Assembly (NCBI GenBank): GCA_022432975.1
Contig: CM039505.1
Location: forward strand, 50,303,897 to 50,367,896
DNA length: 64,000 bases
Direction of reading: 5' to 3'
From: Begonia masoniana
Taxonomy: Eukaryota; Streptophyta; Magnoliopsida; Cucurbitales; Begoniaceae
Shown in pieces: positions 1-64,000 of the stretch; positions within the stretch are counted from its first letter, which is position 1, and each line of letters begins with the position of its first letter. A program made the position numbers and the translations under genes. The notes below the pieces were generated by a model. The model was not told where the DNA came from. It worked only from the letters and a program-made list of their open reading frames with translations, and ran no database searches.

Positions 1-273
1 GTAAAAGAAGGATTCAACTTCGAATAACCCAATTAATCCAATATCTGTCAAAGGTTCTACTAAATTAAAACCAACCAACTCATCAGGAGAAATACCCCTA
101 CTAGGAATAAGAGTTTTGAACTTGAAATCATCGTGATACCTCGATTCTACAAACTGAGTGAAGAAAAAGTGAGTTGGCCAATTTGTAGCCCGAGGCTGTT
201 CTCGAGGCTGTCTAGCAGGGAGCTTGGCCTTTTTAGAGGCGGGTTCCTTGCCAGCCCTTGAAGAAGACTCCAT
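1..273 (-). CDS. E1 third ORF (ORF3), N-terminal part, runs off the window
   Basis: The ATG is at 273-271 and 91 codons are open to the window edge. The N-terminus is basic (SKKAKLPAR) and is followed by a block shared with ORF3 of E2 and E3: the shared motif is LTDIGLIGLFEVESF. This is the start of what I take to be the 'putative plant transposon protein' domain (Pfam PF20167, from memory), found in many plant retroelements. It lies downstream of pol on the same strand, the place an env-like ORF occupies in SIRE1. No signal peptide or membrane segment is visible. Function is unknown. No lesion is seen in the part present. Confidence 0.7.
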   Translation of the reverse strand, partial: MESSSRAGKEPASKKAKLPARQPREQPRATNWPTHFFFTQFVESRYHDDFKFKTLIPSRGISPDELVGFNLVEPLTDIGLIGLFEVESFFY

Positions 274-566
274 TGAACGATAGAAGAGAATGACAGAGTG
301 CAATCGCGAAGGAGAGAAGGGTTTTTGGAGAGGAGAAAAATGTCTGTCAGAGCAGAAGCTTGTGAAAGAGCGCGAAAGATGAAGCGTCTTTGTAAAGAAA
401 GAGTTTAAATGAGGTAGGGCATCGCCCGAAGAGAGGAAAACTAAGCATTGGAATCGGATCGCCCGATGGTGTACACGTGTCATCAGATTAGAAAAAAATA
501 TATCATCCGGTGCATATACATCTTCCGATGAATAGTAAATGACCGGGCGATGTAATCACAAAAGGC
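274..566 (-). promoter_or_regulatory. E1 pol-ORF3 spacer with G-box
   Basis: This non-coding spacer separates the pol stop from the ORF3 start. It contains CACGTG at 474-479, about 200 bp upstream of the ORF3 ATG, within the context ACACGTGTCATCAGATTA. The same G-box context occurs in the equivalent spacers of E2 and E3. A role as an internal promoter for ORF3 is inference. Confidence 0.35.
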
Positions 567-3500
567 TTAACTTTTCTCACATTTCATAAGTCCTAACCTT
601 ATTCTTATTCCACATAAGGTTTTCTCATCTAAAGGCTTTGTGAAGATATCTGCCAATTGATCTTCGGAATTGGCAAACGCTAAAGATATATCACCTCTTT
701 GAACATGATCACGAATGAAGTGATATCTTACATCTATGTGCTTGGTTCTAGAATGCTGAATAGGATTTTTAGAAATGTTTATGGCACTGGTGTTATCACA
801 CCGAATAGGAATCCTATCATAAAACAGATTGTAGTCCTCTAGAGTTTGCTTCATCCAAAGCATTTGTGTACAGCAACTGCCTGCAGCAATATATTCACTC
901 TCAGCAGTTGACAATGCATTAGAATTCTGTTTCTTAGAATACCAAGACACTAGAGATTCTCCTAAGAATTGACAAGTGCCACTGGTGCTCTTCCTATCAA
1001 TTAGACTACCAGCATAGTCAGAATCAGAATATCCTACTAGATCAAAGGAGGTACCCTTCGGATACCATAAACCTAAATCAGGTGTCCCACTTAAATATTT
1101 AAAAATCCTTTTGACAGCAGTTAAGTGAGATTCCTTAGGAGCAGCCTGAAATCTAGCACATAAACAAACACTAAAGAGTATATCTGGCCTACTTGCAGTC
1201 AGATACAACAGAGAACCAATCATACCACGATATTTCTTGATATCCACACTTATACCATTTTCATCCTTGTCCAATTTAGTAGTGGTACTCATGGAAGTTT
1301 TAGACGATTTGACAGTTTCTAAACCAAATTTCTTAAGAAGTTCCTTAATGTACTTTTCTTGACAGAAGAAAATTCCATCAGGAGATTGACTAATCTGGAA
1401 TCCTAAGAAAAATTTTAACTCCCTCATCATACTCATCTCAAATTCACTTTGCATGAGGGAGGAAAACTCATTACACATTTTTACATTTGTTGATCCAAAA
1501 ATAATGTCATCGACATAAATTTGAACTAACAGAATATCCTTATCCTTTTGCATGGTAAATAGAGTTGAATCAGAGTTACCCTTTTTGAAATTTCTTTCCT
1601 CAAGGAAATTCTTCAACCTATCGTACCAAGCTCTAGGAGCCTGTTTAAGACCATAGAGAGCTTTCCTTAACTTATAGACATAGTCGGGTTTGTCAAAAGC
1701 TTCAAAACCTAAAGGTTACTCAACAAAAACTTCTTCTATAATATATCCATTTAAGAATGCACTCTTTACATCCATTTGAAAGAGTGTGAAGTTTTTGAAG
1801 CAAGCAAACACAAGAAGCATCCTAATTGACTCTAATCTAGCTACAGGGGCAAAAGATTCCTCAAAATCAATACCCTCTTCTTGAGAGTATCCCTTAGCAA
1901 CTAGTCTAGCCTTGTTTCTCACAACAATCCCATTTTCATCCAATTTATTCTTATAAACCCATTTGGTTCCAATAATGGGATGATCCTTAGGCCGTGGAAC
2001 AAGTTCCCATACCTTGCTCATTTCAAATTGATTTAACTCTTCTTGCATTGCTGAGATCCAATTCTCATCAATCTCGGCCTCTTCAACTTTCTTAGGCTCT
2101 ATTTGAGAAATAAATGCCACATTGGCACAGAGATTTCTAAGAGAGGATCTAGTCTTAACTCCTAATGAAGGATCACCTAAGACTTCATCTATTGGATGGT
2201 TCCTGACAAATTTCCAATCTCTAGGGAGAGTAGGATTTTCATCCTTGACAGGAATAATATCTAGAGAAGTAGAGGAGGGTTCTAAGGATTTCTCTACTTG
2301 TAGTGAATCTAAGGGTTTTTCTAAGAAAATAGAGTCCAGATGATTTTCCAAAGTGACATCCTCATCCACATTGATTGTGGGTTGAGGGGACTCATCAAAG
2401 TTGACATGCATTGATTCCTCTACAACTAGAGTTCTCCTATTGAAAACTCTATATGCTTTGCTAGAAAGAGAATAACCAAGAAAAATTCCAAGATCAGATT
2501 TGGAGTCGAATTTTCCTAAGTTATCCTTAGTGTTGAGAATAAAGCATTTGCTACCAAAGGCTCTAAAGTATTTAACAGAAGGAGTTTTTCCACTCCAGAG
2601 CTCATATGGAGTTTTCTCAAGAATAGGTCTTATGGAGACCCGATTTAGAACATAACAGGCTGTTGCAACAGCTTCAGCCCAGAAATACTTAGGAAGAGAA
2701 TTCTCATTAAGCATAGTCCTAGCAAGCTCTTGGAGAGACCTATTTTTCCTCTCAACAACACCATTTTGCTGAGGGGTCCTAGGAGAAGAGAAATTGTGCT
2801 CAATTCCATACTTGAGACACAAGAGTTCAAATTTCTCATTTTCAAATTCTCCACTATGATTACTACGAATAGCAACTATGGTGAGCTCCTTTTCATTTTG
2901 AACTCTTTTCCTAAAACTAGAAAAGGTGTCAAAAGTCTCATCCTTAGACTTCAGAAAGTGAACCCAAGTAAATCTAGAAAAATCATCAACAATGACGAAT
3001 GCATAGAATTTTCCTCCTAGGCTAGCTATATTTGAAGGACCGAAGAGGTCCATGTGAAGGAGTTGAAGAGGCTTAGAAGTTGAAATTGCATTCTTCGATG
3101 CAAAAGAAGTTTTGATCTGCTTACCCATTTGGCAAGCTTCACAGACCTTATCCTTCTCAAAGGATATCTTAGGGATTCCTCTAACTAAATTCTCCTTAGT
3201 AATCTTAGCTAAAGTATCCATCCCTACATGTCCTAATCTCCTATGCCAAATCCAAGAATCATGGGAAGAATTAACAGCAAAACATTTCTCATCAACATGC
3301 TCAAAGTCATTCAGATCAACAATATAGACATTTTCTTTTCTAAATCCTTTAAACAAAACATTGTTGGTTGAAATGTCTTTAATCACACAAGCATTTGATT
3401 TGAATGTTACATTATAGCCCTTGTCACACAACTGACTTATGCTTAGCAGATTATGCTTTAATCCTTCTACTAATAATACATTTTCAATGATTGGTTTAGA

Positions 3501-4724
3501 AGGATTACCTATATTGCCGATGCCAACAATCCTGCCCTTTTGGTTTCCACCAAAAGTGACACTGCCCTTTTTCTTGTTGACAACAGCAAACTTGGTTGAG
3601 TCTCCCGTCATATGCCTTGAACAACCACTGTCAAGGTACCACTGATTCTTCCCGGGAGAGCTGTCAAACTCATTCTCGTGTGCCATAAAGCAGAGGTTGG
3701 CAACTTCCTCATCTTCTGAAGAAGAGGTGTCACTTTCACTTTCATCCAAGTAGCCTTCATGGCCTTCTTCTTGAATTTCTTGGGATACTTCTTTGCTTGT
3801 GGACAGTCTGCCTTCATATGACCAGGCTTTCCACACCCAAAGCATGTGATCTCCTTGTCCTTTTGGAACTTCTCACCCTTTGGAAATCTTTTTCCCTGCA
3901 TCCTCTTCCGTTGCAGGAATTTACTGAATCTCCTAGTGATGAGAGCTATATCCTCATCATCTTCCTCTTCTTCATCCTCAGATACTTCATTCTTGCTAGA
4001 GGAGGCTTTCAAAGCAATGTCCTTTTTCCTTGTGACCTCCTTTTCTTTGAGGTCCTCCTTTTCGTTTGCCCTCATTGTGATCTCATGTGTCATGAGAGAT
4101 CCAATGAGCTCCTCAAGCTTTAGAGCTTTGAGATCCTTTGCTTCCTGTATGGCAGTCACTTTTGGCTGCCAACTTCTTGGAAGACATCTGAGGATCTTCC
4201 TGACCCGTTATTCACTAGAGTAAGATTTACCAAGAGCTTTCAAACCATTAGTTATGTTAGTAAATCTGGTAAACATTGAAGAGACAGACTCATCCTTAGG
4301 CATAGAAAATAGTTCATACTCATGTATGAGCATATTCAATTTGCTCTCTTTCACCTGATTTGTGCCCTCGTGTGTGACCTCTAATAGACGTCAAATCTCT
4401 TGAGCGCTTTCACACCCTTGTACTCTATTAAATTCGTCTCTGTTCAGAGCACAGTACAAGGTGTTTATTGCCTTGGCATTTAGGCTCAAGTTCTTTTTAT
4501 CTGTATCATTTAGTTCGTGTGAAGCTTTGGGAGTTCTAATACCGTCTTCTGTTTTAAAAGCTATGTATGGACCATTTTCTATATTATTCCATAGTTCATA
4601 GTCAAAAGCTTGAATGAATATTCTCATTCTAGACTTCCAATAGACATAATCACTCCCATCGAAAAAGGGAGGTCTATTTGTTGCTTGACCTTCTACTAGG
4701 TGTGGTGTTAGTGTTGAATGTCAT
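567..4724 (-). pseudogene. E1 gag-pol, degenerate, lacking the putative intron
   Basis: In reading order this contains gag, one CCHC knuckle ([14 protein letters not shown]), protease (LDSGCS), integrase, reverse transcriptase (YVDDIIFG) and RNase H (AESEYIAAG). Lesions seen: a +1 shift just after the gag start (ATG at 4724); TGG to TGA at 4391-4393; a stop at 4208-4210; a 1-nt deletion near 3747; and CAA to TAA at 1716-1718. The second catalytic Asp of integrase is Asn (2859-2861, SNHSG instead of SDHGG). Unlike E2 and E3, the knuckle region joins pol directly in frame ([14 protein letters not shown]), with no 539-nt segment between. It is either a copy of a spliced transcript or an ancestrally intron-less lineage. 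Confidence 0.85.
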
Positions 4725-4775
4725 GGTAAATATCTCGCAGAGTGTTCTAATACAACTTAGACAATAATTAACCTT

Positions 4776-4787
4776 GCTCTGATACCA
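4776..4787 (-). other. E1 primer-binding site
   Basis: The minus strand reads TGGTATCAGAGC, complementary to the 3' end of plant initiator tRNA-Met. It lies 2 nt (AT) inside the 5' LTR border at 4790. Confidence 0.85.
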
Positions 4788-4789
4788 AT

Positions 4790-5698
4790 TGTAGGAACGA
4801 TATTGTCTAAGAGGGGGGTGAATTAGACATTTTTAAATTTTAATCCAAAGTCTAACTAAATTTCTCTTTTGAATAAAGTACTTATAAATTAATAGCAGAC
4901 AAACAAATAAAGTAAAGAGAAAGAGAGAGAAATTCGACACCACAGTTTTTAACGTGGTTCGGCCAAACTGCCTACGTCCACGCTCCAAGGCTCCCCCTTG
5001 AAGATTCTTAACCTTCTCCTCAGTGAGAAAACAGATCGGTATTCCGGGCTCCGATCAACTGCCTTATACACTTCTGGATTATTCTTCACGAGCGATAATC
5101 CACTGCCTTACAAGATTTTCAGATTTGAATGACAGATTATGATGATCTACAAACTCTCAAAACAGAATCTCAAGTTTTAGAATATAGAGTTGTAGATATA
5201 GAATACAAAGTATGCTTTACAAGTTAGAGTTCAGGAAATCAAATTTGCAAAAGTTGTATCTTCGTGCTCTAACCTCGGCTTTAATACTCTGTCTGCAAAT
5301 CGGCTTGACTTCAATGCTCCTTATCCAATAATGGAAACTTTGTTACCGTTGGAGCAGCTTTCGTACAAAAGCAGGTAGCCGTTGCTTTCTGAAAGCGCAA
5401 GTCGCCCGACGCCATTAATGTTCTGGACTTTAAGCTTCTGGGTGAGATACTCTGTAGCTTTCGCGGCATAATTTAAAATCTGGCGGAAGACGTTGCTTTA
5501 CAATGCTTGAACCGGCTTCGTTAGATGTAATGATATGAGGCTTGAGCCGAAACGGTGGATGCTGCTTTAGAAGTTGAACCGCTGTCGGAAGATGCAGCAT
5601 TTAAAAATGTTGAACCGGTATCGGTGGATGCAGAGGATTTAAACGTCTTCCGGCTTTGTCGTTTAGTATGCGGTGGAGTTCTTCTACGAAGTCATCCG
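4790..5698 (-). repeat. E1 5' LTR, inner part, truncated by E2
   Basis: It starts with TGTAGGAACGATATTG on the plus strand and resembles the E3 LTR (repeated CCGGCATCGG/CCGGTATCGG motifs and a TTGTCGTTTAGT block). It stops in ...GAAGTCATCCG at 5698, directly against the TGTAGG border of E2. The E3 LTR continues past the same point with CCTTTGTCG, so the break is internal to the LTR. Confidence 0.75.
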
Positions 5699-6450
5699 TG
5701 TAGGATCGGTATTGTCTAAGAGGGGGGTGAATTAGACCTTTTTAAATTTTAATTACTAGTCAACTTAATCTCTCTCCTAGATTGAACTTATAGATTTATC
5801 ACAAGTGATCAGATAATGTAAAGAGAGAGAGAGAGAAATTCGACACCAGTATTTTTACGTGGTTCGGCCAAACTGCCTACGTCCACGCTCCAAGGCTCCT
5901 CCTTGAAGATTCCTTACTTCTCCTCAACGAGAAATCCTGATCGAGCTTTCGGGCGTCGATCCAAAGCCTTTTACACAATACAGGATTGAACTTTACGGGC
6001 GTCAATCCACTGCCTTAAACAAATTTAGAGTTTGTAAAGTTTTGCACAAAAACTACTCTCTCACAGAATCTGAATCTCAAGTTCGAATGTAAGAGGAGAG
6101 TAGTACGATTTACAGAGTATGAATATTTTCGCAAGTTAGGGCTCAGGAATTCAAATCGCAAAAGTTGTTCCTTTGTGCTCTAAGCTCGGCTTTTATACTC
6201 TGTCCATTTTCTGCTTGACTTCAATGCTTCTAAACCAATAATAGAAACTTTGTTACCGTTGGGAAGCATCCGTACAAGTTCAGGTAGCCATTGCCGTTTG
6301 TAGTTGTAAATCGTCGTCGCCATTAATGTTCTGGAGTTATGGCTGAAAATGACGTCACTGTAGCTTCGCGGCTAATTTGAATTCTGGCGGAAGTTCACCG
6401 GTAGATGCAACTAATGAGCGGAGACACGTCATCGGTGAATGCTGCTTGAA

Positions 6451-7290
6451 ATGCCATCGGTAGATATATCCTTGAATTCCATCGGCAGAAGCATCTTCAA
6501 CTTCGATCGGCAGAAGCAATTCGTAAAACTTCATCGGCACATTCTATCTTCAAAGCCATCGGCAGAGAAAGCATGTACTGACTTGACACGTCATCGGCAT
6601 AAGTCTCTTTAAAAACCATCGGCAGATGAACTCATGAAACTTGTCGTCTAGTGATCGGCATGAGCAAGCTTAAAAGCTATCGGCAGAGAAAGCATGTACT
6701 GACTTGACACGTCATCGGCATATGTCATCAAAGACGCTATCGGCAGAGAAAGCATGTACTGACTTGACACGTCATCGGCATATGTCATCAAAGACGCTAT
6801 CGGCAGAGAAAGCATGTACTGACTTGACACGTCATCGGCATATGTCATCAAAGACGCTATCGGCAGAGAAAGCATGTACTGACTTGACACGTCATCGGCA
6901 TATGTCATCAAAGACGCTATCGGCAGAGAAAGCATGTACTGACTTGACACGTCATCGGCATATGTCATCAAAGACGCTATCGGCAGAGAAAGCATGTACT
7001 GACTTGACACGTCATCGGCATATGTCATCAAAGACGCTATCGGCAGATGAACTCATGAAACTTGAAGCCATCGGTTAGATATATCCTTGAATTCCATCGG
7101 CAGAAAGATCTTCAACTTCGATCGGCAGAAGCAATTCGTAAAACTTCATCGGCAATTCTATCTTCAAAGCCATCGGCAGATGTTTCTTTAAAAGCGTCAT
7201 CGGCATAAGTCTCTTTAAAAACCATCGGCAGCTGAACTCATGAAACTTGTCGTTCTAGTGATCGGCATGAGCAAGCTTAAAAGCTATCGG
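6451..7290. repeat. Internal duplication within the E2 3' LTR
   Basis: The module series beginning GCCATCGGTAGATATATCC at 6451 is repeated beginning near 7066 with small changes (GCCATCGGTTAGATATATCC). Each copy continues through the same ordered modules to the GATCGGCATGAGCAAGC block. The 60-bp array lies between the two copies. The E2 5' LTR has only one such series (about 16210-16440). Confidence 0.75.
6676..7046. repeat. 60-bp tandem array in the E2 3' LTR
   Basis: A unit of exactly 60 bp (contains CATGTACTGACTTGACACG and two ATCGGCA cores) is repeated about 6.2 times with no differences seen. A single unit at about 7491-7562 and a partial one at 6562 look like ancestral single-copy forms. 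The E2 5' LTR lacks the array. Open reading frames across it on either strand come from the period being a multiple of three. Confidence 0.9.
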
Positions 7291-7848
7291 CAGGTGTAGG
7301 CGTTGCAATTCCATCGGCAGACGCATCCTTAAATTTCACGGCATGTGCAGCCTTTGGTTATTATCTCTTTTGTCGTTTAGTCAATCGGCAGGAGTAGCTT
7401 CAAACATCATCGGCATACGTGTTCACATAACATCGGCAGATGAAACAAATAAGTACTTTGACACATCATCGGCATCTGTCTTCAGAAACAGCTATCGGCA
7501 GAGAAAGCATGTACTGACTTGACACGTCATCGGCATATGTCATCAAAGACGCTATCGGCAGATGATAACTTCTAAACGGCGTCTTCTTCTGCTTAGCAAT
7601 CGGCAGAGGCTTCCATTTTTTTGATGTATAGTCATCGGTAGAAGCACGCGTTTTACAGCCCTGTTTTTTCTGTTCTGCTCTGTATACTCAAACCGATTTA
7701 TTAGACAACTAAAATACCCTTTTCAAGGGTATTTCCATATAAACTCATATTCATTATTTTCTTTAAATACACATAATCAAATTGTACATTATTTATACAA
7801 ATACATAATCAAAAACAAATTATGACTTAAACAATCTATAAGTCAACA

Positions 7849-7863
7849 ATCTCCCCCTTTTTG
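7849..7863 (-). other. E2 polypurine tract
   Basis: The minus strand reads CAAAAAGGGGGAGAT immediately before the LTR start TGTTGAC. This is the expected plus-strand primer position of an LTR retrotransposon, and it is matched exactly in E4 (63341 onward). Confidence 0.8.
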
Positions 7864-8134
7864 ATTATGACAACATAAATTTGATTAACTTTGATACTCC
7901 CCCATAATTCTAGCCGCTCCCCCATAGTGAGTGCATTTTATTAAAATAACCATTCATAGCAGTTCCAGAAACACAGAGTATATACAAAGAATGTTATCCA
8001 ATCAAACTCAATCAAATATAATATTCTCCCCCATTGACATTATCAAAAAAAATGCATTCAACATCAGAGTATGTTTAGAAAAAAAATAGTCATTAAAAAG
8101 AAACAACCAAAAAAGATGATATAACCAAAAATCG
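7864..8134 (-). other. E2 ORF3-to-LTR spacer with repeated G-tracts
   Basis: No ORF is seen. Besides the polypurine tract there are three further GGGGGAG tracts on the sense strand, at about 7897-7903, 7917-7923 and 8026-8032. The same tracts occur in E4 (63387 onward and 63584), and the last one also in E3 (38212). Some may be auxiliary plus-strand primers (inference). Confidence 0.5.
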
Positions 8135-10336
8135 CTATTTGAAAAGATCTAAATGACGATTCCAAAGAGCTCTCTGGACATAAGAGGGCACGTCACGGTG
8201 GGGATTGAAAAAACCATCCACCAGAGCTTGAAGGAAAGCACGATCTCTTGGGAGAGGCGATTGATAGACCACCATTGCCAGACAGGGAGCAGGAGGTGGA
8301 GAAGGCTCTCGGGACAACTCCACGTCCATGCAAGAAGGAGACTCGACAGAAGGAACAGAGCACACATCCATACAAGGTGGAGGAGAAGCTTTCATTGGAC
8401 AGGCTGGAGGAGAGGAAGATTCAGGAGCTGAGGAAGATGTAGGAAGAGTGAACTTGAGCTCAGCCTCATGAATATCTAGGGGCATGAGACGCACATCTTC
8501 AAAAACAGCAGGCCTGGAAAGGGGAAGAAGCAAGTCTGCAAAGCAGGCCTCGGGATTATTGAGGCCAGAGCATGATGGTTCGGGTTCAGGCTCAGGTTCA
8601 GGTGTCAACGCGGCAATGGACAATTGGAGTTTCTCAAGTTCTCTGACAACCATTCGCCTATCACCATCAATCTTTGTAGACAGCAGGCCAAGACCAGTAT
8701 CCAGAGCAACGCCCATGTCCTGATGATTCTTATCAATTTTACTTTGGAGAGTACTGAGGGCAGTGCCAAGGTTGGTAATAGAGGCTTGCATCTCATTGTA
8801 CTGAGCCTCTGTGAAGGAAAATCTCCTGTGATATGTTATGGGAGTTGCAGGAGTTGCAGGAGTATTGGAGAGAAGGGGTTGGACTGGCAGAGCAATTGGA
8901 GCAGGTTGGACAGGTGATGGAGGGTGCACCTCTTGCTGATCGGGAGATGGATGAGGTGAAGGTTCATGAGTTGGAGATGGAGGTGTTGAAAGTTCATGGT
9001 TTGGAGATGCTGAAGGTGGTTGAACTGGAACTGGAGGAGCCGAAGGTGGTAAGGAAAGAGTAGGTGGAGAGGGAGGTGGAGGAACTGGAGATGGTAGAGC
9101 TGGAGGACCATGAGTGAAAATGGAAGAAATAGCTCGAATTACCGGAGAGATGGAAGGAAAAACAGGCTGAGAAGGTAAGACGAGAGAAGGTGGAGGAGAA
9201 GGAGGCTGTTCAGGAATAGGAAGAGATACAGATGAGGGAGCAGAGGTGGCCTCTGAAATGGGTGCCATGGAGGAGGGAGCAATCCTACGCCTACGCACTA
9301 AAGGAGAAGGTGGGGGGCTTGAATCCTGAGATTGACATACAGTGTCATCTCCTCCTTCAGCAGTTGACTCCTCAGGCAGGATAAGCTTGCGTTTACCACG
9401 CCTGACAGGAACTGCCTTAGAAACCTTTTGCTTAGCCTTATGCAAGGAAGGCTCCCCTTTTCCGATTCTTTTTAGTCCCATCTTGTTGAGAGTGGCTTGG
9501 GAATAATAATTGGAGGGCAGAAGTCGCACAGGCTCTTCCTCCTCAAGAAGGACAACCTCAAGATGAGCAAATAACCGCATAAGAAGCAAATTATACGGTA
9601 AGGATGTAGCCTTAGAGGATACTGCCAAAATCATCCTTCGAACCACAATGTATCCTACATTGAAAGGAGTCTTGAAATAGAGAGCAAATAGAACAAATAG
9701 CTCCATTGCGCTCACCTCATCATAATGTCCACCCTTGGGAACAATATTGAAATCTATCATATGACGAAAAACTTTGGCCCTCGGGGTCAAATGTCTGCCC
9801 TTTAACTGATCAGGAGAAGCATTAGGGTCCAAAGCAATTTCCCTGAGAAACTGTAGACCATCAGAAGTTCCAAAGAAAGGTAGCTCATGGCCTGTCACAT
9901 ATTTATAGGGGCAGCTATCCAAATGAGGAGCTCCCAGAAGAGCATTTATGGACTGAGGGGATATTTCTATGCATTTGTTATATACATAGCTTTTAATGGA
10001 AGGGGGATCAGCAGTAAAGCTAAGATTGGCATAGAACATCCGGATAGCTTCCGGATAGAAGAAGGATTCGGTTTCAAACAATCCTATTAACCCAAGATCC
10101 GTCAAGGGTTCTACAATGTTCATCCCAGCTAAACTTTCAAAATCAATACCTTTACTGGGAATTAATGACCTGAACTGGTAATCGGCATGAAACTTGTTCT
10201 CGGCAGCTTTAGTGAGAAAGTGGAAGGATGGAAACGCATTTGCCCTTGGAATCTCACGAGGAGGGCGATCAGAAACCTTAGCCTTTTTCTTGGCCTGAAC
10301 GGAGATGGCTTGATCTGAAGAACCGATATGCTCCAT
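8135..10336 (-). CDS. E2 ORF3: intact 733-residue protein of unknown function
   Basis: I chose the ATG at 10336 (MEHIGSSDQ) because E1 and E3 ORF3 start at the equivalent place. The frame is open further upstream. Domains seen: a basic N-terminal patch (AKKKAKV); a conserved block of about 220 residues (LTDLGLIGLFETESFF, IRMFYANLSF, SINALLG, PKGGHYDEVSAMEL, GYIVVRRMI) that I assign to the PF20167-type plant transposon domain from memory; a Ser/Pro-rich linker of about 150-200 residues; a heptad-like helical stretch with QSKIDKNHQD and STKIDGDRRM; a PEPEPEPEP tract; and a C-terminal VVYQ...FF..P...W motif also found in E3 and E4. No membrane segment is seen, which argues against a classical envelope. 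Conservation in four elements suggests a real function. Confidence 0.8.
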   Translation of the reverse strand: MEHIGSSDQAISVQAKKKAKVSDRPPREIPRANAFPSFHFLTKAAENKFHADYQFRSLIPSKGIDFESLAGMNIVEPLTDLGLIGLFETESFFYPEAIRMFYANLSFTADPPSIKSYVYNKCIEISPQSINALLGAPHLDSCPYKYVTGHELPFFGTSDGLQFLREIALDPNASPDQLKGRHLTPRAKVFRHMIDFNIVPKGGHYDEVSAMELFVLFALYFKTPFNVGYIVVRRMILAVSSKATSLPYNLLLMRLFAHLEVVLLEEEEPVRLLPSNYYSQATLNKMGLKRIGKGEPSLHKAKQKVSKAVPVRRGKRKLILPEESTAEGGDDTVCQSQDSSPPPSPLVRRRRIAPSSMAPISEATSAPSSVSLPIPEQPPSPPPSLVLPSQPVFPSISPVIRAISSIFTHGPPALPSPVPPPPSPPTLSLPPSAPPVPVQPPSASPNHELSTPPSPTHEPSPHPSPDQQEVHPPSPVQPAPIALPVQPLLSNTPATPATPITYHRRFSFTEAQYNEMQASITNLGTALSTLQSKIDKNHQDMGVALDTGLGLLSTKIDGDRRMVVRELEKLQLSIAALTPEPEPEPEPSCSGLNNPEACFADLLLPLSRPAVFEDVRLMPLDIHEAELKFTLPTSSSAPESSSPPACPMKASPPPCMDVCSVPSVESPSCMDVELSREPSPPPAPCLAMVVYQSPLPRDRAFLQALVDGFFNPHRDVPSYVQRALWNRHLDLFK

Positions 10337-10696
10337 TGAAAGATTAGGAATCGAGAAAGAGGGTTGGTAGGGCAGGGGGGATTTTCTCTCAGAAAGAGCG
10401 CAAAATGAAATGTCTTCGAGAAGACACATAGTTTAAACAAAGAAGGGGCATCGCTCGACGCGAGGGAGACACACGTGTAGAACGGATAGGCATGATGAAC
10501 CACACGTGTCGGCAGATTAACAATACATCTTCCGATGCTTACAGATACTATGCATCTGCCGATACCTACCGGTATCAAGACATCTGCCGATGACAAAAGA
10601 GAGGTACAGCATCTACCGATGCTATCACAGAAGGAGAAGCTCTAACACTTAAGAATTTTTTTTTTTTTTTTTTTTTTTCATAACAGAGACAGAATC
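10337..10696 (-). promoter_or_regulatory. E2 pol-ORF3 spacer, two G-boxes and an oligo(dT) run
   Basis: CACGTG occurs at 10472-10477 and 10503-10508, about 135-170 bp upstream of the ORF3 ATG, in ACACGTGT contexts shared with E1 and E3. A run of T on the plus strand lies at about 10657-10679. The role as an ORF3 promoter is inferred. Confidence 0.35.
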
Positions 10697-13600
10697 TCAT
10701 TTTCTCTCAACCCGAATGAGACCTAACCTTATTCTAATACTATTGAATGTCTTCTCATCCAAAGGCTTGGTAAAGATGTCTGCAAGTTGATCTACAGAAT
10801 TGACAAACTCTAAAGAAACATCTCCTCTTTGAACATGATCTCTAATGAAATGATATCTGACATCTATATGCTTTGTTCTAGAGTGTTGAATAGGATTTTT
10901 AGAGATGTTTATGGCACTGGTGTTATCACACCGAATAGGAATCCTATCATAAAATAGATTATAATCTTCCAAAGTTTGTTTCATCCATAACATTTGTGCG
11001 CAGCAACTGCCAGCAGCAATATATTCACTTTCAGCAGTTGATAGTGCGACAGAATTTTGTTTCTTAGAATACCAGGAAACTAGAGATTCACCAAGGAATT
11101 GACATGTTCCACTGGTGCTTTTCCTATCCACTAGACTACCTGCATAATCAGAATCTGAGTAGCCAATCAGATCGAAAGAAGTACCTTTTGGATACCATAA
11201 ACCTAAGTCAGGAGTTCCACTTAAATACTTAAAGATTCTTTTGACAGCAGTTAAGTGAGATTCCTTAGGGGCAGCCTGAAATCTAGCACAGAGACACACA
11301 CTGAAAAGAATATCTGGTCTGCTTGCAGTCAGATATAGCAAAGATCCAATCATACCACGATATTTCTTAATGTCTACACTGATTCCTTTTTCATCTTTAT
11401 CCAACTTAGTAGTGGTGCTCATAGGAGTCTTAGAAGATTTGACAGTTTCTAATCCGAATTTCTTAAGGAGTTCCTTAATGTATTTTTCTTGACAGAAGAA
11501 AATTCCATCAGGAGATTGATTAATCTGGAATCCTAAGAAGAACTTTAACTCCCCCATCAAACTCATTTCAAATTCACTCTGCATGAGGGAAGAAAACTCA
11601 TTACACATATTGACATTAGTTGAGCCAAAAATAATGTCATCGACATAAATTTGAACCAACAGAATGTCCTTCTCCTTTTGCATGGTAAACAGAGTTGAAT
11701 CAGAGTTACCCTTTTTGAAATTCCTTTCCTCAAGGAAATTCTTCAATCTGTCATACCAAGCTCTAGGAGCCTGCTTAAGTCCATACAGAGCTTTCCTAAG
11801 CTTGTACACATGATCGGGTTTGTCAAAAGATTCGAACCCTAAGGGTTGCTCAACAAAAACTTCTTCATTTATGAAACCATTTAAAAATGCACTCTTTACA
11901 TCCATTTGAAAGAGTGTGAAGTTCTTGTAGCAGGCAAAAGCTAGAAGCATCCTAATTGATTCCAATCTAGCAACAGGGGCAAAAGATTCCTCAAAATCAA
12001 TACCCTCTTCTTGAGAGTACCCCTTAGCAACCAGTCTAGCCTTGTTCCTTATTACAATCCCATTTTCATCCAATTTATTCTTAAAGACCCACTTAGTTCC
12101 AATAATGGGATGAACCGTAGGCCTCGGAACAAGTTCCCATACCTTGCTCCTTTCAAATTGATTTAGCTCCTCTTGCATAGCTAAAATCCAATACTCATCA
12201 TTCTCGGCCTCTTCAAACTTCTTAGGCTCTACTTGAGAGATAAATGTCACATTGGCACAAAGATTCCTAAGAGAGGATCTAGTCTTAACACCTAGTGATG
12301 GATCACCTAAGACTTCATCTAATGGATGATTTCTAACATATTTCCAATCTCTAGGGAGAGTAGGATTTTCATCCTTGACAGGAATTATACCTTGAGATGT
12401 AGAAGAAGGTTCAAAAGATTTTTCTGCTTGAGAGGGATCAGTAGGTTTTTCTAAGGAAAGAGAATCCAGTTGATAATTCAAAACACCATCCTCATCCACA
12501 TTTATTGTGGGCTGAGGGGACTCATCAAAGTTGACATGAACGAATTCCTCTACAACTAGGGTTCTCCTATTGAAAACCCTATATGCTTTACTGGACAGAG
12601 AATAACCAAGAAAAATTCCAATATCAGATTTGGAATCGAATTTTCCTAAGTTATCCTTAGTATTGAGAATGAAGCATTTACTGCCAAAGGCTCTAAAATA
12701 CTTGACAGAAGGAGTTTTTCCACTCCAGAGCTCATATGGAGTTTTCTCTAGGATAGGTCTTATGGAGACCCGATTAAGTACATAACAGGCTGTTGCTACA
12801 ACTTCGGCCCAGAAATACTTAGGAAGGGAGTTTTCATTAAGTATAGTCCTAGCAAGCTCTTGAAGGGATCTATTCTTCCGCTCAATAACTCCATTTTGCT
12901 GAGGGGTCCTAGGAGAAGAGAAATTGTGCTCAATTCCATACTTGAGACACAGGAGTTCAAATTTCTCATTTTCAAACTCTCCACCATGATCACTACGAAT
13001 AGCAACAATGGTGAGCTCCTTTTCATTTTGAACTCTTTTCCTAAAACTAGAAAAGGTGTCAAAGGTTTCATCCTTAGACTTCAGAAAATGAACCCAAGTA
13101 AATCTAGAAAAATCATCAACAATGACGAATGCATAGAATTTTCCTCCTAGACTGGCTATGTTGGAAGGACCGAAGAGGTCCATATGAAGGAGTTGGAGAG
13201 GCTTAGAAGTAGAAATTGCATTCTTAGATACAAAGGAACTTTTGATCTGCTTGCTCATTTGACAAGCTTCACAGACTTTATCCTTTTCAAAGGATATCTT
13301 AGGAATACCTCTAACTAAGTTCTCCTTAGTAATCTTAGCTAAGGTATCTATCCCTACGTGTCCTAATCTTCTATGCCAGATCCAACCGTCAATAGAAGAA
13401 TTCACAGCAAAACATTTTTCAATACTACAATCAATATCATCAATGTCAATGACATAAATATTTTCTTTCCTAAAACCAGTAAAGAGAATTTTGCCATTTG
13501 CAGCATCTTTAATTATACATGAATCTGATTTGAATATTACTTCATAACCTTTGTCACATAATTGACTAATGCTAAGTAGATTATATTTTAACCCATCAAC

Positions 13601-15391
13601 TAATAAAACATTTTCTATAACAGGATTGATAGGGTTACCTATGTTGCCAATGCCAACAATTTTGCCCTTTTGATTTCCACCAAAAGTGACACTTCCTTTC
13701 TTCTTGTTGACAACAGCGAACTTAGTTGCATCTCCAGTCATATGCCTTGAACAACCACTGTCCAGGTACCACTGATTTTTTAGAGGAGATGCATTATCCT
13801 GCAACACAGAAATTAGGTTGTCTTCTTAGGTACCCAAATCTTTTGGGTCCTAGTGTTAGGCCTGGTTCCTTTAGGAACCCATTGTAACTTACAACCATCT
13901 TTCTTGCCATTTGTTTTTAGTGGGCATACAAAGGACTTATGTCCTACTTCATTACACTTATGACATACAGTAGATTTAACAAAGAAATTCTTAAAAGCTT
14001 TCTTTTTATTAGACTTGTCATATCCTAATCCTGTTCTGTCAAAATTTGCTCTCTGACCTCCTATTATCATCTTAAATAATTTTTCGCCCTTGGTGAAGTT
14101 CAGAATGATATTATTCAGATCTTCGTTTTTGCTTTTAAGCTCATCAATTTCCTTGACATGCAAGTCTACTTCTTTAGCATGTTTTTCTAATAGATCTGTA
14201 TTCTCCTTTTTCAACAGATTGTATTTATTTTTCAGCATGTCCAAACTGTTTAACTAAGTCATTAAAGGCGTCAATTATTTTACCTTCTTCATCATCACTA
14301 TCACTATCACTAGATACATTTGAAGAAGAAGTACTAACCTTTTTCTCGAGTGCTATAAAGCACAGGTTTGCTACTTCCTCATCTTCTGATGAAGAGGCGT
14401 CTTCTTCACTATCATCCCAAGTGGCCTTCATTGCCCTTTTCTTAAACTTCTTGGGATACTTCTTTGCTTGTGGACAATCTGCCTTCATATGTCCAGGCTT
14501 TCCACACCCAAAGCACGTGATTTCCTTTTCCTTTTGAGACTTTTCACCTTTCGGAAATTTCCTTCCTTGCAGTCTTTTCCTTTGGAGAAATTTACTGAAC
14601 CTCCTGGTGATGAGTGCAATATCCTCATCATTATCTTCCTCTTCTTCAGAGTCATCTTGCTTACTTGATGAGGCTTTGAGTGCAATGTCCTTTTTCTTGC
14701 TGATCTCTTTCTCCTTGAGATCTTCCTTCTCATTGGCTCTCATTGTAATCTCGTGAGTCATGAGAGATCCAACGAGCTCTTCAAGTTTAAGAACCTTCAG
14801 ATCCCGAGCTTCTTGAATGGCGGTCACTTTAGGTTGCCAAGCTCGTGGAAGGCATCTCAAAATTTTCCTGACTAGTTCTTCACCTGTATACATCTTACCA
14901 AGAACTTTTAATCCATTAGTAATATTAGTGAATCTAGTAAACATAGAAGATATGGACTCATCCTTTTCCATGGAGAACAATTCATACTCATGAACAAGCA
15001 TGCTTAATTTGCTCTCTTTAACTTGGTTTGTTCCCTCATGAGTTACTTCTAATAAATGCCAGATTTCCTGAGCACTATCACACCCCTGAACTCTGTTGAA
15101 TTCATCACGATTTAGAGCACAGTATAGGGTGTTAATGGCTTTGGCATTTAGACTCAAGTTCCTCTTGTCGGACTCAGTTAAATCAGCAGAGACCTTGGGA
15201 ACACTTTTGCCATCTACAGTTTTCATGGCACTAAATGGACCATATTCTATAATGTTCCATAACTCATAGTCCATGGCTTGAATGAATATTCTCATTCTCG
15301 CCTTCCAGTAAACATAATCACTGCCATCGAATAGCGGTGGCCTAGAGATGGACTGACCCTCAATGTGTGAGGAGTTTGAGTTGAATGCCAT
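10697..15391 (-). CDS. E2 Gag-Pol polyprotein, predicted spliced form (join 15391-14339, 13798-10697)
   Basis: Exon 1 (351 codons) encodes the gag N-terminal region and one CCHC knuckle ([14 protein letters not shown], about residues 290-305). Exon 2 (1033 codons plus stop) encodes protease (LDSGCS), integrase with an HHCC-type zinc domain (H..LGH, CEACQ) and D,D-35-E residues ([22 protein letters not shown]), reverse transcriptase (YVDDIIFG) and RNase H ([11 protein letters not shown]). The join is in phase 0 and gives 1384 residues with no stop. The donor AAG/GTTAGT and acceptor TTGCAG/GA fit plant consensus. Without splicing, pol has no ATG and is in a different frame from gag. The homology calls are solid; the splice is inferred from E1, which lacks this segment. 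Confidence 0.75.
13799..14338 (-). other. Putative coding intron of E2 (540 nt)
   Basis: It has GT at 14338-14337 and AG at 13800-13799, with CCTAAT (branch-like) about 18 nt before the acceptor and a pyrimidine-rich lead TTTCTGTGTTGCAG. It contains the gag C-terminal part with the second knuckle ([14 protein letters not shown]) and the gag stop at 13813-13815, 14 nt before the acceptor. E3 has the same arrangement with 539 nt. The extra base in E2 lies near 14239. Confidence 0.55.
13813..15391 (-). pseudogene. E2 gag, unspliced reading, +1 frameshifted
   Basis: The ATG at 15391 (MAFNSNSSH) opens a 388-codon frame that ends just after an extra base near 14239 (GT where E3 has C). The remaining 143-residue part continues in another frame to a stop at 13813, with a Lys/Glu/Leu-rich helical stretch ([17 protein letters not shown]) and the second CCHC knuckle. 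In E3 the same region is one frame of 529 residues. The lesion lies inside the putative intron, so it would spoil only unspliced Gag and leave the spliced Gag-Pol intact. Confidence 0.75.
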
Positions 15392-15440
15392 GATTAGTAT
15401 ATCACAGAATACAAATACAACTTAGACAATGATAAACCTC

Positions 15441-15452
15441 GCTCTGATACCA
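15441..15452 (-). other. E2 primer-binding site
   Basis: The minus strand reads TGGTATCAGAGC, complementary to the initiator tRNA-Met 3' end. It is separated from the LTR border at 15455 by AT. Confidence 0.85.
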
Positions 15453-15454
15453 AT

Positions 15455-16598
15455 TGTAGGATCGGTATTGTCTAAGAGGGGGGTGAATTAGACCTTTTTA
15501 AATTTTAATTACTAGTCAACTTAATCTCTCTCCTAGATTGAACTTATAGATTTATCACAAGTGATCAGATAATGTAAAGAGAGAGAGAGAGAGAAATTCG
15601 ACACCAGTATTTTTACGTGGTTCGGCCAAACTGCCTACGTCCACGCTCCAAGGCTCCTCCTTGAAGATTCCTTACTTCTCCTCAACGAGAAATCCTGATC
15701 GAGCTTTCGGGCGTCGATCCAAAGCCTTTTACACAATACAGGATTGAACTTTACGGGCGTCAATCCACTGCCTTAAACAAATTTAGAGTTTGTAAAGTTT
15801 TGCACAAAAACTACTCTCTCACAGAATCTGAATCTCAAGTTCGAATGTAAGAGGAGAGTAGTACGATTTACAGAGTATGAATATTTTCGCAAGTTAGGGC
15901 TCAGGAATTCAAATCGCAAAAGTTGTTCCTTTGTGCTCTAAGCTCGGCTTTTATACTCTGTCCATTTTCTGCTTGACTTTAATGCTTCTAAACCAATAAT
16001 AGAAACTTTGTTACCATTGGGAAGCATCCGTACAAGTTCAGGTAGCCGTTGCCGTTTGTAGTTGTAAATCGTCGTTGCCATTAATGTTCTGGAGTTATGG
16101 CTGAAAACGACGTCACTGTAGCTTCGCGGCTAATTTGAATTCTGGCGGAAGTTCACCGGTAGATGCAACTAATGAGCGAAGACACGTCATCGGTGAATGC
16201 TGCTTGAAATGCCATCGGCAGATATATCCTTGAATTCCATCGGCAGAAGCATCTTCAACTTCGATCGGCAGAAGCAATTCGTAAAACTTCATCAGCACAT
16301 TCTATCTTCAAAGCCATCGGCAGATGTTTCTTTAAAAGCGCCATCGGCATAAGTCTCTTTAAAAACCATCGGCAGATGAACTCATGAAACTTGTCGTCTA
16401 GTGATCGGCATGAGCAAGCTTAAAAGTTATCGGCAGGTGTAGGCGTTGAATTCCATCGGCAGACGCATCCTTAAATTTCACCGCATGTGCATGCTTTGGT
16501 TATTATCTCCTTTTGTCGTTAGGTCAATCGACAGGAGTAGCTTCAAACATCATCGGCAATACGTGTTCACATAACATCGGCAGATGAAACAAATAAGT
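15455..16598 (-). repeat. E2 5' LTR, outer end missing
   Basis: It aligns with the E2 3' LTR from TGTAGGATCGG (15455) to GATGAAACAAATAAGT (about 16598). After that point the 3' LTR continues with ACTTTGACACATC, whereas this copy switches to the TTTACTCATCCGCC array. The terminal segment and CAACA end proper to E2 are therefore absent here. Confidence 0.7.
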
Positions 16599-19500
16599 TT
16601 TACTCATCCGCCTTGTCGTTTAGTGACCGGTGGACTCAGGCATTTTACTCATCCGCCTTGTCGTTTAGTGACCGGTGGACTCAGGCATTTTACTCATCCG
16701 CCTTGTCGTTTAGTGACCGGTGGACTCAGGCATTTTACTCATCCGCCTTGTCGTTTAGTGACCGGTGGACTCAGGCATTTTACTCATCCGCCTTGTCGTT
16801 TAGTGACCGGTGGACTCAGGCATTTTACTCATCCGCCTTGTCGTTTAGTGACCGGTGGACTCAGGCATTTTACTCATCCGCCTTGTCGTTTAGTGACCGG
16901 TGGACTCAGGCATTTTACTCATCCGCCTTGTCGTTTAGTGACCGGTGGACTCAGGCATTTTACTCATCCGCCTTGTCGTTTAGTGACCGGTGGACTCAGG
17001 CATTTTACTCATCCGCCTTGTCGTTTAGTGACCGGTGGACTCAGGCATTTTACTCATCCGCCTTGTCGTTTAGTGACCGGTGGACTCAGGCATTTTACTC
17101 ATCCGCCTTGTCGTTTAGTGACCGGTGGACTCAGGCATTTTACTCATCCGCCTTGTCGTTTAGTGACCGGTGGACTCAGGCATTTTACTCATCCGCCTTG
17201 TCGTTTAGTGACCGGTGGACTCAGGCATTTTACTCATCCGCCTTGTCGTTTAGTGACCGGTGGACTCAGGCATTTTACTCATCCGCCTTGTCGTTTAGTG
17301 ACCGGTGGACTCAGGCATTTTACTCATCCGCCTTGTCGTTTAGTGACCGGTGGACTCAGGCATTTTACTCATCCGCCTTGTCGTTTAGTGACCGGTGGAC
17401 TCAGGCATTTTACTCATCCGCCTTGTCGTTTAGTGACCGGTGGACTCAGGCATTTTACTCATCCGCCTTGTCGTTTAGTGACCGGTGGACTCAGGCATTT
17501 TACTCATCCGCCTTGTCGTTTAGTGACCGGTGGACTCAGGCATTTTACTCATCCGCCTTGTCGTTTAGTGACCGGTGGACTCAGGCATTTTACTCATCCG
17601 CCTTGTCGTTTAGTGACCGGTGGACTCAGGCATTTTACTCATCCGCCTTGTCGTTTAGTGACCGGTGGACTCAGGCATTTTACTCATCCGCCTTGTCGTT
17701 TAGTGACCGGTGGACTCAGGCATTTTACTCATCCGCCTTGTCGTTTAGTGACCGGTGGACTCAGGCATTTTACTCATCCGCCTTGTCGTTTAGTGACCGG
17801 TGGACTCAGGCATTTTACTCATCCGCCTTGTCGTTTAGTGACCGGTGGACTCAGGCATTTTACTCATCCGCCTTGTCGTTTAGTGACCGGTGGACTCAGG
17901 CATTTTACTCATCCGCCTTGTCGTTTAGTGACCGGTGGACTCAGGCATTTTACTCATCCGCCTTGTCGTTTAGTGACCGGTGGACTCAGGCATTTTACTC
18001 ATCCGCCTTGTCGTTTAGTGACCGGTGGACTCAGGCATTTTACTCATCCGCCTTGTCGTTTAGTGACCGGTGGACTCAGGCATTTTACTCATCCGCCTTG
18101 TCGTTTAGTGACCGGTGGACTCAGGCATTTTACTCATCCGCCTTGTCGTTTAGTGACCGGTGGACTCAGGCATTTTACTCATCCGCCTTGTCGTTTAGTG
18201 ACCGGTGGACTCAGGCATTTTACTCATCCGCCTTGTCGTTTAGTGACCGGTGGACTCAGGCATTTTACTCATCCGCCTTGTCGTTTAGTGACCGGTGGAC
18301 TCAGGCATTTTACTCATCCGCCTTGTCGTTTAGTGACCGGTGGACTCAGGCATTTTACTCATCCGCCTTGTCGTTTAGTGACCGGTGGACTCAGGCATTT
18401 TACTCATCCGCCTTGTCGTTTAGTGACCGGTGGACTCAGGCATTTTACTCATCCGCCTTGTCGTTTAGTGACCGGTGGACTCAGGCATTTTACTCATCCG
18501 CCTTGTCGTTTAGTGACCGGTGGACTCAGGCATTTTACTCATCCGCCTTGTCGTTTAGTGACCGGTGGACTCAGGCATTTTACTCATCCGCCTTGTCGTT
18601 TAGTGACCGGTGGACTCAGGCATTTTACTCATCCGCCTTGTCGTTTAGTGACCGGTGGACTCAGGCATTTTACTCATCCGCCTTGTCGTTTAGTGACCGG
18701 TGGACTCAGGCATTTTACTCATCCGCCTTGTCGTTTAGTGACCGGTGGACTCAGGCATTTTACTCATCCGCCTTGTCGTTTAGTGACCGGTGGACTCAGG
18801 CATTTTACTCATCCGCCTTGTCGTTTAGTGACCGGTGGACTCAGGCATTTTACTCATCCGCCTTGTCGTTTAGTGACCGGTGGACTCAGGCATTTTACTC
18901 ATCCGCCTTGTCGTTTAGTGACCGGTGGACTCAGGCATTTTACTCATCCGCCTTGTCGTTTAGTGACCGGTGGACTCAGGCATTTTACTCATCCGCCTTG
19001 TCGTTTAGTGACCGGTGGACTCAGGCATTTTACTCATCCGCCTTGTCGTTTAGTGACCGGTGGACTCAGGCATTTTACTCATCCGCCTTGTCGTTTAGTG
19101 ACCGGTGGACTCAGGCATTTTACTCATCCGCCTTGTCGTTTAGTGACCGGTGGACTCAGGCATTTTACTCATCCGCCTTGTCGTTTAGTGACCGGTGGAC
19201 TCAGGCATTTTACTCATCCGCCTTGTCGTTTAGTGACCGGTGGACTCAGGCATTTTACTCATCCGCCTTGTCGTTTAGTGACCGGTGGACTCAGGCATTT
19301 TACTCATCCGCCTTGTCGTTTAGTGACCGGTGGACTCAGGCATTTTACTCATCCGCCTTGTCGTTTAGTGACCGGTGGACTCAGGCATTTTACTCATCCG
19401 CCTTGTCGTTTAGTGACCGGTGGACTCAGGCATTTTACTCATCCGCCTTGTCGTTTAGTGACCGGTGGACTCAGGCATTTTACTCATCCGCCTTGTCGTT

Positions 19501-19649
19501 TAGTGACCGGTGGACTCAGGCATTTTACTCATCCGCCTTTGTCGTTTAGTGACCGGTGGACTCAGGCATTTTACTCATCCGCCTTTGTCGTTTAGTGACC
19601 GGTGGACTCAGGCATTTTACTCATTCGCCTTTGTCGTTTAGTGACCGGA
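16598..19649. repeat. 45-bp satellite array, about 67 units
   Basis: A unit of 45 bp (TAGTGACCGGTGGACTCAGG, then CATTTTACTCATCCGCCTTG, then TCGTT) repeats with no difference seen for 64 consecutive periods from 16621 to 19500. It then continues as about three 46-bp units with an extra T (CGCCTTTGTCG) and decays at 19649. Because 45 is a multiple of three, two plus-strand frames stay open for about 1000 codons with a 15-residue period. These are not genes. A diverged short version is present in the E3 LTR (46610-46925). Confidence 0.95.
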
Positions 19650-19980
19650 TGAGGCCTTCTGCTTTGAATGACTTCTTCTTTTATTATTATTTTCACCGGT
19701 GGACTTCTGTTTTTATTATATTTTATTTAAAATCACCGGTGGACTTTTCTGCAACTTAACCACTGAATGTGCATTCACAGCCCTGTTTTACTAATATACC
19801 TAGAACACTCAACCAAATTTATTAGTAAACCAAAATACCATTTTCAATGGTATTTCCGACAGATTAATCCCAACTGCATATACATTATTTTCATTCAGTA
19901 AACAAAATCAAATTACAATATTAACCACATAAACACATCATCAAAAACAAATTTGGACTTAATCATCATTTAAGTCAACA
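16598..19980 (-). repeat. Outer part of the E1 5' LTR, holding the 45-bp array
   Basis: The sequence type (CCGCCTTGTCGTTTAGTGACCGG modules) matches the E1 and E3 LTRs, not the CATCGGCA type of E2. It ends with TTTAAGTCAACA at 19980, the family's LTR terminus, directly abutting family X sequence. Reading it as the continuation of 4790-5698 explains both the missing E2 terminus and the lack of target duplication around E2. This is inference. Confidence 0.6.
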
Positions 19981-22900
19981 ATGTAAATATTTTGTGTACG
20001 AGATTTGAAGTTAAGAAAGATAAAATGTGAATGTAATGTACGGTAAGTGTTGGAAGTGATGGCATCTGTTATGTATCTTGCTTATGTGCCTGATAGTACA
20101 TGCTGTATGCCAGTTATCCTTAAGCCCATTATATCAGGTCTACTTGAATGTAATGTAAAGTAATGTTCATGTATTTCAAAAGTTCATGCATAACATATGC
20201 ATCACTGCATTGTATATTCTTATTGAGCTTTAGGCTCATAGTTGAATTCCCTGTTGTAGGTATGGATCCTCCAGATGAGGACTTTGTGCCTCAGGCCGAC
20301 GAGTAAGTGTTGTTGGCGGGATGAGCTTGCAGGGGTTGGTTGTGGCAGCAAGACATATTTTGATCTTGTGGGGGTAGTTTGGAAATGTATGTCAAATTTT
20401 ATATAGTTCTTGAGAATTTTGGATAATGTATAGGTATTGTGTTGATATTTTGAAAACTCTGTGCTGACAGTTGCATCCTGAAATGTATTGAAATCGTTTG
20501 GAATTTCCTTTAGGTTGTGTACGGATTGTCTAGAGTTTTAGAACTATCAATGCAATTAGATTTCTTGAACTTCTGTCATGTTTTCAAACATGTCAAAAAT
20601 TATGTTTTGATCGGGTTCTTGGGGTTTAAAGTTTTTTGTGTCAAAAGAAGTAAATCGTCAAACAGAGGGGTAGCCGATCGGCGGAGTATATATATGCCTT
20701 TCGAGTTTTTCTGTTTCTATCGACCATTCTGCCTTCTGTTTCTATCGACCGTTCTGCCTTCTGTTTCTATCGACCATTCTGCCTTCTGTTTCTATCGACC
20801 ATTCTGCCTTCTGTTTCTATCGACCATTCTGCCTTCTGTTTCTATCGACCATTCTGCCTTCTGTTTCTATCGACCATTCTGCCTTCTGTTTCTATCGACC
20901 ATTCTGCCTTCTGTTTCTATCGACCGTTCTGCCTTCTGTTTCTATCGACCATTCTGCCTTCTGTTTCTATCGACCATTCTGCCTTCTGTTTCTATCGACC
21001 ATTCTGCCTTCTGTTTCTATCGACCATTCTGCCTTCTGTTTCTATCGACCATTCTGCCTTCTGTTTCTATCGACCATTCTGCCTTCTGTTTCTATCGACC
21101 ATTCTGCCTTCTGTTTCTATCGACCGTTCTGCCTTCTGTTTCTATCGACCATTCTGCCTTCTGTTCCTGTCGACTGTTCTGTCTTCTGTTTCTATCGACC
21201 GTTCTGCCTTCTGTTCCTATCGACCGTTCTGCCTTCTGTTTCTATCGACCGTTCTGCCTTCTGTTTCTATCGACCATTCTGCCTTCTGTTTCTATCGACC
21301 ATTCTGCCTTCTGTTTCTATCGACCGTTCTGCCTTCTGTTTCTATCGACCGTTCTGCCTTCTGTTTCTATCGACCGTTCTGCCTTCTGTTTCTATCGACC
21401 GTTCTGCCTTCTGTTTCTATCGACCATTCTGCCTTCTGTTTCTATCGACCATTCTGCCTTCTGTTTCTATCGACCATTCTGCCTTCTGTTTCTATCGACC
21501 ATTCTGCCTTCTGTTTCTATCGACCGTTCTGCCTTCTGTTTCTATCGACCATTCTGCCTTCTGTTTCTATCGACCGTTCTGCCTTCTGTTTCTATCGACC
21601 GTTCTGCCTTCTGTTTCTATCGACCATTCTGCCTTCTGTTTCTATCGACCGTTCTGCCTTCTGTTTCTATCGACCATTCTGCCTTCTGTTTCTATCGACC
21701 GTTCTGCCTTCTGTTTCTATCGACCATTCTGCCTTCTGTTTCTATCGACCATTCTGCCTTCTGTTTCTATCGACCATTCTGCCTTCTGTTTCTATCGACC
21801 GTTCTGCCTTCTGTTTCTATCGACCATTCTGCCTTCTGTTTCTATCGACCATTCTGCCTTCTGTTTCTATCGACCATTCTGCCTTCTGTTTCTATCGACC
21901 ATTCTGCCTTCTGTTTCTATCGACCATTCTGCCTTCTGTTTCTATCGACCATTCTGCCTTCTGTTTCTATCGACCATTCTGCCTTCTGTTTCTATCGACC
22001 ATTCTGCCTTCTGTTTCTATCGACCGTTCTGCCTTCTGTTTCTATCGACCGTTCTGCCTTCTGTTTCTATCGACCATTCTGCCTTCTGTTTCTATCGACC
22101 GTTCTGCCTTCTGTTTCTATCGACCGTTCTGCCTTCTGTTTCTATCGACCATTCTGCCTTCTGTTTCTATCGACCGTTCTGCCTTCTGTTTCTATCGACC
22201 GTTCTGCCTTCTGTTTCTATCGACCATTCTGCCTTCTGTTTCTATCGACCATTCTGCCTTCTGTTTCTATCGACCATTCTGCCTTCTGTTTCTATCGACC
22301 ATTCTGCCTTCTGTTTCTATCGACCATTCTGCCTTCTGTTTCTATCGACCATTCTGCCTTCTGTTTCTATCGACCATTCTGCCTTCTGTTTCTATCGACC
22401 GTTCTGCCTTCTGTTTCTATCGACCATTCTGCCTTCTGTTCCTGTCGACTGTTCTGTCTTCTGTTTCTATCGACCGTTCTGCCTTCTGTTCCTGTCGACC
22501 GTTCTGCCTTCTGTTTCTATCGACCGTTCTGCCTTCTGTTTCTATTGACTGTTCTGCCTTCTGTTTCTATCGACCGTTCTGTCTTCTGTTACTATCGACC
22601 GTTCTGCCTTCTGTTTCTATCGACCATTCTGCCTTCTAGTTATGTCGTCAATTTCAGTAAAAGTTAAACGTCGTCCATTCCTGTCTATTGCAACATCGTC
22701 CACTTCTGCCTTCTGTTTCTGTCGTCCACTTTTGTCTCCCTATTTTCATGTCTCTCTGTTTTCTTGCTCTCGTCCGAAGTACTCGTCCAAAGCTCATTCG
22801 TCCAAATTTCAAATGTTCATGTCTTCCTGTTTTCTTATGTCATTTATTTCTGTAGTCCGATTTTAATTGTTTTCCAGTTTTAAATATGTCATCTGATTTA

Positions 22901-23185
22901 CCATGCCCCTTTAAATATGTATTCCAGTCTTCAATTCTATAGAGGGTTTTCTATGTTTCTTCTTATTTTCTTCAGTCATCTATTACTGTAGTCCAAATTT
23001 TTAATATGTCTTCTGATTCCCTGTCTTTCGATTTTGTTTTCCAATTCCTCCTATGTCTTCCAGTTTACAATTCCAGAGAAGTTTTTCTTTCTGTTAAAGT
23101 TTTAAAAGTTCAAAAAAAAAATACTTCACGTATTAAATGTCCGGAGTGAGGCTCGCCGACCCCGATCGGGTCGGGGGTCGTCACA
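19981..23185 (-). mobile_element. X2: Gypsy-type LTR (family X), interrupted by E1
   Basis: It matches copy X1 (57691-59883) in reverse. The shared end is TGTGACGACCCC on the minus strand (23185). Also shared are the block GAGGACTTTGTGCCTCAGGC near 20277 and the region near 20000 (GAAGTTAAGAAAGATAAA). It stops at 19981 in mid-LTR against the E1 terminus, so the rest presumably lies beyond the left edge of the window. The terminus is of a kind seen in Tekay/Del-type Gypsy LTRs (family-level guess). It is longer than X1 because of the 25-bp minisatellite. Confidence 0.65.
20711..22635. repeat. 25-bp minisatellite, exactly 77 units
   Basis: The unit is CTGTTTCTATCGACC, then A or G, then TTCTGCCTT. 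The span of 1925 bp equals 77 units. Nearly all variation is the A/G site. A rare variant, CTGTTCCTGTCGACTGTTCT, appears at 21161 and 22436. The 716-codon plus-strand ORF is the 25-bp period read over three frames (25-residue period) and is not a gene. The following 22636-22800 has decayed units with CGTCC cores. Confidence 0.95.
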
Positions 23186-24318
23186 TGAAAAAATATTACT
23201 TTTTGAAGGAAATTGTGACGGTAGGGGCTATATTGCTCATTATCAATACATTAAGGTTGTTCTTGCCTATTATCCAAATTTACGGTGTAAATTACTTATT
23301 TCACCTAGTTGTAGGGGCCAAATTGCATTTTATCCAATTATTTATTATTTTGAACTCACTAAATCAACTTCAAATGCAAAACAGCCAAGGAAGAAGCAAC
23401 AAACCTGGGAAAAATTATGTGAGTAAAAGAGAACGATAAAGGAAGTCAGTAATGTTAGCAAAGGGAATAACTTCCATAGAAGATGCATCTCCATCTCCGT
23501 AATGGGGAAAACAGAGCAAAGTGGAGAGGTTTTACAGTGGAGAAGGTGGACGACGAAGCCTCCGAAGGAACACACTTTCTCCCACCCAATTGGAAAAATA
23601 ACGTATATAACCTCTCCAATTTCTGCTTTGTTTCCTGTCTTTGTTTTTAAGTGAGTTCAAAAACATGGAATCCAAGGAGTGTTACCGTAATTCTCCAATT
23701 CAATGTTTGAATTAAAAATACTTCATAGTTTAGTATTTAAATTGTATAATTTTTAACGTCTATTTAACAGACTTGGTCGATTTGTTAACTGTAGATATTT
23801 TGATGTTCAAATTGATACAAAAATTGTTCAGTGTTTAAATTGAAAAACACTTCATAGTTCAGTGTTTAAATTGAAAAACACCTCATAGTTCAGTGTTTTA
23901 TTTGATTTCTACCATGCAATTAATTTATGTGTTAAATTCAGTACTTTTACACGACTTTGTACCCTGTTTTTCTATTTAATTATGTGTTTTAACCCAATTT
24001 ATAATCTCCCCATCGACATAGTTTGAATTTGCTAGAGGTGAAATTCATGTAATTTCATTTTCAGATTTCACTTCAAATATCTGGTACTATTTAAATATTC
24101 TCAGTCGATCTAAAATTACACAACTCTTCTCGTATGATCGGGATCTTCATAATTATTTAATCTTAATACGATAGATTGTTACAACTTTTACTAATTCGAA
24201 ATAAGTATTTAAATGAAATTTTTATATATTTAATTATTTTTGGATAATCTGTAAATAGACTTGAATCCTCTAAACATCTGAGTGTTGAAATTTAATGAAA
24301 TCTAGGCAAGAAAAATGT
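23186..24318. other. Intergenic, downstream of the bHLH gene
   Basis: AT-rich sequence with no supported gene. A short tandem duplication of about 31 bp (CAGTGTTTAAATTGAAAAAC followed by ACTTCATAGTT) lies near 23828-23900. The short ORFs at 23137-23575 show no recognisable protein. Confidence 0.5.
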
Positions 24319-25678
24319 TCATGTAGCTTGTCTTAGCAAATTCTCTCTCAATGTCTCAGCCTCCATCGGGTAGTTTCCATCCACCTGCATAGTTAATAAA
24401 AAAATATATATAAATTAATATTATAAATAAAAATTAGTATTATTTCAGAGAATTATGGGTCCGATAATACCCCTGAATTATGGGTATTTATCGAAAAAAC
24501 CCTCAAACAAAAAGTCTTCGCAGTCAAAACCTCGAACTATCAAAAACTATTAAAAAAAAACTCTAGCGGCCCCCCGCTAGCCCCTCTAGCCCCCCGAATC
24601 TGAAATTACACTGGATTCGGGGGGCCGATTTCTGGGGTTTTTTTTTTTTACAGTTTTTTGATAATTCGAGGTTTTGACTGCGATGACTTTTTGTTTGAGA
24701 ATTTTTTTGATAAATACCCATACTTCTGGGGGTATTTTGGAATTTACCCTAATAATAATTATAATTATAATAAGTAGTACCTGGATATGCAAATTGAAGA
24801 AGAGCCTCCCTTGAAGAGAATTGAAAGAAGAAGCATTCAACAGAACAAGTCCATCGTTCTCTAACAAAACTAACATCTCCGACAGCTTGTTCTTCATCTG
24901 ATTATGATCGTCTTTGGCCGACGCTTGAATCAGAATCTCTTTTTCACTTAATCTGTTCGTAAAAACTGTCCAAAAACAGTTTTCAAAAGTCATTTTTCTC
25001 TCCTGTTTTCTGGGAACTTCATTTGCTTTTTCAGCACTCTGCATTCTTGCTTTAATCTCTTCTTTCTTCCTCGTCAGTGCCTCCACTTGTTGTCGTAGCT
25101 CCGGTATGTGCTTCACCACTCGAGATATCGTCGCCGGATTACTTAGCTTTTTCTGCATTATCAAAATAAATAATCAAGCTAAATTATGGCTTTTAATTAA
25201 AAAAAATGAAGTGTATTTGAGAACCATTGAAGTAATTTACAAATTAGATCTAAGTATTATTATGTATAGTGAGATTTTTAACCATCTAAAACACTATAAT
25301 ATAATGTTTTTTTTTAGTAATTATATAAAGTAATAAGAACTCTAAACGAACCAGTTGATCGGCGGTAGGTAGAAGAGATCGGAGAGAATTATAAAGATAG
25401 TTGATCTTCTTCCGACGATCCCGCTCGCTAGCATTGTGGTTGAGCTTCTTAGCCGAGACGGAGTCACCCCCGCTGCCGCCGCTTCCTCCCTGCCGGAGAA
25501 GGCCGGGATCGATAACTTGAGGTTGGGGAGGAGGAAAGTGGAGGAAATTGGAGTCGTAAATTCGATCGGAAGTAAAGTGGAGGAGAGGATTTTGATCGTG
25601 GTTAATGGAGTTATTGTCGGAACGCCATTGATGCTCAGTCGGAGCTGGTGTAAACAGAGAGGAAGACAGTGAAAACAT
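24319..25678 (-). CDS. Subgroup Ib bHLH transcription factor (bHLH38/39/100/101-like)
   Basis: Three exons: 25678-25352, 25152-24781 and 24384-24319 give 765 nt, 254 residues plus stop. I chose the ATG at 25678 (MFSLSSSLF) by family resemblance; an upstream in-frame ATG exists at 25726. The bHLH domain starts near residue 77 ([20 protein letters not shown]) and continues across intron 1 ([23 protein letters not shown]). The basic region has the His-Glu-Arg set expected for G-box binding. The C-terminal [21 protein letters not shown] fits the family across intron 2. In Arabidopsis this subgroup is induced by iron deficiency and pairs with FIT to activate iron uptake. Intron 2 holds a MITE. The promoter has a long TA tract and a distal G-box module. 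The intron 1 donor, CTG/GTTCGT, is weak. Confidence 0.88.
24457..24750. mobile_element. Foldback MITE in intron 2 of the bHLH gene
   Basis: Inverted arms of about 85-100 bp: the left arm GGGTATTTATCGAAAAAACC...AAAGTCTTCGCAGTCAAAAC matches the reverse complement of the right arm. The GC-rich centre contains a second inverted pair, CCCCCCGAATC / GATTCGGGGGG. The ends are GGGT/ACCC. There is no coding capacity; the apparent C-terminal extension of the exon 2 ORF is readthrough into it. Long arms suggest a Mutator-like foldback class, which is uncertain. Confidence 0.8.
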
Positions 25679-25799
25679 GATGGAGATTTGCTGGAAATTT
25701 AGAAACCACTTTCCATTGAAAGCCATGAAATTGCAGACACCATATTTGTAGACAGACAGAGACAGCTCTAAATAATTGATTCTGTATTCATATTATTAT

Positions 25800-27239
<1,440 letters not shown>

Positions 27240-27470
27240 AGTACACGTGGCAAGAAGAAGAGCATACACGAGGCCATCCTAAGTTTGGCTTGTAAAATCC
27301 TCGTGTGTCACGTGCCAATCACACCCTTACACACTCTCTAAGTAGTGATTACAGAGAGGGGGAATACACGTGGCAAGAAGCATGCACGAGGCCTTCCTAA
27401 GTTTGGCTTGTAAATTCTCGCGTGTCACGTGCCAAGCACGCCTTAAACACTCTCCAATCAGTGATTAATT
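27240..27470 (-). promoter_or_regulatory. Duplicated G-box / IDE1-like module upstream of the bHLH gene
   Basis: Two tandem copies of about 110 bp each begin ACACGTGGCAAGAAG and end GTCACGTGCCAA. CACGTG occurs at 27244-27249, 27309-27314, 27367-27372 and 27426-27431. On the gene's strand the second copy reads GCATGCTTCTTGC (27385-27373), directly next to a G-box. From memory this matches 13 nt of the barley iron-deficiency element IDE1; copy 1 has a degenerate version. The distance to the bHLH ATG is about 1.6-1.8 kb. Regulation is inferred. Confidence 0.5.
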
Positions 27471-29109
27471 TATTTGACAACTCATTGACTTCTCTAATTT
27501 ATTTATTAGTTTGACTCTCCACTGTCTAAAACAATTGTTATGCTTATCTCATAGTTGTAGAAGTAATTATATTTATTAATTAATAAATAATATTCTAATT
27601 AACAAAAAATTAAAATTTAAGCTTAATATAAAATAATAAGACTTGTCGTTTTATTTTCTATCTTATTTTATTGTATTTAAATTAGTAATGATATATTTAC
27701 TCTGTATTTATACTCTCGAATTCTCACAGTATGACGTGATAAATATTGATTGATGTAATTAATGTAATAAATTATAATTAATTAAAATAATATATTGATT
27801 GCACTAATCAATATTTATTGCGTCATTAATTAAGATTAGAAAGGAAATTTAAAATTATTGAATAAAGAGTTGTGACATGATATTCATATTTCAAGAAACT
27901 ATTATTTTTTTTGCTTTATTAGTTGACTTTTTAAATATTAAATAATTGTTTATTTAATGGAAAAGAACAAATACTCTATAATACTTTTTTTTCTTTGATT
28001 TAAAAAAAAAAATTAATCCACTCTATAAATTTTTATTTTAATGAAAATAATACAATTTTTTTTAAATATTTTAACTCCTTATTCTAATATTTTAATTAAA
28101 AAATATTCATTTATTGCATTGAATGTCCTATTAACGACAAAGTTATAATATATAATATATTAAATATATAATTTTTTTTTTCTCAACTATTCAGCAACAT
28201 AGAGCATTGGATTTTTAATACTGTATATTTGAACATATTGTTCTCACTCCCAAGTTACAGTCTCATGTGTCAATTATTAATCGGTAATTTTCATGTAAAA
28301 AAGTTAGTAAAATCATTACACCAACGAACACGCGACGCACGTAACAATTTAACTTTCCTCGTGTTGATTATTAATCGGTACATGTTTTAAAATGAAAAAT
28401 ACATAAAATCATTGTACTAATCAATAAATAACGTGTAAAAGTGTGACTTGAAATATGAACATAAGTTTACTCGCGCATCCTTCCTTTCCAGATACCAAAG
28501 ATACGTCTTAGTAAATCAAATGGGTCAATCCTTGCTTCGCCTCATTGGACTCAACCAGGCGGGTGGCATGTGATCAGGCCCACCGAGCTTGAAACACAGG
28601 CAAGCCTGTAGACCCAACTGGCGTCCACCAGTTAAAAAAGCCGGTATGCAGGCCGCCGGCCGGCCGGCCAACTCGTCGAAAAACTAATCCAGGCCTCGTA
28701 AAAAAATAACAATTCGGGTGCCGCCTATGGATTGGCCACGGACTGGTTGCCGACCCTAAATACTCAATGAAAGCATCACTTAACCCGATTAATCTTAAAT
28801 GAATATAAATTAAGAAAGGAATTCTACCATATTTCGAAAGATTCTACAAGTAAATAACAAAGTTTAGATACAATTATACGACCAGCTCACTACACAAAAT
28901 TTAAAGTCTCGCTCACTCTGTTCATAACTAAAACCATGTAAAGATGCTCATCATGCTCTAATCTAAGTACCTAAGAATGCATCTCAATCAATTCGAGATT
29001 AGGATTGAAGGAACTTACTACGCAGCTTTTGCATACCTCAAGTGATTTCGGGTCGTTCTTAAATGAGAAAATTTCTTGTCAGATTCTATCCATCTAAACA
29101 TATCGACTT
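27471..29109. other. Intergenic between bHLH promoter and NOL10 3' end
   Basis: AT-rich sequence without a supported gene. A GC-rich island at about 28490-28760 (contains GGCCGCCGGCCGGCCGGCC) is unlike its surroundings and may be a transposon remnant. Confidence 0.45.
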
Positions 29110-32100
29110 TCACCGTCTACCTCTTCTGCCACCACCTCTACCTCTGCCCCTGCCTCTACCTCTAAATCCACCCCTTTTTAGACCTCGAAACTCCGATCTA
29201 TCTGGCTTTAGGCCTAACGGTTGAATCCCACGCCTGCCCTTTCGCGGTGCTTCTGTGTCATCTTCGTATTCTTTGTACTTTGCGGAACTCTTCGTAATAA
29301 AAGAGATTTCTCGAGATCCTCCTGGTCCCAACTTCACATTATTTCGTGACGTAGAAGCATGTTTATCGTCTCCAAGAGCAGCCACTCTCTCCCCTATCGA
29401 AAGCGAGTCATCCTTTGCAAGCGATACTCGGTTCCAAAATGCATCGGCATGTCGTGCATCCTTAACTTCATAAAGCCTACATGTTTCCATAACAGATCAT
29501 TAAATTTTCTCACCTCATAATCAAAATTGGCAAACCACGCATGAAATCTTACAAGATTATTTACAATCTTCTCACAAAGATCAACCAACAAAAAAATTGC
29601 AGAGACAAAGTACACTTTTTGTCCTCGACAGATAATTCTTAAAGACTACTTATTTTTCAAGCAAATTAGTGGTTATTTGAAAATTTGAGTTTCGACTTTA
29701 AAGGGCCGTGATATAAATTTACATCCTTCTGTTTTTTCAACACATGAAAAAATAACCATTTTGGAAGTGTTTCAACTTTCAAGGTACATGCCATATATTT
29801 TCATAAATTTAGTTAAGTGAACAAAACAAAAAATCTAAAGGAAGTTTGGGTAAGAGTATCACGATTTCACTTTTGTACTTTTTCTCAATAATTATAATGT
29901 TGGTTCTTCATCTAAGGTCCATGCAAGGAACTTTTTGGGATTTAAATGAAGTTCCTATTGAATTATATAACAACAAGTTAATCTACCCAAATCCATCTCA
30001 ACAGAGCATATAACAGAATAACATTGCACATAACAGAAGTTGAACATGTTAGGGGAAGGCTAAAAGAGAAAAATTCTCATTATATCTACTGCCATCTGTT
30101 GATGCAACATATTTCACCAGTTCTTAGTTTTTCTTCAAATTGCACGTGATCTATATGTGGTTGTGTATTTTCACCAGTTTTTAGTTTTTCTTCAAATTGC
30201 ACATGATCTATATGTGGGTGTGTATTCCTTTAATCATTTATAAACAAGAATCACTACACAAGAAGTGGGATATTCAATCCAAAGTCTCACCTTGGAACTC
30301 TAGCTTTCTTTTTTCTTTCGGGATTGCCAGAGCCTAGCTCTTCTTCTGATGATAGTTCTTCGGAGGCATCAGAATCATTTGATCTCTGATCTTCATCCTC
30401 TTCCACAGGTTCAAAATGCTCCTCGAGTAAAGATGGTTGTTGCTTCTTTGAAGACATGGGATGTAAGGCCAGATATTCTTGGGAAAACTCGTCGATCTCA
30501 AATTCCTGAGAAGAAAAATGGGTTCAAAAGTAACTCTTAATTCGATTGAAGAGCCACTTCAAAAGTTATTAATTCTATGAGATATCTACTGCGGGAAAAT
30601 ATTACATAGGATCCATTTTTTTAGTGTTCTTCTAAGTTTCTAGACTTGATATATTATGAAACAGTTGCACACCAAATATATTGTATTTAATAGTCGATAT
30701 AAGAATTTAGTATATGACATTGCCGTACCTTATTTGAAAACAGATGTGCGAATCGCTCGTCTTTGAAAATCTCAGTACCAAGCCCTTTCTTTTTCTTTGA
30801 TGTCTTTTTATTCTCATCGGCATTTGCGTCCTTTTCAGTTTCAGCATCCTCGTTCTCAATGATTTGACTGGCAAGTCGTCGATTAACCTTGGGTAACTTC
30901 CTCTTAATCTGAAGCATTAAACAAAGAAGATAAATAAAGAATTCAACTAGAAGTATCAGGATCAAACAGACATTAAAACTCTATTAACCAATATAATGAA
31001 ATGACAAATTTGATTTCATTTGGTAGTTCTTTCCAATGTAATCCCACAAAGATAAAAGACCAGAGAAAGCCATCATATTCCTCCAAGATCTTTACAACTT
31101 TATTAATTGACATGGGAAGGCATGACAGCATCGCAAACAATAGGGGTAGATGGAGGCTATGAAGCAAATTTGGCAATTAAAACATTTTATTCTGCTTATG
31201 GCACCTCACTTTTATATCTGCACTATTAGAGTGACCACAAATGTTAGTATTTAAAGACATAAAACGGTAGAAAATAAAAATATTTTTCCAAAAAAAAAAA
31301 CTTAATATGACTGCAAACATTTTTCTATCATCAATTAATCAGCAAAATGAAACACACTCAGAATATGCCTATTAATAAAACATGCAATCAACTGTCGTCC
31401 AAAAAGAAACACACTCAGAATATGCCTCTTAATAAAGCATCTAATCAACTGTCTTCATATTAACACAATCATCGTAAGAAGTAAGCAGGAACCCATGTAG
31501 TGAAGAAAAAAAAAAGTGCCAAGGCATATGACTCACGGTTATTCGATTAGCCCGCTCCTGTTCGAGTTTTTCTTGTTTCTTCTGTTCGATGTAATCAGAA
31601 TATGCAAAAGGTTCTGCCAAGGCTTTTGCCTACAACAGTACGAACTCACAATAATAAGAAAACATTATAGTCAACCTATGAATGCGTCAAAATGAGAGTA
31701 AATAAGAATATCAACAGATAGATGTGAGACGAGAATTGAGAAAGAAATAAGAATAAATTGGTGGAGATTGGAGAAAAAACCACATCAATTATAGATTCTT
31801 TATTCCTAAGATAAAATATATCATCTTCCTCTAAAAAGAGACAAAAGAGTCACCTTTTTATACAATCGATAATCAATGAAGTATCCATGCATGTAAGCTC
31901 TCAGACAATTGGTGCCTATCAGAGTAGTCAACTTTAACTTCTCAAGCTCTTCTTTAGTTACAAATTTGTAGTCATCGTATATTGTTGTTTGACCACCCTC
32001 CTCCAGCTCTTCCTGTTCAAAAACCATTTCGTTTTTATTTTTATAAGTAACTATGTATTAAAGAAAGAAAAATTATAACATTTTATTAAATCCAAAACTC

Positions 32101-35100
32101 CAAACAAATGGAAATTCTGAATGATCAGTAAATTAAGATGCTAATATCCTCATCTCTCACCGTCAAATTCTCGAGATAAGCACACCACTTAGGAGCAGGT
32201 CCAAAAGCAGGAATGAAGTACGATGGTATGGAGCTAGAATCCAAAGCCAGTAACATCAACCCACTGTCTCTGAATGTACATATGTCATTTATTTTCCCAC
32301 CAGTTGGCTCAATGCTAGTCATTCCTTTACCCTGAACATGATGGAAAATGATTAAAAAATAAAGGCAGAAAAATTATAATGTCAATTAAAAAAGTTACAA
32401 AGAAAATAACATGTATATTGAAGATCTAAGACCTATTTACGTCTAATCTGACAACTCATTGGACATTCTCCAACGAAATCTATGCGCTCCTAGACCAATT
32501 AAGTTATGCATCAGTAGTCTTTTGTTGAAAAAAAAGTCTTAAGTCATGATTTCATAGTTTTGATAAATAACAATTGCAAACGCAACAAGCACGCTCTATA
32601 GAAAATTATATTTTTTCTCTCCCATAACAATTGTGGAAGAAATATAATCTTATTACCGTTTCAGGATCCCAAATCCTAACAATGTGACTGTCGGTAGTAA
32701 TCAACTGTGAATGTTCAGAATTAATAGTACGATGCCACTTAATGTCCAGTATAGCACTTCCATACCTACAAAATTATTTCAAGGTCTTAGAAGCAATAAG
32801 TCCTAATGGCATAGGAATGTCCAATGCCACATATATCAATAAATACGCTTACATGTGATCCTTTACTCTTATAGGGTATGACGATCGTAAATCAAATATC
32901 AAAACCTGCATGTGCAAAGACAGGTTTATAAATGTATGAAAATCAATCAAATTTAATACAAATATGAAACCCTTCAAATACAAGCAAAAAATCTTCACAC
33001 AAAAATTACTTCCCTCTGTTAAATTATACCACAACTTTGTCAAAGATCACCTATAATAATCAAAATCATGTGAAGATCTTACAAAATTAAGAGAGTAATT
33101 TTATCAGCAGAGCAAAACAAACACAACATGTTGTCAGTCAAATGAAAAAACAAATTTGTAACAAATGTCGCTCTTAGTACTTAATTTGGATGCCTTTAAT
33201 AAAATGAGTATTAAAAGTTAATCTGTATCAAAAGACACTCAACCAAAAGCTCTAAGGAGGTTTTGCTCAGAAATTTTACAGCATGAACATAGCGTCATAG
33301 TTCAGCATAAACCATCATGTAGTAATGATTTTGTAATGCAAAAAAAAAAGCTCAAGCACTTACAACTTTAATCCCAACAATTATCACTTTATTACCTATC
33401 ATTCTAATTATTCGAGCATAATTATCAATTCAAATGTACAAAATGAACAGAAAATAAGATTTGCCATGTGGCTAAAATAAAAACTTTAGAATAACAGTCT
33501 GAAAGTAATCTATGAAATGATACATGTGCCTTAGAATAATCCCACACCACTAACTTTAAAGGCCAAACCAATGCAGAAATGATGGATGCAAAAGATTTGA
33601 TTAAGTATCCAAGGTCATAACAGTTGCAATTATTTATTACAAAAACAATGCTGATAATGAAAATTATAAATGGAATATTTTTCCATAATATAACATAGCT
33701 TTTCATACCTTTCCTCCACCACTGCCAACAGCCATTAGAAAACCACCATCTTTCTCAAACTCAAGTGCAGTGACCCCCTATGGATTAGCAGATTAGGTAA
33801 GATTGGAAAGCCTCAATTCAACAGAGTTGCAGTCACAAGAAAGTAAGAACTTTGACAGAGTTTCAAGAAAAACCAGTTAAACGGCCATGATTCAGGAAAT
33901 TAAGGGTATTATTCTGTTTAGAAGTGACCTCAATTACTTTTATAGTGCTTACTAACTAATCGTAAGTAAATCACAGATTAATGAGCAAAACTAAGCTTGT
34001 TAGGCACTTTTTAAAGTCCAACAATTATGATGGAAAATTGAAAACCATATCTTGTATATAGGACAACATTTGTGACCACAGCCAAAAACAGACTCCCTGT
34101 ATGGAAAAACTGTCAAGATGATCAATTAAGCATTCATCTGTCAAGATTCAACTAAAATGGGCAAACACAGTAACAACCATTTCAAAAACTTATAACCTGA
34201 CAACTACCTGGTCATTGTCTCCACCTGATGCGACAGCATCTATTCTACCAATGGAGGATCTTGTTCTTGAGTCAAAGCATTCTACAGCACCATCCTCACC
34301 ACCACATCCAACTAGCCCATGAAATTGGCTGCAAACATATATTTCTTTCACATTTAGGTAAACAACAAAATAAACTAAATTACAAATGAAATCCACTATC
34401 AAGAAGCCATTGCTCTGAAATAGAAAATGGGTTCATCAAAAACCTTCGTGTAACGACATTGAGCGCAGGGGAATTTGTGTTCAGTGAGTTGAGAAATCGC
34501 CCCTGCCAAACAAAATATAAAACTAATTTAGCTTTCCTTACATAACTACAATCACAAAGTACCAAGGAAAACCCTGAAATACATTACAAAAGATGGGAGT
34601 TGTATTATATGTATATAATCATTAGCAACAGAACCTGCTCCAAATTGATTCTGTACAACTCTGGGGATGAAGCAGCACAAAGCAGATCACAAGACCAGCT
34701 ATCATAAGCCATATCCCTTCCCATCCTGTTAAGAACAGACAAAAATATGAAGGTTCAGTCACTCATCTTTCGCCGAGCTTCGTAGGCAATTCATCTTTCC
34801 CTATTCTGAGAGTTATTTCTCAGTTGTTATTCTATTTCCCAGTTTTGATTACGATACAAAACTTCCGTTGCATCAAAAATATTTTTTCAAACCATAACTA
34901 CATTTGAACAATACACAAATCATGCAATTTTTTTGAGCCCACCATCCATGTTTTTTTCCAAAATGAAATTCCATTCTTTTTACAAAGAGAAAGTAAACTC
35001 TTAGACGTCTTCATTACCAATTAAGTGCAAACTTCATACATGATTAAAATAATAAAAGTAAAATAAATGACCTTGGGATGCGCATAGTATGATGTTTTCC

Positions 35101-36451
35101 ATATTTTGCATGTAGACAAACAGATCGATCAGCGCATAAGAATGCAAGCTTTGAGTAGTCATCAGCCAATATCTATAATCATAACAAGTATTGAGGCATT
35201 CATTTTGCAGTATTACAACCATCAACTCTAAGACAATAATAGAAATGAATAATCAACTTAAGCAACTTAATGGTTTCATAAAATATGAATTTTTTAGTAA
35301 GGATGGCTTAATTAAAATCTCCTGAAGGCCAGAAATTAATGTGATGTAAAAAACAGAAAATAAAAACTTCAATTTTTCTAAGAGCCAACCAATCAATTTT
35401 ACATAACTTTTTAAGTTTTGAACAACCGAATATAGGACCACAAATACCTCAAAGTCTACTATCTCTGAATCTAAGTGTCTTTCAAACTTCAATGCGAGTT
35501 CTCTTAACTCATATACTTTGACTTGTGGTGGATAGATACCTGCATTCAACTAGGAAATCAGAAAGTATAATTACAAACTTTGCATATTTGACAATTCTCT
35601 TTTTTTTATCTGTGTTGGAACGACCAAGAGATATTGTATAGGAATCAAATTTATAAAGAACAAATGCTTGCAAGCACCTGAAGCTATGAGAAATTCCCCG
35701 TCAGGAGTTGCCTTTATTTTGCTTGTTGCAGTTTCAAACCTTAAATCCTGGATCAAGTCCACTCTTGACATATAATCTAAAACATTAACAAACAAAACTA
35801 AGAAGTAAGAAAGGCAACATAAGCAAAACACAACATTCATCTTTGTGAGGTGCTTATTGAAGTAGGTGCTTAACATTTTCTTTAGCAAGACTCTAATTTG
35901 GCCAGGGAGATTAGTTGTTAGTGGAAGATATTCTATATCTTCTGTGGAGTGGAGCATTTTTTCTCTCCTTTTTGTAGCTCTCTCCCTCTATTGTGCATTA
36001 CTTATACCAATGCATTTTACCGTAAAGGAAAAAAAAATTGAGCAAAACAACAGCTACTAAATTACGCATTCTCTCTTGTGCAAAATAATACGATTTCCTT
36101 GTCACTGAAAATTATTACTTCCATCTGAAAACAAATATACAAAAATTAAGCAGAAGCAAGCATTGTTTCTAGAAAATATTAGCATTCTTTGCTGAGCAGT
36201 GAGCAACATCGTTTTATATGAGTCAGGGATTTACATCTTTTCATCAAAACAAATAACCCAGAAGGTGCAAATTCGAATTTACAAAGTTTGCCTACCCAAT
36301 GCGTCGATTTTTCTTGAATTTACAGCTCTTCAATAATTAATATCAAGTCCTTGAAATTTTCACAGCAATCCGAAAATAAAAATGACAAAGAAAAATCACT
36401 GAACACTAAAATTTAAGACAACAAAGCAGAATATTAAGAAGTTTACAGGAG

Positions 36452-36507
<56 letters not shown>

Positions 36508-36645
36508 CATACTTTGATCCTTGCGAAGAGCCCGAAGCTTCTTAGTTGAAAGCCAGGTAGCAAGGGAACGCTGCTGGGAGGCTACCGTGTACACCTTAAC
36601 CCCGTTAACAGAGGTGGACTTCATGTTGCCTCCTAGGTTCGCCAT
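29110..36645 (-). CDS. NOL10: NOL10/Enp2-type nucleolar WD40 protein
   Basis: Sixteen exons reconstructed from GT-AG borders: 36645-36513, 35776-35678, 35539-35448, 35172-35072, 34725-34635, 34502-34444, 34328-34208, 33777-33709, 32905-32853, 32765-32657, 32331-32161, 32012-31854, 31629-31537, 30908-30729, 30505-30291 and 29476-29110. The sum is 2112 nt, exactly 703 codons plus stop, matching the usual family length of about 700. The N-terminal 370 residues form a WD40 propeller ([47 protein letters not shown]). Family signatures follow: [35 protein letters not shown], and a NUC153-like DERFAHLF. A charged Lys/Glu segment and a C-terminal Gly/Arg-rich tail ([11 protein letters not shown]) end it. 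Orthologues act in small-subunit pre-rRNA processing in the nucleolus. A hAT-like element plus E3 lies 140 bp upstream of the ATG. Confidence 0.92.
30118..30230. repeat. Tandem duplication in NOL10 intron 15
   Basis: A unit of about 58 bp is present twice (TTTCACCAGTTCTTAGTTTT...ATCTATATGTGG, then TTTCACCAGTTTTTAGTTTT...). It has no coding content. Confidence 0.7.
31350..31456. repeat. Tandem duplication in NOL10 intron 13
   Basis: A unit of about 55 bp containing AAACACACTCAGAATATGCC and AATCAACTGTC is present twice with small changes. Confidence 0.7.
36450..36505. repeat. (GA)n tract in NOL10 intron 1
   Basis: A GA repeat starts just inside the first intron beyond the donor. A second, shorter GA block lies in the 5' UTR at about 36660-36690. 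On the gene's strand both are CT-rich, as is common in plant leaders. Confidence 0.85.
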
Positions 36646-37612
36646 TGTTGCGCAGCTTGAGAGAGAGAAAGAGAGAGAGAGAGAGAGATGGTCTTCTAGC
36701 TGCAAGGAGAGGGCGAAATCCCTTCGGCGGCAGCGGCAAAACCTCTGCTATTAAGGTTTTAAGGCAAATAATAATAATAATAATTAGGGGTGAGCAAAAA
36801 CCGGATTGGACAGAAGAACCGGACTAGAACCGAATATTTGGTCCAGTTCTGGTCGGTTTTGTAAATTAAATAATCAAAATTTGGTTTTTTTAAGTAGAAC
36901 CAAAAAATGCGGTTCGGTTTTTAGGTTTAATAATGCAAAATCGAAAAATCCAGAACCGGATTTAATCACTTTCAGTTTCAGTGTTTCACAATTTCACTAC
37001 CCTAAGCCCTAAGGCTCTGCTCGAGCTCGACTGCTCCTGCCTCTCGGCTCTCACGACCTACAGTCTCTCACTGCTCGCGCACTACGCAGTCGCAGTTCGC
37101 CGTCGCCGACGCCCAACCACTCAGTCTCTGTCTCTCTCTGCTCGCACTCGCAGTCACCCGACGCCAAACCACAGTCGCCGACTTCCGACCTCGACTTCCG
37201 ACTTCTGACTTCGACAAAGCGACTTCGACGAAGTCACCGACTTCCGACGAAGGTAAGCAGCATTACTCGTTTTATAATATCAGAGCAATTTTTATAGCAT
37301 TACTCGTTTTCAGTTTTCTTTGAGTCTGTTTTATTTCATCTGTTGTAATTCGTTTCTGCACAATACTGAATTGCTTTGGTAGACTCTTCGGACCTGTTGA
37401 CCGAGAGCAATGTGTTTATGTTCGCTGAATCGTTTCTGTTGTGTTCTGGTTTTATTCCTCTGTTTTGACTGTTTTTGTCTTTGTTTTTCCTGTTTTAGCT
37501 GTTTGTCTTGTTATTTTGTCTCTGTTTTCGTTTGTGTCTGTGTCTTTTGTTGTTTCGTCCATTTCTGTTTACTAACCAGGGTCCAGTATAACCCATTTGC
37601 TTGAGTTCTTTG

Positions 37613-38006
37613 TGTAGGATCGGTATTGTCTAAGAGGGGGGTGAATTAGACTTTTTAATTTTAATTACGAGTCACCCTAATTTCTCCCTTGATTAAACTA
37701 TTAGTTTTAACACAAGTAATCAAATTATGTAAACAGAGAGAGAGAGAAATACGACACCAATATTTTTACGTGGTTCGGCCAAACTGCCTACGTCCACGCT
37801 CCAAGGCTCACTCCTTGAAGATCCTTACCCTTCTCCTCACGAGAAAACACAGATCGGGATTCCAGGCTCCGATCAACTGCCTTTACAGATCTGGATTGAA
37901 CTTCACGGGCGTCAATCCACTGCCTTTTACAAATGATTTGAGTTTGTAAAATTAAGTACAGACTACACTCTCACAGTAATTGAATCTCATTTTTTTTTTT
38001 TTTTTT
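37613..38006 (-). repeat. E3 3' LTR, truncated by the assembly gap
   Basis: It starts TGTAGGATCGGTATTG and follows the 5' LTR almost base for base to TTGAATCTCA. It then runs into a T homopolymer and the N run. The 5' LTR continues there with AGTTAGGATTG, so the T run may be a sequencing or assembly artefact. Confidence 0.85.
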
Positions 38007-38106
38007 NNNNNNNNNNNNNNNNNNNNNNNNNNNNNNNNNNNNNNNNNNNNNNNNNNNNNNNNNNNNNNNNNNNNNNNNNNNNNNNNNNNNNNNNNNNNNN
38101 NNNNNN
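38007..38106. other. Assembly gap, 100 N
   Basis: Exactly 100 N, a conventional placeholder of unknown true size. From the 5' LTR length it hides about 970 bp of LTR, or more if it contains a tandem array, plus the polypurine tract. Confidence 0.98.
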
Positions 38107-38349
38107 ACTTAGTTCCCGCAAGAAATGTTCATATCCAGAGATTGACAAATTATGCATACACAAGTCATAGCAGCTAATTCACATGTATTTCCAGCAAGAA
38201 TCAAATATAATCTCCCCCATTGACATTATCAAAAACAAACAGAGAGAGACAGCAGAAGCATTGCATTCAACAAAAAAAATATCAAAAAGTAAATAGCTCA
38301 GGATTCAACAAGAGAGGTCCAGAAAAAAATGTATATAGATAAAACAAGA
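38107..38349 (-). other. E3 ORF3-to-LTR spacer
   Basis: Non-coding. It holds one GGGGGAG tract on the sense strand (about 38211-38217) followed by the conserved CATTGACATTATCAAAAA context, also found in E2 and E4. Confidence 0.5.
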
Positions 38350-40707
38350 TTATCGCCTATTACAGGAATCTAAAAATTTCTTCCAAAAGGCATGGACAGC
38401 CCAAGAAGGCAATGTGAGGGGAGGATTGAAAAAGGCATCCACCCGAGCTTGAAGTGTAGCAAGATCAAGAGGTAGAGGTTCCTGATAGATCACCAAGTCC
38501 GTACAGGGATTAGCAATGGGAGATGGTTCTGGAGAAGCCACCAGATCCGGACTTGGAGAAGACGCAACTGGAGGAGCAACAGGAGATGGAGGCACTACCA
38601 GAGAAGCAATAGGAGATGTATCCATTGGACTGGAGGGCTCGAAGGATGGCTCCAGTACAGAAGGAGCAGCAGGGGTAGAGAATGCCAGTTCAGACTCCTG
38701 TAGATCCAAAGGCATCACTCGAGATTCTTCAAAGACCTTATGTCTGTAGAAGGGAAGGAGGAGGTCTTCATAGGTGGGCTCAGAGGGGCAGAGAGGAATA
38801 TAAGGTGCAGGGCAAAGAGCCGTGACTTGAGTTGTGAGAGCTTGAAGTTTACGAGAGAAAATCTCATTATTTCGATCCATCTTTCGATTCCATTGACCAC
38901 GCTCCACACCAGCAACTTCGCTCAAATCAGCTTTGAGTTGATTTAACTTTGTATCAAAGTCAGTCCTTAGATGGTCAATGCTGGTCTTCAACTCAGTATA
39001 CTGAGCCTCACTCAAAGTAGATCGCCTCTGATAAAAGATGGGAGTGGCAGGAGTAGTTGAGGTTGGGGAGGATACTTGGACGTGTAGAGGTAAGGAGACG
39101 GTTTGAGCAGGGGGAATGACTTGAGACACATGTTGAACTGTGGGAGGTAGTAGAGGTGCAGGAGGAGAAGAGTTATCAATAGGAGACAGAGGGGCGGAGG
39201 CAGGTAGTGGGAGCAGCAACAAAGAGGGTGAAATATCATGAGCTAAGATTGCAGGCTCATCTACATCATCCTGATCAGACTCCTCTGCCAGGATAAGTTT
39301 TCTTTTCCCCCTTTGAATAACAGCGGCCTGAGCAGGTTCCATATTGGCTGCAGGCAGAGGATGCTCAGATGAGGCAGGTGGAGACGGAGTTGGTAATGTG
39401 GATTGAACTGGAGGACCATGTTTGATTATAGAGGAGATTGCTCGAAACACCGGAGAGATGGAGGGAAGAGCAGGCTGAGAAGGCAGTAAGAGAGAAGGTG
39501 GAGGAGAAGTAGGAGAAGGATTGCTAGGTGCAGAGGGAGCAGAAATAGCCTCAAAGGGATTAGCTGAGGCTAAAGAAGCAGGTTGACTAGTCCTTGGAGG
39601 AGGGGCACGGCGTCTGGGCACTGGTGGAGGACATTTAGGGCGAGTGACACGAGGACTAGGAGGGGAAATATCAAAGGCAGTGATCTCAGAGTCACCACCA
39701 CTTTCTTGAACAGAGGATTCCTCATCCAAACACACGTCCCGTTTTCCTTTTCGGGCAGCTTTGACCATAGCAGTCCTCTGCTTGGACTGATCCATAACAA
39801 AAGTCCCTTAACGATTTCTCTTAATTCCCATCCTGGACAAGGTGTCTTTGGAGTAAAAGCTGGTTGATTTCTGACAAGTAGGATCCTCATCATCAGGGAA
39901 TTCAACCTGAAACTTCTCAAAAATCTTCATGAGAAAGAGATTATAGGGAAAAGAGGTAGATGAGCTTGAAGAAACGCTCTGAATCATTCGTCTCAAAATA
40001 ATGTATCCAATGTCAACAGGTTCCTTCATATAGATGGCATAAAGAATAACAAGCTCCATGCTGCTAATGTCATCATAATGACCACCCTTAGGAAGAACAT
40101 TATAGCAGATCATTTGATGAAGAAGACGAGCTCGAATGGTTAAATGCTTGCTTTTCAAAGGATTGGGAATATTGTGCGGATCAAGAGCAATTTCTTTTAA
40201 AAATTGTTGGCCATCAGGAAGTCTAAGAAATGGAATGTCTTGCCCTATGGAATATATTTTGGGATGTTGATCCAAATGGGAGTAGCCCAAAAGCTCATTC
40301 AGGGATTGGGAAGTGAGTTCTATCTGTTTTCCGTACACATAGCTTGAAATGGTAGAATGGTCGGATGTAAAGCTGAGATTAGCATAAAACATCCTAATGG
40401 CCGAGGGAAAATAGAAAGATTCAACCTCAAACAGCCCTATTAAACCAATATCTGTTAAGGGTGCTATAATGTTTAAAGATACTAATTCGTCGGGAACCAT
40501 ACCACGACCTGGAATCAACTTCTTATCCTTAAAATCGCCGTGATATCGGATTTCAGCAGCCTCATTTAGAAAATAGAGCGACGGCCAACTATTTGCCCGA
40601 GGGAACACACGTGCCGGACGAGGATTGAGTTTGGCTTTCTTTTGCGGTGGACCCGCATCACCTCGAGACGAAGAAGCGAGATGATCATGTTCACGAGCTT
40701 GTTCCAT
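38350..40707 (-). pseudogene. E3 ORF3 with one premature stop
   Basis: The ATG at 40707 opens 299 codons to TAA at 39808-39810, then the same frame continues to 38350; 785 residues would be encoded without the stop. E2 has a Lys codon (AAA) at the stop position. The N-terminal domain matches E2 ORF3 (LTDIGLIGLFEVESFYF, IRMFYANLSF, LNELLGYSHLD, PKGGHYDDISSMEL). It is followed by a Ser/Pro-rich region, a helical stretch (SIDHLRTDFDTKLNQLKADL) and the C-terminal VIYQ...FFNPP...W motif. It is probably recently inactivated. No membrane segments are seen. Confidence 0.8.
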
Positions 40708-40991
40708 TGGAGAAATGCTGCGAAGATGACCTAGTGAGAAAGGGTTGGCGATAGAGAGTTTACTGAAAAAGGGCGCGAAATATGAAGCGTTTCGAAGAAG
40801 AAACCGAGTTTAAAAGAGAGAGAACCACGCCCGACATGATGAAATCACACGTGTAATACTGATATTGTCCGATTGATGACACGTGTCGACAGATTAGAAA
40901 ATATATCATCCGGTCAGTGGATGATGAATTTCTCTTCCGGTGAATAGTAAACGTACCGGATGAGAAACATATAGAAAAACCTTAACTTCTC
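40708..40991 (-). promoter_or_regulatory. E3 pol-ORF3 spacer with two G-boxes
   Basis: CACGTG at 40847-40852 and 40879-40884 (the latter within the palindromic TGACACGTGTCGACA), about 140-177 bp upstream of the ORF3 ATG. Position and context are conserved with E1 and E2. Internal promoter activity is inferred. Confidence 0.35.
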
Positions 40992-43900
40992 TTAACAATT
41001 CTTATATTCGAGAAGACCTAGTCTTATTCTAATACCACAGAAGGTTTTCTCATCCAACGGTTTTGTGAATATATCTGCCAATTGGTCGACATAATTAACA
41101 AACTCTAAAGAAATATCACCTCTTTGAACATGATCTCTAATAAAGTGATATCTGACATCTATGTGTTTTGTTCTAGAGTGCTGAATTGGATTCTTGGAAA
41201 TATTAATTGCACTGGTGTTATCACACCGAATAGGAATCCTATCATAAAACAGATTGTAATCTTCCAAAGTCTGTTTCATCCAAAGCATTTGTGCACAACA
41301 ACTGCCTGCAGCAATATATTCACTCTCAGCAGTTGACAATGCAACAGAGTTCTGTTTCTTAGAATACCAAGACACTAGAGATTCTCCTAAAAACTGACAA
41401 GTGCCACTTGTGCTCTTCCTATCAATTAGACTACCAGCATAGTCAGAATCAGAATATCCTACCAGATCGAAAGAAGTACCTTTAGGATACCATAATCCTA
41501 AGTTAGGAGTTCCACTTAAATATTTAAAAATTCTTTTGACAGCAGTTAAGTAAGATTCCTTAGGAGCAGCCTGGAATCTAGCACAGAGACAAACACTAAA
41601 GAGTATATCTGGTCTACTAGCAGTCAAGTATAACAGAGAACCAATCATACCACGATATTTCTTAATATCAACACTAATACTTTTTTCATCTTTGTCCAAT
41701 TTGGTTGTGGTACTCATTGGAGTTCTAGAGGATTTGACAGATTCTAATCTGAATTTCTTAAGAAGCTCCTTAATGTATTTTTCTTGGCAAAAGAAAATTT
41801 CATCAGGAGATCGACAGATTTGAAATCCTAAGAAGAACTTCAACTCCCCCATCATACTCATTTCAAATTCACTTTGCATGAGGGATGAAAACTCATTACA
41901 CATTTTGACATTAGTAGATCCAAAAATAATGTCATCGACATAGATTTGAACCAACAAGATGTCCTTATCCTTTTGCATGGTAAATAGAGTTGAGTCGGTG
42001 TTACCCTTTTTAAAATTCCTTTCTTCAAGGAAGTTCCTCAACCTATCATACCAAGCTCTAGGAGCTTGCTTAAGTCCATAAAGAGCCTTCTGAAGTTTAT
42101 ACACATAATCAGGTTTTGCAAAATCTTCAAATCCTAAGGGCTGTTCTACATAAACTTCTTCCTGAATATAACCATTTAAGAAAGCACTCTTCACATCTAT
42201 TTGGAAGAGTGTGAAGTTTTTGTAGCAGGCATAAGCTAGAAGCATCCTAATTGACTCTAATCTAGCAACAAGTGCAAAGGTTTCCTCAAAATCTATTCCT
42301 TCTTCTTGATTGTAACCTTTAGCAACCAGTCTAGCCTTATTTCTAACCACAATCCCATTTTCATCTAATTTGTTTTTGTAAACCCATTTAGTTCCAATGA
42401 TGGGATGATCCTTAGGCCTTGGAACAAGTTCTCATACCTTGTTCCTTTTAAATTGATTTAACTCTTCTTGCATGGCCAAAATCCAATTATCATCACTCTC
42501 GGCCTCTTCAAACTTCTTAGGCTCTATATGTGAAATGAATGCCACATTGGCACAGAGATTCCTAAGAGAAGCTCTAGTCTTAACTTCTAAAGAAGGATCA
42601 CCTAAAACTTCATCTATTGGATGGTTTCTGACATATTTCCAATCTCTAGGAAGATCAGGATTTTCATCCTTGACAGGAATAATATCTAGAGAAGTAGAAG
42701 AGGGTTCTAAAGATTTTTCTTCTTGAGTGGGATCAGAGGGTTTTTCTAATGAAAGAGAGTTCAGTTGATTATCCAAAGAATCATCGTCAACCACATTGAT
42801 TGTAGGTTGAGGGGACTCATCAAAGCTGACATGAACAGATTCCTCTACAACTAGAGTTCTTCTATTGAATACTCTATAGGCTTTACTAGACAGAGAATAA
42901 CCAAGAAAAATTCCAAGATCAGATTTGGAATCGAATTTTCCTAAGTTATCCTTAGTATTAAGAATGAAACATTTACTTCCAAAAGCTCTAAAATACTTAA
43001 CAGAAGGAGTTTTTCCATTCCAAAGCTCATATGGAGTTTTCTCAAGAATAGGTCTTATTGAGACCCGATTAAGCACATAACAGGCTGTTGCAACAGCTTC
43101 AGCCTATAAATACTTAGGAAGAGAATTTTCATTAAGCATAGTCCTAGCAAACTCTTGGAGAGATCTATTCTTCCTCTCAACAACACCATTTTGCTGAGGG
43201 GTCCTAGGAGAAGAGAAGTTGTGCTCAATTCCATACTTGAGACACAAGAGTTCAAATTTCTCATTTTCAAATTCTCCACCATGATCACTACGAATAGCAA
43301 CAATGGTGAGCTCCTTTTCATTTTGAACTCTTTTCCTAAAACTAGAAAAGGTATCAAAAGTCTCATCCTTAGACTTCAGAAAGAATACCCAGGAGAATCT
43401 AGAGAAGTCGTCAACAATGACAAAAGCATAGAATTTTCCACCTATACTAGCTACATTGGAAGGACCGAAGAGGTCCATGTGGAGAAGTTGGAGAGGCTTG
43501 GAAGTTGACATTGCATTCTTCGATGCAAAGGAACTTTTGGTCTGCTTACCCATTTGGCAAGCATCACAGACCTTATCCTTTTCAAAGGATATCTTAGGGA
43601 TTCCTCTAACTAAGTTCTCCCTAGTAATCTTAGCTAAAATATCCATCCCTACATGACCTAATCTCCTATGCCAAATCCAAGAATCATGGGAAGAATTAAC
43701 AGCAAAGCATTTTTCGTTCACATGCTCAATAACATCCATGTCAATAATATAGATATTTTCTTTCCTATAGCCAGTGAACAGAGTTTTGTCATTAGATGTA
43801 TCTTTAATTACACATGAGTTTGATTTAAAGATCACCTCATAACCTTTATCACATAACTGGCTAATACTAAGGAGATTATGCTTTAAACCTTCAACTAATA

Positions 43901-44093
43901 GAACATTTTCAATGGTAGGATAAAAACTGTTACCTATATTGCCGATGCCAACAATTTTGCATTTTTGGTTTCCACCAAAAGTGACACTCCCTTTCTTTTT
44001 GTTGACAGCAGCAAACATGGTTGAGTCTCCTGTCATATGCCTCGAACATCCACTGTCGAGGTACCACTGGTTCTTTCCAGGAGAGCACTCAAC

Positions 44094-44632
44094 CTGCAAG
44101 ACAGAATTCAATTGGTCTTCTTAGGTACCCAAATTTTTTGGGTCCTAGTGTTAGTCTTGGTTCCTTTAGGAACCCACTGTAACTTGCTACCTGGTTTCAT
44201 ACTGTTTGTTTTTAAAGGACATATGAAGGACTTATGTCCTACTTCATTACATGTATGGCAAGTAGCCGGTTTGACAAAGAAATTCTTAAAAACTTTTCTC
44301 TTATTGAACTTGTCATAGCCTAAACCTGCTTTATCATGAGTAGCTCTATGATTCCCTATTAGTAAAGTTAAGTTCTTGCTACCATTTGAGAACCATAGAA
44401 CAAGTTTATTCAAAGACTCATTTTTCTTTTTAAGTTCAATAATTTCCTTCTCATGCAGGTCTACTTCTTTAGCATGCTTTTCCAATAAATCTGTATTATC
44501 CTTTTTCAACAGATTGTATTTAGTTTTCAGCATCCCAAACTGTTTAACTAAGTCATTAAAAGCATCAATTAGTTCATCTTCTTCATTATCACTATCGTTA
44601 TCACTTAAAATATTTGAAGAAGAAGTACAAAC
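44094..44632 (-). other. Putative coding intron of E3 (539 nt)
   Basis: Donor AAAAG/GTTTGT (44632) and acceptor TTCTGTCTTGCAG/GT (44094). Length is 3n+2, so removal shifts pol into the gag frame, giving HEEK/VECSPGKNQW. The gag stop at 44108-44110 lies 14 nt before the acceptor, exactly as in E2. It encodes the coiled-coil-like part and second zinc knuckle of Gag when retained. Confidence 0.55.
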
Positions 44633-45697
44633 CTTTTCCTCGTGTGCCATGAAGCACAGATTTGTAACTTCCTCATCTTCTGAAGAGGAGGTGTCACCTT
44701 CACTGTCATCCCAAGTGGCCTTCATAGCCTTCTTCTTGAACTTCTTGGGATACTTCTTTGTCTGTGGACAGTCTGCCTTCATATGGCCCGGCTTTCCACA
44801 TCCAAAGCAGGTGATTTCCTTGTCTTTTTTAGACTTCTCACCCTTTGGAAATCTTTTTCCCTGCATCCTTTTCCGTTGCAGGAATCTACTGAATCTCCTA
44901 GTGATGAGAGCTATATCCTCATCCTCTTCTTCTTCTTCTTCTTCCTCAGACAGATCTTGTTTACTTGAGGAGGCTTTCATTGCAATATCTTTTCTTTTTG
45001 AAGCCTCTCTCTCCTTGAGATCTTCCTTCTCGTTTGACCTCATCGTGATCTCATGAGTCATGAGAGATCCAAGGAGTTCCTCAAGTTTTAGAATCTTGAG
45101 ATCCTTTGCTTCCTGTATGGCAGTCACCTTTGGCTGCCAGCTTCGTGGAAGACACCTAAGAATCTTCCTGACCTGTTCTTCACAAGAATATGATTTACCA
45201 AGAGCTTTTAAGCCATTGGTAATGTTAGTAAACCTTGTAAACATAGAGGATATAGATTCATCTTTTGGCATAGAAAATAACTCATACTCATGTACTAGCA
45301 TATTTAATTTACTCTCTTTTACCTGATTTGTTCCCTCGTGGGTAACCTCTAATAAGTGCCAAATTTCTTGGGCACTTTCACACCCTTGTACCCTATTAAA
45401 TTCATCTCTATTTAAGGCACAATACAAGGTGTTAATCGCCTTAGCATTAAGGCTCGGATTTCTCTTATCTGACTCAGTTAGATCAGTGGAAATCTTAGGG
45501 ACACTTTGGCCATCTACAGTATTCATGAGTTTAAATGGACCATATTCAATAATGTTCCATAGCTTATAGTCCATGGCTTGAATGAATATCTTCATTCTTG
45601 CTTTCCAGTAAACATAATCACTCCCATCAAAGAAGGGAGGCCTATTTGTAGCTTGACCTTCTCCGTGTGTGGAGTTAGTGTTGAATGTCATTGCCAT
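44108..45697 (-). CDS. E3 Gag, unspliced form, intact (529 residues)
   Basis: I chose ATG 45697 (MAMTFNTNSTHGEG); no ATG precedes it in frame. N-terminal region typical of SIRE-type Gag ([40 protein letters not shown]). Knuckle 1 ([14 protein letters not shown]) is followed by an acidic tract (SEEEEEEEEDED lies before it), then a Lys/Leu/Glu helical segment ([19 protein letters not shown]) and knuckle 2 ([14 protein letters not shown]), and a basic tail ending WVPKKTN. It would form the structural particle; the second knuckle and helical part would be missing from spliced Gag-Pol. Confidence 0.85.
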   Translation of the reverse strand: MAMTFNTNSTHGEGQATNRPPFFDGSDYVYWKARMKIFIQAMDYKLWNIIEYGPFKLMNTVDGQSVPKISTDLTESDKRNPSLNAKAINTLYCALNRDEFNRVQGCESAQEIWHLLEVTHEGTNQVKESKLNMLVHEYELFSMPKDESISSMFTRFTNITNGLKALGKSYSCEEQVRKILRCLPRSWQPKVTAIQEAKDLKILKLEELLGSLMTHEITMRSNEKEDLKEREASKRKDIAMKASSSKQDLSEEEEEEEEDEDIALITRRFSRFLQRKRMQGKRFPKGEKSKKDKEITCFGCGKPGHMKADCPQTKKYPKKFKKKAMKATWDDSEGDTSSSEDEEVTNLCFMAHEEKVCTSSSNILSDNDSDNEEDELIDAFNDLVKQFGMLKTKYNLLKKDNTDLLEKHAKEVDLHEKEIIELKKKNESLNKLVLWFSNGSKNLTLLIGNHRATHDKAGLGYDKFNKRKVFKNFFVKPATCHTCNEVGHKSFICPLKTNSMKPGSKLQWVPKGTKTNTRTQKIWVPKKTN

Positions 45698-45748
45698 TGT
45701 AAATATATCACACAATGATTACAAGACAGCTTAGACAATGATAACCTC

Positions 45749-45760
45749 GCTTTGATACCA
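45749..45760 (-). other. E3 primer-binding site, one mismatch
   Basis: The minus strand reads TGGTATCAAAGC, one transition from the TGGTATCAGAGC of E1 and E2. It lies 2 nt from the LTR border at 45763. Confidence 0.8.
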
Positions 45761-45762
45761 AT

Positions 45763-47125
45763 TGTAGGATCGGTATTGTCTAAGAGGGGGGTGAATTAGA
45801 CTTTTTAATTTTAATTACGAGTCACCCTAATTTCTCCCTTGATTAAACTATTAGTTTTAACACAAGTAATCAAATTATGTAAACAGAGAGAGAGAGAGAA
45901 ATACGACACCAGTATTTTTACGTGGTTCGGCCAAACTGCCTACGTCCACGCTCCAAGGCTCACTCCTTGAAGATCCTTACCCTTCTCCTCACGAGAAAAC
46001 ACAGATCGGGATTCCAGGCTCCGATCAACTGCCTTTACAGATCTGGATTGAACTTCACGGGCGTCAATCCACTGCCTTTTACAAATGATTTGAGTTTGTA
46101 AAATTAAGTACAGACTACACTCTCACAGTAATTGAATCTCAAGTTAGGATTGAGAGATGTAGAGAAAATACAGAGTATTATCACTTTCGCAGCTTAGGGC
46201 TCAGTATTCAAATTTGCAAAAGTTGTTCCTTTGAGCTCTAATCTTGGCTTATATACTCTGTCTTTTAAATCGGCATGACTTCAATGCTCCTTATCCAATA
46301 ATAGAAGTTTAGTTACCGTTGGAGCAGCTTTCGTACAAGTTCAGGTAGCCGTTGCCGTTTGTAGTTGCAAATCGTCGTCGCCATTAATGTTCTGGAGTTA
46401 TGGCTGAAAACGACGTCACTGTAGTTTCGCGGCTAATTTGAATTCTGGCGGAAGACAAAGCTGATTTAGTCTTGAACCGCCATCGGATGATGCAACTTAA
46501 GAATCTTGAACCGGCATCGAATGAAAAAGCTTTAAACACTTGAACCGGCATCTGATGATGAAAGCTTTACACTCTTGACCCGGCATCGGATGATTGATTC
46601 GTAGTTGTCTTCCGCCTCTATCGTTTAGTGACCGGAAGAGTAATTTGTTGAAGTCATCCGCCTTTGTCGTTTTGTGGCCGGAAGAGCAATTTAATTTACT
46701 CATCCGCCTTTGTCGTTTAGTGGCCGGAAGAGTAATTTGGTTTACTCATCCGCCTTTGTCGTTTAGCGAGCGTAGGACTTCTTCGTGTTAGCTCATCCGC
46801 CTTGTCGTTTAGCGAGCGGTGGAGTATTTCTGTTTACTCATCCGCCTTGTCGTTTTGTGACCGGTGGACTGAGTCTTGTAAACGACTCCGCTCTTGTCGT
46901 TTTGTGACCGGTGGACTTAGTTATTTTGTTTGGCACATTTCAGCCATGTGCACTTAATCACATGCATTAGATACTAAAATACCCTTACCAAGGACATTTC
47001 CAACAGATTAAAATCATATGCATAGTTTATAATTCTTATTCAATAAATATAATCAAATTACCAAGCTAATCATATAAACACATCATCAAAAACAATTTAG
47101 ACTTAAAACACCATTTAAGTCAACA
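45763..47125 (-). repeat. E3 5' LTR (1363 bp)
   Basis: TGTAGGATCGG to AAGTCAACA. The middle contains CCGGCATCGGATGA-type modules, then a run of diverged 45-50-bp modules. It is the shortest complete LTR of the family here and probably closest to the unexpanded state. Confidence 0.9.
46610..46925. repeat. Diverged 45-50-bp modules in the E3 5' LTR
   Basis: Six or so modules of the type TCATCCGCCTTTGTCGTTTA followed by GTGGCCGGAAGAG or GTGACCGGTGGACT, each different. This is the apparent ancestor of the homogeneous 45-bp array at 16598-19649. Confidence 0.8.
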
Positions 47126-47674
47126 CTTTGTCTATTGGTCTCTGTTATTTTATTGTTGTCAAAGTTTCTCGTCCCTGTTTGTTATTCTCTAGTTTGTTGT
47201 CTAGAATATTTCTACGCTTACTTGATGCTATCTTCCTATTTAAAATCAACATGATCACTTGAGAAGTTAGTTTTTGTGTTCTGAAATATTGCTTGGATGT
47301 TTAGTCTAATGTTTCATTTCTGAATTTTCTGTGAATTCAGTTGGTTGTTTTTCAAATAGTTTTTGATTCTTGAAACTCAAATGAGTGTGTTGTTTTCTTA
47401 AAGCTTAATCCTTCGCAATATGAAATTATTTTTCACTATCATATATGTTTGCTTGAAAATTATAGAAATGAAAATTATGAAAATTATTTTTAATTTAAAA
47501 AAAAGTGAGAAAATCGGAACCGGACTAGAACCAGAACCGAAATTCGGTTCCGGTTCTGGTCCGGTCCTTAAAAAAATAAAAACAGTCCCGGTCTTAAAAA
47601 TTAAAAACCGAATTTTATTATTTTGGTTCCAATCTTCTTCAAAACCGGACCGGACCAGTTTTTGCTCACACCTA

Positions 47675-48595
47675 ATAAAAATGATGGTAAATTATATATT
47701 AAAATCTAAATATTGTGGGTTTGTTTAATTTAAAGCCATAAACTATTTTTTTTCTTTTAACAGAATAAATATTAAATTTTGAGTTTCAACTTTCAACTTA
47801 AACCTTAAATAAAATGATGGTTTAACTTTGCATAATGAACAAAATAAATTTCAAACTATTTTTTTCGAGTTTTTCTAAATTTAGGTTTAAGATTTTTTCA
47901 GTTTACATTCAATTTGAGTCGGTTTATGCTCAGTTTTTAGTCAATTTTGTTTGATTTTTCTAAATTTTAAAATTATATAAATATCAAATCACAGCCGGTG
48001 CACATTGTTTTGGTTCTCTAGGGTCACAATTAACTGTTCAATTTTCTCTTAACTTTCGTTCAACTTGAACTCTAAATTCTTTTTTTCTGAACATTTGTTA
48101 TGTCTATTTTCTATTGTTTATCGTATTATTTTGGTGTTTGTAGCGATTCCTAATACTAACCGACATGCTTTGCTTGCAAAAGAAGTGGGAGTGTTATGCT
48201 TGTTGAATTAACTAAAAATTACTGTTTAGTAGAATTGGTTCGGTTTTTTTTTTTTTTTGGTTGGTTCATCTATGTACTATCCGACCCGAGAGCAATCACT
48301 CATAATTAATTTTTTTTTTTTAATTCTTAGTTTTGTGAGGGCGAGTAGGCCAAACCTTTGGAAACAAAGAAGGCATAAGACTTTTGGAATACTGAAATTC
48401 AATTTTAAAAAATAAGAAAAGAAGATAAATAATTGCCCTAAAAAAAAGTGGATTTATTATTGCACTTTATAAAATAAAAGTCAAAAAATCTACTTAAAAT
48501 ACAAAAAAGAAAACAAGAATAATGCCCACAAGCTAAAAAAGCTGGACACATTAGTAAGATTTTGCGAGGAGCATTAAGCTGTAGCATAATTCCTC
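47675..48595. other. Intergenic, with dispersed repeat family Z copy 2
   Basis: AT-rich. About 47745-48070 resembles 26730-27180 (CAACTTAAACCTTAAAT; TTTTTCAGTTTACATTCAAT; CAGTTTTTAGTCAATTTTG). Poly(T) runs lie near 48247 and 48310. No gene is seen. Confidence 0.4.
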
Positions 48596-50222
48596 TCAAA
48601 TCCTCACCCCTATCCTCTCAGCAACCTGCATCAACACAAACAAGAGCCAATTATCATAACTTTATTCCCCACAACGCCTAAGCCCAATTCCTACAGTTAT
48701 GTGGCCAATAAGTGGACCTTCAGACCAGACTTGGCGCGGCCCGTTGGATCAAAATTTGTCGGGTCGAACCAGGCTTCATTACGTAGGAATTAACATCATA
48801 GAAAGACTTAAGAAGTATACGAGGTAGAACAATACCTCTTTGAAAGAGTGTACATCACTTCCCCATAGCCAAGCATCACAACCGGCGTCTCTTGCACCCC
48901 ATATGTCGTTTCTCCGATCGTCCCCTATGTGTACGGCTTCCTCCGTTTTTACCCCCAACAACTCACACGCTTTTAGAAATATCGTCGGATTTGGTTTCTC
49001 GGCTTCGACCTAGAGGTCGAATTCAAGTGCAAGATGAGTAAAGATAAAATTTATTTTATGCCATCTAGATTTAAGAAGTTAGATGTCTTACTTCGGCTGA
49101 CACTGCTACAACATCGAACCAGTGGTCGCAATTTAAGGCCTTTAGAAGAGGCCTTAGTCGAGTGTCAAAATTCGATACCATCGCCACCTTTACTTTCGCT
49201 TTTCGGAGAGCTCTAAATACTTTCTCGGCCTCAGGATCACAGAGATGCCAAGCCTACAAAGAGAAGGATAAGAAGCAAATAGAAAATTTATCCGAACAGG
49301 GTTTGGTTTGGTCCAGCTATAGAAGGTTCTAACCTTATCGGTGGTGTAGTAGTCATACAGTTCTTCAAAGTATCGAGAATCCGAGCAGCCGGTGGATGAA
49401 CTAACAATATATTGCCAAAACGGTCTCCCATCATTTACATATCTGCGTACAATTTCATATGATTAGTCCCGGCAAACGAAAAACAACGACAGAAAAGAGC
49501 AATTCACTGTCGAGAAATCAAAGCATATATTTCGAAAAGCAGACCTACCGGTCTATTCTCTTGAAAATTAAAGAAGAAAAGCAGACCTCAAACGGGATGC
49601 ACCCCAAGGCTTCTCGTAAGCCCTTCTGTATCTGTTCAGTATTTCATTCTCCGAGTACTTCACTCCATATTTTTCTCCTATTTTCTTGTATATCTGAACC
49701 GAAAATCGAAACACCGTCATTATTGACTGCGGGATTGAGGTGAACTAGCCCACCCAAATGTAAGTTTGATTTGGATAGAAAATTAAAGAAACTTACCCAA
49801 AACCAAACGACAGCAACAATAAAGAAGCAAAATAGAAATTCCAAATGCAAAACAGAAAACACCCATAAATGTAGGCGGGGAGAGAGAGAGACCTGAGCGG
49901 TGGGCTGAGACGGAACAATTAGAGTGCCAACAGCGTCAACCAGTACTGCTTTGTGAGTGATCGAACCATACAAAGATCTCCGATAATCCTCATAGTCTTT
50001 CAGTCCAAATATTTCGAACCCCATAGCTCTCCCACTCGACGCTTCTGATTCAGTCGGAGCAACGGCAGCAGACCCGAATGAAGCTCCGAAAACTCTAGCT
50101 GGACCGGCCCGAAAAGGTTCCCGACAGCCACTAGAGCAAGACCCACTTCGGAGAATGAAGCTATTAGAAGAAGAAATAGAGAGAAGCCTGAAAAGTTTGG
50201 TTCTCGTTGCGACTAGCGCCAT
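48596..50222 (-). CDS. HAD-superfamily hydrolase, HDHD3-like, probably organelle-targeted
   Basis: Six exons: 50222-49893, 49693-49587, 49442-49334, 49253-49092, 49009-48836 and 48625-48596; 912 nt, 303 residues plus stop. The first 70 residues are rich in Ser, Arg and Ala with almost no acidic residues (MALVATRTKLFRLLSISSS), suggesting a plastid or mitochondrial transit peptide. HAD motifs: I, VDAVGTLI (nucleophile Asp); II, VSNFD; III, EAEKPNP (Lys); IV, IGDDRRNDIWGARDAG (acidic pair). The cap segment has NRYRRAYEKPWG and GRPFWQYIV. Motif I lacks the second Asp of the usual DxDGT (it is Val), which in HAD phosphatases acts as general acid-base, so a plain phosphatase role is doubtful. The substrate is unknown. 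Confidence 0.88.
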
Positions 50223-52851
50223 CAGAAAACTTCATTCGAGGGTGGAATTGAAGAAATTCAGTGCTATTTAAAGGTTCTTACCGGATCCCATGTCTGAAAC
50301 TCTGCAAGAAGCAGTGCTTGCCTTCAATGGTGGCTCCGTACAAGGAAGAAGATCCTCTTTACAGGAAGTAGACGAAAACACCCTCGGACTTGATCTTAAT
50401 TACAGCTCAACTATAAATGAAAATTCACGCATATATTTATCTATTTATTAATTATTCAAGTCTTCAGTTTCAAAAGTGTACAAAAAAATTAAATGTTACC
50501 TTAATTTTATGTTTATTTTAGTCATCAATAAAATTGTTTACTATATATAGTACATAAACTTTTATCATCCGTTATTTGTGACAACTCGTCATGTGAACTG
50601 TGAAAGCAATAAGAGTTCAATTCATATTAGTAGAGGTGAACAATCTTATATCGATTGGTAGAGTAGAAAATACATAATTTATAAGTAGAGTTACCATTCG
50701 TAATTAATACAACGCGTTTTTAAAATAACTCAAAACAAAATTGTACGCGCTACACTGCAAAGAAGACAATATTATACTTAGACGAAACAGGAGACGTTAC
50801 ATTATTTGTCGCTAAGTATTTCATCATTACGAGTATTTTGTAATGTTTGTTATTTTTTAAAATCTAATTTACTACCATGGGAGGGGCTAATGCAATGAGG
50901 TAGAGTGGTATTACGGTAATTAAAATGAAAAATTAGGGTGATGAAGTAAATTGGAGATGAAAGTAAAGACGATGATGAGATCAGGTAGTTGAAGCCTGAA
51001 GGATGCGGACGAGAGAAAGATGACGTGACAGACTCATCGACCCTATCATGAGTAGGACCTACTTCTATGAAACTAACGTCTAGTCGGTCCCACTTTCCAT
51101 TTCTATTTACACCGAGCAACGGCCCCTGCCTCGCGACCAAGCAAATTTTGCCAAAATTATTTAGAATATTTATTTTAATACAAAATCATGATTTTATTTT
51201 TCGAATATTTTGATTTTAATTTTTTACACTATTAAGCTGAAAATTATTTCATAATTTTAAATATTTAAAATAGTAACCAAAATAAAAATTATTTCTTTTA
51301 AAGTCATAACAATTTTGATTAATTGAAAATTTAGTTTTTGAGATTTTGTCGCACAATATGTATACGTTAATCTCATTTTATTTTTCTATCTTATTTCTAA
51401 CGTACTTTTATGTAATTTAATTTGTTAACTAGTAAAATTGACAAATTGCTTTAAAAAAAATTATTAAAACATCGTGACGGTGATTTAAAAAAATAAAAAA
51501 TAAACCGTGAAGTCATCGTTTAGAACTCTATTAACAAACAACTTATAATAAGGACAATTAATTACTCGGGACGACGTAACTTTAGCTTCCAAACAAATAT
51601 TGAAAATAAACAATCAACTAAAAGCCTTTATCACATGTATATAATATAATAAATGTCAGTCACGCACACGATGAAAAATATTGAAATAACAAGATCAATA
51701 CGATGTTATTACGTCCAAATTAGGGTTTAAGTTGAAAGATTTTATTGACTTGAGCTCAAATTGAGTACATTTGTTATGTGTAGTTCTAGAAGATCTATTC
51801 TTTGAAAGAACTAGATATTTACACGATTGGAAAATATATATATTCACAAAATATAATTTTAATTCATCCTATTTTATACGCTAATGTGATATAGTTCTAG
51901 ACGATAAATTGGAAATGCTGGGTTCGAATGCGATATAGAACTCTCAAACTTACGTAACACATTTGACGTATTTTAGCTTTGAAAACAAAACATTGTAAGT
52001 GTAATGTTTTTTTTTTAATATTTTTGTTATTATTTAAATTTATATAAGTAAAATTTAAAATATATACTTTTTGAAATTATTTTTAAAATTTTATGTTAAT
52101 AATAATGATGATGTTTGGCAAAAGGACTAACATTATAATTCAAAAATGATATAAGCTTAAATGCTCTTTTTTTTTAAAAATTTTAAATAAATAATAATAA
52201 ACATATGGATACCTTTAATTTTATTTCATAAAAAATGTCGTGACGTATTGTTTATTTATTACTAAAGTTCAATAATTAATAATAGAAAATTAAATATTTA
52301 TATAGATAAACAAATGACGTGCCTTGTAATAACTATAACGAAGATATGGACAAACATATAAATCATAGACTGCTGAATTCAAACCACAAAATAAATGGCC
52401 ATGAAAAAGACACAAAAATACAAGGTTCAAACGAGAGAGGGAGGGAGAGATGATTGGTGTTCTTTAAAGTTGTGCCCACTGTCTCTCTCTAGATTCTTCC
52501 ACTAATTTTTTCATCTCTCTCTCTCTAGAAAGTTGACATTTACAGACCAAATTTGAAAGAAAAAGAAGGAAGAAGAATGAATGGTGGGAATTTCAGTCAG
52601 CTGGATTGCCCAACCTAAAACAGGCTATTCTTATTAATATCACATTAAATTCTAAAAATCCACTTTCAATGCCCTCTTTTAAATATAATCAACTTTATAA
52701 TTATATTTTAATTATCATAAATTCACATTCAAATTCAAACGGATTATAGTGATTAAACACGATTTATCGTCATTGATCTTTCAACATCTCATAAAGAGTG
52801 AGAATATAATTTGTTGAATTTAAGGCTTAGTGTTTTGGGACTTCAAGTTCC
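50223..52851. other. Intergenic, 2.6 kb
   Basis: AT-rich, with no supported gene. The ORF at 50850-51140 has no recognisable domain. Short CT-rich stretches occur at 52476-52530. Confidence 0.5.
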
Positions 52852-53968
52852 TAGGAGTATGCAAAACCGAACCGGAACTGATGAACCGAATTGGAACCGG
52901 TGAAATCGGTCCGAATCGGGTTGGCTTTGAGCATAATGAAACCGAACTTCGGTTTTATTTTGTAGGAACCGAATTTATTGGTTCGGTTTTCTGTTTGGAT
53001 CATTCAAAATCGACAGTAACCGTACCAAACAGAACATTTGGGGATTTATGAAAAACCAATTTGAAACCTTTGTTTTTTTTTTTAAAAAAAACTGGTCCAT
53101 CTTCAGCCTTAAATCCAATCGTATTTCCAATTTCTTCTTTTAAGCCTTAAATTTCTTCCAGCTCTTGGCTCTCTAGCTATCAGGTCAGTATGTCTTCTGC
53201 AATAATCTTTACAAATTTTGATAAACTGCTAAAGATTCCTTTGTTCTTATGCGGGTTGCTCCGACAGAATTGGAAGCTCTACTCTTGAATCATCATCTCA
53301 TTCTTGATGTAGCTGTTATTCCGTAGCTTCTCTCTCTCTCTCTCTCTCTCGCAGGCTCGCAGCCCACCCCAACTCGGAGTCGGCTTTTCAGTTTTGCATC
53401 TCTAACTCGCAGTCTCACACTCTCGAAGTAGACCCACCACTCGCACTCTCTGCCCACTTTAGCTTCTCCAAAGAAGCAGTTTCCGTTCGACTTCAACCCA
53501 TCATCCCGATTGGGGTAACTCTAGTTTCAACAATCACGGATTCACAGCTCTCTGGTACTAATTCATTTTGATTATTTGACTGAACGGTTTTCGTTCGATA
53601 TATTTGAAAAATTTAATATTCGTTGGATGAACTTTAATTTTTTAATGTTCTGGGTTTGATTTGCCAACTGTTCTGGTTGGATTTCGTCTTTAATTCAACG
53701 AAAACCTAGTTTTGACATGGGAATCTTCACCATTGTTTTAAAGTTTTTTCAGTATTGTTGTTGTTAATGGCTTGTTATTATTATCTTTGATTCTGTCTTT
53801 AACAAACTGAAACTGAACTGGAACAAAATCGAATCTTCGGTTTGGTTCTGGTTCGATTCCAACTTTTTTGCCAATCGATTTCTGGTCAAATCGAGAAGAA
53901 CCGAATGCTTGTCAGTTCGGTTCAGATTTACTCTAAAACCGAACCAAACCGACAAATGCACACCCCTA
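52852..53968. mobile_element. Y2: non-autonomous hAT-like element (1117 bp)
   Basis: Left end TAGGAGTATGCA and right end (reversed) TAGGGGTGTGCA. The 8-mers CAAGTTCC (52844-52851) and TGAGTTCC (53969-53976) match at 6 of 8. Subterminal AACCGAACCGG/GGTTCGGTT motifs and an internal (CT)n plus CTCGCAG stretch near 53325-53470 are shared in style with Y1. No transposase. Confidence 0.7.
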
Positions 53969-54023
53969 TGAGTTCCAACATATGAACCATTTGTGCATGC
54001 CTTAGTTTAATAGTAGGCAACGA

Positions 54024-54256
54024 TGAGTTTTGAAACTGTTGAGGTTGTCGGTTAGCCGATGTCAAAAGAAGAAGAAGGTAGAAAATGGCGGTAGAGAGAA
54101 AGAAGGAGAAGCTGCACTAAAATGATGAATTTTGGTATATGTGTATTCATTTGAAAACTTGAACTTACATATATAAAAGTGAGAGAAAACGTCAAACTCA
54201 AACTAGAAAACAAACGGAACTTGAACAGTAAAAGGATTACTCTAAGTACTATAACA
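54024..54256 (-). repeat. E5 3' LTR (233 bp)
   Basis: TGAGTTTTGAAACTG to TACTATAACA, followed at once by the polypurine tract (sense GAGGGGAGA, 54257-54265). Confidence 0.85.
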
Positions 54257-54263
54257 TCTCCCC

Positions 54264-57200
54264 TCAAGAGTAAGGCCATAGGCCGAAGAGCTTGGATACA
54301 AAGGAAGAGAACTTCAACGGCGAAAGTGATTTTGTTAAAGCATCGGCGAGTTGGTTTTCGGATGGAGTAAATTTGACCAACAATAACTTCTTGAGTACTT
54401 TATCCCGAACAAAATGAAAATTGATTTCAACATGTTTGGATTTGGAGTGTAGAACTAGATTAGAAACAAGGTACGTGACACTTAAATTGTCGCAGAGAAT
54501 AAGGGGTACCTCAGTTGACACAATACCCAATTTGTTTAACAAAGACTGGAGTCATAGTACTTCTGCTGCACCATTAGCAACACTGTGATACTCTGACTCT
54601 GTGTTGGATCATGAAACAGCTTTTTGCTTGGCAGGGGACCAAGAGATAATATTACTTCCCAAGAAAATACAAAATCCACCTGTGCTTCAAGTCTGCATTT
54701 GTATAACACGTCAGACTACAACAAGTAGAAGACAAGAAGAAGATACGTAACGATGGAGTTCCTTTAAGATAGCGCAAGATTCGCTTGACTGCTTGCCAAT
54801 GGACATCTGACGGAGCATGCATAAATTGAGAGACTTTATTAACTGCAAAGTCTATATCCAGTCGAGTTAGATAGCAGTATTGAAGACCACGAACAATGCT
54901 GCGATATAGATAGTCATCACGAAGAGAGGTACTAGGTTTCTGCAATAAGATTGGTCCAACAACCATTGGAGTAGGAACCGAATTACAAGATTACATATTA
55001 GCTTTGTGAAGTAACTCAGATATATAGAGGGACTGAGAAAAGCTCATACCGAAAGTTGTGGAAGTGACCGAAATCCCAAAAAAGAATGAGAGTGGTCTAA
55101 GATCTCAAACTTTAAACTGTGAGTGTAAATACGTTAGGAGCTGATCCATCTGAGATGTAGAGTTACTCGTTAAGATAATGTCGTCGACATATACCAACAT
55201 AATCATAATGAAGGATTGAGTATGCCGAACAAACAGTAAGCTATCATATTTTCATGCCAAAAAACCTCATTGTATTAAAGCACTATATAGCTTGTGTACA
55301 AAGTCTGAGGAGATTGCTTTACACCATAGAGAGCTTTATGCAAAAGATAGACAACCGAGGGTTGAGACAGACTAATGAAACATGGAGGTTGCTGCATATT
55401 AACTGTCTCGGTTAAATCACCATGTAAAAAGACATTACTTATGTCTAGTTGTCTAATAACTCATCCAAAGGAGACGGCTAAGGAAAGAGTTATTTGAACT
55501 GAAGTGGGTTTTACAACTGGCCTAAAAGTTTCTTCATAGTCAATGCTCTCTGTTTGATCGTACCTTTTTGCGACTAAATGAGCCTTATATCGACTAATTC
55601 TACCATCAGAGTTGAGTTTGGTCTTAAAGACCTATTTGCAGCCAATAGTTTTAGCCCCTGGTGGAAGAGTAACCAAGGTCCAAGTGTTTGTTTCATGAAG
55701 ACCTGATATTTCTTCTTGCATTGCTGATAACCAAAGTGGATATTTAGAGGCTAGTAAAAAGGTTCTTGGTTCGAAGGTGGTTTGAGTAGAAAAGACTATC
55801 GGTTTAAAAATATCATCTTTTGCTCTAGTTCTTATAAGATGCTGATTAATGATTGGTGGAGGGTGGGTGTGGGTGGGTATGATCACTGGTGGAATGGCAT
55901 ATATAGCCTTTGTGTTTTGGACTAGGACCTAAGAAGACACATGAGAGAAAGTGGAGTTGTAGTTTATGTGAATTGAAGGATCGGAGAAAGGAAAAACATA
56001 GACAACTAAAAACACGTATGGATGCATATTCTGGAATATAACCAAACAAACATTCAAAAAGAGATTTTTGTTGAAGGACAGGAGTAGGTAACAAATTTAT
56101 TAAAGTAGTAGTTGTGGCAAAGACATAAGGCCAAAAATGTTGAGGAACTGATGAATGAAACAAGAGTGCGAGACCAGTTTCAACAACATGCCCATTTTTA
56201 CGTTCGACTCGATCATTCTGATTTAAAGTGTATGGACACGAGACACGATGATGAATACCAAGAGACTTAAACATCGTAGAGAGAGATTGGAACTCTCCAC
56301 CTTAATCTAATTGAACAATTTTGCTATTAATACCAAATTGACTAGAAACAAATTTATGAAAATGCTAAAAAATATTGTGAACTTCACTTTTTAATTTCAA
56401 AGAAAAGAACCAAATAAACCAAGTACAATCAACCACAAATAACAGAAAATATCGTGCACTAGTAATTGATGTTATAGGAGACGGACCCCAAACATCGGTA
56501 TGTACAATTTCAAAAGGTGAACTAGCATGTGACTTGGAGTTTTGAAAAGGTAAGTGATGAGATTTTCTCATCTGACAGGAAACACAAAACTGAGAAACAT
56601 TTGTTGGTGAGAGTGGAATATTACATAGGTGCTACACACGCTTCAAAACGGAGGGAGACAGGTGGCCTAACTGGGAATGCCAAAAACAGGGAGAGGAAGA
56701 CCACTAGCTAGAGCCGACAACCGAGTAAAGAACTAAACTAGAGAGGTTGACTAGACTAGTCCATCGTTGAGGGAGTCCTGAAGGAGCATCTGATGAGTGG
56801 AACGATCCTTAACAACAAAACATGAAGCATAAAACTCAACGAAAACGGAATTGTCTTGGCACAATTTAGCAACGCTAATCAGATTATGAGACATCATGGG
56901 GGTGTGACAAATTGTGTGCAATTGGAGTGACAGATCAACAGTCGGAATAGTAGCAGAACCAGTGTGGGAAATTAAAAGGAAGTTACCGTCAGCAGTGGCG
57001 ACTTGGGTAGAGGCGATGTACAGTTGAGGTTGGTTGAGCACAGAGGAATCTGGAGTGAAGTGGAAGGTCGCACCAGAGTCGAGAAGCCAAGGTGCGGCAG
57101 AGGTGGTGGCTATCAGCGGAGGCAGCGGAAGGAGGATAACTGGTTATGCTGAAGGAAGGCAAAGGTGAGCTATACAGGGCGTGAGGTCGGCGGGCTGGTG

Positions 57201-57690
57201 AAATAGACTTGAGATTGGGCTGCTGGATAGCTGAAAGTATGCGGAGTGGGCTGGGTGTTGGGTCGGTATGATAGGTTAAGCCTATGGTAACAGCCCAGAG
57301 CAAAGTAACCTGGTTTATTGCAGATCTGGCAGCGGGTTTTGAACTGATTTGTGGCCCGGGGTGAGCGCCAGTGGGTTTGTGACCTGGGTCCATTATGGTG
57401 AAAGCCAGACGACATGTGAGGTCGAAAGAAACCATTCGGTGGCGGGCGAGGAGTCCAGTTTGATCGAAAATGGCATAGATTTGCTGCATCGCTTGAATCT
57501 GACCTGACATCGAAAGAGGACCAGCCGAGTTCTGTTTTTCCAAACAGAAATCGAAACTTTGAAGAAGGCTGTGAACTTCTTTGAGAGGAGGTTGGTCCGA
57601 TCGATTGGTGATGGAAACGACAAATGCATTGTACTTGCTGTCGAGGCCACCCAGAAAATAAATCATCTAATCCCGGTAAGAAACAGGTAT
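54264..57690 (-). pseudogene. E5 pol and C-terminal gag, broken into many fragments
   Basis: Reading right to left: gag C-terminal part with a damaged knuckle (CQICNKPGYFALGC; the His is Tyr), protease LDSGAT (Asp-Ser-Gly codons at 57072-57080), integrase pieces (HTDVWGPS; NQNDRVERKNGH), reverse transcriptase with an intact YVDD box (55180-55191), and an RNase H end (LCDNLSVTYLVSN...HVEINFHFVRD). Stops and frame changes occur every few hundred bases. Confidence 0.85.
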
Positions 57691-58210
57691 TGTGATGACC
57701 CCAGACCCGATCGGAGTCAAAGAGCCTCACTCCGGACATTTAAAACGTGACGTATTTTTTTTTTTAACTTTTAAAACTTTACACAGAGTATAAACCTTTT
57801 CTGAAATTGAAAACGAGAAGACATACAGAAATAAATGACAGAAGAAAACAAGAAGACACAATACTTTAGACGTTTTAAATAAAGGCAGAATGGATGACAG
57901 ACATGCAATGGAAGACTTAATAAAATGGGAAACATAAACTGGAAATCATGCAGTAGAGGGCTACAGTGGATGACAGAAGCTGTGAACGACATAAATAAAA
58001 GACAGTGTGGACGACTGTTCACAGAACAGAATGGACAATGTGTTTTAAAGCATGGTTTTCGGTCGACAAGACACAACACTTGAAGAGCTATGACCCACAG
58101 CAAAATCGGTCGATGTGCAGAAGAGTAGTAAGGCTGAGTTTCGATCGAAGTGACCTTGATACTGAAATCGGTCGAAGTGACCTTGGTGTTGAAATCGATC
58201 GAAGTGACCT

Positions 58211-58365
58211 TGGTCAACAGGTTTGGACGATAAGTTTTGGACGATAAGTTTGGACGACAGATTTGGTCGACAAATTTGATCGACAGGTTTGGACGACAAG
58301 TTTGGACGACAAGTTCGGACGACAAGTTTGGTCGACAGGTTTGGACGACAAGTTTTGGACGACGT
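58211..58365. repeat. 13-bp degenerate tandem repeat in X1
   Basis: About eleven units of the form TTTGGACGACAAG, with variants TTTGGTCGACAGG and TTCGGACGACAAG. It occupies the LTR region that in X2 is filled by the 25-bp minisatellite, whose reverse complement also contains GGTCGA. Confidence 0.75.
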
Positions 58366-58439
58366 TATCGCCCACAACTTTGGACGATAACACTTAGCCT
58401 TAGTCGACAGACTAAGTCTCTGGAATTAATTTCTACACT

Positions 58440-58528
58440 ATTCGGTCGACAAATTCGACCGAATGGAACAGAGGGACTAAACACTCCATTAACTTCTACA
58501 CCATTCGGTCGACAAATTCGACCGAATG
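58440..58528. repeat. Pair of perfect hairpins in X1
   Basis: ATTCGGTCGA-CAAAT-TCGACCGAAT occurs at 58440-58464 and, with one more stem pair, at 58502-58528. A nearby phrase, ACAGAGGGACTAAACAC, occurs three times up to 58570. Confidence 0.8.
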
Positions 58529-59883
58529 AAACAGAGGGACTAAACACCGAGTGGAACAGAGGGACTAAACACTCCAAGCAGTTCCAGAATATTTCAAAAC
58601 ATACATACAACTGTCAAAAACAGAAGTTTTAAAACTTCAACACAATACCTATACATTATCCAGAATTCCAACAGAGGCTATACAAACATGACATTCATTT
58701 TAAAAACTTCACCCTCGGGTCAGAAATATGTCTGGCTGTCGCAACCACCCCCGAAAGCTCGCGCCACCAACCATCTATTCGTCGGCCTGAGGCACAAAGT
58801 CCTCATCCACGGGGTCCGTACCTACAACAGGGAGTTCAACTATGAGCCTAGAGCTCAGTAAGAACATACAATGTAGCGATGCATATGCTATGCATGAACT
58901 TTTGAAATACATGAACATTACTTTACATTACGTCAAGTGCACAGAAGGTATAAGTGGGGCTTATAGAGGAACTGGCGCAACAGAAGTGCACTATCAGGCA
59001 CTGTGCACTCTCAAGAACATAACAGGTATACAGAACAGGAATACAGAACAGGATGTCAGTTCTCGTCCCACACTTAACCGTACATTACATTACAGGTTTT
59101 ATCTTTCTTAACTTCAAACCTCGTACATAAAACATTTGCATGACTTTCAGGAAAAACGTGTATGCATGAACATTCATTGTGCATAGAGTAAAGACAGGAC
59201 ATCAAACCACAGAATAAAAGACAGGTTCTCAGGACATTTCTTAAAACATACATACTTAACTTTGTACACCACATATAGCCTATCTACCCACCGACAAACT
59301 CAACAACGTAAAACCTAGTACCTCCGTATTGTAGGGCCTTAAGGGCCAACCTATGCGTATGAACTTACCTGGCATCCGTAGAGTTTGCGAGACTTGGTCG
59401 TGTTACCTCTGTGAGCCTCGAACCTTGATCGAAGAAAACGGAAGAAACGGAGGAGAGGAGTTCTGTCGCTTGGAGAAGAAACTAAAAGCAGAGAGAAGAA
59501 AAAAAATGAAGGGAGGGCTTCACGTAGAAGAGAGGAAGAGAAAGAGAGAGGGCATGGCTTCTTCAACAAGCTTGGACATGTGTTGAGCATCCATTGGCTC
59601 CCTCCCAACCACCTTAATTGCCTTCCTAAATTGCCCCTCCATTGGTTCCTAACTAATGGTTTGTTTTGGTTACACATTAGTTTGGTTTTTCCCATTATTT
59701 AATTCAATATAAACCCCATCGATTTGGTTTCTCTGAAATATCCTTATCCCACCAAATAACCTAATAAATTCTTAGGGTTCTAACAAAACTTCCCGCTCGT
59801 AAAATAGCCTTAAATTTCTCCACTTCCCCGTTTTCGAGCATAATAATTAAAAATCGTAACACCGAAAAATCTCATGTGTTACA

Positions 59884-60389
59884 GGTTTGCCCATTTCAGT
59901 CAGAGTGTTGCATAAAGTTGTGATTTTCTGAATATAGCTTGCTGCAGAAATTTCATCCTTTGACAGGGAATGAAGTTGACTGCGTAGATTCGTAATTCTT
60001 GCTAAGGTAGAGAATGCAAAAATTTGTGCAAGGGTTCCCCAAACCTCACTGGTAGTGCTGAACGAGACAATCTATGGAAGTAGATCTTCAGACAGGGATG
60101 AAAAAATGTAGCTCGTTATGAGTCGATTATACCTCTGCCATAAGCTAAATTCTGGCTTGATTTGAGAAGAAACGGAGTCCAGAAACTGTGGGGGAGAAGG
60201 ATAGGTGTCGTCGAGGATATTGTCAATCATGTTGGCAATGACGACATTCAGAAGCTGCACCTTCCATATAAGGTAATTGGTGATATTTAACTTTATGGTT
60301 AAAGTTTGGTTTATAGAAGAAAACGGTGGTAGGGGAGAAGAAAAGAGAGCTGGAGGGGAGGATGGAATCGTGGAGCTGGAAGATGTCAT
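59884..60389 (-). pseudogene. E5 gag N-terminal part
   Basis: The ATG at 60389 (MTSSSSTIPSSPP) leads into a Copia Gag start (LNITNYLIWKVQLLNVV; ILDDTYPSPPQFL). TAG at 60072-60074 interrupts it; the frame then continues toward the X1 insertion at 59884. Confidence 0.8.
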
Positions 60390-60407
60390 CTTTTGACTCT
60401 GATACCA
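60390..60407 (-). other. E5 primer-binding site
   Basis: The minus strand reads TGGTATCAGAGTCAAAAG, matching initiator tRNA-Met for the first 11 nt. It lies 3 nt from the LTR border at 60411. Confidence 0.75.
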
Positions 60408-60410
60408 CGA

Positions 60411-60628
60411 TGAGTTTTGAAACTGTTGAGGTTGCCGGTTACCTGATATCAGAAGAAGAAGAAGATGATGGAAAATGGCGATAGAAAGAAGGAGAAACTG
60501 AAGTAAAATGTTAAATTTTGGTATGCGTATTAATTTGAAAACTTGAACTTACATATATTACAGTTAGAAAACGTCAAACTCAAACTAGAAAACAAACAGA
60601 ACTTGAACAGTAAAAGGATTACTCTAAG
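60411..60628 (-). repeat. E5 5' LTR, end-truncated
   Basis: It matches the 3' LTR up to GGATTACTCTAAG at 60628. The last ten bases, TACTATAACA, are replaced by AGCAACTCCAACGG sequence. Confidence 0.8.
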
Positions 60629-61402
60629 AGCAACTCCAACGGTAGCAACCCGTTGGAGTTTCTATCAAATAAATTAATATTATTTATATTATTATTTAAA
60701 TAAATTGCATTCTCTCTCTTCCACCTCATCTTTTAAGCAACCTTGCACTCCAATGATAGCAACCCCTAGTTCGTTGCTTAGAAAATAATTTTATATTAAT
60801 TTTAATATTAATTTTTCTTACATATATGTAATTATAATATCATTAAATTAAGTAAATATTATAGTTTATATTTACAATTATAGTTTGGGAAGCAACCAAA
60901 ATTAATATTAATTGTATATAATTAAAATACAAATATAAAATTACACAAACACGGTTACCGTCCAAAATATTGAAGAAAAAATTTTCATAAACATCTATAT
61001 TTCAATGCGAAGAATATTTTTTAATCAAATTGTGCTCCAAATCGAGCCAGGTGGTTTCCCCGAATTTTATTTATATTGAGGGGAAAGTGTCGACCAGGTG
61101 GTTTTCCCGATCGACACTTTCGGAAAACAAAGAGATTACATAACTTGTGGAAAAAAAATTACATAACTTGCAGAAAATAAATATGTAACAACCCACCGGG
61201 CTCCCCCGATAGGCCGTGCAGTCCGGCCCACTAGCCAACCAACACTGCCACGTGGTTTCCCTCAGGCCGTCCCACGTGTACTCACAATCTTCTCCCACCA
61301 CCTGGTAAATGAGAGTTTTTACCTTCCCTAGGATTAGAACCCTGGCCCCCAGGTCTACAAAATAACACTTATTTGCGGAAAAGAAATTACATAACTTGCA
61401 GA
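60629..61402. other. Non-coding remnants between E5 and E4
   Basis: It begins with a small palindrome CCAACGG-TAGCAAC-CCGTTGG (about 60637-60657) of a kind seen at MITE ends. An 11-bp stem GAAAGTGTCGA / TCGACACTTTC lies at 61083-61121. A fragment starting TGTAACAACCCACCGGGCTC (about 61176) resembles the end of another LTR. ATTACATAACTTGCAGAAA occurs on both sides of that fragment (about 61151 and 61387). No gene is seen. Confidence 0.4.
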
Positions 61403-63340
61403 AAGAGAGAAATTCGACACCAGTACTTTTTACGTGGTTCGGCCAAACTGCCTACTTCCACGCTTCAAGGCTCACCCCTTGAAGATCCTTAACCTTCTCC
61501 TCACGAGAATGACTAGATCGGGATTCCGGGCTCCGATCAATTGCCTTTACAATTCTGGATTGAACTTGCCGGGCGTCAATCCACTGCCTTTACAAATGAT
61601 TTGTATTTGTGAAATAGATCACAGACTACACTCTCACAGCAGAAATCTCAAGTTCGAGTTTAGAGAGATGTACAGTGATTACAGAGTATGAAAAACTTTT
61701 GCAGCTAGGGCTCAGAATTCAAATTGGCAAAAGTTAGTCTACGAGCCTTTTCTTCTGCTTATATACTCTGTATATCCTTGCTTCATAGAATTGAATGCTT
61801 CTTACTCCAAATAAAAAATGTTACCGTTGGGAAGCATCCGTACTGAAGCAGCTATCCGTTGCATCTGAAAATGTTGTTCGTCGTCGCCATTAAAGGTCTG
61901 GAGTTAATGCTTGAAAATGACATCACTGTAGCTTCGCGGCTAACTTTAAATTCTGGCGGAAGATCATAACCAGATGCAGCTTGTAAAATAATGCCACGTC
62001 ATCGGTAAATGCAACTTGTAGAGCCATCGGCATATGAGGCTTCAAATGTAATCGGCAGCTGACTTAATATGTCATCAGCAGGAATACCATTGGCAAAAGA
62101 GTCTTCATATGTCATCGTTATAAGAATCTTTGGATGCCATCGGTATTTGGAGTGTAAAACTTCATCGGTATTTGAAGTGTAAGACCCCATCGGTATTTGC
62201 ATCTTGTAGGGCCATCGGCAGATGAGTCTTTGAATGCCATCGGCATTTGAATCTTCGTAAGCTATTGGCATTGGCAGATGAGTCCTTGGAGTTTTGTCGT
62301 CTAGTGATCGGCATGAGAAACCTTGAACGACATCGGCAGATGCAGCTACAAGCAATCGGCATGAACATCTTTAAACGCCATCGGCACGAGTTTCTTTAAA
62401 CGCCATCGGCCATCGGCACGAGTTTCTTTAAACGCCATCGGCACGAGTTTCTTTAAACGCCATCGGCACGAGTTTCTTTAAACGCCATCGGCACGAGTTT
62501 CTTTAAACGCCATCGGCACGAGTTTCTTTAAACGCCATCGGCACGAGTTTCTTTAAACGCCATCGGCACGAGTTTCTTTAAACGCCATCGGCACGAGTTT
62601 CTTTAAACGCCATCGGCACGAGTTTCTTTAAACGCCATCGGCACGAGTTTCTTTAAACGCCATCGGCACGAGTTTCTTTAAACGCCATCGGCACGAGTTT
62701 CTTTAAACGCCATCGGCACGAGTTTCTTTAAACGCCATCGGCACGAGTTTCTTTAAACGCCATCGGCACGAGTTTCTTTAAACGCCATCGGCACGAGTTT
62801 CTTTAAACGCCATCGGCACGAGTTTCTTTAAACGCCATCGGCACGAGTTTCTTTAAACGCCATCGGCACGAGTTTCTTTAAACGCCATCGGCACGAGTTT
62901 CTTTAAACGATGCCATCGGCAGATGTAAACTTTGAACTCCATCGGCAGAGACAACCGTAAATACTATCGGCATGAGAATCCTTGAACAGTGTCGGCAAGA
63001 GTAGCTTCAAATGCTATCGGCAGATTGCATCTTGACACGTCATCGGCACAAGCACGCACTGAACGACTTCTTCTTCTGTCTTTTAGCAATCGGCAGAAGC
63101 CTTCATTTCTTTGTCGTCTTGTGATCGGCACAAGGAACAACTAATTTTAGCCCTGTTTAACTATTCAGCCCTGTATACTCAATACAATTTATTAGATAAC
63201 TAAAATACCCTTTTCAAGGGTATTTCCAAATAACCTCATATTCATTATTCTCATTAAATACACATAATCAAATTACATTATTTATCCTTTAAATACATCA
63301 TCAAAAACATATTATGACTTAAACACTCTATAAGTCAACA
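61403..63340 (-). repeat. E4 3' LTR, outer end missing
   Basis: Shares TACGTGGTTCGGCCAAACTG and the AGTTCACGGGCGTC-like region with E2 and E3, then CATCGGCA modules, then ends TAAGTCAACA at 63340. Confidence 0.85.
62379..62909. repeat. 25-bp tandem array in the E4 LTR, 21 units
   Basis: The unit is CATCGGCACGAGTTTCTTTA followed by AACGC. One unit at 62379-62403, a 7-bp partial CATCGGC, then 20 units from 62411 to 62909 (the last lacks one base), identical as read. It is not homologous to the 25-bp repeat of family X. Confidence 0.95.
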
Positions 63341-63716
63341 ATCTCCCCCTTTTTGATGATGACAATATGAATTTGATTAATTTAAATACTCCCCCATAAT
63401 TCTAGCTGCTCCCCCATAGTATATGCATTTTATTCAGTTAACCATACAGAGCAAATCCAAAAACACAGAGCAAGCATATATCCAAAAAAATATATATCCA
63501 GAATGCTAACTAATCAGACTCAAAGCAAATATATATATTCAGAATGCTAACCAAGTCATACTCAATCATCAAATACACTATTCTCCCCCATTGACATTAT
63601 CAAAAACAGATTATAGAAAGAGCAGAAGCAATGCATTAATGAAAGAAACAGAGAAATTGTATTTGAATACCAATTAATGTGTTTACAAGACAAAAAAAAT
63701 AAAAACTTAGGAATAA
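63341..63716 (-). other. E4 polypurine tract and ORF3-to-LTR spacer
   Basis: The tract CAAAAAGGGGGAGAT (sense) abuts the LTR. Three further GGGGGAG tracts lie at about 63390, 63410 and 63584, in the same order as in E2. No ORF is seen. Confidence 0.6.
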
Positions 63717-64000
63717 CTACTTGAAGAAACCTACAAATCGTGTCCAAAAGGCTTGATGAAGCCATGATGGCACGGCACGATTTGAAGAAATATAAGCATC
63801 TACAAGCTCTGGAAGGGAGCGATTATTCAGAGGGATAGGTGGCTGATATACCACTATGGCCAGACAAGGAGGAGGCTCAACAATAGGGTCAGCAGGAAGA
63901 ACAGCAGCAACATCAGCAACTTCAGCAACTGCATCAACTGCAGCAACTTCAGTAACTTCAGCAACTGCAGTAACTTCAGTAACTGCAGTAACTTCAGTCT
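63717..64000 (-). CDS. E4 ORF3, C-terminal part, runs off the window
   Basis: Stop TAG at 63717-63719; 93 codons are open to the edge. The C-terminus CLAIVVYQPP...LVDAYISSNRAVPSWLHQAFW matches the ends of E2 and E3 ORF3. Upstream is a Val/Thr/Ala/Glu hexad-like repeat (TEVTAVTEVTAVAEV), encoded by a short GTTACTGAA-type DNA repeat that is not present in E2 or E3. Confidence 0.75.
   Translation of the reverse strand, partial: TEVTAVTEVTAVAEVTEVAAVDAVAEVADVAAVLPADPIVEPPPCLAIVVYQPPIPLNNRSLPELVDAYISSNRAVPSWLHQAFWTRFVGFFK

Follow-up and report, generated by a model that had tools for sequence, protein, structure and literature searches.

Exitrons are protein-coding alternative introns of plant genes, in which coding sequence flanked by splice sites is either kept or removed. 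The proposals made for Pol expression in Sireviruses reportedly go back to Gao et al. 2003. Sireviruses are abundant in plants, and Pol production in many of them is listed as unsolved (PMC2829016; PMC5009743). In many, pol lies out of frame with gag, and internal entry or bypass has been proposed (PMC2829016); one subset has a pol-frame stop 10 nt past the gag stop, and its puzzles are described as awaiting resolution (PMC5009743). An inverted repeat is reported at the Sirevirus gag/pol border (PMC2829016; PMC5009743), and an extra open reading frame (ORF) 3' of pol in 74% of SIRE elements (PMC6317226). Plant LTR elements are generally intron-less, with Ogre and EVADE as the exceptions given in a review (PMC12786077), and short-Gag isoforms occur in sunflower and triticale long reads (PMC7730604; PMC7765848). 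Passages of PMC3599292 and PMC3414828 do not name gag-pol splicing for Sireviruses, nor do those of PMC2533021 for its Copia families, one of which has gag and pol as two ORFs. Sirevirus gag-pol splicing was also not found in titles and abstract openings under partial literature coverage, which does not establish its absence from print.

We analysed a 64,000-nucleotide stretch of Begonia masoniana DNA (hereafter the window), which holds three Ty1/copia elements, E1, E2 and E3, all on the minus strand. Their assignment is based on copia-type gag and reverse transcriptase (RT), the order Gag-protease-integrase-RT, and LTRs, as indicated by Pfam and LTR comparison. Exon 1 of E2 (14339..15391, supported by Pfam matches on the E3 homologue) runs from the gag ATG to zinc knuckle 1 and an acidic tail, and exon 2 (10697..13798, by translation and Pfam) is a pol open up to its stop, with Pol_BBD, gag_pre-integrs, rve, SH3 and RVT_2 in sequence (protease-like, integrase, RT). 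The E2 LTR cores lie at 5699..7454 (3') and 15455..16598 (5'), with 97.3% identity between 5699-6686 and 15455-16436. The unspliced Gag ORF of E3 (44108..45697) matches Retrotran_gag_2 and zf-CCHC, contains two zinc knuckles and ends in IWVPKKTN before its stop. This Gag has ~530 aa and two CCHC motifs; the SIRE/Sirevirus lineage is marked by a large gag with CCHC motif(s) together with a coiled coil. An extra ORF after pol, another mark of that lineage, is present: proline-rich ORFs follow pol in E2 (8135..10432, minus strand, 765 codons, Pfam PF20167) and E3 (38350-40809). The pol exon of E3 (40992..44093) contains two in-frame stops, and E1 is a broken copy with gag stops and a frame change ahead of its junction. 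As the E2 Gag is also frame-broken, the argument rests on the family rather than on any one of the three elements.

Several further features of the window were recorded. Two pieces of the E3 LTRs, 37613-37989 and 45763-46141, are 99.2% identical over 379 nt, so the insertion of E3 is recent despite the two stops in its pol. A long tandem array (16541-19595), with a 15-codon unit in its translations, adjoins the E2 5' LTR, and related sequence at 46608-46927 adjoins an E3 LTR, so the array may have grown within LTR sequence. From 20559 to ~22660 a tandem repeat with a 25-nt period leaves all three forward frames long and open, and a TA-type simple repeat of ~600 bp occupies 25776-26398.

The two exons of E2 are separated by a 540-nt segment (13799..14338, minus strand; AAAAAG/GTTAGT ... 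TTTCTGTGTTGCAG/GAT, slashes marking the boundaries), which contains the Gag tail, knuckle 2 and the gag stop. The corresponding segment of E3 is 539 nt long (44094..44632, minus strand; GAAAAG/GTTTGT ... TTGAATTCTGTCTTGCAG/GTT), identified by its ends and splice ranks. The segment thus starts with GTTAGT in E2 and GTTTGT in E3, and both finish with TTGCAG. The family gag stop, TAA at 13813..13815, stands 17 nt before the acceptor, stop codon included; this distance is 17 nt in 23 open-gag rows of the copy set and in L070, L073 and L074, and 18 nt in L075. The limits and lengths of the segment, its GT-AG ends, the stop-to-acceptor spacing and the phase-0 join of the exons are all as in the original prediction. 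An unspliced Gag with two knuckles had been predicted as well: the gag frame is open to the family stop in 23 of 35 rows (E3 included, with E2 present twice, as E2 and L001), but E2 itself cannot make such a Gag, since a 1-nt length change within the segment puts knuckle 2 (13924..13965, minus strand) out of frame and Gag halts after FGHAEK.

The segment is itself coding and constrained, as in an exitron. Read in the gag frame, it gave dN/dS values of 0.17-0.25 in 13 of 15 pairs (6 copies; dS > 0.1), and 0.12 and 0.32 in the two near-identical pairs. Values for exon 1 were excluded since the comparison was ungapped and some pairs were misaligned. T-richness was tried as an intron mark and rejected: the segment is richer in T than the gag exon but not clearly richer than the pol exon (27-29% vs 28-30%). 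Inside the segment, just upstream of the acceptor region, lies a hairpin-forming sequence (GGACCCAAAAGATTTGGGTACC, 13829..13850, minus strand), which may correspond to the inverted repeat described at the Sirevirus gag/pol border.

Gag and pol stand in more than one frame relation within the family. In open-gag rows of the E2/E3 type, pol is always -1 to gag with a 13-nt overlap. In L075, ~5 kb past the window end, the intron measures 546 nt, with an extra base following the gag stop, so that this copy reads gag-TGA-pol in a single frame; its donor, acceptor and phase are unchanged. With a gap-tolerant query of 300 aa from a natural intron-less copy (150 residues per side of the junction), at least 54 rows among the matches listed align without a change of frame between query residues 86-88 and 300, passing a single TGA, like the copy in L075. 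In translation, the first ATG of Pol sits 3' of the protease DSG codons, which refines the earlier statement that pol lacks an ATG of its own.

The ends of the segment have the character of a spliceosomal intron, with GT-AG termini and a good donor and acceptor. We scanned 6.1 kb of L003 and L029 with approximate plant donor and acceptor matrices. By these matrices, donor and acceptor ranked 1 of 317 and 1 of 471 in L003, 1 of 306 and 1 of 459 in L029, 3 of 235 and 1 of 381 in E3, and 3 of 80 and 1 of 159 in L068. More distant copies with a 524-nt intron have the donor GAG/GTTAGC or GAG/GTAAGC. The acceptor of L067, L068 and L070 reads TGTTTTGCAG/GTTGAC, and weaker acceptors are seen in L069 (TTTTGTAG) and L074 (TTTTGGAG). 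Separately, L003, L029 and E3 all have a second high-scoring donor-like site 2195 nt past the donor, where further splicing is possible.

Some genomic copies lack the segment. E1 is one of them, its junction reading GAGAATGAG/TTTGACAGC (3659..3680, minus strand, boundary 3669/3668). Its 14 junction residues align without gaps to the predicted spliced products of E2 and E3, as had been noted; E1 has TTT where its sister L032 has GTT. With a junction query taken from E1 (150 of 8853 candidates scored), all 34 junction-spanning rows among the top rows, E1 included, have the exact splice-site join. Fixed anchors are 27 nt apart in all 34, vs 566 nt in copies with a 539-nt intron. The set is biased, because the junction query picked it. 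The exon ends vary among these copies (GAAAAG, GATAAG, GACAAG, GATGAG or AATGAG; GTTGAC, GTTGAG or GATGAT), so the 34 rows are not one copy repeated; nor are they 34 events, as L037 and L038 are near-identical neighbours. Both sides of the junction are open for 200 codons in 14 of the 34.

The gap-tolerant query (110 of 19904 candidates scored) returned 26 spanning rows among the matches listed, all 26 at known loci and with no other ends; genomic minus query length ranged from 0 to -12 nt, always in multiples of 3. A sample chosen instead by likeness to E2 pol contained no intron-less copy among 29 evaluable of 30 loci. Pattern searches over the 795-Mb assembly (308 contigs) found the exact-junction pattern at 29 places and the acceptor pattern at 1730, with 0 and 0 for the reversed-pattern controls. 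The known set accounts for 26 of the 29; the others are C2:38797950, which may be unrelated to the family, C5:38384644 and C9:13721657. The original prediction had named ragged deletion ends in other intron-less copies as the outcome that would speak against an intron, and had called for a count of copies and breakpoints. Instead, the join was exact in 34/34 rows of the junction-query set, and the second query brought no other breakpoint.

Together with the splice signals and the frame relation of L075, these exact joins lend support to the reading of the segment as an intron. It is very probably a spliceosomal coding intron, or exitron, of a Sirevirus-type Ty1/copia family, whose unspliced RNA would give Gag and whose spliced RNA would give Gag-Pol. 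Unspliced RNA, read to its stop, would yield the long Gag with two zinc knuckles. Removal of the intron would join exon 1, that is Gag through knuckle 1, in phase 0 to protease-integrase-RT-RNase H, and the resulting Gag-Pol would carry Pol in place of the Gag tail and knuckle 2. Partial splicing would then set the ratio of Gag to Gag-Pol. An occasional spliced RNA could be reverse transcribed and inserted, leaving an exact intron-less copy; under splicing, the intron-less copies would be the genomic trace of such events. The model predicts two Gag forms that differ in RNA-binding and assembly domains. From the DNA we infer splicing in RNA, its partial efficiency and the use of its products.

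The intron might be truly spliced while Gag-Pol is made by another route, with splicing acting as a brake or having no more than by-product status. Such a role is conceivable in that the analysis proceeds from DNA, the junction pattern makes up 29 of 1759 pattern places, and EVD keeps its unspliced RNA for Gag-Pol (PMC8892269). We nevertheless consider it unlikely: neither frameshifting nor readthrough suits both frame types, the copies read are joined in phase 0, and no pol ATG stands ahead of the active site.

Loss of the segment without splicing has also to be weighed. In GTT-type lineages AGGTT occurs both at the donor and in exon 2, and a deletion mediated by this repeat could therefore yield the same product. 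Deletion between such short direct repeats, or RT jumping, might have occurred once or a few times and then been spread by recombination. The number of losses was assessed on trees of gag and pol. The first gag tree (60 rows) has 6 plus/minus changes, 6 of them forced, and the first pol tree (60 rows) has 3, of which 2 are forced; these first trees contained long-branch rows, and for pol only the first-tree rows were used. A second gag tree of 51 rows has at least 12 plus/minus changes, 8 forced by supported branches (bootstrap 11-13). It includes 20 chosen intron-plus rows, some covering under half of the columns; L001 and L031, which duplicate E2 and E1, are left out, as are L012, L022, L025, L038, L040 and L043; L071 is without the exon-1 anchor.

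On the 51-row tree, supported intron-less/intron-bearing sisters are L047/L029, L048/E3, L033/L066, L035/L067+L068, L037+L052/L073 and L034/the E2 group. The cleanest pair, L047 (minus) vs L029 (plus), is 99.4% identical on each side, over the 991 nt that end at the donor and over the 632 nt that start at the acceptor. In some copies, however, the nearest relatives of gag and of pol differ: L048 and E3 are 98.5% identical in gag and 91.9% in pol. This mismatch makes recombination between elements likely, and the gag-tree count may therefore overstate independent losses. As the pol tree needs just 3 changes, losses may have been few and spread by recombination. At least two plus/minus changes are forced on either tree. 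The DNA thus shows that more than one lineage has lost the segment exactly, just as it shows the anatomy of the segment and the constraint on its coding sequence.

Deletion between repeats would fit the shared AGGTT and the mere 2 changes forced by the pol tree. Direct repeats of at least 5 nt near both places, however, number 102 in E3, 105 in L029 and 111 in L003, some of them longer, and yet all recovered products use the one donor-acceptor pair. In L003, which is of the GAT type, that pair is without a repeat of at least 5 nt, and yet GAT-type losses exist (L045, L046, L058). As splice sites, the two members of the pair also rank first or close to it. We give deletion little credence, less than by-product splicing.

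A further alternative is that Gag-Pol arises when ribosomes shift to the -1 frame, or hop, within the 13 nt over which gag and pol overlap, the GT-AG pair being incidental. The constant -1 offset in open-gag E2/E3-type rows and the hairpin adjoining the overlap would suit it, and recoding or bypass has been proposed for Sireviruses (PMC2829016). However, the X XXY YYZ slippery heptamer was not found in the E2 overlap codons (CCT AAG AAG ACA ACC TAA), and the offset is not constant, so a -1 programmed frameshift cassette was rejected. Because L075 has gag and pol in frame with each other, separated by a TGA, -1 frameshifting cannot serve this copy, where the splice sites and phase are unchanged although the frame relation differs. 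Frameshifting and readthrough each fit one frame type and splicing fits both, which favours splicing over recoding. Intron length modulo 3 was rejected as a discriminator, as all open-gag E2/E3-type rows are 2 mod 3; L075 did discriminate. Frameshifting also leaves the 34/34 exact joins unexplained, and we regard it as very improbable.

An ancestral intron-less form, with later gain of the segment, is barely credible: both forms exist, but other plants' Gags have knuckle 2 and share the C-terminal end, and on the gag tree the intron-less copies sit at tips between intron-bearing copies.

The Gags of other plants were collected as relatives of E3 Gag among candidates of 0.55-1.75 times the query length (597 found), a limit by which the list favours Gag-sized proteins. 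Among the 120 of 597 matches listed, 66 have a WVPK-like motif, and the chain ends at most 6 residues from it in 57 and at most 30 in 64. A protease motif occurs in only one of these 66 (P0113), whose WLPK is an internal chance match. Ten Gags, taken from this window and elsewhere, all keep the second knuckle and the WVPK motif. Of 38 readable Gags of other plants, 26 have E-V or K-V at the donor with N, S or T as the next residue, which fits AG/GTNA. No relative was found among viral contigs.

Fifteen proteins among the matches listed reach the protease motif: 7 from Fagus, 5 from Citrus and 1 each from Manihot, Cicer and Tripterygium. Ten of the 15 have the homologous join, namely six from Fagus (P0051, P0054-P0057, P0095), Manihot P0113, and Citrus P0101, P0106 and P0111. 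Fagus P0052 uses the same donor with another acceptor, and the donor lies further 3' in Citrus P0058 and P0083, Cicer P0003 and Tripterygium P0071. As these 15 are annotated proteins, they may reflect predicted splicing, real splicing or intron-less copies, which are not distinguishable here.

The coding intron is a candidate answer to the published recoding puzzle of the Sirevirus gag/pol border. We lean slightly towards the broader view that, throughout the flowering plants, Pol of Sireviruses is expressed through excision of a coding intron running from after knuckle 1 to just past the gag stop. The shell would then be built of two-knuckle Gag, the Gag part of Gag-Pol would be shorter and lack both the tail and knuckle 2, and the hairpin would tune splicing rather than ribosomes. 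If this view is true, a puzzle open since 2003 would be closed, and Ty1/copia would join the elements that make Gag-Pol by splicing.

Among described systems, Sireviruses (SIRE/Maximus) combine a large Gag bearing a zinc knuckle and a coiled coil with a gag/pol frame break, a border inverted repeat and frequently an extra ORF after pol (PMC2829016; PMC5009743; PMC6317226); the present family has a large Gag with zinc knuckles, a frame break and the extra ORF, and its hairpin may be the counterpart of the repeat. Pol expression in Sireviruses is ascribed to an unknown recoding, internal entry or bypass (PMC2829016), passages of these papers do not name gag-pol splicing for them, and the pol frame is +1 in the Sireviruses of PMC5009743 but -1 or 0 here. 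Unlike the exitrons of plant genes, the segment carries a stop codon and would toggle between two proteins of a mobile element. BARE1, EVD/ATCOPIA93 and Drosophila copia are also Ty1/copia elements in which optional splicing near the gag/pol border tunes Gag vs Pol, but in the opposite direction, with unspliced RNA giving Gag-Pol and spliced RNA giving Gag only (PMC3735527; PMC8892269). Short-Gag splicing of this kind was rejected for the present family, in which the join runs in phase 0 into pol. In Ogre elements, an optional intron is removed from a subset of transcripts to give the whole polyprotein (PMC6317226). Ogre, however, belongs to Ty3/gypsy, and its intron lies between gag-pro and rt-rh-int, where the separating region averages 274 bp (PMC6317226). 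An Ogre-type element was rejected here on the copia-type domains and their order, and on the position of the intron before protease. The original prediction had called splicing to make Gag-Pol a different use of splicing; this holds in comparison with BARE1, EVD and copia, but Ogre already splices in the same direction. The present intron differs from that of Ogre in that it codes for the Gag C-terminus with its second knuckle and sits between gag and protease.
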